Positions 1-44,776 of a stretch of DNA of 44,776 bases are shown piece by piece. The notes under the pieces were generated by a model. That model was not told the DNA's origin and made no database searches. It worked only from the letters and a program-made list of their open reading frames with translations. The first letter of the stretch is position 1. The number at the start of each line of letters is the position of its first letter. The translations under genes were made by a program, and so were the position numbers. Origin of the DNA: Bryobacterales bacterium (GTDB lineage: Bacteria; Acidobacteriota; Terriglobia; Bryobacterales; Bryobacteraceae); assembly GCA_016789925.1 (NCBI GenBank), contig JAEUQD010000637.1, forward strand, positions 1-44,776. Direction: 5' to 3'.

Positions 1-374
1 AATCGGGCGCGCAGGTCTTGAATCTCGATCTCCATTTCGCGGATCCGCCGCTGGTTGAGTTCCTGTTCGCGAATCAGTTGGGCCACCTGTTCGGTCAGTT
101 CCGAAACAGTTCGCGAGGCAATCCCGGAAAACCGCTCGATAGGCCGCGTGTACCAGGGCAGCAGCGCATGAATGGCACGCATGACAACATCGACATACCG
201 TGGATAGCCTACGGGGATCTTGCCGACGAGTTCCGCTTCGTGACGCAGATCGATCAGCAGGCGGTAGAGCCCTTCCAGGTCGTGCGTGGGACGCTCGACC
301 CGTGCTCCGTTCGGGCGCGGCTCCGGCAGCCCCAACTGCGACCGTAACGACCGTTCGATATCATTCAATTTCAT
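1..374 (-). CDS. Partial coiled-coil protein downstream of polysaccharide ABC exporter
   Basis: This open frame starts at an ATG at 374 and runs off the left edge, so only about 124 N-terminal residues are visible. Its ATG overlaps the stop codon of the Wzt-type ATPase gene (ATGA), which implies translational coupling in the same operon. The visible part begins MKLNDIERSL, has a helical central stretch with PWYTRPIERFSG, and then a charged heptad-like region (EQVAQLIREQELNQRRIRE) that looks like a coiled coil. No signal peptide or membrane segment is seen. Genes in this position after Wzm/Wzt pairs are often methyltransferases or glycosyltransferases that cap or build the exported glycan, and some carry coiled coils. 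That role is inferred from position only; the catalytic part is outside the window. Confidence 0.7.
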   Translation of the reverse strand, partial: MKLNDIERSLRSQLGLPEPRPNGARVERPTHDLEGLYRLLIDLRHEAELVGKIPVGYPRYVDVVMRAIHALLPWYTRPIERFSGIASRTVSELTEQVAQLIREQELNQRRIREMEIEIQDLRAR

Positions 375-1123
375 GCGGCCCCCACGCGCAACGAGTCCTG
401 ATAGGCGGCGATCACATCGCGTGGCATCCCGTCGGCCCTGACCTTCCCGCCCGACAACAGAATCGCGCGATTGCAGAGTTGCTCAACTTGCCCGAGACTA
501 TGCGTCACCAGCACCACGAGGGAACCGCTGTCGATCAGCTTGCGCATCCGGAAATAGGACTTCCGGGCAAAGCTTTCGTCGCCCACGGCCAGCACTTCGT
601 CGATCAGGACGATGTCGGGTTCAAACTGGGTGGCCAGGGCAAAGGACAGGCGTGTCGCCATACCCGAAGAATAGGTCTTCACCGGAACGTCGAAGAATGG
701 ACCGAGGCCCGTGAAATCTTCGATCTTGGGTAGCGCTTCGGCCATCCGCTCGCGCGGGATGCGGTGGATGGCCGCGTAGAGAAAAGCGTTCTGCCGACCG
801 GTAAGCGTGCCGTTCATCGTACTCAAGATATCGAGAATGGGTCGCACCTCTCCATTCACAGCCACCGTGCCGAGGGTGGGTTCAAGGATGCGCGCCATCA
901 ATTTCAAAAGCGTGCTCTTGCCGGCTCCATTCGGCCCGATAATGCCCACCACCTCGCCCTTGCGCAGGTCGAGCGACACTCCGTTGAGCGCCCAGAACTC
1001 CACCGGCTTGGTGGGCCGGATGGACAGAGCCGACAGCACGCGCCCTTTCATCGTGCGGGCATCGTCCTGGACGAGTTGGTAGCGAAGGCCTACGTCGCGC
1101 AGACTGAGTAATGGGGCGCTCAT
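371..1123 (-). CDS. Wzt/KpsT/TagH-type polysaccharide ABC transporter ATP-binding protein
   Basis: This is the cytoplasmic ATPase of an ABC-2 exporter for O-antigen, capsule or teichoic-acid-like glycans. It has 250 residues: Walker A GPNGAGKST at about 63-71, ABC signature YSSGM at about 151-155, Walker B IVLIDE at 171-176 followed by VLAVGD, and a switch His near 208. The EVLAVGD sequence after Walker B is characteristic of this polysaccharide subfamily. It lacks the C-terminal carbohydrate-binding domain of some Wzt proteins, so export probably does not depend on recognising a terminal sugar. The start is the ATG at 1123, one base after the permease stop (TGA-C-ATG); an upstream in-frame start would read into the permease. 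The gene forms a pair with the permease at 1125-1901. Confidence 0.93.
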   Translation of the reverse strand: MSAPLLSLRDVGLRYQLVQDDARTMKGRVLSALSIRPTKPVEFWALNGVSLDLRKGEVVGIIGPNGAGKSTLLKLMARILEPTLGTVAVNGEVRPILDILSTMNGTLTGRQNAFLYAAIHRIPRERMAEALPKIEDFTGLGPFFDVPVKTYSSGMATRLSFALATQFEPDIVLIDEVLAVGDESFARKSYFRMRKLIDSGSLVVLVTHSLGQVEQLCNRAILLSGGKVRADGMPRDVIAAYQDSLRVGAA

Positions 1124-1124
1124 G

Positions 1125-1901
1125 TCACAGGTAGTAGTAGAAGCGCCGTTGGGTGCGCACAAACAGCGCCGCGCCGCCAATCAGTGTAGCCAGGGCCACG
1201 GCGGAGGCGATACCGAAGACGGACGGGTCGGGCACCACACCCTTCCACACCGGCCATTGCACCAGCCGCAGGAACGGCACCACCGGGTTCACCGCCGCCA
1301 CCATTGCCAAAGGACCAGCGGTTTCGGCCTTCCACAGAATGGGCGACAGAAAGAACCCGAGGAAGAAGGCGGACGACAGCAGGAATTTGAAATCCCGGAA
1401 AAAGACCTGGGCCACCGCGGCGATCAGCGACAAACCCAGCACGAAGACACAGATGATCAACACCGAAGCGGGTGTCACGAGCAGCGCCAGCGAAAACCGC
1501 GCGCCCAGCAGCGCCATCAGAACAGCCAGAATCGCGCAATTCAGCAGAAAGTCGATGGCTCCGGCAATTGCGAACGCCAGCGGCAGCACGAGTTTAGGCA
1601 CACGCACCGACGTGACAAACGACGCCTGCCCGGTGATGGCGTCAGCCGCGCCCTGCGTGGTGTTGGCGATGAAGTTCCACACAATGTAGCCGGAAAAAAA
1701 GTAAACTCCGTAGTCGCGGACGTCCCAGTTGTTCACGTAAGAGAACACGAAGGCCAGGCTCACGAAGGTTAACAGAGGATACAGCACGGCCCACAACAAT
1801 CCCAACGCTGAACCGTGATAGCGCTGATGAAATTGTTGTCTGACCAAATATCCGAGAAAATCGCGGTATGCCAAGGCTTCGCGGAAGTCCGAAACAATCA
1901 A
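1125..1901 (-). CDS. Wzm/TagG-type ABC-2 polysaccharide export permease
   Basis: This is a 258-residue inner-membrane permease of the ABC-2 type and the partner of the ATPase immediately downstream. It begins with an amphipathic N-terminus (FREALAYRDFLGYLVRQQF) and the family motif GLLWAVLYPLL, followed by about six hydrophobic segments. It ends with the typical basic-aromatic tail RRFYYYL. There is no ATG at the expected N-terminus: the reading frame starts at a TTG at 1901 preceded by a weak AGGG. The gene lies about 50 bases after mutL on the same strand, so it may be read from the same transcript or have its own promoter in that gap. The exported glycan cannot be told from the sequence. 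Confidence 0.9.
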   Translation of the reverse strand: MIVSDFREALAYRDFLGYLVRQQFHQRYHGSALGLLWAVLYPLLTFVSLAFVFSYVNNWDVRDYGVYFFSGYIVWNFIANTTQGAADAITGQASFVTSVRVPKLVLPLAFAIAGAIDFLLNCAILAVLMALLGARFSLALLVTPASVLIICVFVLGLSLIAAVAQVFFRDFKFLLSSAFFLGFFLSPILWKAETAGPLAMVAAVNPVVPFLRLVQWPVWKGVVPDPSVFGIASAVALATLIGGAALFVRTQRRFYYYL

Positions 1902-1928
1902 TTCCCTGATTGTACCGGAACGCGCGGG

Positions 1929-1942
1929 GCAACCACGGTTGC
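1929..1942. repeat. 14-bp inverted repeat between mutL and the exporter genes
   Basis: Arms GCAACC and GGTTGC flank the two bases AC. It sits in the 51-bp gap between the mutL stop and the TTG start of the permease. Its layout (six-base arms, two-base centre, GCAAYC/GRTTGC) matches the repeat at 19941-19954 near the clpX promoter. It could be an operator or simply a short hairpin in the transcript; there is no T-run to make it a terminator. Confidence 0.35.
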
Positions 1943-1952
1943 GAAGTCCATT

Positions 1953-3929
<1,977 letters not shown>

Positions 3930-3933
3930 TACG

Positions 3934-5580
3934 CTATTGGATCACGATGCCGCGCTCTTCCAGCAACTGGCCGGTCTGGCGAAGGAGCGTGATCAGCGCG
4001 CGGCGGTAGTTGATGGACTGGGTGACGACGTTGGCCTGCGCATTCACCAAGTCCTGCTGCGCCTGAATGACGAAGAAGATCGTGGTAACACCGAGGTCGT
4101 AGCGCTTCCGCTCAGCATCCAGCCGCTTCTGGGAAAAGTCCAGGGCTACCTGTGCGAGTTTGACGCTGGCGCGGCTGTTCTCGACTTGGGTCACGGCATT
4201 GAGCACATCCATGCGGATCTGCTGTTCGTTGGCGCGGGCACGCAGCGTGTTCAGCCGCTTTGAGACGACGGCGTCGGCAAGGTCAGCCTGCGTCGCCCGG
4301 TCGCGGAACGGCAAACGGACCTGAATGCCCATGGCGTAGGTAGGGAAGTTGAACCCAAACACCTGGTCCAGGGCGTCACCTATACCTCCCGGCACCGGTA
4401 CGCCGGCGACAACGCCAAGGCCGGTAGTACGCGGAATAAACGTACCGCCACGGCCGTTAGAGGTGTAGTTGCCCGTCAGGCTCACATCCGGTAGCAGAGA
4501 ATTCTTTGCGATTTTGTAGTTGAGGTCGTCGATATCCAACGACTGGAGCGTCGCTTTCAGGTCGGGACGCATGCGGTACGCACTCTCGACGTGCGCTTCC
4601 TTGTCGAGCGGACGGTCGTCGGTGGGCGGCAGGACGGTTTCGGTAAGCGTGATCGGCATACCGCGGAAGGCGGGGTCGAGGTCCGCGCCGATCTGGCGGC
4701 GAAGCTGATCCTCTACTTGCTGCAGGCGGTAGCGGGCCTGCGTGACGGCCACTTCCTGCGTTGCGTAGACCTGCTGCGGCTGATAGATTTCCAGTTCCGA
4801 AATGGCGCCCAGTTCGAGTTCGCGCTGGTTGCGCTTCAGGATTTCCCCGGCGACCTTTAACGCTTCTTCCTGCACGGTGAGGGACTCGCGCGCGCCGATC
4901 ACATCCCAGTAGGTAAACTCCGCCTGCCGGAGCAATTCGAGCAATCGGTCCTGAATCGAATAATCCCCCTGCCGGTAGCGGCTGCGGGCCACCATGATCG
5001 GCAACCGATTGACGTAGGCGCCGCGGTTCCGCATCAGGGGTTGGGTGAAGCCCATGTTGAGGCCGGACGAAAATGCGGGGTTGAACGTCTGGAACGAGTC
5101 GTTTGTGGACGTCTTGGAAGCGTTGAAGCCGACGCGGAGCTGCGTTCCGTTCTCAAACGTCTGGTTGTACAGCGATGTGAACGGCTGATTCAGATTGCTG
5201 ACCGTCGTGGCTCCTTGCAGCAGGTTCGTGGCCGGGTTGTTGGCGCGTGTGGCGTTGAAACCCATCGTCAGAAACGGGTCGAACCGTCCATACGTCCGCA
5301 AGATCCCGTTGCGGAAGGTCTCGATGCTCATGCGCTGGATCTGGATATCGGTATTGTTGGCCAGCACAAGTTCAAGATAGGACCGTAAGGAGAGTTCGAG
5401 CCGGTCGCCGACGGCGAAGTCCTGCAAGCGGACGGGCGGCTGGAGGTCGACACGAGGAGCCTCCCTGCCGAACCACTGCCGGAAGAACGCGTTCTGAGGA
5501 AACTTGGGGGCTTCCATCAACTGCTGAGCGAAGAGGCTCGCAGACACAGTTAGAATGAGTGCAATTTGCAAAAACCGCAT
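3934..5580 (-). CDS. TolC-family outer-membrane efflux protein
   Basis: This is a predicted outer-membrane channel of the outer membrane factor family that connects with periplasmic adaptors. The mature start is set by a signal peptide (MRFLQIALILTVSASLFAQQ) from the ATG at 5580; upstream in-frame starts would run into the permease gene. The 548 residues show the duplicated TolC layout: long helical stretches with E/Q/R-rich heptads (about 200-300 and 420-530) and two beta-strand regions, including FTSLYNQTFENGTQLRVG. It lies 10 bases after the MacB-type permease and four before mutL. With the permease and three adaptors upstream it would form a tripartite envelope-spanning machine. Whether the cargo is a small molecule or a secreted product cannot be read from the sequence. 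Confidence 0.9.
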   Translation of the reverse strand: MRFLQIALILTVSASLFAQQLMEAPKFPQNAFFRQWFGREAPRVDLQPPVRLQDFAVGDRLELSLRSYLELVLANNTDIQIQRMSIETFRNGILRTYGRFDPFLTMGFNATRANNPATNLLQGATTVSNLNQPFTSLYNQTFENGTQLRVGFNASKTSTNDSFQTFNPAFSSGLNMGFTQPLMRNRGAYVNRLPIMVARSRYRQGDYSIQDRLLELLRQAEFTYWDVIGARESLTVQEEALKVAGEILKRNQRELELGAISELEIYQPQQVYATQEVAVTQARYRLQQVEDQLRRQIGADLDPAFRGMPITLTETVLPPTDDRPLDKEAHVESAYRMRPDLKATLQSLDIDDLNYKIAKNSLLPDVSLTGNYTSNGRGGTFIPRTTGLGVVAGVPVPGGIGDALDQVFGFNFPTYAMGIQVRLPFRDRATQADLADAVVSKRLNTLRARANEQQIRMDVLNAVTQVENSRASVKLAQVALDFSQKRLDAERKRYDLGVTTIFFVIQAQQDLVNAQANVVTQSINYRRALITLLRQTGQLLEERGIVIQ

Positions 5581-5590
5581 TGTGTACCGT

Positions 5591-6847
5591 TTATTCGTAG
5601 CGGATGGCTTCAATCGGATCCAACTTGGCAGCCTGCATGGCAGGGTAGATTCCGAACAAGAGCCCGATTCCGACTGAAACACTAAAGGCGACCGCAATGG
5701 ACGATGTGGTTACAACCGTCGACCACCCCGCCGCCGTCGCAATGATCCAGGATAATATAAGACCAAACGCAACCCCGATGGAACCACCGAGGATGGAAAT
5801 CAGCACCGCCTCGGTAAGGAACTGCCGGATAATGTCGGCCTGCCGCGCACCGATGGCGCGCCGGATGCCGATCTCGCGCGTGCGCTCGAGTACGGTAGCC
5901 AACATGATGTTCATGATGCCGATACCGCCGACCAGCAGCGAAATACCGGCGATACAGATCATGACTATGTTGAAGATCGACAGCGTCCGCCGCTTCTGTT
6001 CAAGCAATCCGGCGGGCACGACAGTCGTGAAGTCGCCTGCGTCCTTGTGAGTGGCGGTGAGAATTGCATTGACAACACTGGCAGTTTCCACCGAATCCGT
6101 TCCGGTCGACACCTTGATGTAGATACCGTCGATCTCGTCTTTCAGGTAGCTGTTGTTGTCTTCAAACCGGCGCATGACGGTGTTGAGCGGCGAAATAATG
6201 AGGTTGTTCCGGTTGACGACCTCAAGGCCTTCGACCTCGGTGTCGGCCGAGGCCTGGGGCGCCAGCACACCAACGACCTGCAGCCACGTGTCGTTCACTT
6301 TCACGTACTTGCCGACCGCCGGGTCATAACCCAGCAGGTTTACCTTGGCGGCTTCACCGAGCACACAGACGGGAACCGAGTCGCGGTTCTCCTGGTCGGA
6401 AAACCAACGGCCCTCGATCACCTTGAGGCTCTGGATCTCGAGGTAAGACGGCTCTACGCCGATCAGGACAGGCGGTTCCGCGGCAGTCTTCGGCAGCACC
6501 TTCATGGGTTTGAACCGCTTGCGAGGCGTGAGCGCGGCCAGGCCGGGCACGTTCTCGGAGATGGCCCGGAAATCACGAAAGGTCAAGCCCGGCGACGTCT
6601 GACGGCGTTGCTGTAACTCGTTGCGGTCCGCCGCTTCCTTGGCTTCGATCAGGATGTTGTTGACGCCTAACAAATCGATGGAGGCAATGATATCCTTCTG
6701 CGCGCCGGCGGTGATAGACAACATCGCCACCACGGCGCCGACGCCGAAGATCATGCCGAGCATGGTCAACAAGCTGCGGAGCTTGTGTACCAGGAGGCTC
6801 GTAAGCCCCATCTTCACTTCAGGCAGAATGCCGGAGAGACCACCCAT
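5591..6847 (-). CDS. MacB/FtsX-type ABC transporter permease (no ATPase domain)
   Basis: This 418-residue inner-membrane protein has the MacB/LolC/FtsX layout. One transmembrane helix sits near residues 25-47 (LLTMLGMIFGVGAVVAMLSI), followed by a large periplasmic MacB_PCD domain (about 50-280). Three helices close the protein, with the signature LVGGIGIMNIML, then ERTREIGIRRAIGA and the C-terminal AKLDPIEAIRYE. Such proteins act as mechanotransmitters, driven by a LolD/MacB-type ATPase, that push substrates from the periplasm through TolC. E. coli MacB carries its ATPase as an N-terminal domain, but here it is absent and no matching gene lies in this operon. The ATG at 6847 has an AGGAA upstream. 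The gene lies 11 bases after adaptor 3. Confidence 0.93.
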   Translation of the reverse strand: MGGLSGILPEVKMGLTSLLVHKLRSLLTMLGMIFGVGAVVAMLSITAGAQKDIIASIDLLGVNNILIEAKEAADRNELQQRRQTSPGLTFRDFRAISENVPGLAALTPRKRFKPMKVLPKTAAEPPVLIGVEPSYLEIQSLKVIEGRWFSDQENRDSVPVCVLGEAAKVNLLGYDPAVGKYVKVNDTWLQVVGVLAPQASADTEVEGLEVVNRNNLIISPLNTVMRRFEDNNSYLKDEIDGIYIKVSTGTDSVETASVVNAILTATHKDAGDFTTVVPAGLLEQKRRTLSIFNIVMICIAGISLLVGGIGIMNIMLATVLERTREIGIRRAIGARQADIIRQFLTEAVLISILGGSIGVAFGLILSWIIATAAGWSTVVTTSSIAVAFSVSVGIGLLFGIYPAMQAAKLDPIEAIRYE

Positions 6848-6858
6848 CGCTGTCGTTC

Positions 6859-8841
6859 CTAACCTTTCTTTCCCATTCCCATCGGCATGGCTGGAGCACC
6901 GCCACCGCCGTCGCTCTTGCCGCCCTTCTTCCGGTCGCTCGGCTTGGCTTCGGGATCCTGTAACGCGACATCCTCGCCCGGCTTAAGGCCTTCGGAGATA
7001 ATCATTGTGGATTCACTGCGTTTGAGCGGTTTCACCACACGGGCGACGAACTTTGAGCCTTGCTTCACATAGACAATGTTCTTGCCTTCTTTTTCGAAAA
7101 TGGCTTGGGCGGGGATGTGAATCGCATTCGGAATCTTCTCGACGACGATTTCGACGTCGGCCAACAAGCCGGGGCGCATCAACACCTCTAACTGGCTGGA
7201 TTCTTCCGGCGGAGGCGGAAGTTGCGCCGCATCCAGTTCGCGCTGGCTGAACGTCTGGCCGCTGCTGCCCATTGCCAGTCCGGGCATCCGCGGACCACCT
7301 TGTCCGCGGCGCCCTTCTCCAGTTCCGCCTTCACCCTGTTTGCCTTCCGCGCCGCCTCTGCGCTCCCCTCGCGAGGGCAGTTCAATGCCCGCCTTCTTCA
7401 TCTCTTCGCGCATTTTGCTGAACGCGGTCTGGCGATCTTCCGGGGTCATCTCGGCCGGACTCTTGCCGCCGAAAGCCTTGTCCATAATCGCCCGTGCCTT
7501 TTTCTGCTGTTCGGGAGTGAGATTGGCCAGCATTCCCGACATCATGCCACCCCCTCCTCCGCCAGGAGGGCCGCCTTGGCCACCAGGGCGGAACATTCCC
7601 TGGGGTGGACCACCCGCCCCCGGCATGCCTCCTTGCCCACCTGGCATGCCTCCTTGCGCACCCGGCATGCCGCCTTGTGCTCCCGGCATGCCACCACCGC
7701 CGGCCTGCATCCCGCCCATCCCGCCGCCGCCCATGGCAAACATGCTCACCGGGGTCGCGATCGGAGGGCGCTTGCGATTGGCTTCGGCAGTGGCCATCAC
7801 ACGATCAATCTGCTCCTTGTTCGCGCCAAGCGCCTTCAACAGCTGAGGCATATCCACCGAGAAGAGAACGTCGAACTTCTTCGCCGGATCGGATGAAAAG
7901 ATATTGGCGCTGGCAGTGCCACTCATGGACTTGATCTTTCCGTGCAGGCCTTCGTCCGCGATCGCGTCCAACCGGATGAGTACGTCCTGACCCTCGCGGA
8001 GATTGGCGCGATCCAACTCGCCCACTCGCGCGACCACTTCCAATTCCGACAAATCGAGAATGTCGGCCACGGGCATGCCCGGCTGCAACTGGTCGCCTTC
8101 GCGAATATCGGGCACCTGTTGCCCGAACGTAAAGAACCCGCCGCCACGATTCTGGCGGACGGCCACCAGCCCGCTCATCGGCGCAAGAAGCTTCACCTGT
8201 TGGAGACGCATCTTCTCGCGATTCAACTCCAGCACGGCTTTGTTCTTGCGTTCCCGTAGTACAGCCAGTTCCGCCTGGGCCTGCTCGCGCCGGCTCTTGA
8301 TGTCGCTCTCCAACTGTGTCAGACGCCGTTTGGCTTCTTCGAGCGACAGTTCGTTGCGCTTGGCGTCGATGGCCGAAATGAGTTCGTTCCGTTTCACCTC
8401 CAGTTCAGCTCGGCGAACCTGATACTTGGTGCGGAGTAGCTCAACCTGGTCCTGGTTGTCACGGATATTCAGGTCGGCCTGAGCCTTCTTCATCTGCTCG
8501 TCGACCTGCTCGATCTCGAGTTCTTTCTCCTCCAGGCGGGAAAGCAATTCGGAATCGTCAAACTCGGCAATCAAGTCTTTTTCCTTCGCGAAAGCGCCGA
8601 GCGCGGCCAATTTCGTAACCTGCACGGTGCCAAACAGGTTGGGGGCCGTGAGTGTGGCCGTACGGACGGCCCGTAGTTCGCCGCGGGAAAACGTCTTTAC
8701 AATGACATCGCCCTGCCGAACCTTGGTAGTGGGGAGTTGCGCCAACTTTTGCTGAGGAATAGCCTTGTAGGCCGTGTAGCCGCCCCAGGCGGCAGCAGTC
8801 ACAACCAGCACGATCACTAATCGGGAAAGAAGCTTCTTCAT
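6859..8841 (-). CDS. Periplasmic adaptor protein 3 (HlyD/MacA-like) with Met/Gly-rich insert
   Basis: This 660-residue membrane fusion protein has an N-terminal anchor (about 5-22), a first lipoyl half at about 60-95, a long alpha-hairpin at 95-215, a second lipoyl half with LLAPMSGLVAV near 218-227, a beta-barrel at about 260-335, and a membrane-proximal domain from about 551 (LEVLMRPGLLADVEIVV). An insert of about 215 residues (336-550) interrupts the barrel/membrane-proximal region. It contains Gly/Met repeats (GGMPGAQ) at 366-440, a helical segment with LTPEQQKKARAIMDKAF at 441-485, and a Gly/Arg-rich stretch. The C-terminus is again Met-rich (APAMPMGMGKKG). A GTG one codon upstream (8844) is an alternative start. 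The typical family length is 350-450 residues, so the insert explains the size. Confidence 0.9.
   Translation of the reverse strand: MKKLLSRLVIVLVVTAAAWGGYTAYKAIPQQKLAQLPTTKVRQGDVIVKTFSRGELRAVRTATLTAPNLFGTVQVTKLAALGAFAKEKDLIAEFDDSELLSRLEEKELEIEQVDEQMKKAQADLNIRDNQDQVELLRTKYQVRRAELEVKRNELISAIDAKRNELSLEEAKRRLTQLESDIKSRREQAQAELAVLRERKNKAVLELNREKMRLQQVKLLAPMSGLVAVRQNRGGGFFTFGQQVPDIREGDQLQPGMPVADILDLSELEVVARVGELDRANLREGQDVLIRLDAIADEGLHGKIKSMSGTASANIFSSDPAKKFDVLFSVDMPQLLKALGANKEQIDRVMATAEANRKRPPIATPVSMFAMGGGGMGGMQAGGGGMPGAQGGMPGAQGGMPGGQGGMPGAGGPPQGMFRPGGQGGPPGGGGGGMMSGMLANLTPEQQKKARAIMDKAFGGKSPAEMTPEDRQTAFSKMREEMKKAGIELPSRGERRGGAEGKQGEGGTGEGRRGQGGPRMPGLAMGSSGQTFSQRELDAAQLPPPPEESSQLEVLMRPGLLADVEIVVEKIPNAIHIPAQAIFEKEGKNIVYVKQGSKFVARVVKPLKRSESTMIISEGLKPGEDVALQDPEAKPSDRKKGGKSDGGGGAPAMPMGMGKKG
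7522..7746 (-). repeat. Met/Gly-rich tandem repeat inside adaptor 3
   Basis: Within adaptor 3 (about residues 366-440) four GGMPG units, separated by AQ, AQ and GQ, are embedded in a Gly-rich tract with about 12 methionines. At DNA level this is a GC-rich imperfect repeat with period 21 bases around 7620-7700. The following LTPEQ...MTPEDR segment (7387-7521) resembles the LTPEQ motif of Spy/CpxP-like periplasmic proteins. Met-rich tracts in periplasmic proteins often bind Cu(I) or Ag(I); that link is inference here. Confidence 0.75.
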
Positions 8842-8853
8842 CACAGATCCGCC

Positions 8854-10158
8854 TTACAGTTTCTTGGCGCGCTTGGCGGCATCGATGGGATTTTCCAGAT
8901 ACACCGTCTCGCCTTCCTTCAGCCCATTGACAACGACGATGTCCGTGTCGTTGCGCCTGCCTACTTCAATCTGCCGGATCTGGTAGCCGGCGCCACGTTG
9001 AATATACACGCTCGGCTTCCCACGATGGACAAAGCTGGCGCGCGCCGGGATCATCAGCGCGTTTGCCTGGCTTTCGATCAGGATTTCCGCGCTGGCGCTC
9101 ATTCCAGGGCGCAGCCGCGGGTCGACGCTCTTCAACGTGGCGCGCGCCGGAAAGCTCTTCTCCGTGGACCCGAAGCCGCGGAACTGGAGCGCCGCGATGG
9201 GACTGATCCAGTCCAGGTCCGCCTCAATCTCCTTATCCGGCAGGGCGTCGATTCGGACGCGGACCTTCTGCCCCAACTGCATCTTGCCGCGGTCCACCTC
9301 GTCCAGCTTCATCTCAACGCGCATGGAGGTCAGATCCGGAATTTCGGCAATCGCCGCACCGGTCCAGGCGCGATCACCCTCCTTGAAGGGCGGAGGTGAA
9401 GAGCCGAAGGATCCGGACGCGCGGAAATTGGGCAAAATATTGACAATGCCGCTGATGGGCGCACGAACCACCAATTTCGACAAATAGCTCTTGGCGCGTT
9501 CCAGATCGCGCAAGGTCTTTTCCTTCTTCTGCTGCAAACGGTCCAGGTCGGCCTCTTGGGAGATCTTGTGAGCTCCGATTGTAGTGTTGACCTGACCAAG
9601 CTCGCCCTGCGAAACGCCAACGTCGATGCGGCTCTTGGCGCCTTCGATCTCGGAAACCACTTCCGCCTTGCTTGCTTCCAGCTTGGCTCGCTCCACGTTG
9701 TACTCGGACGTCATTTTATTCATGCCGTCCATTTCATTGACAATACGGTGCGACGCCTTGGTTTGGACGATCTCGCTATCGACAGTGCGGACGCTGGTGG
9801 ACCGGTCGAGATAATACTGCTCCTGCTGCGCCGTGTCGAACTCAATGACGATTTCACCCTGGTTGACGGCCTTGCCGGATTCGAAGAGCTTCGTGATCTT
9901 CGGGTCGGGCACCTGGGGCGCAGCCAGAATCTTCGAGTTGGTGCTGCGAATTTCACCACGCGCTTTCACGCTGATAACGAACTCAGCGCGGCGAACACGC
10001 GCGGTTGGAATCTCCACTACGGTCTTAGCCGAGTAGTGATAGGCGGCATAAGCGCCGCCGCCCGCCAGAAGTACCAGGGAAGCGATGATGATGCCCTTTC
10101 TGGCACGAGACTGGCCGGCCTGCCCCAGCCGCTGTTTCGGCTTTAAATCCTTCGACAT
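8854..10158 (-). CDS. Periplasmic adaptor protein 2 (HlyD/MacA-like)
   Basis: This 434-residue adaptor is the most regular of the three. A basic cytoplasmic tail (residues 1-21) precedes a single membrane helix (about 22-42). A first lipoyl half follows around 68-108 (EIRSTNSKILAAP... GEIVIEFD), then an alpha-helical hairpin at about 110-228. The second lipoyl half has VVRAPISGIVNIL near 235, then a beta-barrel (TSMRVEMKLDEVDRGKMQLGQKVRVRID) and a membrane-proximal domain ending GLKEGETVYLENP. In MacA-like adaptors the hairpin contacts TolC and the membrane-proximal part contacts the MacB periplasmic domain. The ATG at 10158 lies six bases after the stop of adaptor 1. Its function is inferred from family and operon; the substrate is unknown. 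Confidence 0.92.
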   Translation of the reverse strand: MSKDLKPKQRLGQAGQSRARKGIIIASLVLLAGGGAYAAYHYSAKTVVEIPTARVRRAEFVISVKARGEIRSTNSKILAAPQVPDPKITKLFESGKAVNQGEIVIEFDTAQQEQYYLDRSTSVRTVDSEIVQTKASHRIVNEMDGMNKMTSEYNVERAKLEASKAEVVSEIEGAKSRIDVGVSQGELGQVNTTIGAHKISQEADLDRLQQKKEKTLRDLERAKSYLSKLVVRAPISGIVNILPNFRASGSFGSSPPPFKEGDRAWTGAAIAEIPDLTSMRVEMKLDEVDRGKMQLGQKVRVRIDALPDKEIEADLDWISPIAALQFRGFGSTEKSFPARATLKSVDPRLRPGMSASAEILIESQANALMIPARASFVHRGKPSVYIQRGAGYQIRQIEVGRRNDTDIVVVNGLKEGETVYLENPIDAAKRAKKL

Positions 10159-10164
10159 ATTGAC

Positions 10165-12018
10165 TTAAGTCTCCCGACCGGCGCGCCGCGCCCAGCCACT
10201 GTACGCGCTCTGCTTCTTGTCCACGTTCGCTTCCGCGGGCACCTCCAGCGAAATCACTTCGCCGGCTTTGAGCCCGCTCTTCACGATGACGTGGGTGAAA
10301 TTCTCGACGCCCAATTCCACTTCCCGCCGGGACCAGGCTCCCTTCGGGCCCTGCACCAACACGTATGGTTTCGATATTTTTCCATCCCGGCCGGTGTCGG
10401 AAAAGACCGCCTCGCGGGGCACAATCGCGTCCGCCTCGGATTCTTCCAGAATCACGTCACAGCTTACCGACAGATCAGGAATCACGCGAGGATCCATTTT
10501 GTCCAAACGCAACGCAACGCCCAATTCCTTGACCCAATCCGGTCTGGACCGGCTTGGTTTGCCTACGCTGCCGACCGAATAAATGTGGGCCGGCAGTTCG
10601 AGGTCGGGGAAAGCATCGAAGCGGACCCGTGCCCGCTGTCCGATTCGCAATCTGCCCACATCCACCTGGCTGACGGTGGCGTTGATCACCATCGAACTGG
10701 GATCGACAATCTGCATGAACATCTGGCCCGGATACACTTGGTCACCGACCTTGATCTGGTCGAATTCCGAACCTCGAAAGACGTTCTGCATCACCACCAG
10801 CCCATCGATGGGCGCCTTCATCAACATTCGATTGGCGTTGGCCTCCGCGCGCTGCAGTTCCAGTTTGGACTGCTTGATCTGCAATTCCGCCACTCGCCGG
10901 TCCGCCTTCAGCCCGATGTCCACAAACTTCACTTCCTGCTGGAGCTGCTTGTAACGGGCCTGCGCCTCTTCGAGCGCCAGCCGCCTTCGCTCGGCATCCA
11001 TGGCCGACAACACGGGGAGAGTCTTCATTTCGAGAAGCGCCTTGTCCAGGTCGGCCTTAGCCACTTCGATGGTCTGGGTGTGCGCCTTCTTGCTGACGTC
11101 AAGATTCGCTTCCAACTGTTTGAAGCTCGCTTCGGTTTGGAGGACGCTGGAATTGTAATCTTCCAGGCGCAGTAGCATGTATTGGCGGTCGAACTCAGCA
11201 ACTGCATCGCCCTTCTTCACGAGTGAGCCTGGCTTAGCGGCATCCTGCAACACGAGCATGAACTCGCCGCCACCACCGCCACCGCGTCCACCGCCGCCGC
11301 CACCGCCACCGCTGCCGCCGATGCTGGGCGGACCCTGCGAGCCACCAGGCAAACTGCTCGCCGTCGAGCCCAGATCGCCGCCGGAAGATCCCGCCGTAGT
11401 GCGCGACGTAGACCTGCTGGCGGATGATGTGGTCCGGCCAACGCGGCTGGTAGCCGACCGCATCGCCGAAGCACCGCGCGAGGCTTGTAACCCGCCGCCC
11501 GCCATCGAGGCGCCGGCGTCACCGCTGCCGCCCGCCCCACCCGGCGAGGCCGCGGCGCTAGTGGAGGCGATGGCGCTGGCCGACGAGCCCGATCCCGAAG
11601 AGCCACTAGAGGAACTGGAACTGCCGCTGCTGCTCCCGCCACCCGAGGATCCGCGATTTCCACCGGAACTGAACGAGATGCCGTCGCGGCCACTGCCGCT
11701 CCGGCTGCCGCGCAACCGGGGGGTGAGCAGCGCCGCTGCCTTGGCCGCGGCGGTGGAACCAGTCAAGCGCAAGGTGCGATCCAGTTTCCCCCCGCGCACC
11801 GTGTGGGTTCGGACACTGGCCTGCACCGCAGCCTGTTCCGTCTGGGCTTGGCTTTGGCGGTACCACAAATATCCAGCTACAGTCGCCACCACCACGCCCA
11901 GCAGGATGATCCATCCATAGCGCCGGGGCTCCGCCGCTTTCGGGGCCTTAACCGGAGCAGCTACAGGCGTTGGAGGCGCCGCACTTGGACTCGGCAAAGT
12001 CGTTTTCGGGAGTTGCAT
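10165..12018 (-). CDS. Periplasmic adaptor protein 1 (HlyD-like) with Ser/Gly-rich insert in the lipoyl domain
   Basis: This is the first gene of the export operon, 617 residues. A Pro/Ala-rich cytoplasmic tail (1-32) precedes a membrane helix (about 34-53). The first lipoyl strands (LRLTGSTAAAKAAALLTPRLRG, about 83-104) are cut by a Ser/Gly-rich low-complexity insert (103-251) and resume at EFMLVLQDAAKPGSLVKKGDAVAEFD. A long alpha-hairpin follows (about 280-405), then LMKAPIDGLVVMQ, a barrel (MVINATVSQVDVGRLRIGQRARVRFD) and a membrane-proximal domain ending GLKAGEVISLEVP. The ATG at 12018 is preceded by AAGGAC, a fair ribosome-binding site. The 134-bp gap upstream is the only sizeable space before this operon, so the operon promoter is expected there. 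Confidence 0.9.
   Translation of the reverse strand: MQLPKTTLPSPSAAPPTPVAAPVKAPKAAEPRRYGWIILLGVVVATVAGYLWYRQSQAQTEQAAVQASVRTHTVRGGKLDRTLRLTGSTAAAKAAALLTPRLRGSRSGSGRDGISFSSGGNRGSSGGGSSSGSSSSSSGSSGSGSSASAIASTSAAASPGGAGGSGDAGASMAGGGLQASRGASAMRSATSRVGRTTSSASRSTSRTTAGSSGGDLGSTASSLPGGSQGPPSIGGSGGGGGGGGRGGGGGGEFMLVLQDAAKPGSLVKKGDAVAEFDRQYMLLRLEDYNSSVLQTEASFKQLEANLDVSKKAHTQTIEVAKADLDKALLEMKTLPVLSAMDAERRRLALEEAQARYKQLQQEVKFVDIGLKADRRVAELQIKQSKLELQRAEANANRMLMKAPIDGLVVMQNVFRGSEFDQIKVGDQVYPGQMFMQIVDPSSMVINATVSQVDVGRLRIGQRARVRFDAFPDLELPAHIYSVGSVGKPSRSRPDWVKELGVALRLDKMDPRVIPDLSVSCDVILEESEADAIVPREAVFSDTGRDGKISKPYVLVQGPKGAWSRREVELGVENFTHVIVKSGLKAGEVISLEVPAEANVDKKQSAYSGWARRAGRET
11266..11712 (-). repeat. Ser/Gly-rich low-complexity insert in adaptor 1
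   Basis: About 149 residues (103-251 of adaptor 1) are dominated by Ser, Gly, Ala and Arg, ending in an almost pure Gly tract (GGSGGGGGGGGRGGGGGGEF). The frame is open and both flanks continue the lipoyl fold, so it is an in-frame insertion rather than a frameshift artefact. It is likely disordered. Confidence 0.8.
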
Positions 12019-12152
12019 GCTTGTCCTTCAGGAGGGCGAACCCTCGACGTCGACACAAACCCCTCGCGGGGAGGCGGCGTCTCTCCTCAGATGTATCAGA
12101 CGTTATTTTAATTCACGAGGTTATGCGTTGGGCGCAGAAATCCTCGGTACTG
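12019..12152 (-). promoter_or_regulatory. Leader region of the adaptor/permease/TolC operon
   Basis: This 134-bp gap lies between the GT-C-like gene and adaptor 1. It holds an AT-rich patch (TTAAAATAAC on the minus strand, near 12100-12115), a 10-bp palindrome TCGACGTCGA at 12044-12053 and a short CCCC/GGGG hairpin near 12060-12075. I could not pick a convincing -35/-10 pair, so only the location of the operon leader is supported. Confidence 0.35.
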
Positions 12153-13808
12153 CTATTGCTTTCTGACCAGCACCCAGGGATCCGGCCCGCCGACTTGGGC
12201 CACGATCGTCCACCCCTGCTCGTGGTGCCTCGACAGCCACTCTTTGATCGATGCTTCGGCCAGCGTCGCCGCGTCCCAATAGGCAGCCTGAATTCCCCGT
12301 GTTTGCAAGAACTTCTGAAGATCCCCAGAATCTATCTCAGCCCGCAGTGCGTAATAATATGCGCCCTGGCACGGCGGGCCTCCCCGAGCGATGTAGTTGC
12401 ACACCTCCGTTGCCAGATCGGGCGCGATCAGTTTGAGACCACTCAATTCGGCCCGGTGTGGCAGAAGGCGGCGATACATGGTCAGCAAGGGACGCTGGGG
12501 GAATCTTTCGGGCTGGTAGTAGGCCGGCATGGCCGCCACAGCCACCAGCGCGAACACGGGTGCGCCGCGGTTGAGCGCAGTGCCCAAGCCCAGGCGGCTG
12601 GCCAGGCTCCGAACAGCGAACCCGGTACCCAACATCAGTAGAAGCTGGAGTGGAAACAGGTACGAGGCCCTGGGGCGGTAGGTCACGAGGACGACCGCGC
12701 TGGCAGCAATCAGAGCGCCAGCCAGGACCGAGAAAGTCCAGTGGGTCCGGACGGCGGCAGCGGCTTCCCGTCGGCCGCGGTATAGCAACCAGCCGCCGGC
12801 CAGCCACAAGATCGCGATCGCCCCCAGGTACCAGTGCGCGACTCGCGTCCTGACCACCGGTACGTAGTCCGGGTTGCGGGTAAAGGAAGTCTGACTGAAC
12901 AGCAGAACCTCGATACCCGCCGGAATCAGCTGAATATTCCACCAGTAATGTTCAGCCATCGCCCGCCAGTTCCGAAGTACCATTTCGGCAGCGGAGGGCC
13001 GGGTCGTGCCGAACTGCTCCTGCAACAGTCCGGAGCACTCTAAGGTCGGCGATCCAGTCCATTCCGGATGGCGCTCCTGGTAGCCGCCGGCGAAATTCTG
13101 GCAGTTGTTGAGGGCGCGCTTGTCGTCGAAGGCCACGCGGAGTTCCGGGTATGTCAGCGCGGAACGTGTCCAAGCCATGCCCAGCAGCGCAAGCGTCGCG
13201 AACAGGGCGGCGGCGTAGGGTCGCCACGCACGCTTTCTTACCACATCCTGCCAGACATACATGGCGCCCGCCACCACCGCCGCGATACCATACTCCTGTC
13301 GCTGCAGCAGGGCCCAGACGAAGAGCAAGGCGAGGATCGTAGCCCTGCCCGCGGCGCCGGGATAGCGCAGTGAGATCCACAATGCGGCCACAGGCCCGAG
13401 GGCCGAGAATAGGTGCACTTCATACACCGTGTCGAACAGCACCGGTTCGAACACCCACCAGGCACTGACCAGAACCGCAATCCAGGGCGGAAGGCACCGG
13501 GCAAGCACGGAGCCGGTTAGAACACCCAAAACTAACAAAGTGATCACACGAGTGCCCACGGCAACCAGAAGCGCATCGCCGGTTTGGCCGTACAACGCGA
13601 GGGAAAGAGCGGTATAGAGCGGCGACCACACCAGGTCGAACCGGCCATCGGCCGCCGCCCGCTCCATCCCGGCGAAGTAGTAGGATGTATCGCCCGGTGT
13701 CAGGTCGCGATAGTGCAGAATACCCCGTAACCGGACCAGTTGCATCGCAACCACCACCGCGGGGAGTGCCCATGGCTGCTCAAACAGGTGACGAAGGCGC
13801 GACAACAT
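12153..13808 (-). CDS. Multi-pass membrane protein, GT-C glycosyltransferase-like
   Basis: This 551-residue protein has roughly 10-12 hydrophobic segments over residues 10-440 and a soluble C-terminal domain (about 440-551). An early acidic loop (DLTPGDTSYYFAG, near 35-47) fits the Asp-containing first loop of GT-C lipid-linked sugar transferases. The C-terminal part (LIAPDLATEVCNYIARGG and later TRGIQAAYWD) resembles periplasmic ends of such proteins. I recognise no finer family. The ATG at 13808 lies 36 bases after the rho stop, and no strong ribosome-binding site is seen. It may be co-transcribed with rho. It could supply sugars to an envelope glycan or a glycoprotein; that is inference. 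Confidence 0.72.
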   Translation of the reverse strand: MLSRLRHLFEQPWALPAVVVAMQLVRLRGILHYRDLTPGDTSYYFAGMERAAADGRFDLVWSPLYTALSLALYGQTGDALLVAVGTRVITLLVLGVLTGSVLARCLPPWIAVLVSAWWVFEPVLFDTVYEVHLFSALGPVAALWISLRYPGAAGRATILALLFVWALLQRQEYGIAAVVAGAMYVWQDVVRKRAWRPYAAALFATLALLGMAWTRSALTYPELRVAFDDKRALNNCQNFAGGYQERHPEWTGSPTLECSGLLQEQFGTTRPSAAEMVLRNWRAMAEHYWWNIQLIPAGIEVLLFSQTSFTRNPDYVPVVRTRVAHWYLGAIAILWLAGGWLLYRGRREAAAAVRTHWTFSVLAGALIAASAVVLVTYRPRASYLFPLQLLLMLGTGFAVRSLASRLGLGTALNRGAPVFALVAVAAMPAYYQPERFPQRPLLTMYRRLLPHRAELSGLKLIAPDLATEVCNYIARGGPPCQGAYYYALRAEIDSGDLQKFLQTRGIQAAYWDAATLAEASIKEWLSRHHEQGWTIVAQVGGPDPWVLVRKQ

Positions 13809-13843
13809 GGAACGGCGATATCGAGAGGGAGCCGACGCGAAGC

Positions 13844-15466
<1,623 letters not shown>

Positions 15467-16030
15467 ATTTCCCTCACTCCCTGGCCTGTTACGGCCGAGA
15501 ACGATATGACGTCCACCGCGCCCCCTTGCTGGAGGCGGGCCACACATGCACTTCTCTCTTGCTGGGTTCTCAATTTATCGAATTTGGTGGCAATGACTGC
15601 GTATCGCCGCCCTTGGCCTTCCAGCCACTGGCGCAGATCCAGGTCCATGTCCATCCATCCCCGCCGGGCGTCCAAAATAATGAAACATAATTCCAGCGCC
15701 TGGCGGTCCTGCAGGTAGGACTCGATCATACCCTTCCAGGAACTGGTGATCGCCTTCGGAACCCGGGCATAACCGTATCCCGGCAAATCGACAAACATCC
15801 ATTTTCCGGCGACCCGGAAAAAATTGATGCTCTGCGTCCGGCCTGGGGTGGAACTGGTGTGAGCCAGTCCCTTCTTCTTCGCCAAAGCATTCAACAACGT
15901 CGACTTGCCCACATTGCTGCGCCCGAGGAATGCAAACTCAGGAAGCTCTTCCCGGGGAAACTGCTCCGGCTTGACTGCACTTATTATAAACTGAGCGTCC
16001 AACGCCTGCACGGCCATGCTTGCTGGGTGA

Positions 16031-16048
16031 GCCGCCGTGGCTGGCGGC
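16031..16048. other. Stem-loop between lon and engB
   Basis: Arms GCCGCC and GGCGGC flank a 6-base loop in the 47-bp gap after lon. There is no T-run on either side, so it may mark an RNA processing or pausing site rather than an intrinsic terminator. Confidence 0.3.
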
Positions 16049-16064
16049 GCTCCACGATTCGCTC

Positions 16065-18485
16065 TTAGTGAGCCCGCTTTTCTTCGCCGGCGGGGGTTTC
16101 CAACGACGGGCTGGCCGGGTTCACCACCAGCGGCTCGATCTCCCGTTCCAGCGCCAACTTAAGCACCGCATCCATCGAATCCACAAAGTGCAGCTTCATC
16201 TCCTTGCGAATATTCTCCGGGATGTCCGGCAGGTCCTTCTCGTTGTCCCGCGGTAGTATCGCTTCGAAAATGCCGTGGCGGTGAGCCGCCAGCAACTTCT
16301 CCTTCAACCCACCGATAGGAAGTACCTTGCCGCGCAGCGTGATTTCTCCGGTCATCGCCACATCGGCCCGCACCGGTATCTGTGTCAATGCGCTGCAAAT
16401 CGAAGTCGCGATCGTGATGCCAGCCGATGGGCCGTCCTTCGGAATCGCTCCTTCCGGCACATGCACGTGAATGTCGATGTGCCGGTAGAAGTCCTTGGGA
16501 AGCCCCAGCGACATTGCCCGCGAGCGCACATAACTCATGGCCGCCTGCGCGGACTCCTGCATGACATCGCCGAGTTTGCCCGTCGTCGTCAGCTTACCGC
16601 GGCCTTCCATGATCGACGTCTCCGTCGTCAGGATCTGCCCGCCCACCTCGGTCCAGGCCAAGCCGGTCGTGGCGCCCACTTCGTTCTTCTTCTCGGCCTG
16701 AAGGTCTCGGAAGCGCCATGGCCCGAGCAGTTCCGGCACCTTGTCCGCATTGACGACTACCTTGCCGGATTTGGCCTCTTTCTTCGAACTCGATTGGGCC
16801 ACAACCACCTTCCGGGCGACCTTCCGGCAGACATTGCCGACCTCGCGTTCCAAATTACGAACACCGGCTTCCCGCGTGTAGTTCTGTACAAGCGATTGGA
16901 GACCGTCGTCGGCAAACTCGATTTCCTTTTCGGAAAGTCCGGTCTGCTCCAATTGCTTGCGCACGAGAAACCGCTTGGCGATTTCCAACTTCTCCAACTC
17001 GGTGTAGCCCGACAGCCGGATCACTTCCATGCGATCCTGCAACGCCGCCGGAATCGTGTGCAGCACATTGGCCGTGGCGATGAAAAACACCTGGCTTAGA
17101 TCGTATTCCACGTCCAGGTAGTGATCCACGAACATCCAGTTCTGTTCCGGATCGAGCACTTCCAGCAGCGCCGCGCTTGGGTCGCCGCGGAAGTCCATCG
17201 ACATCTTGTCGATCTCGTCCAGCATGAAGATCGGGTTCCGCGTCCCGGCCTTCTTCATCATCTGGATCACCTGGCCCGGCAGCGCGCCAATGTACGTACG
17301 CCGGTGGCCGCGAATCTCGGCCTCGTCGCGCACGCCACCCAGCGACATCCGCACGAACTTGCGCCCCGTGGCCTTGGCGATCGACATACCCAGCGACGTC
17401 TTGCCCACGCCCGGGGGCCCGACGAAGCAAAGGATCGATCCCTTTGGGTTCTTGACCAGCCGGCGGACGGCCAGAAACTCGAGAATGCGTTCTTTGATCT
17501 TTTCCAGGCCGTAGTGGTCGGATTCAAGTACCTTCTCAGCGAACTTGAGATCGCGGATTTCCTTGCTCTTCTTCTTCCACGGCACCGCCAGCAGCCAGTC
17601 CAAGTAGTTCCGCGACACGGTGGACTCAGCCGACATCGGAGGCATCTGTTCCAACCGCTTCAACTCCGCGATCGCCTTGTCCTTGGCATCCGGCGGCATT
17701 CCAGCCTGATCGATCTTCTTTTTCAGATCGTCGTATTCGCTCTTTTCGCCGCGGCCCAGTTCTTTCTGAATGGCCTTGATCTTCTCGTTGAGGTAATACT
17801 CTTTCTGGGCACGCTCCATCTGGCGCTTGACACGGCCCTGAATCGTGCGATCCATATTGAGCTTCTCGATCTCGATATCGAGCATCTCGGCCACGCGGTT
17901 CAAACGGTCGACCGGATCGAAAATCTCGAGCAGCTCCTGCTTCTCTTCGATGGTGAGTTGCAAATTGGCGCCCACCGTATCGGCCAGCTTGCCCGCGTCA
18001 TCCACGCGAATGGCCGCGATCATCGTCTCGTAGTTGAGGTTCTGGCTGAGCTTGACGTATTGTTCAAACAGCGTCGTCACCCGGCTCGTCAGCGCCTCCA
18101 ACTGCGGACCGGCTTCCACCCGGAAATTCGACGTCCGCACCACCGCGCGAAAAAAGCCCTCGTCATCGCTGACGGAAACGACCTTTCCGCGCTCCACTCC
18201 TTCGACAAGAACCTTGATGTTGCCGTCCGGCAGCTTCAACGACTGAACGATGTTGGCGACCGTGCCCACGGAGTAAATCTCATCAGGTGTCGGCTCGTCC
18301 ACGGAGGCGTCGTGCTGGGTAGCGAGAAAAATCTTCTTATCGCCGGCCAGCGCCTCTTCCAAGGCGCGGACACTCGATTCCCGCCCAACGACAAACGGCG
18401 TCATCATGTGCGGGAAGATCACGACATCCCGGATGGGCATCATCGGGAGACGTTTGGTTTCGGGTTTTTCCTTGGAAGTGAGCAT
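16065..18485 (-). CDS. lon: ATP-dependent protease Lon
   Basis: Lon is a cytoplasmic AAA+ serine protease that degrades misfolded and regulatory proteins. The 806-residue protein has the N-terminal LON substrate domain ([19 protein letters not shown], residues 13-31), a coiled-coil middle, Walker A GPPGVGKT at 356-363, Walker [10 protein letters not shown] at 419-427, and the C-terminal protease domain. The catalytic Ser is in PKDGPSAG (S687) and the Lys in GGLKEK (K730). The ATG at 18485 has GAGGT about seven bases upstream. It sits 109 bases after clpX on the same strand. That gap has a possible weak promoter (TTGGAC, 17 bases, GATATT) but no recognisable heat-shock element. Confidence 0.97.
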
Positions 18486-18575
18486 TGAGTTACCTCTGGC
18501 GTGGACACACCACGCACTTTACGAGAATATCGAACCGGACCCTATGCGGTCCAACCACGGTCTTCTTCAGCAGGC

Positions 18576-18590
18576 GGGCCGTCGCGGCCC
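18576..18590. other. Stem-loop directly after clpX
   Basis: Arms GGGCCG and CGGCCC flank a 3-base loop, about five bases after the clpX stop. No T-tract follows on the minus strand, so full intrinsic termination is unlikely; partial attenuation or 3'-end protection of the clpX message is possible. A second small hairpin (GGACC/GGTCC) lies at about 18538-18553 in the same 109-bp gap before lon. Confidence 0.4.
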
Positions 18591-18594
18591 AGGG

Positions 18595-19857
<1,263 letters not shown>

Positions 19858-19864
19858 GGACCCC

Positions 19865-19871
19865 CCTCCTC
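19865..19871 (-). promoter_or_regulatory. Shine-Dalgarno that sets the TTG start of clpX
   Basis: The minus strand reads GAGGAGG followed by seven bases and TTG. This strong site is the main reason to accept the TTG as the clpX start. Confidence 0.75.
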
Positions 19872-19914
19872 ACGGCGTGTCGTCACCGTCAGCAAATCAA
19901 CCATCCAGACCACC

Positions 19915-19944
19915 ATTATCCCCTGAAAGCGGAACATCCGGCAA
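19915..19944 (-). promoter_or_regulatory. Predicted promoter of clpX
   Basis: On the minus strand TTGCCG (19939-19944) is followed after 18 bases by GATAAT (19915-19920). This gives four of six matches at -35 and five of six at -10 of the housekeeping consensus. Transcription would begin near 19908, about 50 bases before the TTG start. The -35 box overlaps the inverted repeat at 19941-19954. Confidence 0.5.
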
Positions 19945-19954
19945 TCCCGATTGC
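19941..19954. promoter_or_regulatory. Inverted repeat overlapping the clpX -35 box
   Basis: Arms GCAATC and GATTGC flank CC. The repeat overlaps the predicted -35 element of clpX and lies just after the stop codon of the sugar dehydrogenase gene, a position suited to a repressor. It matches the layout of the repeat at 1929-1942. No regulator is identified. Confidence 0.35.
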
Positions 19955-19960
19955 AAAGCC

Positions 19961-21985
19961 CTACCGCGGAGCTCCCACCAGGTCGCTGCCAACCGTCGAA
20001 TTCTGGGAGACATACCGCCACTGTCCGAGAGTGGCGCGGTACCACCAGACACCATTGAAGTCATCACGTCCGGCCAGATAGAGTTCGCCCTTGGCGGCCG
20101 ATCCAGTCACCGCTTGGAACTGTCCTCCGAGCCCCACCCAGTTCTGCCATCCGTTCGACGTCCCCTCGGTGTACGGGCGGTGCCAGACCGCGCCTCCAGG
20201 AACCACACCGGCGACATGAATCAGGCCCTCTCCGTTGGACACGACCACCGGATCACTCGCCAGCACCCCAGCCCCGGACGTCCAACCCAGCCAATTGTTA
20301 CCCGAAACCCGGTTCAGCCAGAGTCCGCCGCCCGTGTCTCGGGCCGCCACGTAGGCTACGCCATCAATACCAACGGTGACACTGGGCCGGCCCTGGATGA
20401 CGCCGCCACCCGAGCGCCATCCCTGCGACCCGCTTCCCGGCAGATAACGGTTGCTCCAGGCCCCCCCCCAGACGTCGCGGCCTACTATGTAAAGGCTGTC
20501 ATCCGGCGCCGCTGCGATCGAAGGGTCGCTCCCCAAGAGACCGCCCAAAAACACCCAGGCTCCCAAGCCCGCGCCTGGGCGGTAGCTAACAAGCCAATAC
20601 GCACCGCCGGCGTCCCGCGCGATCACATACGCGGTGCCGTCACGCATGACCGCTATCGCCGGGTTGCCCGTAAGAATTCCTCCGGCCGACACCCATCCAG
20701 CCCAATCCTGGAGATAGGCGTCAAACCGGTTCAACCAAAGCCCACCGCTGCGGTCCAATGCCGCGGAGATCGTGTTGCCGATCGCATCTTGCGCCGCCGC
20801 CGGTTGGCTGGCGATGATGCCCGACCCGTCGGCGGCGTAATACGAGTTGTTCGCGACGAGCATAAGGCGGCCGTTCAAACCCCGGTAGACCGCGGTCGGC
20901 GTCCGGTAGCCCGGCGTGTAAGAAATCCGGTGCAGCGCCCTGGTGCGCCGTGTAAGGACGTATAGGAACCCATCGGGTCCGAGTTCAACCTGCACCGGCA
21001 ATCCAAAGCCGGTCGCGAAGATCTCGGTAGTGTTCGTCGCCGGATTCAGGCTCCGAATCCAACCCGAGCACAAGTCTGCAAAAAAGTACTTGCCAAAGTA
21101 CTCCGGCGGATATTGATTGAGAGAAGGATTGTAAAAGGCTCCGCCGACGATCGAGCAGCCCGTCGACAGCGGGTTCTGGTCATGCGTGTAGGCGTGAAGC
21201 GGGCTCCGGTACTGCGGATTCACCGTCACTCCTTCAGTAGCGGGCCAGCCGTAGTTACCGCCGGCCACGCCCTCATTGATCTCCTCCCATGCCTGCTCAC
21301 CAACATCGTTGATGAACATCCGCCCGGATACGGGCTGAAAAGCGAAGGTGAACGGGTTGCGCAGGCCGAGTGCCCAGATGGCCCGGTACACGCCGGTGGC
21401 CGTGGCGTAGAACGGATTATCCGTGGGAATTGTGCCATCGCTGTTGAACCGCAGGATCTTGCCGTGCAGCGTCGTCATGCTCTGCGCATTGGCCCCGGTC
21501 CCCGCGTCTCCGGTCGCTACATAGAGCTTCCCGTCTGGCCCGAAGTGGATGGCCCCGCCGTTGTGGGTGGTGGTGGTCGTCTCGCTGAATTCCGCCAGAA
21601 TCGTCTCACCCCCCACGGCCACGTCGCCATTCGCCGTAAACCGGCTCACGCGGTGACGTACCGGGCCCGTGATGACCGTGTAGTACACATATACATATTG
21701 GTTAGTGACGAAATTCGGATCGATTGCGACGCCAAGTAGTCCACGTTCCCCCGTCGTACCCGTAGTGACGGTCGCAAACGGACTGGCCAGCAGAGTTCCA
21801 TTCTTGATCACCCTCAGATCGCCGCTTTGCTGACAGACGAAAATGCGCCCGTCAGCGGCAAATGCCATCGCTGTCGGCCGATCCAATCCGACCGCTACCT
21901 CTGTTTCAACGAATCCGGGTGGCAACCCCGCCGCCGTGACACTAAACGAAAAAAATGAAAAGATCGCAACCACCTTGAAACTCAC
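19961..21985 (-). CDS. Secreted PQQ-type sugar dehydrogenase with C-terminal lectin-like propeller
   Basis: Residues about 20-360 form a six-bladed glucose/sorbosone dehydrogenase propeller (GSDH family). Visible landmarks are GLDRPTAMAFAADG, THNGGAIHFGPDGKLYVATGD with the candidate catalytic His, LGLRNPFTFAF, and GEQAWEEINEG with GGNYGWP. These enzymes oxidise sugars in the periplasm or outside the cell, using PQQ and passing electrons to the respiratory chain. From RTPTAVYRG (about 20908 to the end) follows a second propeller of about 310 residues with repeats such as YIVGRDVWGGAWSNRY, closely like the C-terminus of the giant protein at 29210-38287. The start is uncertain: GTG at 21985 gives a clear signal peptide (SFKVVAIFSFFSFSVTAAG) and about 674 residues; TTG at 21991 is an alternative, and a longer ATG form from 22060 would overlap rsmI. 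Confidence 0.85.
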   Translation of the reverse strand: MSFKVVAIFSFFSFSVTAAGLPPGFVETEVAVGLDRPTAMAFAADGRIFVCQQSGDLRVIKNGTLLASPFATVTTGTTGERGLLGVAIDPNFVTNQYVYVYYTVITGPVRHRVSRFTANGDVAVGGETILAEFSETTTTTHNGGAIHFGPDGKLYVATGDAGTGANAQSMTTLHGKILRFNSDGTIPTDNPFYATATGVYRAIWALGLRNPFTFAFQPVSGRMFINDVGEQAWEEINEGVAGGNYGWPATEGVTVNPQYRSPLHAYTHDQNPLSTGCSIVGGAFYNPSLNQYPPEYFGKYFFADLCSGWIRSLNPATNTTEIFATGFGLPVQVELGPDGFLYVLTRRTRALHRISYTPGYRTPTAVYRGLNGRLMLVANNSYYAADGSGIIASQPAAAQDAIGNTISAALDRSGGLWLNRFDAYLQDWAGWVSAGGILTGNPAIAVMRDGTAYVIARDAGGAYWLVSYRPGAGLGAWVFLGGLLGSDPSIAAAPDDSLYIVGRDVWGGAWSNRYLPGSGSQGWRSGGGVIQGRPSVTVGIDGVAYVAARDTGGGLWLNRVSGNNWLGWTSGAGVLASDPVVVSNGEGLIHVAGVVPGGAVWHRPYTEGTSNGWQNWVGLGGQFQAVTGSAAKGELYLAGRDDFNGVWWYRATLGQWRYVSQNSTVGSDLVGAPR

Positions 21986-21993
21986 ACCCAAGA

Positions 21994-22007
21994 TTGTAGC
22001 GCTACAA
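21994..22007. promoter_or_regulatory. Perfect 14-bp palindrome upstream of the sugar dehydrogenase
   Basis: TTGTAGCGCTACAA is a perfect palindrome. It lies between the rsmI stop (22011) and the probable start of the dehydrogenase (21985 or 21991). On the minus strand it contains TACAAT, a good -10 hexamer, which would give a nearly leaderless message. Its TGTAG/CTACA half-sites also occur in the inverted repeat at 41426-41444. It is a candidate operator; the protein that binds it is unknown. Confidence 0.45.
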
Positions 22008-22010
22008 GTA

Positions 22011-22850
22011 CTAGGACTGTTCCTCGATGAGCCGGTAAACGTCGCGCTTGCCAAGCCCATAACGCCGCGCCAACTGCTTCACCGCGTCCATCCGCGCCAC
22101 CCCTTGGCGTAACAGAATCTCCAACTCCCGACGGTAATCAACGGCTTCGGCACTGGTGGACCCGCTCCCTTCGGCGCTGGGACCGATCAGAATCGTGAAT
22201 TCGCCCCTCAGCGAAGGCCTGCCGGCAAGGTCTTGACGTACTTCGGCCGCCGTTCCTCGCACGAACTCTTCGTGCAGCTTGGTGATCTCGCGGGCGGCAA
22301 CTACCGGTCGGTTTGGCCCCAACGTGTTCTCGATTTCGCGCAGCGTCGTCACTACGCGGTGCGGTGCTTCAAAGAGGATTGTGGTTTCTTCGCTCGTGCC
22401 CAATGCGGCGAGCACGGCCTGTCGCCGCCCCGGCTTCGGTGGCAGAAAGCCCAGAAACCGAAACCTGTGCGTCGGCAATCCCGCGGCCGCCAAGGCCGCT
22501 AGCGGTGCTGCGGGACCGGGAACCGGCGTCACAAGGATGTTGGCTTCAATGGCCGCGGCCACCAGCCGGTAGCCAGGATCCGATACGAGCGGGGTCCCTG
22601 CGTCCGTCACTAGTGCCACCGTAGCGCCGGACTTCATCCGCTCCAGCAACTCGGCGGTGCGTTCCTTTTCGTTGTGTTCGTGATAGCTCACCAGCGGCGT
22701 GCTAATCGAATAATGTTCCAATAGCTTTCGCGTCTGCCGCGTGTCCTCGCACGCAATCGCGGACACTTCTTTCAGAACTCTTACGGCGCGAAAGGTGATG
22801 TCCTCGAGATTGCCGATCGGAGTGGCCACGACGTAAAGTTGGCCGGACAT
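22011..22850 (-). CDS. rsmI: 16S rRNA 2'-O-ribose C1402 methyltransferase RsmI
   Basis: RsmI methylates the 2'-hydroxyl of C1402 in the decoding centre of 16S rRNA using S-adenosylmethionine. From the ATG at 22850 the protein has 279 residues. It opens with the family signature SGQLYVVATPIGNLEDITFRA, followed by AIACEDTRQTRKLLEHY, the SAM-pocket motif TDAGTPLVSDPGYRLV and GPAAPLAALAAAGLP. The C-terminal helix-rich tail ends LARRYGLGKRDVYRLIEEQ. An in-frame start 15 codons further upstream exists, but the signature normally lies at the extreme N-terminus. It is divergent from the MPN-like gene across 174 bases. Confidence 0.95.
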   Translation of the reverse strand: MSGQLYVVATPIGNLEDITFRAVRVLKEVSAIACEDTRQTRKLLEHYSISTPLVSYHEHNEKERTAELLERMKSGATVALVTDAGTPLVSDPGYRLVAAAIEANILVTPVPGPAAPLAALAAAGLPTHRFRFLGFLPPKPGRRQAVLAALGTSEETTILFEAPHRVVTTLREIENTLGPNRPVVAAREITKLHEEFVRGTAAEVRQDLAGRPSLRGEFTILIGPSAEGSGSTSAEAVDYRRELEILLRQGVARMDAVKQLARRYGLGKRDVYRLIEEQS

Positions 22851-23024
22851 ACCTACGCCAGTATGGCACCCTCTAAAGCTTTTCCAGTAGGCCACCGATA
22901 GATGGGGTGTTGGCGGTTGGTCTGCAACGTTGGCCTTCTTCCACGCACTATCACAGGTGAAGTTTCATTTCGGGAACAGCAGAAAGTGATCGGACATAGT
23001 ACACTTCAGGGAGCGGGTACCATT

Positions 23025-24194
23025 ATGGCGTCTTTCACCGAGTCGTTCCCCGCTTTTCCGCCGAGCCCTGACCGGTTTAGCTGGGAGGTCCCGGGTAAGC
23101 GGGTCGGAGTTCGTCTCGACCTGGATGTTGTCGACCGGATGGAATCCGAGGTCCTGCACAGCTTCGGCGGTAGTGCCAATTTGGGCGCCGAGATCGGCGG
23201 TCTGCTCCTTGGCTCGGTTGTTCCCCATGAACAAGGGTACATAGTTCAGATCACTGACTTTGAACCAGTACCACTCGGCCCTGACCAGTCAGAGTTCACA
23301 CTCCATCGGGATGAGGATTGGGAGCGCTTCGCACAAGCCGCCGATCGCTGGGCTTGGATGCCGGAGAAGCAGACCTATGCGGTCGGGCTGTTTCGCAGCC
23401 ACACGCGTCAAGGCTTGGGCTTGGTCGAGCATGACTATGATCTTTTTCAGCGCTACTTCCCGGACCCGTCGGCCGTCATTCTCCTGGTGAAACCCTTTGC
23501 CACGCGCGCCAGCCTCGCTGGTTTCTTTTTCCGCGAGGAAGGCGGAATTCGGGGCGACTCAAGCTATCTCGAGTTTCCGTTCCGCCGCCGCGAACTCACC
23601 GTGGAATGGGCCGCTCCGCCCGACAGCGCAGACATGGCCGGCACGGCCGTTTTGGAACACGCAGCAGAAGGAATACCCTCCATGGCAACAGCGACGAGTG
23701 TGTTGGGGATCGGGCCTGACAAGGCCGAGCCGATGCCGTCCGATGAGCTCAAGTTCGGACTTCCTACTTCAAAAATCGACGAATCCAGTGGTAAGAGACT
23801 CCGCTCGGGCTGGGTCTGGATCCCCCTGTCCTTTATCTTCCTGCTGCTCGGCGTCGTCCTGGGCTTCCAGGTTGCTCTCAGCGTCCGGTCTCAGGTTCCG
23901 GCTGGTTTCCGCCAGGACCCGTACGCTCTCAATCTCTCCATCAGCCCCGCTGGCGACAGCCTGCATATCCGGTGGGACCGCAACAGCCCGGCTGTCCAGG
24001 CGGCCACTCGCGGCTGGCTCTCCATCCAGGATGGAGCCGGCCAGAAGACGGTCGACCTCGATGTCGCGCAACTCCAGAATGGCAGCGTGATCTATCGGCG
24101 CGCCTCCTCCAGCGTCCGCTTCCGGCTCGAGGTGCTGGCCGGCGGCCGCGTTACGGTCGGCGAGTCCCTCGACTTCCGCTCGGCCACCAAGTAG
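23025..24194 (+). CDS. Membrane-anchored MPN-like protein with degenerate JAMM motif
   Basis: This 389-residue protein is not a family I can name fully. Residues about 28-170 look like an MPN/JAB fold: EIGGLLLGSVV at 56-66 (Glu56), then VGLFRSHTRQGLGLVEHDYD (120-139). The JAMM pattern H-x-H-x7-S-x2-D reads R124-x-H126-x7-V134-x2-D137, so two of the metal and catalytic positions are changed and isopeptidase activity is doubtful. A linker with acidic and Ser-rich stretches follows, then one transmembrane helix (about 262-284) and a C-terminal beta-rich domain (about 300-389, LNLSISPAGDSLHIRWD) that resembles a fibronectin-type fold. The N-terminus should be cytoplasmic and the C-terminal domain periplasmic. 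The ATG at 23025 follows GGGAGCGGG. No partner gene is evident; the AAA+ gene next door is convergent. Confidence 0.75.
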   Translation: MASFTESFPAFPPSPDRFSWEVPGKRVGVRLDLDVVDRMESEVLHSFGGSANLGAEIGGLLLGSVVPHEQGYIVQITDFEPVPLGPDQSEFTLHRDEDWERFAQAADRWAWMPEKQTYAVGLFRSHTRQGLGLVEHDYDLFQRYFPDPSAVILLVKPFATRASLAGFFFREEGGIRGDSSYLEFPFRRRELTVEWAAPPDSADMAGTAVLEHAAEGIPSMATATSVLGIGPDKAEPMPSDELKFGLPTSKIDESSGKRLRSGWVWIPLSFIFLLLGVVLGFQVALSVRSQVPAGFRQDPYALNLSISPAGDSLHIRWDRNSPAVQAATRGWLSIQDGAGQKTVDLDVAQLQNGSVIYRRASSSVRFRLEVLAGGRVTVGESLDFRSATK

Positions 24195-24212
24195 CCTTCC
24201 GGTCCATCACCA

Positions 24213-24242
24213 GGTCCCGCGCCCTCCGCCATGCGCGGGACC
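24213..24242. terminator. Stem-loop between convergent genes
   Basis: Ten-base arms GGTCCCGCGC and GCGCGGGACC flank a 10-base loop in the 63-bp gap between two convergent genes. This is a strong hairpin well placed to stop transcription in both directions, although neither strand has the T-run of a classical intrinsic terminator. Confidence 0.55.
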
Positions 24243-24257
24243 CCGCTTCCCCATTCA

Positions 24258-25334
24258 TTAGCTCGCCAACCGCAAATCCGGCCGGCGGCGCCGCGCCGCT
24301 TCCCCAATCGGGCGCAGCATCAGACTCGAATCGTCCTCCGACATCTCCACCACGACCGTGCTCCCGGCCTCCAACTCTTCGTTGGCGACCAACACCGCCA
24401 GCGGCTGTGTGAGTTGCCGCTGAATGGTCCGCTTCAGCTCCCGCGCCCCAAACTGTGCGCTGGTTCCCCGTGCCAGCAGGAACTGCTTCGCCTCCTCCTG
24501 AACCCGCAAACGGAACCCGCGCAGTCCCAGGCGCGCGTCGATGTGGCGCTGCAATTCCGCAAGCTGCAAATCCACAATCGACCCTAATGCCGCCTGAGAC
24601 AGCGGCTGGTAGGTCACTACCGCGTCGATCCGGTTCACAAACTCCGGCGCAAACTTTCGCCGCACCGCGGTCATCCCGATCTTCTCCAACTGCCCTTCCA
24701 TCTCGCCTGCGTTTTCCTGCCGGCCCATGCCCTGGAAGCCGAAGCTTGGTTCCATGGCCGTAATCATCTCGCGGGCGCCTAGGTTGCTCGTCATGAAGAT
24801 CAGCGTGCGCTCGAAGCTCACCGTGTTGTTGTCGCCCAGCCGCAGCGTGCCCTTGTCCAGCACACCTAACAGGAGCCGCGTCATCGAGGGCGCCGCCTTT
24901 TCGATTTCGTCGAAGAGCACAATCGCCAGGCTGCTCTTCTCGCTGGTCACCGAGTTCACCCGCGCCTGCGAGAGCATTGGATGCGTCTCGCGATGCCCCA
25001 GGTAGCCAGGAGGCGCCCCAATCAGCTTCGCCACTTCGTGCTCCAACTGGAACTCGCCGCAATCCACCTTCAAGACGTGCTTCTCGCTGCCGTGCAACGC
25101 CGCCGCCAGTGCCTCCACGGTCTTCGTCTTTCCCGTGCCGCTGGGACCCAGCAACAGAAACACCCCAGCCGGACGGCTGTCGGGTGAAAGTCCAGCCTGA
25201 TACATCTGGACGTAGGGCACAATCGCGGACACCGCCGCAGGCTGGCCCACCAACTGGCTAGCCATTGCCTCCTGTAATGTCTCCGCCGCTCCGTCACTGC
25301 GGCGTCGTTGGGAGTTGTTGGTTACCGAACGCAA
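24258..25334 (-). CDS. Stand-alone AAA+ ATPase resembling the second domain of ClpA/ClpB
   Basis: This 358-residue protein contains only one AAA+ module of the Clp class. It has LVGQPAAVSAIVPYVQ near residue 28, Walker A GPSGTGKT (about 64-71), the pore loop GAPPGYLG, Walker B IVLFDEIEKA, sensor 1 TSNLGA, an arginine finger in FVNRID, and a C-terminal D2-small domain with sensor 2 GARELKR. The ClpB N-domain, first ATPase and coiled-coil M-domain are absent, and no ClpP-docking loop is seen. It may therefore be a small unfoldase or a specialised assembly factor. No ATG fits the start: TTG at 25334 is supported by AGGAGG at 25345-25350. It is convergent with the MPN-like gene, and wecB lies upstream on the same strand after 102 bases. 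Confidence 0.82.
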   Translation of the reverse strand: MRSVTNNSQRRRSDGAAETLQEAMASQLVGQPAAVSAIVPYVQMYQAGLSPDSRPAGVFLLLGPSGTGKTKTVEALAAALHGSEKHVLKVDCGEFQLEHEVAKLIGAPPGYLGHRETHPMLSQARVNSVTSEKSSLAIVLFDEIEKAAPSMTRLLLGVLDKGTLRLGDNNTVSFERTLIFMTSNLGAREMITAMEPSFGFQGMGRQENAGEMEGQLEKIGMTAVRRKFAPEFVNRIDAVVTYQPLSQAALGSIVDLQLAELQRHIDARLGLRGFRLRVQEEAKQFLLARGTSAQFGARELKRTIQRQLTQPLAVLVANEELEAGSTVVVEMSEDDSSLMLRPIGEAARRRRPDLRLAS

Positions 25335-25436
25335 GGTGCGACTCCCTCCTTTCGCCGACCATTCTGCAGGCGGTCAAGCTCGAACAGGCTGGGGCAGAGC
25401 CATTTTCAGGCTCATATTATTAAATTTTCATGATGT

Positions 25437-26555
25437 TTATTTGCCGAGGAATGAACGAATTACGTCGCCGATCCGGGCGCTTGCCCGCCCATCGCCATAT
25501 ACGTTGTGAACGGCTGCCATGCGCTCGTAAGTGTTCGCATTGTCAAGCAATTCGTTCACGCTCCCGGCGATGCGCTCCGGCTCGGTTCCCACCAGCCTCA
25601 CCGCTCCCGCCGTAACCCCTTCCATCCGCTCGGTTTTGTTCCTCATCACCAGCACCGGTTTGCCGAGCGACGGGCCCTCTTCCTGAACTCCACCCGAGTC
25701 CGTCAACAGCAGGTAGGACCTCCGCATCAGGTCTACAAACGGAACATACGACTGCGGATCGATTAGGTGAATGTTCTCAATCCCGCCCAACAAACGCGCG
25801 ACGGGTCCGCGGACATTGGGATTCGGGTGTACTGGAAACACCAGGTCGACGTCGCCCCGCGCCGCCACCCGCCGCAAACCCTCGCAGACGTCCTGCATCC
25901 CCGCGCCAAAACTCTCGCGGCGGTGCGCCGTCACGAGAATCAGCCGCCGTCCGCGGCCGGTCCACGGCCATGTGGGCGCTTCCAGGCGGCCTGCCGCCAG
26001 TTCCCCGGCCACCCAAAGCACTGCATCGATGCCGGTGTTCCCCGTCACCGTGATGCGGCCGGCTGGAACACCTTCCCCGAGCAAGTTCTCCCTGGCGCCT
26101 TCCGTGGGCGGGAAGTGCAGCGCCGCCAGCCGCGTCGTCAGCACCCGGTTCAGTTCTTCCGGAAAGGGCTCGGCCAGATCGCCGGTGCGGAGCCCCGCCT
26201 CGATATGGGCCACGGGAACACGCCGGTAGAAGCCCGCAAGCGCACCGCAAAACGTCGTGGTTGTATCGCCTTGAACGAGAATCAGACCCGGTTGTTCTGC
26301 AACGATCACGCCGTCCAGCGCCGCCACCACTCGCGACGTCGTCTGAGCCAGCGATTGCCCGGGCGTCATCACGTTCAAATCGTGGTGCGGTTCGATTCCA
26401 AAAGTCTGCAGCACCTGGTCGAGCAGTCCCCGGTGTTGTGCCGTAACGCACACGCGGGGTTCGACGATGGCGCCGGCCTGGCGTAGGTGCAGAATGACGG
26501 GAGCTAGTTTGATCGCTTCGGGTCGGGTTCCAAAGACGAAGAGGACGTTAGTCAC
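25437..26555 (-). CDS. wecB: UDP-N-acetylglucosamine 2-epimerase (non-hydrolysing)
   Basis: This enzyme interconverts UDP-GlcNAc and UDP-ManNAc, providing ManNAc or ManNAcA for cell-surface glycans. The 372-residue protein shows FGTRPEAIKLAPVI at the N-terminus, VTAQHRGLLDQ, VQGDTTTTF, HIEAGLRTGD, and the C-terminal site elements VTAHRRESFG, FPVHPNPNV and TDSGGVQEE. Length and motif order match the WecB/MnaA family. The start is GTG at 26555 (the following residues TNVLFVFGTRPEA are canonical). It is downstream of infA on the same strand with a 54-bp gap. It could serve the exporter at 371-1901, but it is not linked to it. Confidence 0.94.
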   Translation of the reverse strand: MTNVLFVFGTRPEAIKLAPVILHLRQAGAIVEPRVCVTAQHRGLLDQVLQTFGIEPHHDLNVMTPGQSLAQTTSRVVAALDGVIVAEQPGLILVQGDTTTTFCGALAGFYRRVPVAHIEAGLRTGDLAEPFPEELNRVLTTRLAALHFPPTEGARENLLGEGVPAGRITVTGNTGIDAVLWVAGELAAGRLEAPTWPWTGRGRRLILVTAHRRESFGAGMQDVCEGLRRVAARGDVDLVFPVHPNPNVRGPVARLLGGIENIHLIDPQSYVPFVDLMRRSYLLLTDSGGVQEEGPSLGKPVLVMRNKTERMEGVTAGAVRLVGTEPERIAGSVNELLDNANTYERMAAVHNVYGDGRASARIGDVIRSFLGK

Positions 26556-26609
26556 AATGGCCCGTGGGGAATGGCCGTTGAGGCATTGGAGAATAAAGGA
26601 AGAAGTACT

Positions 26610-26828
26610 CTACTTATGGCGGTAGGTGATGCGACCCTTGGTCAGATCGTACGGTGACATCTCCACAGTCACCCGATCGCCCGCCAGCACACGAATGCGG
26701 TTCCGCCGCAGTTTACCGGCCAGGTGCGCCAGCACAATCCGGTCCGCGTCCAGTTGCACGCTGAACTGGCCCGCGGGAAACTTCTCGACCACCGTTCCAG
26801 TTACTTCAATGCAGTCTTCTTTACTCAT
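26610..26828 (-). CDS. infA: Translation initiation factor IF-1
   Basis: IF-1 binds the A site of the small ribosomal subunit during initiation. At 72 residues it has exactly the usual length, with an OB fold: [20 protein letters not shown], then [41 protein letters not shown] split over its strands. The ATG at 26828 is preceded by AAGGAGGT only three bases away, a very strong but close ribosome-binding site. It stands outside a ribosomal-protein cluster here, between wecB and a divergent dehydrogenase gene. Confidence 0.97.
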
Positions 26829-27041
26829 CGACCTCCTTAGATTTCACGCACAGTCTTCCCCCGCGCCTCCCAACCACCCTTTACTATACCGCAGCATTTT
26901 GGCGTGGTTTTTGAGGGGTTCGCAAACCGTCTAGCCCTGTAATAGAGTAAGGAAGGCGGCGCGCGCGAAAGCGCTGGCTGCCGGTTTGCCCGGCGCGGGG
27001 TGCGCCTGTGGCGTTGTACTCAGGGAACGGAGGAACTACTG
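26829..27041. promoter_or_regulatory. Divergent intergenic region between infA and the SDR gene
   Basis: This 213-bp gap must hold promoters for both flanking genes. On the minus strand TATAGT (26884-26889) is a plausible -10 for infA, with no good -35. For the plus-strand gene, GGAGGA at 27029-27034 sets the GTG start at 27042. No riboswitch or RNA gene is recognisable. Confidence 0.4.
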
Positions 27042-27863
27042 GTGCAGGAGTTCCAGCACAAAGTCGTCTTGATCACGGGCGGAAGTAGAGGAATCGGAAA
27101 GCGGCTTGCCCTCGGCTTTGCCAGCGCTGGTGCGCGTGTCGGATTGGTGGCGCGAAGCCGGCCCGAACTGGATCTCACCAAACTGGAAATCGAACACAAC
27201 GGCGGCAGCGCCCTCCATCTTCGGGCGGACGTCTGCGATGCCGAATCGCTTCGCTCCGCCGTCGACCGGCTGCGCGCTCAGTTCGGCCAGATCGATATCC
27301 TGATCTGCGCGGCTGCGATACAAGGTCCCGTCGGTCCGTTTGTTGAAATTTCCACCAAGGCTTGGCTCGAAACAGTCGACACCAATCTCACCGGCGTCGC
27401 CAATACCTGCGCCGCGGTTCTACCCGACATGATTAGGGTTCGCCGCGGCAAGGTCATCGTGCTCTCCGGCGGAGGCGGCGCCAACCCGCGCCCGAATTTC
27501 TCCGCCTATGCCGCCGCCAAGGCCGGTGTCATCCGCTTTGTCGAAACGCTCGCCGACGAACTCCGCGACTCTAACGTGCAAATCAACTGCATGTCCCCCG
27601 GCGGCTCCTACACGCACATGACCGATGAGATCCTCCGCGCCGGCGACAAAGCCGGCTGGAAAGAGCACGAGGAAGCGATGCGAATCCGCCTCACCGGCGG
27701 CGTCTCCGCTGACCGCCAGGTGGCCTTGGCCCAATTCCTCGCCTCCGAACGGTCTAACCACATTTCCGGCAAACTGATTCACGTGAAGGACGACTGGAAG
27801 CGCCTGGAGAATTCCAATGTCCATCCGGAATTATTCACCCTCCGCCGCTTAGCGAAGGCCTAG
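27042..27863 (+). CDS. Short-chain dehydrogenase/reductase (SDR)
   Basis: This is a 273-residue classical SDR oxidoreductase using NAD(P)H. The Rossmann motif TGGSRGIG is at about 12-19, with the catalytic tetrad Asn115, Ser142, Tyr156 and Lys160 (LSGGGG, YAAAK). The usual NNAG reads CAAA. The C-terminal part (MSPGGSYTHMTDEILRAG) fits a mobile substrate loop. The start is GTG at 27042, preceded by GGAGGA at an eight-base distance; upstream in-frame sequence does not resemble the family. The substrate is unknown; possibilities include a sugar or a 3-oxoacyl group. The stop codon TAG shares the sequence CTAG with the opposing glgC stop. Confidence 0.9.
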   Translation: MQEFQHKVVLITGGSRGIGKRLALGFASAGARVGLVARSRPELDLTKLEIEHNGGSALHLRADVCDAESLRSAVDRLRAQFGQIDILICAAAIQGPVGPFVEISTKAWLETVDTNLTGVANTCAAVLPDMIRVRRGKVIVLSGGGGANPRPNFSAYAAAKAGVIRFVETLADELRDSNVQINCMSPGGSYTHMTDEILRAGDKAGWKEHEEAMRIRLTGGVSADRQVALAQFLASERSNHISGKLIHVKDDWKRLENSNVHPELFTLRRLAKA

Positions 27864-29113
27864 ACCTGCATCATGGCGATATCTACCGCCCCTCGCCGGC
27901 CCTCGATCACCACGATGCCGCTCTCGGTCACGTGATACAGCTTCCGGTCGTTCGCCAGATCGTGGCCGATCGTCGCGTCTTCCGGAATTCGAACATTCTT
28001 GTCCAATATCGCCCGCCGGATCTTTGCCCGCCTTCCGATGTCGCAATGGTCCAGGATGATCGAGTCCTCCACCAGCGCCCCGGAATGGACGCGCACACCC
28101 CTGCCGATTACGCTCCGGCGCACTTCTCCCCCAGACAGGATTGCTCCGGACGCCACCACGCTATCGATGGCATGGCCGCGCCGTCCGTCATCGTCGAACG
28201 TAAACTTGGCCGGTGGATCGTCGTAACTGGCGGTCCGCAACGGCCACTGTCGGTTAAACAGGTTCAACTTCGGCGACACCGTCCGCAAATCCATGTTCGC
28301 TTCGTAGTACGCATCGATGGTCCCGACATCCCGCCAATAGACATCCGCCCCCTGCGGGTCTCCAGGAATCTGGTTAGTCTGGAAATCGTAGGCATACATC
28401 GATGATCGCCCAATCATCGACGGCAGAATGTCGCGGCCAAAGTCGTGCGTGCTGTTCTCGTTGGCGGCATCCGCGTACAGTTCCCGCAGCAGTGTCCGCG
28501 TCGAAAACACGTAGTTCCCCATCGACGCGTACACCTGCTCCGGATTGCCTGGCATCGTCGGCGCGTCGGCGCGCTTTTCGTGAAATCCAAGAATCGCACT
28601 GTCCGCCGCGGCCTCGATTACCCCAAACTCCCGCGCATGGTCTTTCGGTACCGGAATCGCCGACACAGTCACGTCAGCGCGATTCCGTTCGTGAAACTCG
28701 ATCATGTCGCGGATATTCATCCGATAAATGTGATCCGCGCCAAAAATGACTACCAGGTGCGGATCAGCCTGTTCGATCAGATTGACATTCTGGTAAATCG
28801 CGTCCGCTGTCCCCCGGTACCAGTTTTCCCCCGGCGTCCGCATCTGCGCCGGCACGGGAATGATGAACTGATTCTTCAGCAGGCCGGTGAATTCCCAGCC
28901 ATCCCGCAAGTGTTGTAACAGCGACTGGCTCTTGAACTGGATCAAAACGTAGGTCGAGAAAATCCCGGAATTGACCAGGTTCGACAAGACGAAGTCCACG
29001 ATCCGGTACTGTCCGCCAAACGGTACTGCAGGCTTGGCCCGTTCCTTGGTCAGAGGATACAACCGGGTCCCCTTCCCCCCTGCCAGCACAAACGCAAGTA
29101 CTCGTAGCTGCAT
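27860..29113 (-). CDS. glgC: Glucose-1-phosphate adenylyltransferase (ADP-glucose pyrophosphorylase)
   Basis: This enzyme makes ADP-glucose from ATP and glucose-1-phosphate, the committed step of bacterial glycogen synthesis. The 417-residue protein has the nucleotidyltransferase signature VLAGGKGTRLYPLTKERAKP (9-28), the substrate-site elements PGENWYRGTADAI and FGADHIYRM, GVIEAAADSAILGFHEK, YWRDVGTIDAYYEANMDL, and a C-terminal left-handed beta-helix (SVIGRGVRVHSGALVEDSII). The length fits GlgC. The ATG at 29113 has GGGAGA about six bases upstream. It is convergent with the SDR gene, sharing four bases, and divergent from the giant secreted-protein gene across 96 bases. No other glycogen gene is in the window. 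Confidence 0.96.
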   Translation of the reverse strand: MQLRVLAFVLAGGKGTRLYPLTKERAKPAVPFGGQYRIVDFVLSNLVNSGIFSTYVLIQFKSQSLLQHLRDGWEFTGLLKNQFIIPVPAQMRTPGENWYRGTADAIYQNVNLIEQADPHLVVIFGADHIYRMNIRDMIEFHERNRADVTVSAIPVPKDHAREFGVIEAAADSAILGFHEKRADAPTMPGNPEQVYASMGNYVFSTRTLLRELYADAANENSTHDFGRDILPSMIGRSSMYAYDFQTNQIPGDPQGADVYWRDVGTIDAYYEANMDLRTVSPKLNLFNRQWPLRTASYDDPPAKFTFDDDGRRGHAIDSVVASGAILSGGEVRRSVIGRGVRVHSGALVEDSIILDHCDIGRRAKIRRAILDKNVRIPEDATIGHDLANDRKLYHVTESGIVVIEGRRGAVDIAMMQV

Positions 29114-29209
29114 TCTTAATCTCCCATCTTACTCTCGATTTAACGCCCCAACCAAACAATCCTTGAGCATTTGTCGCCCGTGCGCGCACTCCCTTTCAGG
29201 GGAACTCGC

Positions 29210-32200
29210 ATGCGCGTCACCCTGTCCCTTGTCTTACCGATGTTTTCCGTGGCTCTCGCCGCGCAGCAATTCAGTCTTTCTCCGCCCAATCTACTCCTCC
29301 AGCACGATTCCCTGTCCCACTCCGTCCGTAACTCCGTGACCCTCCCTCCCGGTTACTTTGGCGTGTCGCAAACGGCCACGTCTTCCGCCGTCTTCGTAGC
29401 CGCTTATACAGTCGCGGAAAACAAGTACGATGCCGCGCTGCTTTCGTTTGACGCAAACTCGCTCACCCTCAACTTCAAAGCCTCGTTCCCGCTCCCCGGC
29501 AATCAGTACCCCGCGAGCCTGGCGTCTGCCGCCGATGGTACCTTTACGTTGACGGTCTACTCCGACGCGACCCGGCCGTCCAGCCTTCTCTATCTTCGCC
29601 TCGATGCGCACACAGGCGCCCTGCTCGGAGTCACCCCTTCCGACCCCCAAGGTCTCCCTCTTCCCTCCCTGCTTCCGCTGCCCAACTCACTCCCCGGCGA
29701 ACCATCCCTCGCCGCCGCGAAGATGCTGGAACGTAGAGAAGCCAGTGAGAGTTCCCCCGCGCCACCGTCGGTCACGTTTTGTGTTCCGGCTTCCGACCCA
29801 ACCCCCGCCGACTGCGATACCGTCCTCGCCGAGGACCCCGTCACGCCAGGCGCGCTCGCCGGGCGCACGCCGCTCATCCTAATCCACGACGCCTGGGCCA
29901 CCCCTTCCCTCTCCACACTCGACCGCTCCTATTGGAGTTCGTTGCTCGGCGCATTCGCCGCTACACCCCAGCTCCTCACACGCTATAAGGTATTCCGGTT
30001 TCACTACGTTACTGGTCAGCGCAACGTCTGGGATCTCGCCCGCTCCCTCCGCAACCATCTGGACGCTCTCATCTTCAACCAGCCGGAATACGACACCCAG
30101 TTCACTCTGATCGGCCACGGGCTAGGCGGACTACTGGCGCGGTCCTACATGGATCACCACTGGCATTGGTCCGGACCCGCATCCAGCGTCTGGCGCGCGC
30201 GCCGCGCCGGCGAGCGGGTCCTCTGGGCAATCACCCTGGCCACGCCGCACAACGGCACCCCGCTTTTCACCTCCTCCTCCCTCGCCGCCCAAGGCGTCAC
30301 CGCCGGTTTCTGGAGTGCCAGGGGCTGCCTGAATTGCGCCAACTTGGCCGACTATGCCAATGGTCTTGCAATTTCCCCGGCTTTCGATCACAAGGTGATT
30401 GCCTATTGGGGGTATATCGATACCAATTCCGCCGTCGCGACGCTGGCGCGCGCATCACAGGCGGAGCTCGCCGCCGCGGGCAGCATCGAGGCCTCCGGCA
30501 TCGCGCTCGAACGCTTGCTGACAAACAATCGCAGTCATGCTAACGCCCAATTGTCGCTCGCCAACGATGGCTATATCCCAGGTACGAGCGCCGCTTTCGA
30601 TCTGCGTAGTCCCGCCAAGCGAGTCGCCTGTCCCAATCATGACCATACGCTCATGCTGTATGGCTCCACGGCGCTCTGCTCATCCGGCGTGCCCCTGTTG
30701 AATTCCGTCCTCGCCGACCTCGGAACGCCAAACGGCGCCATCACGCCGTCCACGCCCCCTCCCGTCATGCCCTACACGCCGCCCCCCGGTTGTAGCTACA
30801 CCCTGGCCCCCGCCGCCGCAAGTCATTCGTATAACTCCGCCACCAACGCCGTCACCGTAACCACTACCGCCGGGTGTAGCTGGCATGTTCAGTCTCATGC
30901 TCCCTGGATCTCGATTACCGCCACGTCGGCCAATTCCTTCACGTATCTCATCGAGACCAATGGCGGCGCGTTCCCCCGGTTCGGCCTCGTCTCGGTAGGC
31001 GGCAGTCCTTTCTACATTGCGCAGGACTCCGTCACCGGCGCGTGTGTCTACGACCTCGATCCCAATTTCCGGACCTACTCCAGTTCTGCGATTTCCGGCA
31101 TCATCACGGTCCTGTCACCCTCCAGTTGCTCCTGGACTCCGGCGTCCGATTCCCCTTGGCTATCCGTCTCGACCACGTCACTGCAAACCGGCACGAAGGC
31201 CCTGACGGTCACCGGCTCCTCCAACACGTCGGGCCAGCCGCGCTTCGGGGCTGTCCGCATCACCCCCGCTTCCGGCGCTCCACTCCTCGCGCAGATCGCC
31301 CAGGATGCGTCCGCCTCTCCCTGCTCATACTCCCTTTCCTCGTCCGCCACCCGGATCTCGACCAGCGGCGGCACGGGCTTGTTCGCAATCCAGACCACCG
31401 GTTCCTGCTCATGGTCCGCTGCCGCATCCGATTCCTGGATCGCCCTTTCCTCCAGCGCCTCCGGCACCGGCTCGGCCAACATCTCCTTTTCCATCCAGGC
31501 CAACACTTCGTCGTACCGCCGCTTCGGCACGATAGCGATTCTCGCCGGGAACGTCTCACTGAGCCATCAAATCGCACAGGAAGCCGCTACCGCGCCGGCT
31601 CCTTCCATTAATGTCCCGTCCACTTCCATCTCCTTTGGCAACTCTCTCGTCGACCGTACTACCTACCAAGCCGTCGCGGTCCGCAACACCGGCCAGGGGA
31701 CTCTCTACCCGGCTGGCGTCAACCAGGTCTCCGGCAGCCTCGGCTACCAGGTGGAAACGCCCCTCACTCCCAGTCCCGCGGGGGGATCGGTTTACTTCGT
31801 TCTGTCCTACACTCCGGGTGGCCAGGTATCGCAGAGCGCCATTTTCCGCCTGACCTCCAACGACCCTGCCGAAGGAACCATCGACTTGTCGTTGAGCGGT
31901 ACCGGCATCGGCGCAGCCGCCGGCAACAATCTCATCGTCGCTCCGTCCACCATCAGTTTCGGGGAGGTGCCCACCGGCGTTGTAGCCGAAATCCCGCTCA
32001 CCATTCAGAACCGTGACGTCACGCCTCTCAATCTCACCTATACCTGGACCCAATCGGGCGACTTCCGGGTGCTGAACGCGCCTACCTCACTGGCCGTGAA
32101 CGCCGCCGCAACACTGCGTCTGCGCCTGCTGCCCACCTCCACCGGCGTCAAGTCCGCAACATTCCGGGTGACTTCGAGTGGAACCGGCACACCCTCCTAC

Positions 32201-35200
32201 GACGTCACCATCTCCGCCACGGCGGTTGCGCCGACCGCGGCCAACATTCAAACCGTCCGCACCATTTCGCTCTCCGGTTCGGGTACGCCCGCGCGCCTCA
32301 CCATCCGCTCGGGCCGTGCCTTCATCAGCCGCAACAATCCCGCTGGACTGTCCATCGTCGACCTCGCCGCCGGAGCAGTCTCGGCCAACATCCCCATCAG
32401 CACCTATTCCACCGCTTCCGCCGGCCAACCCGCCGTCGGCGCCGCCCGCGCTTTTGTCCCTCTCTCGAACCTGGGTTCCAACGGTCAGGTCGCCGTCTTC
32501 GACCTCAATACGAATACACTCCAGCAGTACTTCGCGGCGGGAACCGATCCCCATGGCGCCGTTGTTGTCGATAACCAGCTTTGGATATCCAATGCCAATT
32601 GCCCGGCCTCGTCCGGCCTCTCGCTGGTCAGAGCCTTCGACGCCACGACGCTGGTCCCCCAATCCAGCCAACTGGCGGGACGCGTCTCCGCCTGGCTCGC
32701 CGCCGACACCGATACGCGCCGCATTGCCGTCGCAAACACAGGATGTGGCTCGCCCGCACCCGCCGCCGGTGCGTCGTTCATCGACCTCAATTCCAATCTC
32801 CTGCTGCAAACCCGCGACCTCCGGCCATCACCCAACTCGGTCGCCATCGCCGGGGGCAAGGCTTACTTCAATACCGGCCAATCGGTCGAAGTGGTGGACC
32901 TGTCCTCGTTTGCCACCGTCGCTTCCATTCCGATTCCTGAATCCTCCCATGGCATCGCCTCCACCGGCGGCCACGTGTTTACGGCGTCTGGAGGCGTGGT
33001 CACCGTCATCAGCACCGCCACCCATCGCGTGATCGGGACCGTTTCCGTTCCCGGGGCACTTGCGTTGGCCGCGGATACTGCGTCCGCCACGGCATACGCC
33101 GTCACGTCTAATTCCCTCGTGGGAGTCCGGGTTCAGCAGCCTTCCTTCGACTTCTCTTGCGCCGCGCCCGCCCTGTTTGGTCCCTCCACCACCTGCTCCG
33201 TTTCCCCGCTTGACGGGTTCTCTTCCCCAATCAGCCTCACCTGCGCCAGCGTCCCCGGTGTGTCCTGCCTGTGGTCGCCCTCCACGATCGCCGCGCCCGG
33301 GACGGCAACCCTGACCGTCACGCCGTCTTTGCTCTCGCCCGGCCACTATCCGCTCCTGGTGCAAGCGTCCGGGGGCGGCGTCTCCCGGTCCGCCACTCTG
33401 TCCCTCGTGTTGCCGACCTGTTCCTTTACCGTCACCCAGGGAACCCATGGATTCACAGGCGCGGGCGGTTCGAGCTTGGTCGAAGTCCAGTCGCCGGCCG
33501 GTTGCGCCTGGGTCGCGGCCTCGAACGCATCCTGGATCACTATCACGTCCGGCAGCGCGTACTCCGGCAACGGAACTGTCGCCTTTACGGTTGCCGCGAA
33601 TCCGGCGGCATCGGCCCGCAGCGGCACGCTCACGGTGGCCGGGCAGACCATCACCGTGGAACAGCAAGCCGCCGAGTGCAGCTACCAGCTCAATCCGACA
33701 TCAGTCACCGTGGCCGGCACAGGCGGCGCGGGCTCCGTCAGCCTCACCGCCTCCGTGTCCTCCTGCGCCTGGAACGCTGTCTCCAACAATCCTTCCTGGC
33801 TAACCTTGACATCCGCCTCGTCCGGTACTGGCCCCGCGACGGTGGCGTTCTCGTTCACCGCAAATCCGTCCACATCCCTGCGCCAGGGCAGCCTCACCAT
33901 CGGCGGCGTCACCTTTCCGGTCACCCAAAGCGGAGCTTCCTGTACGTTTACGCTCAATCCGGGCAACGCCGGCTTTGGAGCCGCAGCCCAGACTGGAAGC
34001 GTCACCCTCACGGCATCCAGCGCGGGTTGCCAGTGGACCGCCTCCTCCGGCGCACCCTGGCTCAGCATCACGTCGCCCACGTCCGGCACAGGATCATCCA
34101 CTGTTCTATTTAGCGTCGCGGCGAATCCGGAACTTGCCGCCCGCTCGGGCACCCTCACCATTGCCGGCCAGGCCTTTACTGTCAACCAGGACGCCGCCAC
34201 CTGCGCCTTTACCATCAATCCCTCCAGCGCCTCGCTCAACAACCAGGCCAACACCGGTGCGGTATCGGTCACCGCCACCCCAACCGCCTGTAGCTGGACC
34301 GCAACCTCCAACGCCGGTTGGCTGTCGATCCTGTCCGGATCCTCTGGTACTGGGAACGGCTCGGTGAGCTACAGCGTCCCCGCCAACCCCGACGCCACAC
34401 CGCGCAACGCCGTCCTCACCGTGGCTGGACAGGCGTTCCCGGTCACCCAGGCTGGCAGCGACTGTTCCTTTACGCTGTCGCCCACCAGTTCCGCACCATC
34501 CGCCGCTGGCGGGTCCTTCAGCCTCAACGTGCAAACCTCGCATGCGTCCTGCGCGTGGTCGGCCGTCTCCAACTCCCCCTGGATCACCATCTCGTCTCCA
34601 GCCTCCGGAACCGGCAGCGGCACGGTCTCCTACACGGTGGCCGCGAACCCTGGCCTCACCGAACGTATCGGTTTCCTCGTCGCCGGCGGGACTGAGTTTC
34701 GCGTCACCCAGGCCGCCGATACCTGCCGTTTCACTGTGACCCCCCTCAGCCTCTCATTTGACGCCAATACGCATTCCGGCTTCATCGCCGTCAGCGCGTC
34801 CCACAGTGCTTGCACCTGGACGGCTTCCAGTCCGGCGCCCTGGGCCGTCATCACTTCGGGCGAATCCGCCACCGGCAGCGGAAACGTCGCCATCACCGTA
34901 GCGGTCAACAGTACCACCCAGGCGCGAACCGCCAACCTGGCTGTCGCCGGGAACACTGTTCGCGTCGATCAGGACGGCTTGGCTTGCGCCTTTAGCCTCA
35001 GTTCGGAAAGCGCGGCCGTCGATCCGCTCGGTGGAACCCTTTCCGTCAACGTGCTTGCCAACACGAGTGGCTGCCTTTGGACGGCGGCGTCCAATGCCGC
35101 CTGGATTACCGTTGCCGGTGGCTCGGGCTCCGGCAATGGCTCAGCGTCCTTCAGCGTAGCTCCCAATCCGAACCTCGTCGAACGCACGGGCACACTCACC

Positions 35201-38200
35201 ATTGCCGGGCGTACCTTTACCGTCACGCAGGCAGCCCTCGCCTGTGCCATCTCGTTGTCGCCATCATCGCAGTCCGCCTCGCACGCGGCCGGCAGCGGGA
35301 CCCTGTCAATTACGGCAAACCACCCTGGCTGCGCTTGGACCGCCTCCAGCACCCAACCTTGGCTCACCCTCGCTCCGCCCTCCTCCGGGTCGGGATCGAG
35401 CTCGCTCAATTTCTCCTTCACCTCCAACTCCGCTCCCGCCGAGCGGCAGGCCGCCATCAGTGTCTCCGGCCAGAGTTTCGTCCTCACCCAGGCGGCGGCC
35501 CCTTGCACGTACACGCTATCGCCGCAATCCAGCCAAAATGTACCGGCTACGGCCGGCTCTAGCTCGGTTTCGGTTGTGTCCTCCAACTCCGCTTGCTCTT
35601 GGACAGCCACTTCACCGGCCGGCTGGGTCACCATCACTGCCGGCGCTTCCCACACCGGTTCCGGTCCGGTCGGTTATTCCTTCACTGCCAACCCCACCAC
35701 GAATCCCCGCTCGGTAACCCTCACGATAGCCGGCCTCCCGTTTAACGTCGTCCAGGCGGGCGCCTGCTCTCTCACCCTCGCCCCCCCGTCCAATAGCGCT
35801 CCTAACAGCGGCGGGGATTACACTGTGGCCGTGACGGCGTCCAGCGCCGGTTGTGCCTGGACGGCGTCACCATTGCACGACTGGGTCACCCTCATCTCCC
35901 CTGCGGCCGGTGCCGGAAATGGCACTGTCAGCTACCGCGTCGCCGCCAACCCTGGTGCGGCGTCCCGGACCTCCCACCTCACCGTCGGCGACCAGTTACA
36001 TACCATCGTGCAGGCCCCGGCTAGCTGCGTATTCTCGCTACCATCCGGCGGCGCGTCCTTCAGCGCACCGGCCACGACCGGAAGTTTCTCCCTGAGCGCC
36101 TCCGGCGCCTCCTGCCCGTGGACAGCCGCGAGCAGCGCAGGCTGGATCACGTTAACATCACCTGCCTCGGGGACCGGCGGTGCCACAATCTCCTTCTCTC
36201 TCACCGCAAACCCCGACACCACAGCGCGCACCGGTTCCATCACTGCGGGCGGGCAGTCTTATAGCATCACGCAGGGTGGCGCAAACTGCTCCTTCACCCT
36301 GGCGCCTTCCAGCCAGTCCTTCGGCGCGGAAGCCGCCACCGGAAGCGTCGTGCTCAGCGCGGGCTCTTCCTCCTGCCCGTGGACCGCTACTTCCAACGCA
36401 CCCTGGATTACGTTGACCTCCGCGCCTTCGGGAGCCGGCAGCGGCTCAGTCTCTTTCTCGGTGGCCGCCAACACCGATCTCCAGCCACGCTCCGGGACCA
36501 TCTCCATCGCCGGCCAGACATTCCAGATCGCCCAGACCGCCGCCGCGTGTAGCTACTCGATTCAACCCGCCAGCGGCTCCTATCCTCCCGCCGGGGGAAC
36601 CTTTACGGTGAATGTCTCCACCTCCCCGGCGAGTTGCCCCTGGACGGCTTCCACCCCCACGCCCTGGATTTCCGTCACATCCGGCGCAAGCGGCGCCGGA
36701 CCCGGCTCGGTCGGGTTCTCTCTCGGCATCAACACCGCTCCCGCCCCCCGTTCCGGCTTGCTCACAATTGCCGGAAAGACATTCCACGTCACCCAACAGG
36801 GCGTTAACTGTCAGTTCACGGTGACGCCACTGCTCTTACAGCACTCTTCGGGAGGCGGCTCCGGCTCTATCGATGTCAACGCCAGCAGCCCCTCCTGCTC
36901 CTGGTCGGCCGTCGCAAACGATAATTGGATCTCGTTGACTCCGCCGCTCTCCGGAATTGGCTCCGCCAGTATCGCGTACACCATTGCCAGCTACTCCGGA
37001 CTCTCGGGGCGAAGTGGTTCCCTTAGCGTCGCCGGCTCCACCATCAGCGTGAATCAGTCCGGAGTGCAGTGTGGGCTCACGCTCTCCGACGACACCGCCT
37101 ATGCCGGCGCGGGCGGTGTCTCTCAAACCGTTCAGCTCACCCTGACGCACGGCGCTTGCCCGTGGACGGCCGCCAGCGATGCAAGCTGGTTAACCATTAC
37201 CTCCGCCTCCAGCGGAACTGGGTCGAGTTCCCTCGACTTCTCCGTCGCGCCGTTGCCCTCGCAAGGCGCCCGCACCGCCCACCTCACCATCAATGGCGAG
37301 ACCTTGACCGTCGACCAGTTCGGCATCTCACAGCCCGGCCGTACACCGACTGCTGTCTTCCGCCACACCTCTGGAGGAATCGCCGTAGCCTCCTATGCTT
37401 CCTCTTCCTTCAAACTGAACGGGGGGGTCTTCGGCGGTGAACCCGCCTCCGCGCAAGACTCTCTCGGCAATACTTACTTTGCCTCTCTCGACCGGCACGG
37501 CGGCGCATACGCGAATACTTTCCTGGCGGCGTCGAGTTCCTGGGCGCAGTTGCGTTTCGGTGGCGGTAATTTCCAGGGCGATTTGAGTCTTACGGTCACT
37601 CCCAACGGCACGGTCTTCGTAGCCGGCCGCGACCGCTGGCGGGGCTACTGGGCAACCACGTTCAGCACGGCGGGCGGCTTTGCGCCCTGGACCAGGCTCG
37701 GCGGCGTCTTCGACACCGATCCCTCGATTGCCGCCTCCCCCGACGGTTCGGTTTACGTCGTTGGGCGTGACACCTGGGGCGGCCTCTGGGCCAATCGGTT
37801 CGTACCGGATTCCGGCTGGCAAGGCTGGACTTTCGGCGGCGGCGTAGTCAGCGGCAAGCCCTCCGTCGCGGTCGGAACCGATGGCGTCGCCTACGTCGCC
37901 GTCCGCGACTATTTCGGCAGTGTGTGGATGGCGCGCCTGCGCCACCGGCGCTGGCTCAATTGGTCCTTCGGAGCCGGCAGCGGTCTCTCCAGCGACCCCA
38001 CAATCGTCGCTAACGGCACGGGCACCGTCTACGTGGTAGTCCGAACTTTTGGCGGTAGCGTCTATTACCGTGGCTTCACCGAAGGCACGCCCGCGGGCTG
38101 GCATCCCTGGGTGGATGCCGGCGGCGTGCTGGCAGTCGCCTCGGCGGCCGGCTCCTCCGGTGAGCTCTACGTCTTCGGACGCGATCCCACGGGCAACCAT

Positions 38201-38287
38201 TGGTGGTTCCGCGCCGGGACCTCGCAATGGACTAACGTCGGCAACCGGAACTATTCGGTCACCGGGCCGGCGGCATCTCCCCGATGA
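29210..38287 (+). CDS. Giant secreted multidomain protein with pseudo-lipase, 18 BACON repeats and propellers
   Basis: A single 9078-base frame encodes about 3025 residues. The ATG at 29210 follows AGGGGAA and starts a signal peptide (MRVTLSLVLPMFSVALAAQQ). In order: an N-terminal beta-rich region (about 20-210); an alpha/beta-hydrolase domain (about 214-500) with TPLILIHDAW and TLATPHNGTP, in which the nucleophile elbow reads GHGLGG so Gly304 replaces the Ser; three BACON-like repeats (528-793); two ASH/Ig-like domains (801-1007); a YVTN-like propeller (about 1010-1313); an Ig-like domain; 15 tandem BACON repeats (1404-2708); and a C-terminal propeller of about 317 residues. No membrane anchor, LPXTG or type IX sorting signal is visible. 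It is probably a surface or extracellular glycan- or protein-binding scaffold. It has no operon partners. Confidence 0.9.
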   Translation: MRVTLSLVLPMFSVALAAQQFSLSPPNLLLQHDSLSHSVRNSVTLPPGYFGVSQTATSSAVFVAAYTVAENKYDAALLSFDANSLTLNFKASFPLPGNQYPASLASAADGTFTLTVYSDATRPSSLLYLRLDAHTGALLGVTPSDPQGLPLPSLLPLPNSLPGEPSLAAAKMLERREASESSPAPPSVTFCVPASDPTPADCDTVLAEDPVTPGALAGRTPLILIHDAWATPSLSTLDRSYWSSLLGAFAATPQLLTRYKVFRFHYVTGQRNVWDLARSLRNHLDALIFNQPEYDTQFTLIGHGLGGLLARSYMDHHWHWSGPASSVWRARRAGERVLWAITLATPHNGTPLFTSSSLAAQGVTAGFWSARGCLNCANLADYANGLAISPAFDHKVIAYWGYIDTNSAVATLARASQAELAAAGSIEASGIALERLLTNNRSHANAQLSLANDGYIPGTSAAFDLRSPAKRVACPNHDHTLMLYGSTALCSSGVPLLNSVLADLGTPNGAITPSTPPPVMPYTPPPGCSYTLAPAAASHSYNSATNAVTVTTTAGCSWHVQSHAPWISITATSANSFTYLIETNGGAFPRFGLVSVGGSPFYIAQDSVTGACVYDLDPNFRTYSSSAISGIITVLSPSSCSWTPASDSPWLSVSTTSLQTGTKALTVTGSSNTSGQPRFGAVRITPASGAPLLAQIAQDASASPCSYSLSSSATRISTSGGTGLFAIQTTGSCSWSAAASDSWIALSSSASGTGSANISFSIQANTSSYRRFGTIAILAGNVSLSHQIAQEAATAPAPSINVPSTSISFGNSLVDRTTYQAVAVRNTGQGTLYPAGVNQVSGSLGYQVETPLTPSPAGGSVYFVLSYTPGGQVSQSAIFRLTSNDPAEGTIDLSLSGTGIGAAAGNNLIVAPSTISFGEVPTGVVAEIPLTIQNRDVTPLNLTYTWTQSGDFRVLNAPTSLAVNAAATLRLRLLPTSTGVKSATFRVTSSGTGTPSYDVTISATAVAPTAANIQTVRTISLSGSGTPARLTIRSGRAFISRNNPAGLSIVDLAAGAVSANIPISTYSTASAGQPAVGAARAFVPLSNLGSNGQVAVFDLNTNTLQQYFAAGTDPHGAVVVDNQLWISNANCPASSGLSLVRAFDATTLVPQSSQLAGRVSAWLAADTDTRRIAVANTGCGSPAPAAGASFIDLNSNLLLQTRDLRPSPNSVAIAGGKAYFNTGQSVEVVDLSSFATVASIPIPESSHGIASTGGHVFTASGGVVTVISTATHRVIGTVSVPGALALAADTASATAYAVTSNSLVGVRVQQPSFDFSCAAPALFGPSTTCSVSPLDGFSSPISLTCASVPGVSCLWSPSTIAAPGTATLTVTPSLLSPGHYPLLVQASGGGVSRSATLSLVLPTCSFTVTQGTHGFTGAGGSSLVEVQSPAGCAWVAASNASWITITSGSAYSGNGTVAFTVAANPAASARSGTLTVAGQTITVEQQAAECSYQLNPTSVTVAGTGGAGSVSLTASVSSCAWNAVSNNPSWLTLTSASSGTGPATVAFSFTANPSTSLRQGSLTIGGVTFPVTQSGASCTFTLNPGNAGFGAAAQTGSVTLTASSAGCQWTASSGAPWLSITSPTSGTGSSTVLFSVAANPELAARSGTLTIAGQAFTVNQDAATCAFTINPSSASLNNQANTGAVSVTATPTACSWTATSNAGWLSILSGSSGTGNGSVSYSVPANPDATPRNAVLTVAGQAFPVTQAGSDCSFTLSPTSSAPSAAGGSFSLNVQTSHASCAWSAVSNSPWITISSPASGTGSGTVSYTVAANPGLTERIGFLVAGGTEFRVTQAADTCRFTVTPLSLSFDANTHSGFIAVSASHSACTWTASSPAPWAVITSGESATGSGNVAITVAVNSTTQARTANLAVAGNTVRVDQDGLACAFSLSSESAAVDPLGGTLSVNVLANTSGCLWTAASNAAWITVAGGSGSGNGSASFSVAPNPNLVERTGTLTIAGRTFTVTQAALACAISLSPSSQSASHAAGSGTLSITANHPGCAWTASSTQPWLTLAPPSSGSGSSSLNFSFTSNSAPAERQAAISVSGQSFVLTQAAAPCTYTLSPQSSQNVPATAGSSSVSVVSSNSACSWTATSPAGWVTITAGASHTGSGPVGYSFTANPTTNPRSVTLTIAGLPFNVVQAGACSLTLAPPSNSAPNSGGDYTVAVTASSAGCAWTASPLHDWVTLISPAAGAGNGTVSYRVAANPGAASRTSHLTVGDQLHTIVQAPASCVFSLPSGGASFSAPATTGSFSLSASGASCPWTAASSAGWITLTSPASGTGGATISFSLTANPDTTARTGSITAGGQSYSITQGGANCSFTLAPSSQSFGAEAATGSVVLSAGSSSCPWTATSNAPWITLTSAPSGAGSGSVSFSVAANTDLQPRSGTISIAGQTFQIAQTAAACSYSIQPASGSYPPAGGTFTVNVSTSPASCPWTASTPTPWISVTSGASGAGPGSVGFSLGINTAPAPRSGLLTIAGKTFHVTQQGVNCQFTVTPLLLQHSSGGGSGSIDVNASSPSCSWSAVANDNWISLTPPLSGIGSASIAYTIASYSGLSGRSGSLSVAGSTISVNQSGVQCGLTLSDDTAYAGAGGVSQTVQLTLTHGACPWTAASDASWLTITSASSGTGSSSLDFSVAPLPSQGARTAHLTINGETLTVDQFGISQPGRTPTAVFRHTSGGIAVASYASSSFKLNGGVFGGEPASAQDSLGNTYFASLDRHGGAYANTFLAASSSWAQLRFGGGNFQGDLSLTVTPNGTVFVAGRDRWRGYWATTFSTAGGFAPWTRLGGVFDTDPSIAASPDGSVYVVGRDTWGGLWANRFVPDSGWQGWTFGGGVVSGKPSVAVGTDGVAYVAVRDYFGSVWMARLRHRRWLNWSFGAGSGLSSDPTIVANGTGTVYVVVRTFGGSVYYRGFTEGTPAGWHPWVDAGGVLAVASAAGSSGELYVFGRDPTGNHWWFRAGTSQWTNVGNRNYSVTGPAASPR
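30791..31588 (+). repeat. First BACON block (three divergent repeats)
   Basis: Three repeats of about 85-90 residues begin with CSYTL, CVYDL and CSYSL. Each has a second Cys in a C-x-W motif (CSWHV, CSWTP, CSWSA) and ends in an IAQ-like strand. They are more divergent from each other than those of the main array. BACON domains are usually carbohydrate- or mucin-associated. Confidence 0.85.
33419..37333 (+). repeat. Main BACON array (15 tandem repeats)
   Basis: Fifteen repeats of about 87 residues (261 bases) lie head to tail. The consensus starts C-[FY]-T-L-x-P, has a second Cys in C-x-W-T-A, then W-[IL]-T-[IL]-T-S, SGTGxGxVxFSVAANP, RSGTLTIAGQTFTVTQ. All 15, like the three in the first block, keep both Cys residues, which predicts a disulfide in every repeat. 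Repeats are clearly diverged at DNA level, so the array is old rather than a recent amplification. Confidence 0.9.
37334..38284 (+). other. C-terminal lectin-like propeller domain of the giant protein
   Basis: About 317 residues start at GRTPTAVFRHTSGG and contain six to seven repeats of the type YVVGRDTWGGLWANRF. The pattern resembles PLL-type seven-bladed lectin propellers or related tachylectin-like folds; the exact family is not certain. The same domain is present at the C-terminus of the sugar dehydrogenase at 19961-21985. Confidence 0.75.
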
Positions 38288-38402
38288 GAATCTGCGTTAA
38301 ACATTTAGAAAGATACAGATGATTTAAGAAGAATTGGGATAAAATTGCAGAGTCCGCAAATCAGGGTTCCTAACTGGATGAAAAAGAATTGAGGCGCTGG
38401 CA

Positions 38403-40067
38403 ATGAAGCCCGGTGAGCTCACCTACGAAGACCTACTGGCGCGTATCCGGAATGCCGAGGAGTTGCTGGCGGACTCTCCGGCGGATCCTCTTCAGGAAGT
38501 CACTGGGGCGCTCCGCGCTGCGCGCACTTCCCTCGAACAACTCTTCGGGCAGCGGACCGAGGACTTGCAGCGGTTGGGCACCGCGATCGAGTGCGCGGCC
38601 GAATCGATTCTCATCACATCCGCCGATGGGACTATCGGATATGTCAATCCGGCTTTTGAAGAAGTCACCGGTTACACGCGGGCCGAAGTACTCGGACGGC
38701 AGCCTAACATACTCAAGAGTGGACGGCATGACGACGCATTTTACCGAACCATGTGGGAGACACTACTGGCTGGTAACGTGTGGCAGGGCCGCATCACGAA
38801 TCGGAAAAAGGATGGGAGTCTGTTCGAAGAGGCCGCTACGATCTCTCCGATTCGCGACAGCAACGGCGCGATCACGGGGTTCGTCGGCGTAAAGCGAGAC
38901 ATCACCCGCGAGCTGCAACTCGAGGCGCAACTGCTTCAGGCCCAGAAGATGGAAGCCGTCGGCCGGCTCGCCGGCGGCGTGGCCCACGATTTCAACAACC
39001 TCCTCACCGTCATCAACGGTTACACCGATCTCGTGCTGGCCAAACTCCCCAGCGTCGACCCTAACCGCGGCCACCTCGCCGAAGTTCGAACCGCCGGCGA
39101 ACGCGCCGCCGCCCTCACGCGCCAATTGCTGGCCTTCAGCCGCCGGCAGAACGTCCGCCCGCAACTCCTCGACTTGAACACGGTGGTCGAGGCAGCCGCC
39201 CGCATGTTCACACGAATGACGGGAGGGCAGTCGTCCGTCACGCTACATCTGGAGGATGGACCTTTGCCTGTGCTGGCCGACGAAGGGCAACTCGACCAGG
39301 TGCTGATGAACCTGGTGACCAACGCGCTGGATGCGATGCCCAGCGGCGGAACAATTGAGATCGCCACCGCGAAAGTAGACACACCCGTCCCCGGATTGCA
39401 TCGTCGCACCGCGCCGGGCGGCCTCGCAAGACTCGCCGTATCCGATACCGGACAGGGAATGGACAAAGAAACCCTGTCGCATATCTTCGAGCCTTTCTTC
39501 ACCACCAAGGAAGTCGGCAAAGGCACTGGTCTTGGACTTCCAACGGTACAGGGAATCGTCGACCAGAGCGGCGGCTGGATCGAGGTACACAGCGAAATTG
39601 GCCGGGGTACCCGGTTCGAGATCTTTCTTCCTCTCGCCGCCCACGGGCGCGGCCCCAAGGGCAAGGCGAGTCGCCCCTCACCGAGCCAGACGGGCGGATT
39701 GGAAACAGTGCTTTTGGTAGATGATCAGCAGGATGTCCGGCGGTTTGCATCCACGGTCCTCCGCAGCTACGGCTACGAAGTGCTGGAAGCCGACGGATCT
39801 GACGATGCCATAAAGCAGGAGCGCGAGTGGCAGGGAAAGATCCATCTTTTGCTGACCGACCTGATGATGCCGGGAATGAATGGTCGCGAGTTAGCGACAG
39901 TCTTACGGCAACGGCGACCGGACATCAAGGTGATCTATCTATCCGGCCACCCGGCTGAACTGCTGGCGCAGGCAGCGAACAATCCGGCGGACGATCTCAT
40001 CCATAAGCCTTTTACGCCGGAAAGCCTTGCGGCTCGGGTGCGAAAAACTTTGGGCTCAGAAAAATAG
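38403..40067 (+). CDS. Soluble PAS hybrid histidine kinase with receiver domain
   Basis: This 554-residue protein has an N-terminal helical segment (1-55) and a PAS domain (about 58-168, with ITSADGTIGYVNPAFEEVTGYT). The dimerisation helix carries His195 in GGVAHDFNNLL. The ATPase domain has Asn303/Asn307 (NLVTNALDA), Asp348 in SDTGQGM, FEPFFTTK and KGTGLGL. A C-terminal receiver holds Asp486 in LLLTDLMMPG. No membrane helix is present, so the PAS domain senses a cytoplasmic signal or a ligand that reaches the cytoplasm. The H-D-F-N-N type places it with the hybrid kinases lacking a separate HPt domain. No output regulator lies next to it. The ATG at 38403 has TGAGGCG upstream, and a hairpin begins exactly at the end of its stop codon. 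Confidence 0.94.
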   Translation: MKPGELTYEDLLARIRNAEELLADSPADPLQEVTGALRAARTSLEQLFGQRTEDLQRLGTAIECAAESILITSADGTIGYVNPAFEEVTGYTRAEVLGRQPNILKSGRHDDAFYRTMWETLLAGNVWQGRITNRKKDGSLFEEAATISPIRDSNGAITGFVGVKRDITRELQLEAQLLQAQKMEAVGRLAGGVAHDFNNLLTVINGYTDLVLAKLPSVDPNRGHLAEVRTAGERAAALTRQLLAFSRRQNVRPQLLDLNTVVEAAARMFTRMTGGQSSVTLHLEDGPLPVLADEGQLDQVLMNLVTNALDAMPSGGTIEIATAKVDTPVPGLHRRTAPGGLARLAVSDTGQGMDKETLSHIFEPFFTTKEVGKGTGLGLPTVQGIVDQSGGWIEVHSEIGRGTRFEIFLPLAAHGRGPKGKASRPSPSQTGGLETVLLVDDQQDVRRFASTVLRSYGYEVLEADGSDDAIKQEREWQGKIHLLLTDLMMPGMNGRELATVLRQRRPDIKVIYLSGHPAELLAQAANNPADDLIHKPFTPESLAARVRKTLGSEK

Positions 40068-40088
40068 GGCATCCCTTGCGGGATGCCC
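40067..40088 (-). terminator. Intrinsic terminator of the fasciclin gene
   Basis: Perfect nine-base arms GGGCATCCC (40067-40075) and GGGATGCCC (40080-40088) flank the loop TTGC. Read on the minus strand the hairpin is followed by TATTTTT, a good termination tract for the gene at 40113-40589. On the plus strand it starts at the last base of the kinase stop codon but has no T-run, so it may only protect the kinase message. Confidence 0.85.
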
Positions 40089-40112
40089 CATTCTGACACG
40101 GAGAGAGGAAAG

Positions 40113-40589
40113 TTACTTCTTCGGCAGCAGAACTGTGTCGATGACGTGAATAACACCATTAGACGTTTCGATGTCCGTCTTGACCACATTGGCGTTACCG
40201 ACCATGACATTCGAACCCTTCACGGCAACTTTGACCGACTGGCCCTGAACGGTCGACGCCGACTTCAACTTCACGACATCGGCGGCCATCACCTTGCCCG
40301 ACACGACATGGTAGGTCAGAATCGAAACGAGCTGCGCCTTGTTCTCGGGCTTCAGCAGGTTCTCGACTGTGCCCGCGGGCAACTTCGCGAAGGCTTCGTC
40401 GGTCGGAGCGAAAACGGTAAAGGGGCCAGGTCCTTTCAGGGTCTCCACGAGGCCCGCCGCCTTGACGGCAGCCACAAGGGTGTTGAATGATCCCGCTGAC
40501 ACGGCTGTATCGACGATATCGCCGGCGAAAGCGGAAACGGCCAGCAGGGCGCTGGCGGACATGAGACGGAAAAGCTGTTTGCTGATCAT
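40113..40589 (-). CDS. Secreted fasciclin (FAS1) domain protein
   Basis: This 158-residue protein has a signal peptide ([22 protein letters not shown], cleavage likely after residue 22) and a single FAS1 domain. The H1 motif reads [14 protein letters not shown], the H2 motif [11 protein letters not shown], with the conserved YH in [14 protein letters not shown]1 proteins mediate adhesion or matrix contacts; single-domain bacterial forms are periplasmic or extracellular with mostly unknown ligands. The ATG at 40589 has AAGGAGAA about 10 bases upstream. It is convergent with the kinase gene and ends in a good terminator, so it is a single-gene transcript. Confidence 0.93.
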
Positions 40590-40775
40590 AATTTGGTGTT
40601 CTCCTTAGTTCGAACACCTTAAGAGACTAAGTCGGGCGCAGTGTAGATCTAAAAATCGTCTGGAAACTTCATTCTCCTGCAAACAAACAAGTTAGTGCGC
40701 TTCGGATCTGCCCGTGATGCTGTTTGAATACCGGAAGTTTCAACTGGAAACGTTAAATCTCCAGCCCTCCGCCGC
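40590..40775 (-). promoter_or_regulatory. Upstream region of the fasciclin gene
   Basis: This 186-bp gap contains the fasciclin promoter. The octamer CAGTGTAG at 40639-40646 reads CTACACTG on the minus strand, including TACACT, a possible -10, with a start near 40633. No good -35 is seen. The same octamer forms both arms of the inverted repeat at 41426-41444. The rest of the gap, up to the stop of the zinc-ribbon gene, shows nothing recognisable. Confidence 0.35.
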
Positions 40776-41417
40776 CTACGTCGGATTGTCTTTCTTCAAT
40801 ATCGTCGCGCCCACCGCCCCGCCCACCATCGGCAATGCGGTCAGAAATAGAAACAGCACAACCAGGGCCCCAAACAGCCGCGGCGATTGAATCCCGGCGA
40901 TGAATTCTTCGAAGTTCAGATCCCCACCCGCCGCGTTCACCTGCTGCCGCACCGATTCCCGGACCTCGTCGCTCATCAGCGCCAGCACCATGAACACCAG
41001 CATCACCAGCGTGATCAGGAAGACGAACAATCCGGTTAGCCAGCCCATTCGCGCCCCGCTGCCCGCCGTCAACGATGCCCCCGTCTTCCTGTGATAGAGG
41101 TACACTGCCCCAAACCCCGCCGCCGGCAGCACAAGCACCGATGCCAGCATCCGCACCACGCCGCCAAACGGCATGAACAGCATCATCGAAACCGCCATCG
41201 CCATCAGCATGGCCGTCCGCACCGCCAACCGGTTATGGAAGTTGATCACGTGCGGCGCAGCCGCGACCGGAGCCGGGGCGGCGGGCACGGCAACCGCTAC
41301 CGGCTGCTCCTCGGCCTGTGATTCCTCGGCCACCGAAAGCTCCCGCGTCGGCCGCCCGCACTTGTGGCAGAACAAGGCTCCGTCCACGAGTTGCGTGCCG
41401 CAGGTACAATACCCCAT
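40776..41417 (-). CDS. Zinc-ribbon membrane protein of unknown function
   Basis: This 213-residue protein has an N-terminal double zinc ribbon, with Cys4, Cys6, Cys17 and Cys20 in CTC and CHKC, followed by an Ala/Pro/Val-rich linker (about 30-58). Four predicted membrane helices follow: about 67-88, 92-113, 127-152 and 183-210. The periplasmic or cytoplasmic loop between helices three and four is acidic (VNAAGGDLNFEEFIAGI). The ATG at 41417 fits the zinc ribbon; a longer form would extend into the opposite gene. I do not recognise the family. It is divergent from the dehydrogenase gene with only 43 bases between them. Confidence 0.8.
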   Translation of the reverse strand: MGYCTCGTQLVDGALFCHKCGRPTRELSVAEESQAEEQPVAVAVPAAPAPVAAAPHVINFHNRLAVRTAMLMAMAVSMMLFMPFGGVVRMLASVLVLPAAGFGAVYLYHRKTGASLTAGSGARMGWLTGLFVFLITLVMLVFMVLALMSDEVRESVRQQVNAAGGDLNFEEFIAGIQSPRLFGALVVLFLFLTALPMVGGAVGATILKKDNPT

Positions 41418-41425
41418 TACCGCTT

Positions 41426-41444
41426 CAGTGTAGCAACTACACTG
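41426..41444. promoter_or_regulatory. 19-bp inverted repeat in a 43-bp divergent gap
   Basis: CAGTGTAG and CTACACTG flank CAA. The repeat occupies most of the space between the zinc-ribbon gene and the dehydrogenase gene. It contains TACACT symmetrically on both strands, so it could hold overlapping -10 boxes of two divergent promoters or be an operator that controls both. Both messages would have very short leaders. Confidence 0.5.
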
Positions 41445-41460
41445 GTCTCTAACCCTTTTT

Positions 41461-42429
41461 ATGAACCCTGTCACTCTGCTCGTGCTCTCCAAGCCTCATG
41501 CCTCCTATCTGCGGCTGCTCGAACAGTTGCCCGACTCCACCCACATCGTTGTCGGCAATCAACTGGAAATGTTCGAGAATGCGGCCCCCAAGGCCGATGT
41601 CCTGTTGAACTGTTTCAGCCCCCTTCGCCTTTTCCGCGATCTCTTCCTCCGGTGTCCCAATCTCAACTGGGTCCACTCGTTCTCCGCGGGCGTCGAGAAC
41701 ACGCTGTTCCCGGAACTAATTGCCAGCCCCGTGCCCCTCACCAACGCCCGTGGTGTGTTCTCGCGGTCGCTCGCCGAATTTGCCATCGCCGGCGCCCTGT
41801 TCTTCGACAAGAAGATCGCCGACATGCGGCGCCAGCAGGCCGAAAGCCGCTGGGTCAACATGGATGTCGACGAGTTGCACGGCAAGACCATGGGCATTGT
41901 CAGTTATGGCAGCATCGGTCACGCCTGCGCCCGGCTCGCCAAGGCTTTCGGCATGAAGGTCGTGGCTTCGCGCCGCCGGCCCGAACTGTCTTCCTCCGAC
42001 CCTCTCGTCGACCGCATCTACGGCCCCGGCCAGTTGCGCGACATGCTGGCCATCTCCGACTTCGTCGTGATCGCCTCGCCCATCACGCCCGAAACGCGCG
42101 GCATGGTGGGTCCCGAGGAGTTGGCCGCCATGAAGCCATCCGCCGTGCTCATCAACGTCGGCCGCGGACCCGTTGTCGTGGAATCCGCCCTGATCGACGC
42201 CCTCAGCAACCACCGCATTCGCGGAGCCGCCCTCGATGTCTTCGACGTCGAACCGCTCCCCGCCGGCCACCCTTTCTATTCCCTCGACAACGTTCTGCTC
42301 TCGCCCCACTCCGCCGACCACACCCCGGGCTGGACCGACCAGTCGATGGTTTTCTTCGTCGAGAATTTCCACCGCTACGCCTCTGGCCAGCCCCTCGACA
42401 ACATCGTCGACAAGCACGCCGGATACTAG
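41461..42429 (+). CDS. D-2-hydroxyacid dehydrogenase family protein
   Basis: This 322-residue NAD(P)-dependent oxidoreductase interconverts 2-oxo acids and D-2-hydroxy acids. The catalytic residues are Arg235 (NVGRGPVV), Glu264 (FDVEPLPAG) and His283 (SPHSADHTPG). The nucleotide-binding loop reads VSYGSIGHA at 147-155, with Ser in place of the first Gly of GxGxxG, as in several subfamilies. The ATG at 41461 follows a T-rich stretch without a Shine-Dalgarno, suggesting a short or leaderless message. It is the first gene of a compact run with the fucosidase (10-base gap). The substrate is not identifiable; it could be glyoxylate-, hydroxypyruvate- or phosphoglycerate-like. Confidence 0.9.
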   Translation: MNPVTLLVLSKPHASYLRLLEQLPDSTHIVVGNQLEMFENAAPKADVLLNCFSPLRLFRDLFLRCPNLNWVHSFSAGVENTLFPELIASPVPLTNARGVFSRSLAEFAIAGALFFDKKIADMRRQQAESRWVNMDVDELHGKTMGIVSYGSIGHACARLAKAFGMKVVASRRRPELSSSDPLVDRIYGPGQLRDMLAISDFVVIASPITPETRGMVGPEELAAMKPSAVLINVGRGPVVVESALIDALSNHRIRGAALDVFDVEPLPAGHPFYSLDNVLLSPHSADHTPGWTDQSMVFFVENFHRYASGQPLDNIVDKHAGY

Positions 42430-42439
42430 AAGTTTGATG

Positions 42440-43663
42440 ATCTGTCTGTTCGCGATGCTGCTCGCCGGCGTCTACCAGCCCACGCCCGAGAACCTCAAAG
42501 CTCGGGAATGGTTCCAGGACGCCCGCCTCGGCCTCTTCATCCACTGGGGTCTGTTCAGCGCCCTGGAACGCGGCGAAATGGCCATGGACCAGGAACAGAT
42601 TCCCATCGCCGCCTACGAAAAGGTCCCCGAGTTGTTCAGCCCCACGCTCTACAACCCTGCCGAATGGGTGACCCTGGCCCGCCAGGCCGGCATGCGCTAC
42701 ATCACCATCACCGCCAAGCACCACGACGGATTTGCGCTCTGGTCGACTCGCCAGACTCCCTGGAATATTGTCGATGCAACACCCTACCGCCGCGACGCTA
42801 TCGCCATGCTCGCCGAGGAATGCCGCAAGCAGAACATCAAGCTGTTCTTCTATTACTCCCAGCTCGATTGGATCGACCCCGATTATTTTCCCCGCGGCCG
42901 TACCGGCCAGCACTCCGGCCGCGCCAATCAAGGCAACTTCAACCGCTACCTCGATTTCGTCGCGCGCCAGTTGCGCGAACTCCTTACCGATTACGGGCCC
43001 GTTGGCGGCATCTGGTTCGACGGCTCGTGGGACAAGCCGTTCGCCGATTGGCGTCTGCCCCAGACCTACGCCTTCATCCATTCACTTCAACCCGCCGCCC
43101 TCATCGGCAGCAACCACGGCGGTAAGCCGAATGACGGCGAAGACTTTCAGATCTTCCACAAGCGTCTGCCGCCGGCCATCGCCTCGGGTCTTCCGGCCGA
43201 ATCCGCCGACACCATGAATGGCTCCTGGGGCTACAACGCGGCGGACCGCAAATTCCGCTCCGGCCCCGATCTCATCCGGCAACTGGTTCGTGCCGCCGGC
43301 CTCAACAGCAACTTCCTGCTCAACGTCGCCCCCATGCCCACCGGCCAGCTTCCAACCGAAGCGGCCGACCGTCTGAAGGAGATCGGGCAGTGGACCTCGA
43401 AATTCGGCGAAACCATCTACGGTACTCGCGGCGGACCGCTGCCGCCGCAACCCTGGGGCGTCACCACGCAGACCAAAGACAGGATCTATGTGCACGTCCT
43501 CGACTCTTCCGCCGAGTGGCTCACGCTCCCTGGCATCACCTTCCGCAAAGCATTCCCCTTCGGCGGCGATAAGCCGCTCGAGATCCGCGAAACCGCCCAG
43601 GGGCGGGCTCTCCGCCTGCCCCCGCGCCACCCCATCGACAGCATTCTGGTTCTGGAAAAATGA
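42440..43663 (+). CDS. GH29 alpha-L-fucosidase
   Basis: This glycoside hydrolase removes alpha-L-fucose from glycans with retention of configuration. From the ATG at 42440 it has 407 residues. The nucleophile Asp195 is in GIWFDGSWD; other family landmarks are the N-terminal LGLFIHWGLFSA (about 31-42), ITAKHHDGFALW (91-102), FFYYSQLDWIDPDY and NVAPMPTGQL. The C-terminal part is a short beta-sandwich. A short hydrophobic leader (MICLFAMLLAGVYQ) may be a signal peptide but lacks the usual basic residues, so export is uncertain; a TTG one codon earlier adds nothing. Its stop overlaps the start of the next gene (ATGA). Released fucose could feed the adjacent enzymes, though no fucose kinase or dehydrogenase is seen. 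Confidence 0.93.
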   Translation: MCLFAMLLAGVYQPTPENLKAREWFQDARLGLFIHWGLFSALERGEMAMDQEQIPIAAYEKVPELFSPTLYNPAEWVTLARQAGMRYITITAKHHDGFALWSTRQTPWNIVDATPYRRDAIAMLAEECRKQNIKLFFYYSQLDWIDPDYFPRGRTGQHSGRANQGNFNRYLDFVARQLRELLTDYGPVGGIWFDGSWDKPFADWRLPQTYAFIHSLQPAALIGSNHGGKPNDGEDFQIFHKRLPPAIASGLPAESADTMNGSWGYNAADRKFRSGPDLIRQLVRAAGLNSNFLLNVAPMPTGQLPTEAADRLKEIGQWTSKFGETIYGTRGGPLPPQPWGVTTQTKDRIYVHVLDSSAEWLTLPGITFRKAFPFGGDKPLEIRETAQGRALRLPPRHPIDSILVLEK

Positions 43664-44595
43664 CGATCACTCTTGACGACATCCGCGCCGCGGCCGCCCG
43701 CATCTCCTCCATCACCCACCGCACGCCGGTGATGACCTCCCGCACCTTTAACTCGCTCTCGGGCGTCTCGGCCCACTTCAAGTGCGAGAATTTCCAGCGC
43801 GGCGGCGCCTTTAAACTGCGAGGCGCGGCCAACGCCATCCTCGCCCTCAAACCCGCCCGTGTCGTGGCCTACTCTTCCGGCAACCACGCCCAGGCCGTCG
43901 CCATCGCCGCCCGCGAAGTCGGCATTCAGGCCACCATCGTCATGCCCAACGATGCGCCGAAATCGAAAGTGGATGGCACACGCGGCTACGGAGCGGAGGT
44001 CGTCATCTACGACCGGCTCCGCGAAGACCGTGTGGCCATCGGCGAAGCCCTTGCCCGTGAGTACAACGCCACGATCATTCCTCCGTTCGACCATCCGCTC
44101 GTGATGGCTGGGCAAGGCACCGCCGCCTTGGAACTCATCGAAGCGGTGCCCGATTTGGATGCACTGGTGGTCTGCGTCGGCGGCGGCGGCCTCATCTCCG
44201 GCTGCGCCACCGCGGCCAAATCGCTCAACCCCAACATCCGCGTGTTCGGCGTCGAGCCGTCCGATGGCAACGACACCTGGCTTTCGCTTCAGGCCGGGCA
44301 TCAGGTCCACATCGACCCGCCCACCACCATTGCCGACGGTCTCCGTGCCCAATCGCCGGGCAAGCTCACGTTCCCCATCGTTCAGCAGCTTGTCGAACAG
44401 GTGGTCCTGGTCACCGACGACGAAATTCGCGCCGCGATGAAGTTTGCGCTCCTCCGCATGAAGATCCTCATCGAGCCCAGCGGAGCCGTCGCCATGGCCG
44501 CCGTCCTGCACCAAAAACTCCCGCCAAATCTCGGACGGGTCGGCATCATCGTCTCTGGCGGCAATGTCGACTTCGAGGTCCTTCAGTCCCTGTGA
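43660..44595 (+). CDS. PLP-dependent threonine dehydratase / serine racemase family protein
   Basis: This 311-residue fold-type II PLP enzyme has Lys52 in GGAFKLRGA as the Schiff-base residue, SSGNHAQA at 72-79 for substrate carboxylate binding, and a phosphate-binding GGGGLISG at 174-181. The C-terminus ends in SGGNVDFEVLQSL. It has no regulatory ACT domain, so it resembles catabolic threonine dehydratase, serine racemase or hydroxyaspartate dehydratase rather than biosynthetic IlvA. Deaminating serine or threonine would give a 2-oxo acid, a possible substrate for the D-2-hydroxyacid dehydrogenase two genes upstream; that link is inference. Its ATG overlaps the fucosidase stop by four bases, and its own stop overlaps the next start by one. 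Confidence 0.9.
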   Translation: MTITLDDIRAAAARISSITHRTPVMTSRTFNSLSGVSAHFKCENFQRGGAFKLRGAANAILALKPARVVAYSSGNHAQAVAIAAREVGIQATIVMPNDAPKSKVDGTRGYGAEVVIYDRLREDRVAIGEALAREYNATIIPPFDHPLVMAGQGTAALELIEAVPDLDALVVCVGGGGLISGCATAAKSLNPNIRVFGVEPSDGNDTWLSLQAGHQVHIDPPTTIADGLRAQSPGKLTFPIVQQLVEQVVLVTDDEIRAAMKFALLRMKILIEPSGAVAMAAVLHQKLPPNLGRVGIIVSGGNVDFEVLQSL

Positions 44596-44776
44596 TGGTG
44601 GCGGCGTTCGCCCGGTTTGCCGAGAGGCTGCAGTCAGCCGCCGGCGCAATTGCGCGCTGGTGCGACGCTCACCGCTTCCTGGTGTTTGCGCTGTTCTCCG
44701 CCGTCCATATCCCCGCCCTGGTTGTAGTAGCCAAGGGCACCCAATTCTGGTTCGATGAGCTGTTCACTTACTACCT
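44595..44776 (+). CDS. Partial GT-C-like membrane glycosyltransferase (N-terminus only)
   Basis: This frame opens at an ATG at 44595 that overlaps the upstream stop (TGATG) and runs off the right end. About 60 residues are visible: an amphipathic N-terminus, a first membrane helix (about 28-46, FLVFALFSAVHIPALVVVA) and a loop with WFDELFTYY. An acidic DE in the first periplasmic loop just after helix one is the catalytic feature of GT-C transferases such as ArnT- or PMT-like enzymes that use polyprenyl-phosphate sugars. The tight coupling suggests it belongs to the same operon as the fucosidase. Confidence 0.75.
   Translation, partial: MVAAFARFAERLQSAAGAIARWCDAHRFLVFALFSAVHIPALVVVAKGTQFWFDELFTYY

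Follow-up and report, generated by a model that had tools for sequence, protein, structure and literature searches.

We have found an export operon in Bryobacterales bacterium (contig JAEUQD010000637.1) that encodes three different MacA-like adaptors together with a single MacB-type permease and a single TolC-type outer membrane factor. The adaptor-adaptor-adaptor-permease arrangement recurs in dozens of genomes and is therefore far beyond chance. We lean towards the view that these genes encode one tripartite exporter, in which a mixed (ABC)2 adaptor hexamer would sit on a permease dimer and a MacB-type ATPase would act in trans. The composition and order of the ring, the identity of the partner ATPase and the mode of action are what we infer from the comparisons given below.

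The window, by which we mean the whole stretch of DNA that was analyzed (44,776 nucleotides), carries the operon on its minus strand. A sequence-only reading of the window had described three distinct full-length adaptors, one permease and one TolC-type protein separated by gaps of 6-12 bases, and all of these are present (Table 1). In the order adaptor A, adaptor B, adaptor C, permease and TolC-type gene, the intergenic gaps are 6, 12, 11 and 10 bases. The predicted start of the TolC-type gene is most likely the ATG at 5580; an alternative ORF start at 5697 overlaps the permease. The neighboring mutL gene adjoins the block also at loci L032, L035, L038-L040 and L042-L045 and is regarded as separate from the pump. 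Domain assignments are from Pfam, which reports HlyD_3 and HlyD_D23 for all three adaptors. An ABC ATPase encoded at 371-1180 was considered as a pump partner and rejected, as it resembles an ATPase for polysaccharide export that comes with a membrane partner of its own; together with the membrane protein at 1125-1901 it looks like a Wzm/Wzt-type pair.

Table 1. Genes of the three-adaptor operon and its downstream neighbor, with the evidence for each assignment (clade values are SH-aLRT)
Feature	Coordinates	Strand	Length	Evidence
Adaptor A (position 1 of 3)	10165..12018	-	617 aa	HlyD_3 and HlyD_D23; AF2 model; Foldseek; own clade (99)
Adaptor B (position 2 of 3)	8854..10158	-	434 aa	HlyD_D23 and HlyD_3; PDB profile matches; own clade (99)
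Adaptor C (position 3 of 3)	6859..8841	-	660 aa	HlyD_D23, weak Metal_resist; AF2 model; Foldseek; own clade (100)
MacB-type permease	5591..6847	-	418 aa	MacB_PCD and FtsX; PDB matches to MacB 5lil, 5gko and 5nik; alignment
TolC-type outer membrane factor	3934..5580	-	548 aa	OEP (E=3e-39); TolC family below cut-off
mutL	1953..3929	-		directly downstream of the TolC-type gene; conserved neighbor in the family

AF2 models of adaptors A (pLDDT 75.5) and C (pLDDT 78.1) contain a TM helix, a long alpha-hairpin and strand-rich adaptor domains, and thus depict full adaptors. The best Foldseek match of both models was MacA of MacAB-TolC. In the model of A, the TM helix spans residues 39-65, the alpha-hairpin spans 279-397, and a disordered Ser/Gly-rich insert occupies about 107-250. 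Adaptor C has an insert at about 331-555, in which Gly/Met-rich tracts surround a helical LTPEQ-type module (443-483) that AF2 predicts confidently. Adaptor B was judged from sequence alone, by Pfam and PDB profile matches; it has no large insert, and its best PDB profile matches are MacA 4dk0, 9qgy and 5nik. Because A, B and C are only 27-31% identical to one another over their aligned parts, they are not recent copies, as had been proposed from the sequence. This low identity, together with the separate ancient clades described below, rules out a recent adaptor duplication.

Hairpin length was compared as the alignment-based spacing between the lipoyl Asp and the Pro of the ‘AP’ motif. This spacing is 126 in each of the window’s three adaptors, and also in nearly all Acidobacteriota rows at all three positions. 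At all three positions it is 127 in the Shewanella group, 126 in a Bacteroidota locus (L085) and 162 in a planctomycete locus (L143). Among single adaptors of MNP loci the spacing ranges from 68 to 280, and among adaptors beside an unlinked MacB-type ATPase from 96 to 152. Equal hairpins are expected within one pump, because docking of the ring on one TolC needs one height. A spacing of 126 is also common among the single adaptors of Bacteroidota MP loci, and given this the equal hairpin length may be partly inherited.

A permease ortholog with 66-96% identity is encoded by the majority of 61 relatives (the greater part of the order’s genomes), and at the level of the phylum the permease type is present in about 70 of the 297 genomes sampled. 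Among contigs long enough for a survey of block order, 40 loci of relatives and the Acidobacteriota loci found by genome scan encode three adaptors and then the permease, usually followed by TolC and without a MacB-type ATPase in the operon; the A-less operons of G008 and of seven genomes of a related family (f3) and an Aminicenantes locus stand apart from this count. A second operon lineage, whose permease is 52-59% identical, has the same gene order with shorter adaptors. The ATPase-less block is conserved across the order and the class and is not a local loss. The sequence-only reading had called for a search of related genomes for the gene order, and the A-B-C-permease(-TolC) block indeed recurs across Acidobacteriota loci. 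It had also considered that the ATPase might be fused to the permease in close relatives, or that each adaptor might have a permease of its own elsewhere. No fused ATPase was found in any close relative, which rules out the local loss of such a domain, and adaptors each paired with their own permease were not encountered in the genomes searched.

In a quick adaptor tree, with SH-aLRT as the measure of support, each of positions 1, 2 and 3 has a clade of its own, with 20 Acidobacteriota rows per clade (values in Table 1). These positional clades span both operon lineages, and the order is always A-B-C. Adaptors of Shewanella, Psychrobium, Aminicenantes and two further Acidobacteriota loci again fall into positional clades (97, 96 and 95), and the permeases of multi-adaptor loci form one group (SH-aLRT 97). 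The planctomycete and Bacteroidota trios each cluster among their own relatives. This pattern suggests that adaptor trios arose independently in the planctomycete, the Bacteroidota and the Acidobacteriota/Shewanella group, the first two represented by single genomes (L143 and L085). Independent trios would be expected if the fit of a dimer into a ring of six members dictates that there be three adaptors. The data support the view that the adaptors are ancient, position-specific and apparently non-redundant, and that they belong to one permease.

Adaptor A can be separated from the operon. In the seven f3 genomes and G008, the operon consists of B-C-permease-TolC and lacks A. In all eight, an A-type adaptor gene lies at another site in the genome, in 1-4 copies scoring 390-457 bits, and the gene clusters of the free-standing A copies that were fetched contain neither a permease nor a MacB-type ATPase. 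Two f3 genomes (G044 and G053) have A in the operon plus another copy elsewhere. A was also sought in 20 permease-less genomes and found in none; 19 of them score at most 112 bits, and the remaining one (G204) reaches 210 bits through an adaptor of a distant tandem trio. As the genomes are related, a co-occurrence of eight versus none of 20 does not amount to 28 independent events. The assignment of A to the pump, even when it is unlinked from the operon, is supported by these comparisons.

A MacB-type ATPase is absent from the operon in the window and in the examined Acidobacteriota loci, except for the Aminicenantes locus. That locus and those of Shewanella and Psychrobium include an ATPase as a gene of its own within the operon (ABC-mfp-mfp-mfp-permease). 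An ABC gene that adjoins the permease in locus L280 was discarded, being of the ABC-2/drug-export type and not of the MacB type. A search profile was built from the ATPases of three-adaptor loci, and with it most Acidobacteriota genomes tested gave one clear top-scoring MacB-type ATPase, which mostly lies beside one adaptor in a permease-less mfp-ABC pair. This candidate matches 5xu1 best among PDB entries and was recovered from 255 of the 297 phylum genomes sampled. These include the window’s own genome (G000:C683:712-1449), where the adjoining adaptor is cut by the contig end. The earlier statement that the system has no ATPase holds for the operon and fails for the genome, in which an unlinked, permease-less MacB-type ATPase is encoded. 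From these data we infer that the partner would be a separately encoded MacB-type ATPase acting in trans, with the permease-less mfp-ABC one as the best candidate.

The candidate ATPase groups with the ATPases of three-adaptor loci at a weak tree support of 84/84, and an exclusive clade of the two was neither rejected nor established by the AU test (p=0.27). Co-occurrence of candidate and permease across the phylum is uninformative because the ATPase is nearly universal there. The candidate cannot be a dedicated subunit of the pump, since it is also found in genomes without the three-adaptor operon and since its gene is accompanied by two or four permeases from a different group in G059 and G138 (L181 and L264). 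The adaptor beside the candidate also differs from A, B and C in hairpin length. Relatives of these permeases occur as ATPase-less pairs in the window’s family. In the near-complete f3 genomes G040 and G047, the ATPase-less permease pair is missing at the threshold used, and the ATPase and the three-adaptor operon are kept. The candidate is probably shared among permeases. A second ATPase type of the phylum is less likely as the partner; it adjoins ADOPs in G059 (L194) and more likely serves them.

In a PDB profile comparison (E=1e-68), the permease itself aligns end to end with the membrane and periplasmic region of known MacB structures, and the NCBIfam MacB equivalog model is matched only from position 258, behind its ATPase part. 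With 11 bases between adaptor C and the start of the permease, no ATPase domain is fused to the permease or hidden upstream of it. In MacB, the major and minor coupling helices contact the ATPase (PMC5985334). The coupling-helix residues (about E321-A334) and a C-terminal DPIEA.RYE motif are nearly invariant among 20 permeases, down to 52% identity. The permease scores 130 bits against the ADOP model TIGR03434 (cut-off 622.3) and 41 bits against the lolCE model (cut-off 362), and is not of the LolC/LolE type.

In the exporter that we propose, the adaptor ring would contain A, B and C twice each, would sit on a permease homodimer and would dock onto a TolC-type trimer. Each of the three non-equivalent adaptor positions per permease monomer would be filled from its own gene. 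A periplasmic substrate would be taken up and pushed through the ring by mechanotransmission, with ATP hydrolysis carried out by a MacB-type ATPase encoded away from the operon. In MacAB-TolC, each MacB is contacted by three MacA, of which two place their MP domain on the Sabre subdomain and the third on the Porter subdomain (PMC5985334). By geometry, a dimer in a six-membered ring would therefore offer three different adaptor positions; the same reasoning gives two positions for an RND trimer, and TriABC indeed has two adaptors. By analogy with the three non-equivalent contacts per MacB monomer, (ABC)2 appears to be the most likely composition of a mixed ring. The mixed hexameric adaptor suggested by the sequence-only reading is thus favored, as a predicted ring, by the positional clades, the identical hairpin lengths, the co-occurrence of A with the permease and the three MacB contact sites. 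A more specific form, which we put forward tentatively, is a strictly ordered (A-B-C)2 ring that would match the two-fold symmetry of the permease dimer, with the ATPase shared in trans and position A exchangeable by paralogs.

The same reading had offered exchangeable adaptors as its other possibility. This could mean that A, B and C each build a homohexameric ring on one permease-TolC core, to be used for particular substrates or conditions. The free-standing copies of A, of which several f3 genomes have 2-4 while B, C and the permease stay together, bear out part of this idea. All positions are retained in the same order in both operon lineages, which is unexpected for alternatives under different selection, and an unlinked A still occurs together with the permease; such exchangeable rings therefore seem unlikely. 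The behavior of A could also mean that B and C are a fixed ring core and that A is a plug-in position for A paralogs, which would give several specificities per pump. Only A has been seen to leave the operon and multiply, its Ser/Gly insert is variable, and its orthologs share 27-67% identity versus 28-88% for those of B. In the window’s family, however, A is usually inside the operon, and we regard a plug-in position as a rather doubtful reading that still deserves some weight. Loss of ATP drive, leaving a passive or otherwise powered conduit, would fit an operon that has no MacB-type ATPase in the examined Acidobacteriota loci (Aminicenantes excepted). It is very improbable in view of the nearly invariant NBD-contact motifs of the permease, the ATPase gene kept by relatives in other phyla, and the nearly universal presence in the phylum of the unlinked, permease-less MacB-type ATPase. 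Adaptor promiscuity is known for some pumps, and the three adaptors might accordingly serve transporters elsewhere and merely be clustered here. Their fixed order, the co-occurrence with the permease and the absence of a permease beside free-standing A leave this hardly credible.

The proposed pump shares with MacAB-TolC of E. coli (PDB 5nik and 9qgy) a MacB_PCD/FtsX permease, TM-anchored MacA-like adaptors and a TolC-type protein. MacAB-TolC has a homohexamer of a single adaptor, and its permease carries the ATPase as a fused domain, whereas here there are three adaptors and no ATPase that is fused or linked. TriABC-OpmH of P. aeruginosa resembles it in having more than one dedicated adaptor in one pump, and TriA and TriB have different, non-redundant roles (PMC13328181); a comparable division of roles among A, B and C is suggested by the positional clades, the equal hairpins and the co-occurrence of A with the permease. 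TriABC-OpmH differs in having an RND transporter and two adaptors, in contrast to an ABC-type (MacB-type) permease and three adaptors. The ABC-mfp-mfp-mfp-permease loci of Shewanella, Psychrobium and Aminicenantes belong to the same permease group and have three adaptors with positional clades, but their ATPase gene is in the operon and their hairpin spacing is 127, against 126 here. No published work on these loci was found. In YknXYZ and Spr0693-0695 the ATPase is likewise on its own polypeptide (PMC5985334), although these systems have a single adaptor, an ATPase gene adjoining the permease, and no TolC. The ADOP orphan permeases of Acidobacteria (TIGR03434) are also of the FtsX/MacB type, from the same phylum and in ATPase-less neighborhoods; they are duplicated proteins of about 800 aa with two fused permease units, unlike the single permease of 418 aa in the window. 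The multitask ATPases MsmK and MsmX each serve several ABC importers in trans (PMC7658222). They act with sugar importers, whereas the partnership proposed here would concern a MacB-type export system.

A literature search on three adaptors with MacB returned nothing relevant, and the system is undescribed in the open-access literature searched. We rate the three-adaptor pump as a variant of MacAB-TolC for which no earlier description was found. The six adaptors on the permease dimer of MacAB-TolC are identical, and the roles of the three contact sites per monomer are not separable genetically. Here each contact site seemingly has its own gene, and the roles would become testable by deleting or swapping single genes. 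To our knowledge, ATPase sharing in trans is so far known only for sugar importers. If the ATPase is shared in trans here, a single motor may power a number of MacB-type export systems in a phylum that is dominant in soil, and this may help to answer why Acidobacteria hold many ATPase-less permeases.

A further cluster without an ATPase gene, composed of an adaptor, a TPR-type protein, a MacB-type permease and a TolC-type protein, was found in two genomes (G040 and G047; loci L294 and L300). Adaptor-permease-TolC loci with one adaptor, whose permease belongs to the same superfamily as that of the three-adaptor pump, occur in Bacteroidota and Zixibacteria (L083, L086-L113), where a nearby ATPase gene was likewise not seen. 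In genomes of the related family f3 (L326-L341), adaptor A is present as up to four free-standing copies per genome, and the clusters around these copies lack transporter genes.

Within the window, the 551 aa protein is a probable membrane protein with no matches in Pfam, and the 3038 aa ORF probably encodes a giant surface or secreted protein. The LTPEQ motif of adaptor C was detected in just a few orthologs.

Positions of features in the window and of loci in the compared genomes
Feature	Position	Remarks
Adaptor C insert with small LTPEQ helical module	7100-7850	Weak Metal_resist (Spy/CpxP-like) match of the module
551 aa protein	12153-13808	Upstream of pump operon, between pump and rho
3038 aa ORF	29171-38287	Many BACON-type domains
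Free-standing adaptor A copies (example)	G040:C1:1409682, 3220406, 4806009	
Second MacB-type ATPase clade	L194 (G059), L197 (G000:C844), L047 (G021)	

Phylogenetic analysis placed a second MacB-type ATPase clade in Acidobacteriota (support 100/97*), and permeases the size of the acidobacterial orphan permeases (ADOP) adjoin this ATPase in some genomes. One genome in the window's family (G009) carries at least 150 FtsX permease domains, the majority within ORFs of ADOP size (800-1000 aa). The ADOP family may draw its ATPase in trans from the second clade.

Follow-up and report, generated by a model that had tools for sequence, protein, structure and literature searches.

A bacterial membrane-anchored protein with a predicted MPN fold and a degenerate JAMM metal site

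What becomes of an MPN domain that has lost the first zinc ligand of its JAMM site and is tied to a bacterial membrane? The question is raised by a gene in the window, which here means the whole stretch of 44,776 nucleotides that was analysed, from a soil bacterium of the Bryobacterales (Acidobacteriota). It forms a single contig in an assembly of 6.9 Mb, which consists of 1051 contigs and is 87.6% complete. The open frame of the gene reaches upstream to 22902, and the start was placed at the Met at 23025 because the homologues align from there. The gene and the parts of its MPN domain are as follows.

23025-24194 (stop codon 24192-24194), forward strand: coding sequence of the membrane-anchored MPN− protein, 389 residues
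23067-23609, forward strand: MPN domain, residues 15-195, predicted to be cytoplasmic (AlphaFold2, Foldseek/VIA and profile matches)
23190-23192, forward strand: Glu56, which corresponds to the catalytic Glu of JAMM proteins and does not vary in the homologues
23394-23435, forward strand: degenerate JAMM motif R124-S-H126-T-R128-x5-V134-x2-D137 (sequence and homologue alignment)

Residues 124-137 read R-S-H-T-R-Q-G-L-G-L-V-E-H-D and fill exactly 23394-23435, with the codon of R124 at 23394-23396 and that of D137 at 23433-23435. Glu56 stands in the context E-I-G-G (E-x-G-G). A preliminary description had read R-x-H-x7-V-x2-D at this place together with a retained Glu56, and had taken the JAMM metal site to be lost from an MPN protein; the motif is present exactly as described.

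Taken alone, the window protein matched 0 Pfam families, so it lies below the JAB and Prok-JAB cut-offs, and no TonB_C was found in it. Single-sequence searches of PDB, NCBIfam and PADLOC likewise returned no family. Profiles of homologues did match MPN chains in the PDB. A profile of nine homologues found the archaeal Rpn11-like 6fjv (E 2.3e-8) and CSN5 (E 1e-3) over profile positions 48-158. Since one of the nine rows had an intact motif, the search was redone with 28 homologues that all carry Arg124, and 6fjv was found again (E 1.3e-4). An AlphaFold2 model based on 108 homologues has a pLDDT mostly above 90 for residues 21-190; further on, residues 265-286 form a helix, beyond which lies a beta domain. 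The top Foldseek match of this model was zinc-bound Rpn11 (E 1.5e-6), with 62 matches at E<=0.001, and VIA superposed it on 6fno over 143 residues (Z 13.2, rmsd 3.2). The structural matches comprised Rpn11, BRCC36 and CSN5 and the inactive MPN chains 4qft (CSN6), 3j8b (eIF3) and 8s9s (EMC). Judged from the model and the profiles, the predicted MPN fold is more than a chance resemblance.

Next, we asked how constant the loss is. Among the 108 homologues, position 124 is Arg in 106 and Val or Leu in one each, and it is never His, so that in the clade of the window protein the first zinc ligand has been lost for good. Glu56 and Asp137 are both kept in 108/108. Position 126 is His in 83, Asn in 19 and Thr, Gln or Arg in two each, and it is followed by T127 in 103 and R128 in 104. 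Position 134 varies (26 Ser, 26 Ala, 24 Thr, 17 Gly, also Asp, Val and others). Thus, the degenerate motif proved constant at Arg124, and the change from Ser to Val134, which had been counted as part of the degeneration, was not upheld, as Ser occurs in only 26 of the homologues and the position is unconstrained. The alignment contains near-copies: 106 of its rows are distinct, and filtering at 95% identity left 87, in which the picture of the motif was unchanged. Matches were ordered by their resemblance to the window protein, and this order favours the R-type; the scan patterns did not contain the motif. The homologue scan covered 80 loci, nearly all of them in Bryobacterales metagenome assemblies; one genome among them, that of Bryobacterales bacterium F-183, is nearly complete. 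Five of these loci (L107, L110, L115, L139 and L151) gave split or partial matches and lie outside the 108 rows, and their motif was counted separately. The homologues diverge down to about 35% identity while their synteny is conserved.

The retention of Glu56 and Asp137 invites two readings. One is that Glu56, His126 and Asp137 now serve a different chemistry or hold a different metal. The invariance of the acidic pair, with T127 and R128 nearly so, exceeds what a pure scaffold would need and speaks for such a non-zinc enzyme. However, 25 of the 108 homologues have Asn, Thr, Gln or Arg in place of His126 and the Ser is unconstrained, and Thr127-Arg128 is shared with intact paralogues and so need not mark a new site. 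We regard this reading as very unlikely. The other is that Arg124 takes the place of the zinc. In 195 non-redundant MPN domains, the rows with Arg124 have Asp137 in 104/104 and His126 in 78/104, and the rows with V, I, L, A or C at 124 have His126 in 29/30 and Asp137 in 23/30; these domains are related, so Fisher p values overstate the covariation. This pattern of retention fits a contact of Arg124 with the acidic pair. From the aligned sequences we infer that Arg124 probably occupies the place left by the metal and would bridge Glu56 and Asp137 by salt bridges.

The remainder of the protein was examined in the same model and alignment.

23610-23810, forward strand: linker, residues 196-262, poorly conserved (low pLDDT)
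23817-23882, forward strand: transmembrane helix, residues 265-286, the best conserved part (AlphaFold2, hydropathy, conservation)
23850-23864, forward strand: G276-x3-G280 motif in the membrane helix (Gly276 in 83/87 and Gly280 in 85/87 non-redundant homologues)
23913-24191, forward strand: FN3-like beta-sandwich, residues 297-389, predicted to be periplasmic (AlphaFold2, Foldseek, VIA)

The single membrane helix of the preliminary description was recovered in the model, and hydropathy agrees with it (best 19-residue Kyte-Doolittle mean 2.35). Mean conservation is 0.70 in this helix, 0.60 in the MPN domain, 0.53 in the FN3-like domain and 0.27 in the linker. The beta domain described after the helix was also reproduced, with a pLDDT of 93.5 when it was modelled alone by AlphaFold2. 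Its model matched FN3 folds such as monobodies and fibronectin (Foldseek E 3.6e-4, probability 1.00; VIA Z up to 10.4), and a profile of its sequence found no FN3 chain at E<=1, nor did Pfam name it in the window protein. By its modelled structure, the C-terminal domain is an FN3-like fold. In a sister clade, called B below, the protein runs on into a TonB_C domain (Pfam in L157, E 3e-18), which in TonB is periplasmic. This supports, by analogy, a topology with the N-terminus inside and the C-terminus outside.

The protein belongs to an unnamed family of membrane-bound MPN proteins that is nearly universal in one bacterial family and has multiplied in one acidobacterial lineage. The nine-member profile matched 148/150 genomes of the same bacterial family, with 1 to 11 matches per genome, and 21/396 genomes across the phylum, where many of the matches are ordinary JAMM proteins. 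Four kinds of members were read. Class A is the window type. Class B is R-type with a C-terminal TonB_C, which was confirmed by Pfam in L157; in the other members it was recognised by eye or with the help of a loose pattern. In class C the motif is complete (E...HSHTR...S..D) and the tail is coiled-coil-like, and class D has a degenerate motif and a different C-terminal stretch. The class B loci L154-L160 combine pseudo-MPN domain, membrane helix, FN3-like region and TonB_C in one protein, except that the contig of L160 ends before TonB_C. Six other loci (L161, L162, L164, L165, L168 and L169) share a C-terminal stretch that reads, by eye, about WTG.LP.G..L...GR..S.G, and this stretch has no Pfam name in the three that were scanned (L162, L164 and L165). 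A literature search, with most subscription papers outside its scope and a publication therefore possible, found no description of the family, and JAB, Mov34 and MPN do not occur as whole words in the accessible part of PMC3174227.

The full HxH...S..D, absent from the orthologous clade (His124 in 0/108), is present in paralogues: the best match to an intact paralogue (P0002) has E-H-H-S-D in 43/87 genomes read. Therefore, the motif is degenerate in particular clades only. For a careful tree, a sample of 62 MPN domains was drawn, with L218, L253 and L260 excluded from its class A part, and the motif columns were removed. In this tree, A and B form an R-clade (support 100/100), with B inside it (100/100). 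When rooted on ordinary JAMM proteins, the R-clade is nested among paralogues with intact motifs; support for the nearest intact group is moderate (88/80), and no branch has the outgroup as one of its sides. A quick tree gave the same clade from 197 rows, namely those with at least 120 residues among the 206 MPN rows in which neither key column is empty. Since the R-clade lies among intact paralogues in the rooted tree, the window protein is most likely a derived MPN− pseudoenzyme from MPN+ ancestors. JAMM proteins with a complete HxHP...S..D and, by eye, a C-terminal hydrophobic helix were noticed in other families of the phylum (L022 and L025); the membrane plan may have arisen from proteins like these.

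Within the family, the first His has probably disappeared several times, to judge from the paralogues, in which it is replaced by R, by V, I or L, or by others. Such repeated loss could be expected if the gene were a relic, that is, one of a set of lineage-specific duplicates drifting after loss of function. However, eight residues (E56, G58, G59, G63, G121, D137, W317 and L332) are invariant in the 108 sequences, conservation is higher in the membrane helix than in the fold and the synteny is stable. A relic is thus a most improbable explanation.

Another possible explanation is that the window protein supports an intact paralogue of the HSHTR type in an MPN−/MPN+ membrane heterodimer, as Abraxas/KIAA0157 does for BRCC36. 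Pairs of MPN+ and MPN− proteins are well described in eukaryotes, according to PMC4579573. Intact paralogues with the same plan of MPN domain, linker, membrane helix and beta domain occur in the same bacterial family, and one of them (L163 in genome G448) comes from the genus of the window. All seven class B genomes read have HxH in the best paralogue match and six of them have the full motif, which makes a partnership more credible for B than for proteins like that of the window. The preliminary description had noted that inactive MPN proteins often serve as scaffolds or recognition partners for active ones, and the distribution of the genes does not support such a role for the window protein. 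The full motif was found in the best paralogue match of 9/26 examined R-type genomes vs 34/61 others (Fisher p 0.10), and with Thr or Cys allowed for Ser the counts were 11/26 vs 41/61 (p 0.035); R-type was defined by our own cut of E<=1e-50, and the counts use one best match from each genome and leave aside another 26 R-type genomes. The one-contig genome G492 has an R-type gene and no match to an intact paralogue at E<=1e-20. Also, each of 20 scanned paralogue stretches contained one gene of the family, so the classes are not neighbours there. Such a heterodimer is, for the window protein, unlikely.

The genome of the window was also searched for an active JAMM and a ubiquitin-like gene, and an ordinary JAMM that looks active and a ubiquitin-like gene were found on another contig, C675 (L262:2419-5261). 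There, a Prok-JAB peptidase clusters with a ThiS/MoaD-like protein, an E1-rhodanese and a cysteine synthase; the cysteine synthase, the rhodanese and the comparison with CysO were assigned by eye. This operon type of cysteine synthase, Ubl and JAMM is tabulated in Iyer et al. 2006 (PMC1779556). The cluster has no evident link to the window protein.

The genes on either side of the MPN gene were then compared across the loci.

22011-22850, reverse strand: rsmI-like methyltransferase gene, divergent neighbour (PF00590; synteny in 67/80 loci)
24258-25334, reverse strand: stand-alone ClpB-D2-like AAA+ ATPase gene, convergent (AAA_2 and ClpB_D2-small)

The product of the first, a PF00590 methyltransferase, we take to be RsmI. 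Its divergent gene adjoins the MPN gene in 67 of the 80 loci, with 14-389 bases between the two matches. This conserved pair could point to a housekeeping role linked to rsmI or to translation. However, divergent pairs can persist through shared ancestry, the adjacency is absent in 13/80 loci and the neighbours vary in the other paralogue classes read, so we consider this role hardly probable. The two class C loci with listed neighbours (L163 and L166) do not lie beside rsmI. We also weighed a partnership with the AAA+ neighbour and rejected it, as just 19/80 loci have that gene within 3 kb downstream. An anti-phage defence context was also dropped; PADLOC gave no match for the window protein and only weak JAB matches (E about 0.01) for the intact paralogue. 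As to a phage origin, Foldseek against viral proteins gave four matches at E<=0.001, of which the best reached 6.2e-5, and the superposition was poor; the stable synteny with rsmI stands against such an origin. No neighbour, fusion or co-occurrence points to a ligand or partner of the window protein. Elsewhere in the window, a 3038-residue open frame (29171-38287, forward strand) has 12 PF13004 and 13 PF19190 stretches, which amount to about a dozen BACON domains, and an ASH/HYDIN-type domain; it is probably a giant surface repeat protein.

Our preferred explanation, to which we give about an even chance, is that the window protein is a bitopic inner-membrane MPN− pseudoenzyme, with a lost first zinc ligand, a G-x3-G helix and an FN3-like domain, that acts as an adaptor or receptor. 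Its MPN domain would lie in the cytoplasm and descend from a membrane-bound JAMM ancestor in which the first zinc ligand changed from His to Arg while Glu56 and Asp137 were kept. The protein may associate with itself, or pair with a paralogue, through its membrane helix. The FN3 domain would bind a ligand or partner in the envelope, and the metal-free MPN domain, as a module that binds a protein or a peptide tail, would relay this binding into the cell. A transmembrane adaptor or receptor role, worded as a signalling adaptor in the preliminary description, may reasonably be inferred. A bolder version would see in these proteins a Bryobacterales receptor family derived from a deubiquitinase-type fold, in which Arg124 is a plug, the groove binds a Ubl or peptide tail uncut, the G-x3-G helix couples it to the periplasmic FN3 domain and, in class B, to TonB_C, and the intact paralogues cleave. 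We think this version quite unlikely.

Compared with JAMM/MPN+ proteins (Rpn11, BRCC36, CSN5 and AMSH; 6fjv/6fno), the window protein has in common the MPN fold, the invariant Glu and the Asp of the motif. Unlike them, it has Arg for the first zinc His, a second His and a Ser that are not fixed, a membrane anchor and an FN3-like domain. By its sequence, with both H-x-H and S-x2-D incomplete, it is placed in the inactive branch of the MPN fold and outside the JAMM metalloproteases. Abraxas/KIAA0157, Rpn8, CSN6, eIF3 subunits and EMC8/9 are MPN− pseudo-DUBs that have also kept the fold and lost metal ligands; in contrast to them, the window protein is bacterial, crosses the membrane once and has a second domain beyond it, and no active partner was found for it. 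Loss of the metal ligands is general among MPN− proteins, according to PMC4579573. Bacterial Prok-JAB proteins (PF14464) of Ubl/cysteine-synthase operons, such as the one on contig C675, have the MPN domain in common with the window protein but differ in that they lack a membrane helix, have the full HSHP...S..D and adjoin Ubl and E1 genes. Closer are the intact Bryobacterales paralogues of the HSHTR type (L163, L166 and L181), which share the whole membrane plan and the T-R after the second His, and differ in their complete E, HxH, S and D and in the coiled-coil-like C-terminal stretch. Relative to proteins with a TonB/TolA-type C-terminal domain, class B has TonB_C after the FN3-like region, whereas the window protein ends after its FN3-like domain.

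Inactive MPN proteins are already well known from eukaryotic complexes. A large bacterial family that mixes intact and broken membrane MPN proteins, and in which the same zinc ligand has gone repeatedly, offers a natural series for the role of the MPN fold after cutting stops, and it lets one ask whether bacteria use this fold for signalling across the membrane. Pfam misses the window protein, a member of a nearly universal family of an acidobacterial lineage.

Further observations concern the assemblies. In the genome of the window (G000), a class D paralogue (C903:7569-8557) is cut by the contig end, and the end of another contig (C486:1-4159) overlaps and extends it; since C486 shares and continues this sequence, the two contigs probably belong together. 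The Bryobacterales pair of rsmI and MPN genes is also carried by L124 (CALQCC020000010.1), which is titled Bordetella parapertussis, and by L077 (VFZE01000002.1), which is titled Acidimicrobiia; both are likely mislabelled assemblies.
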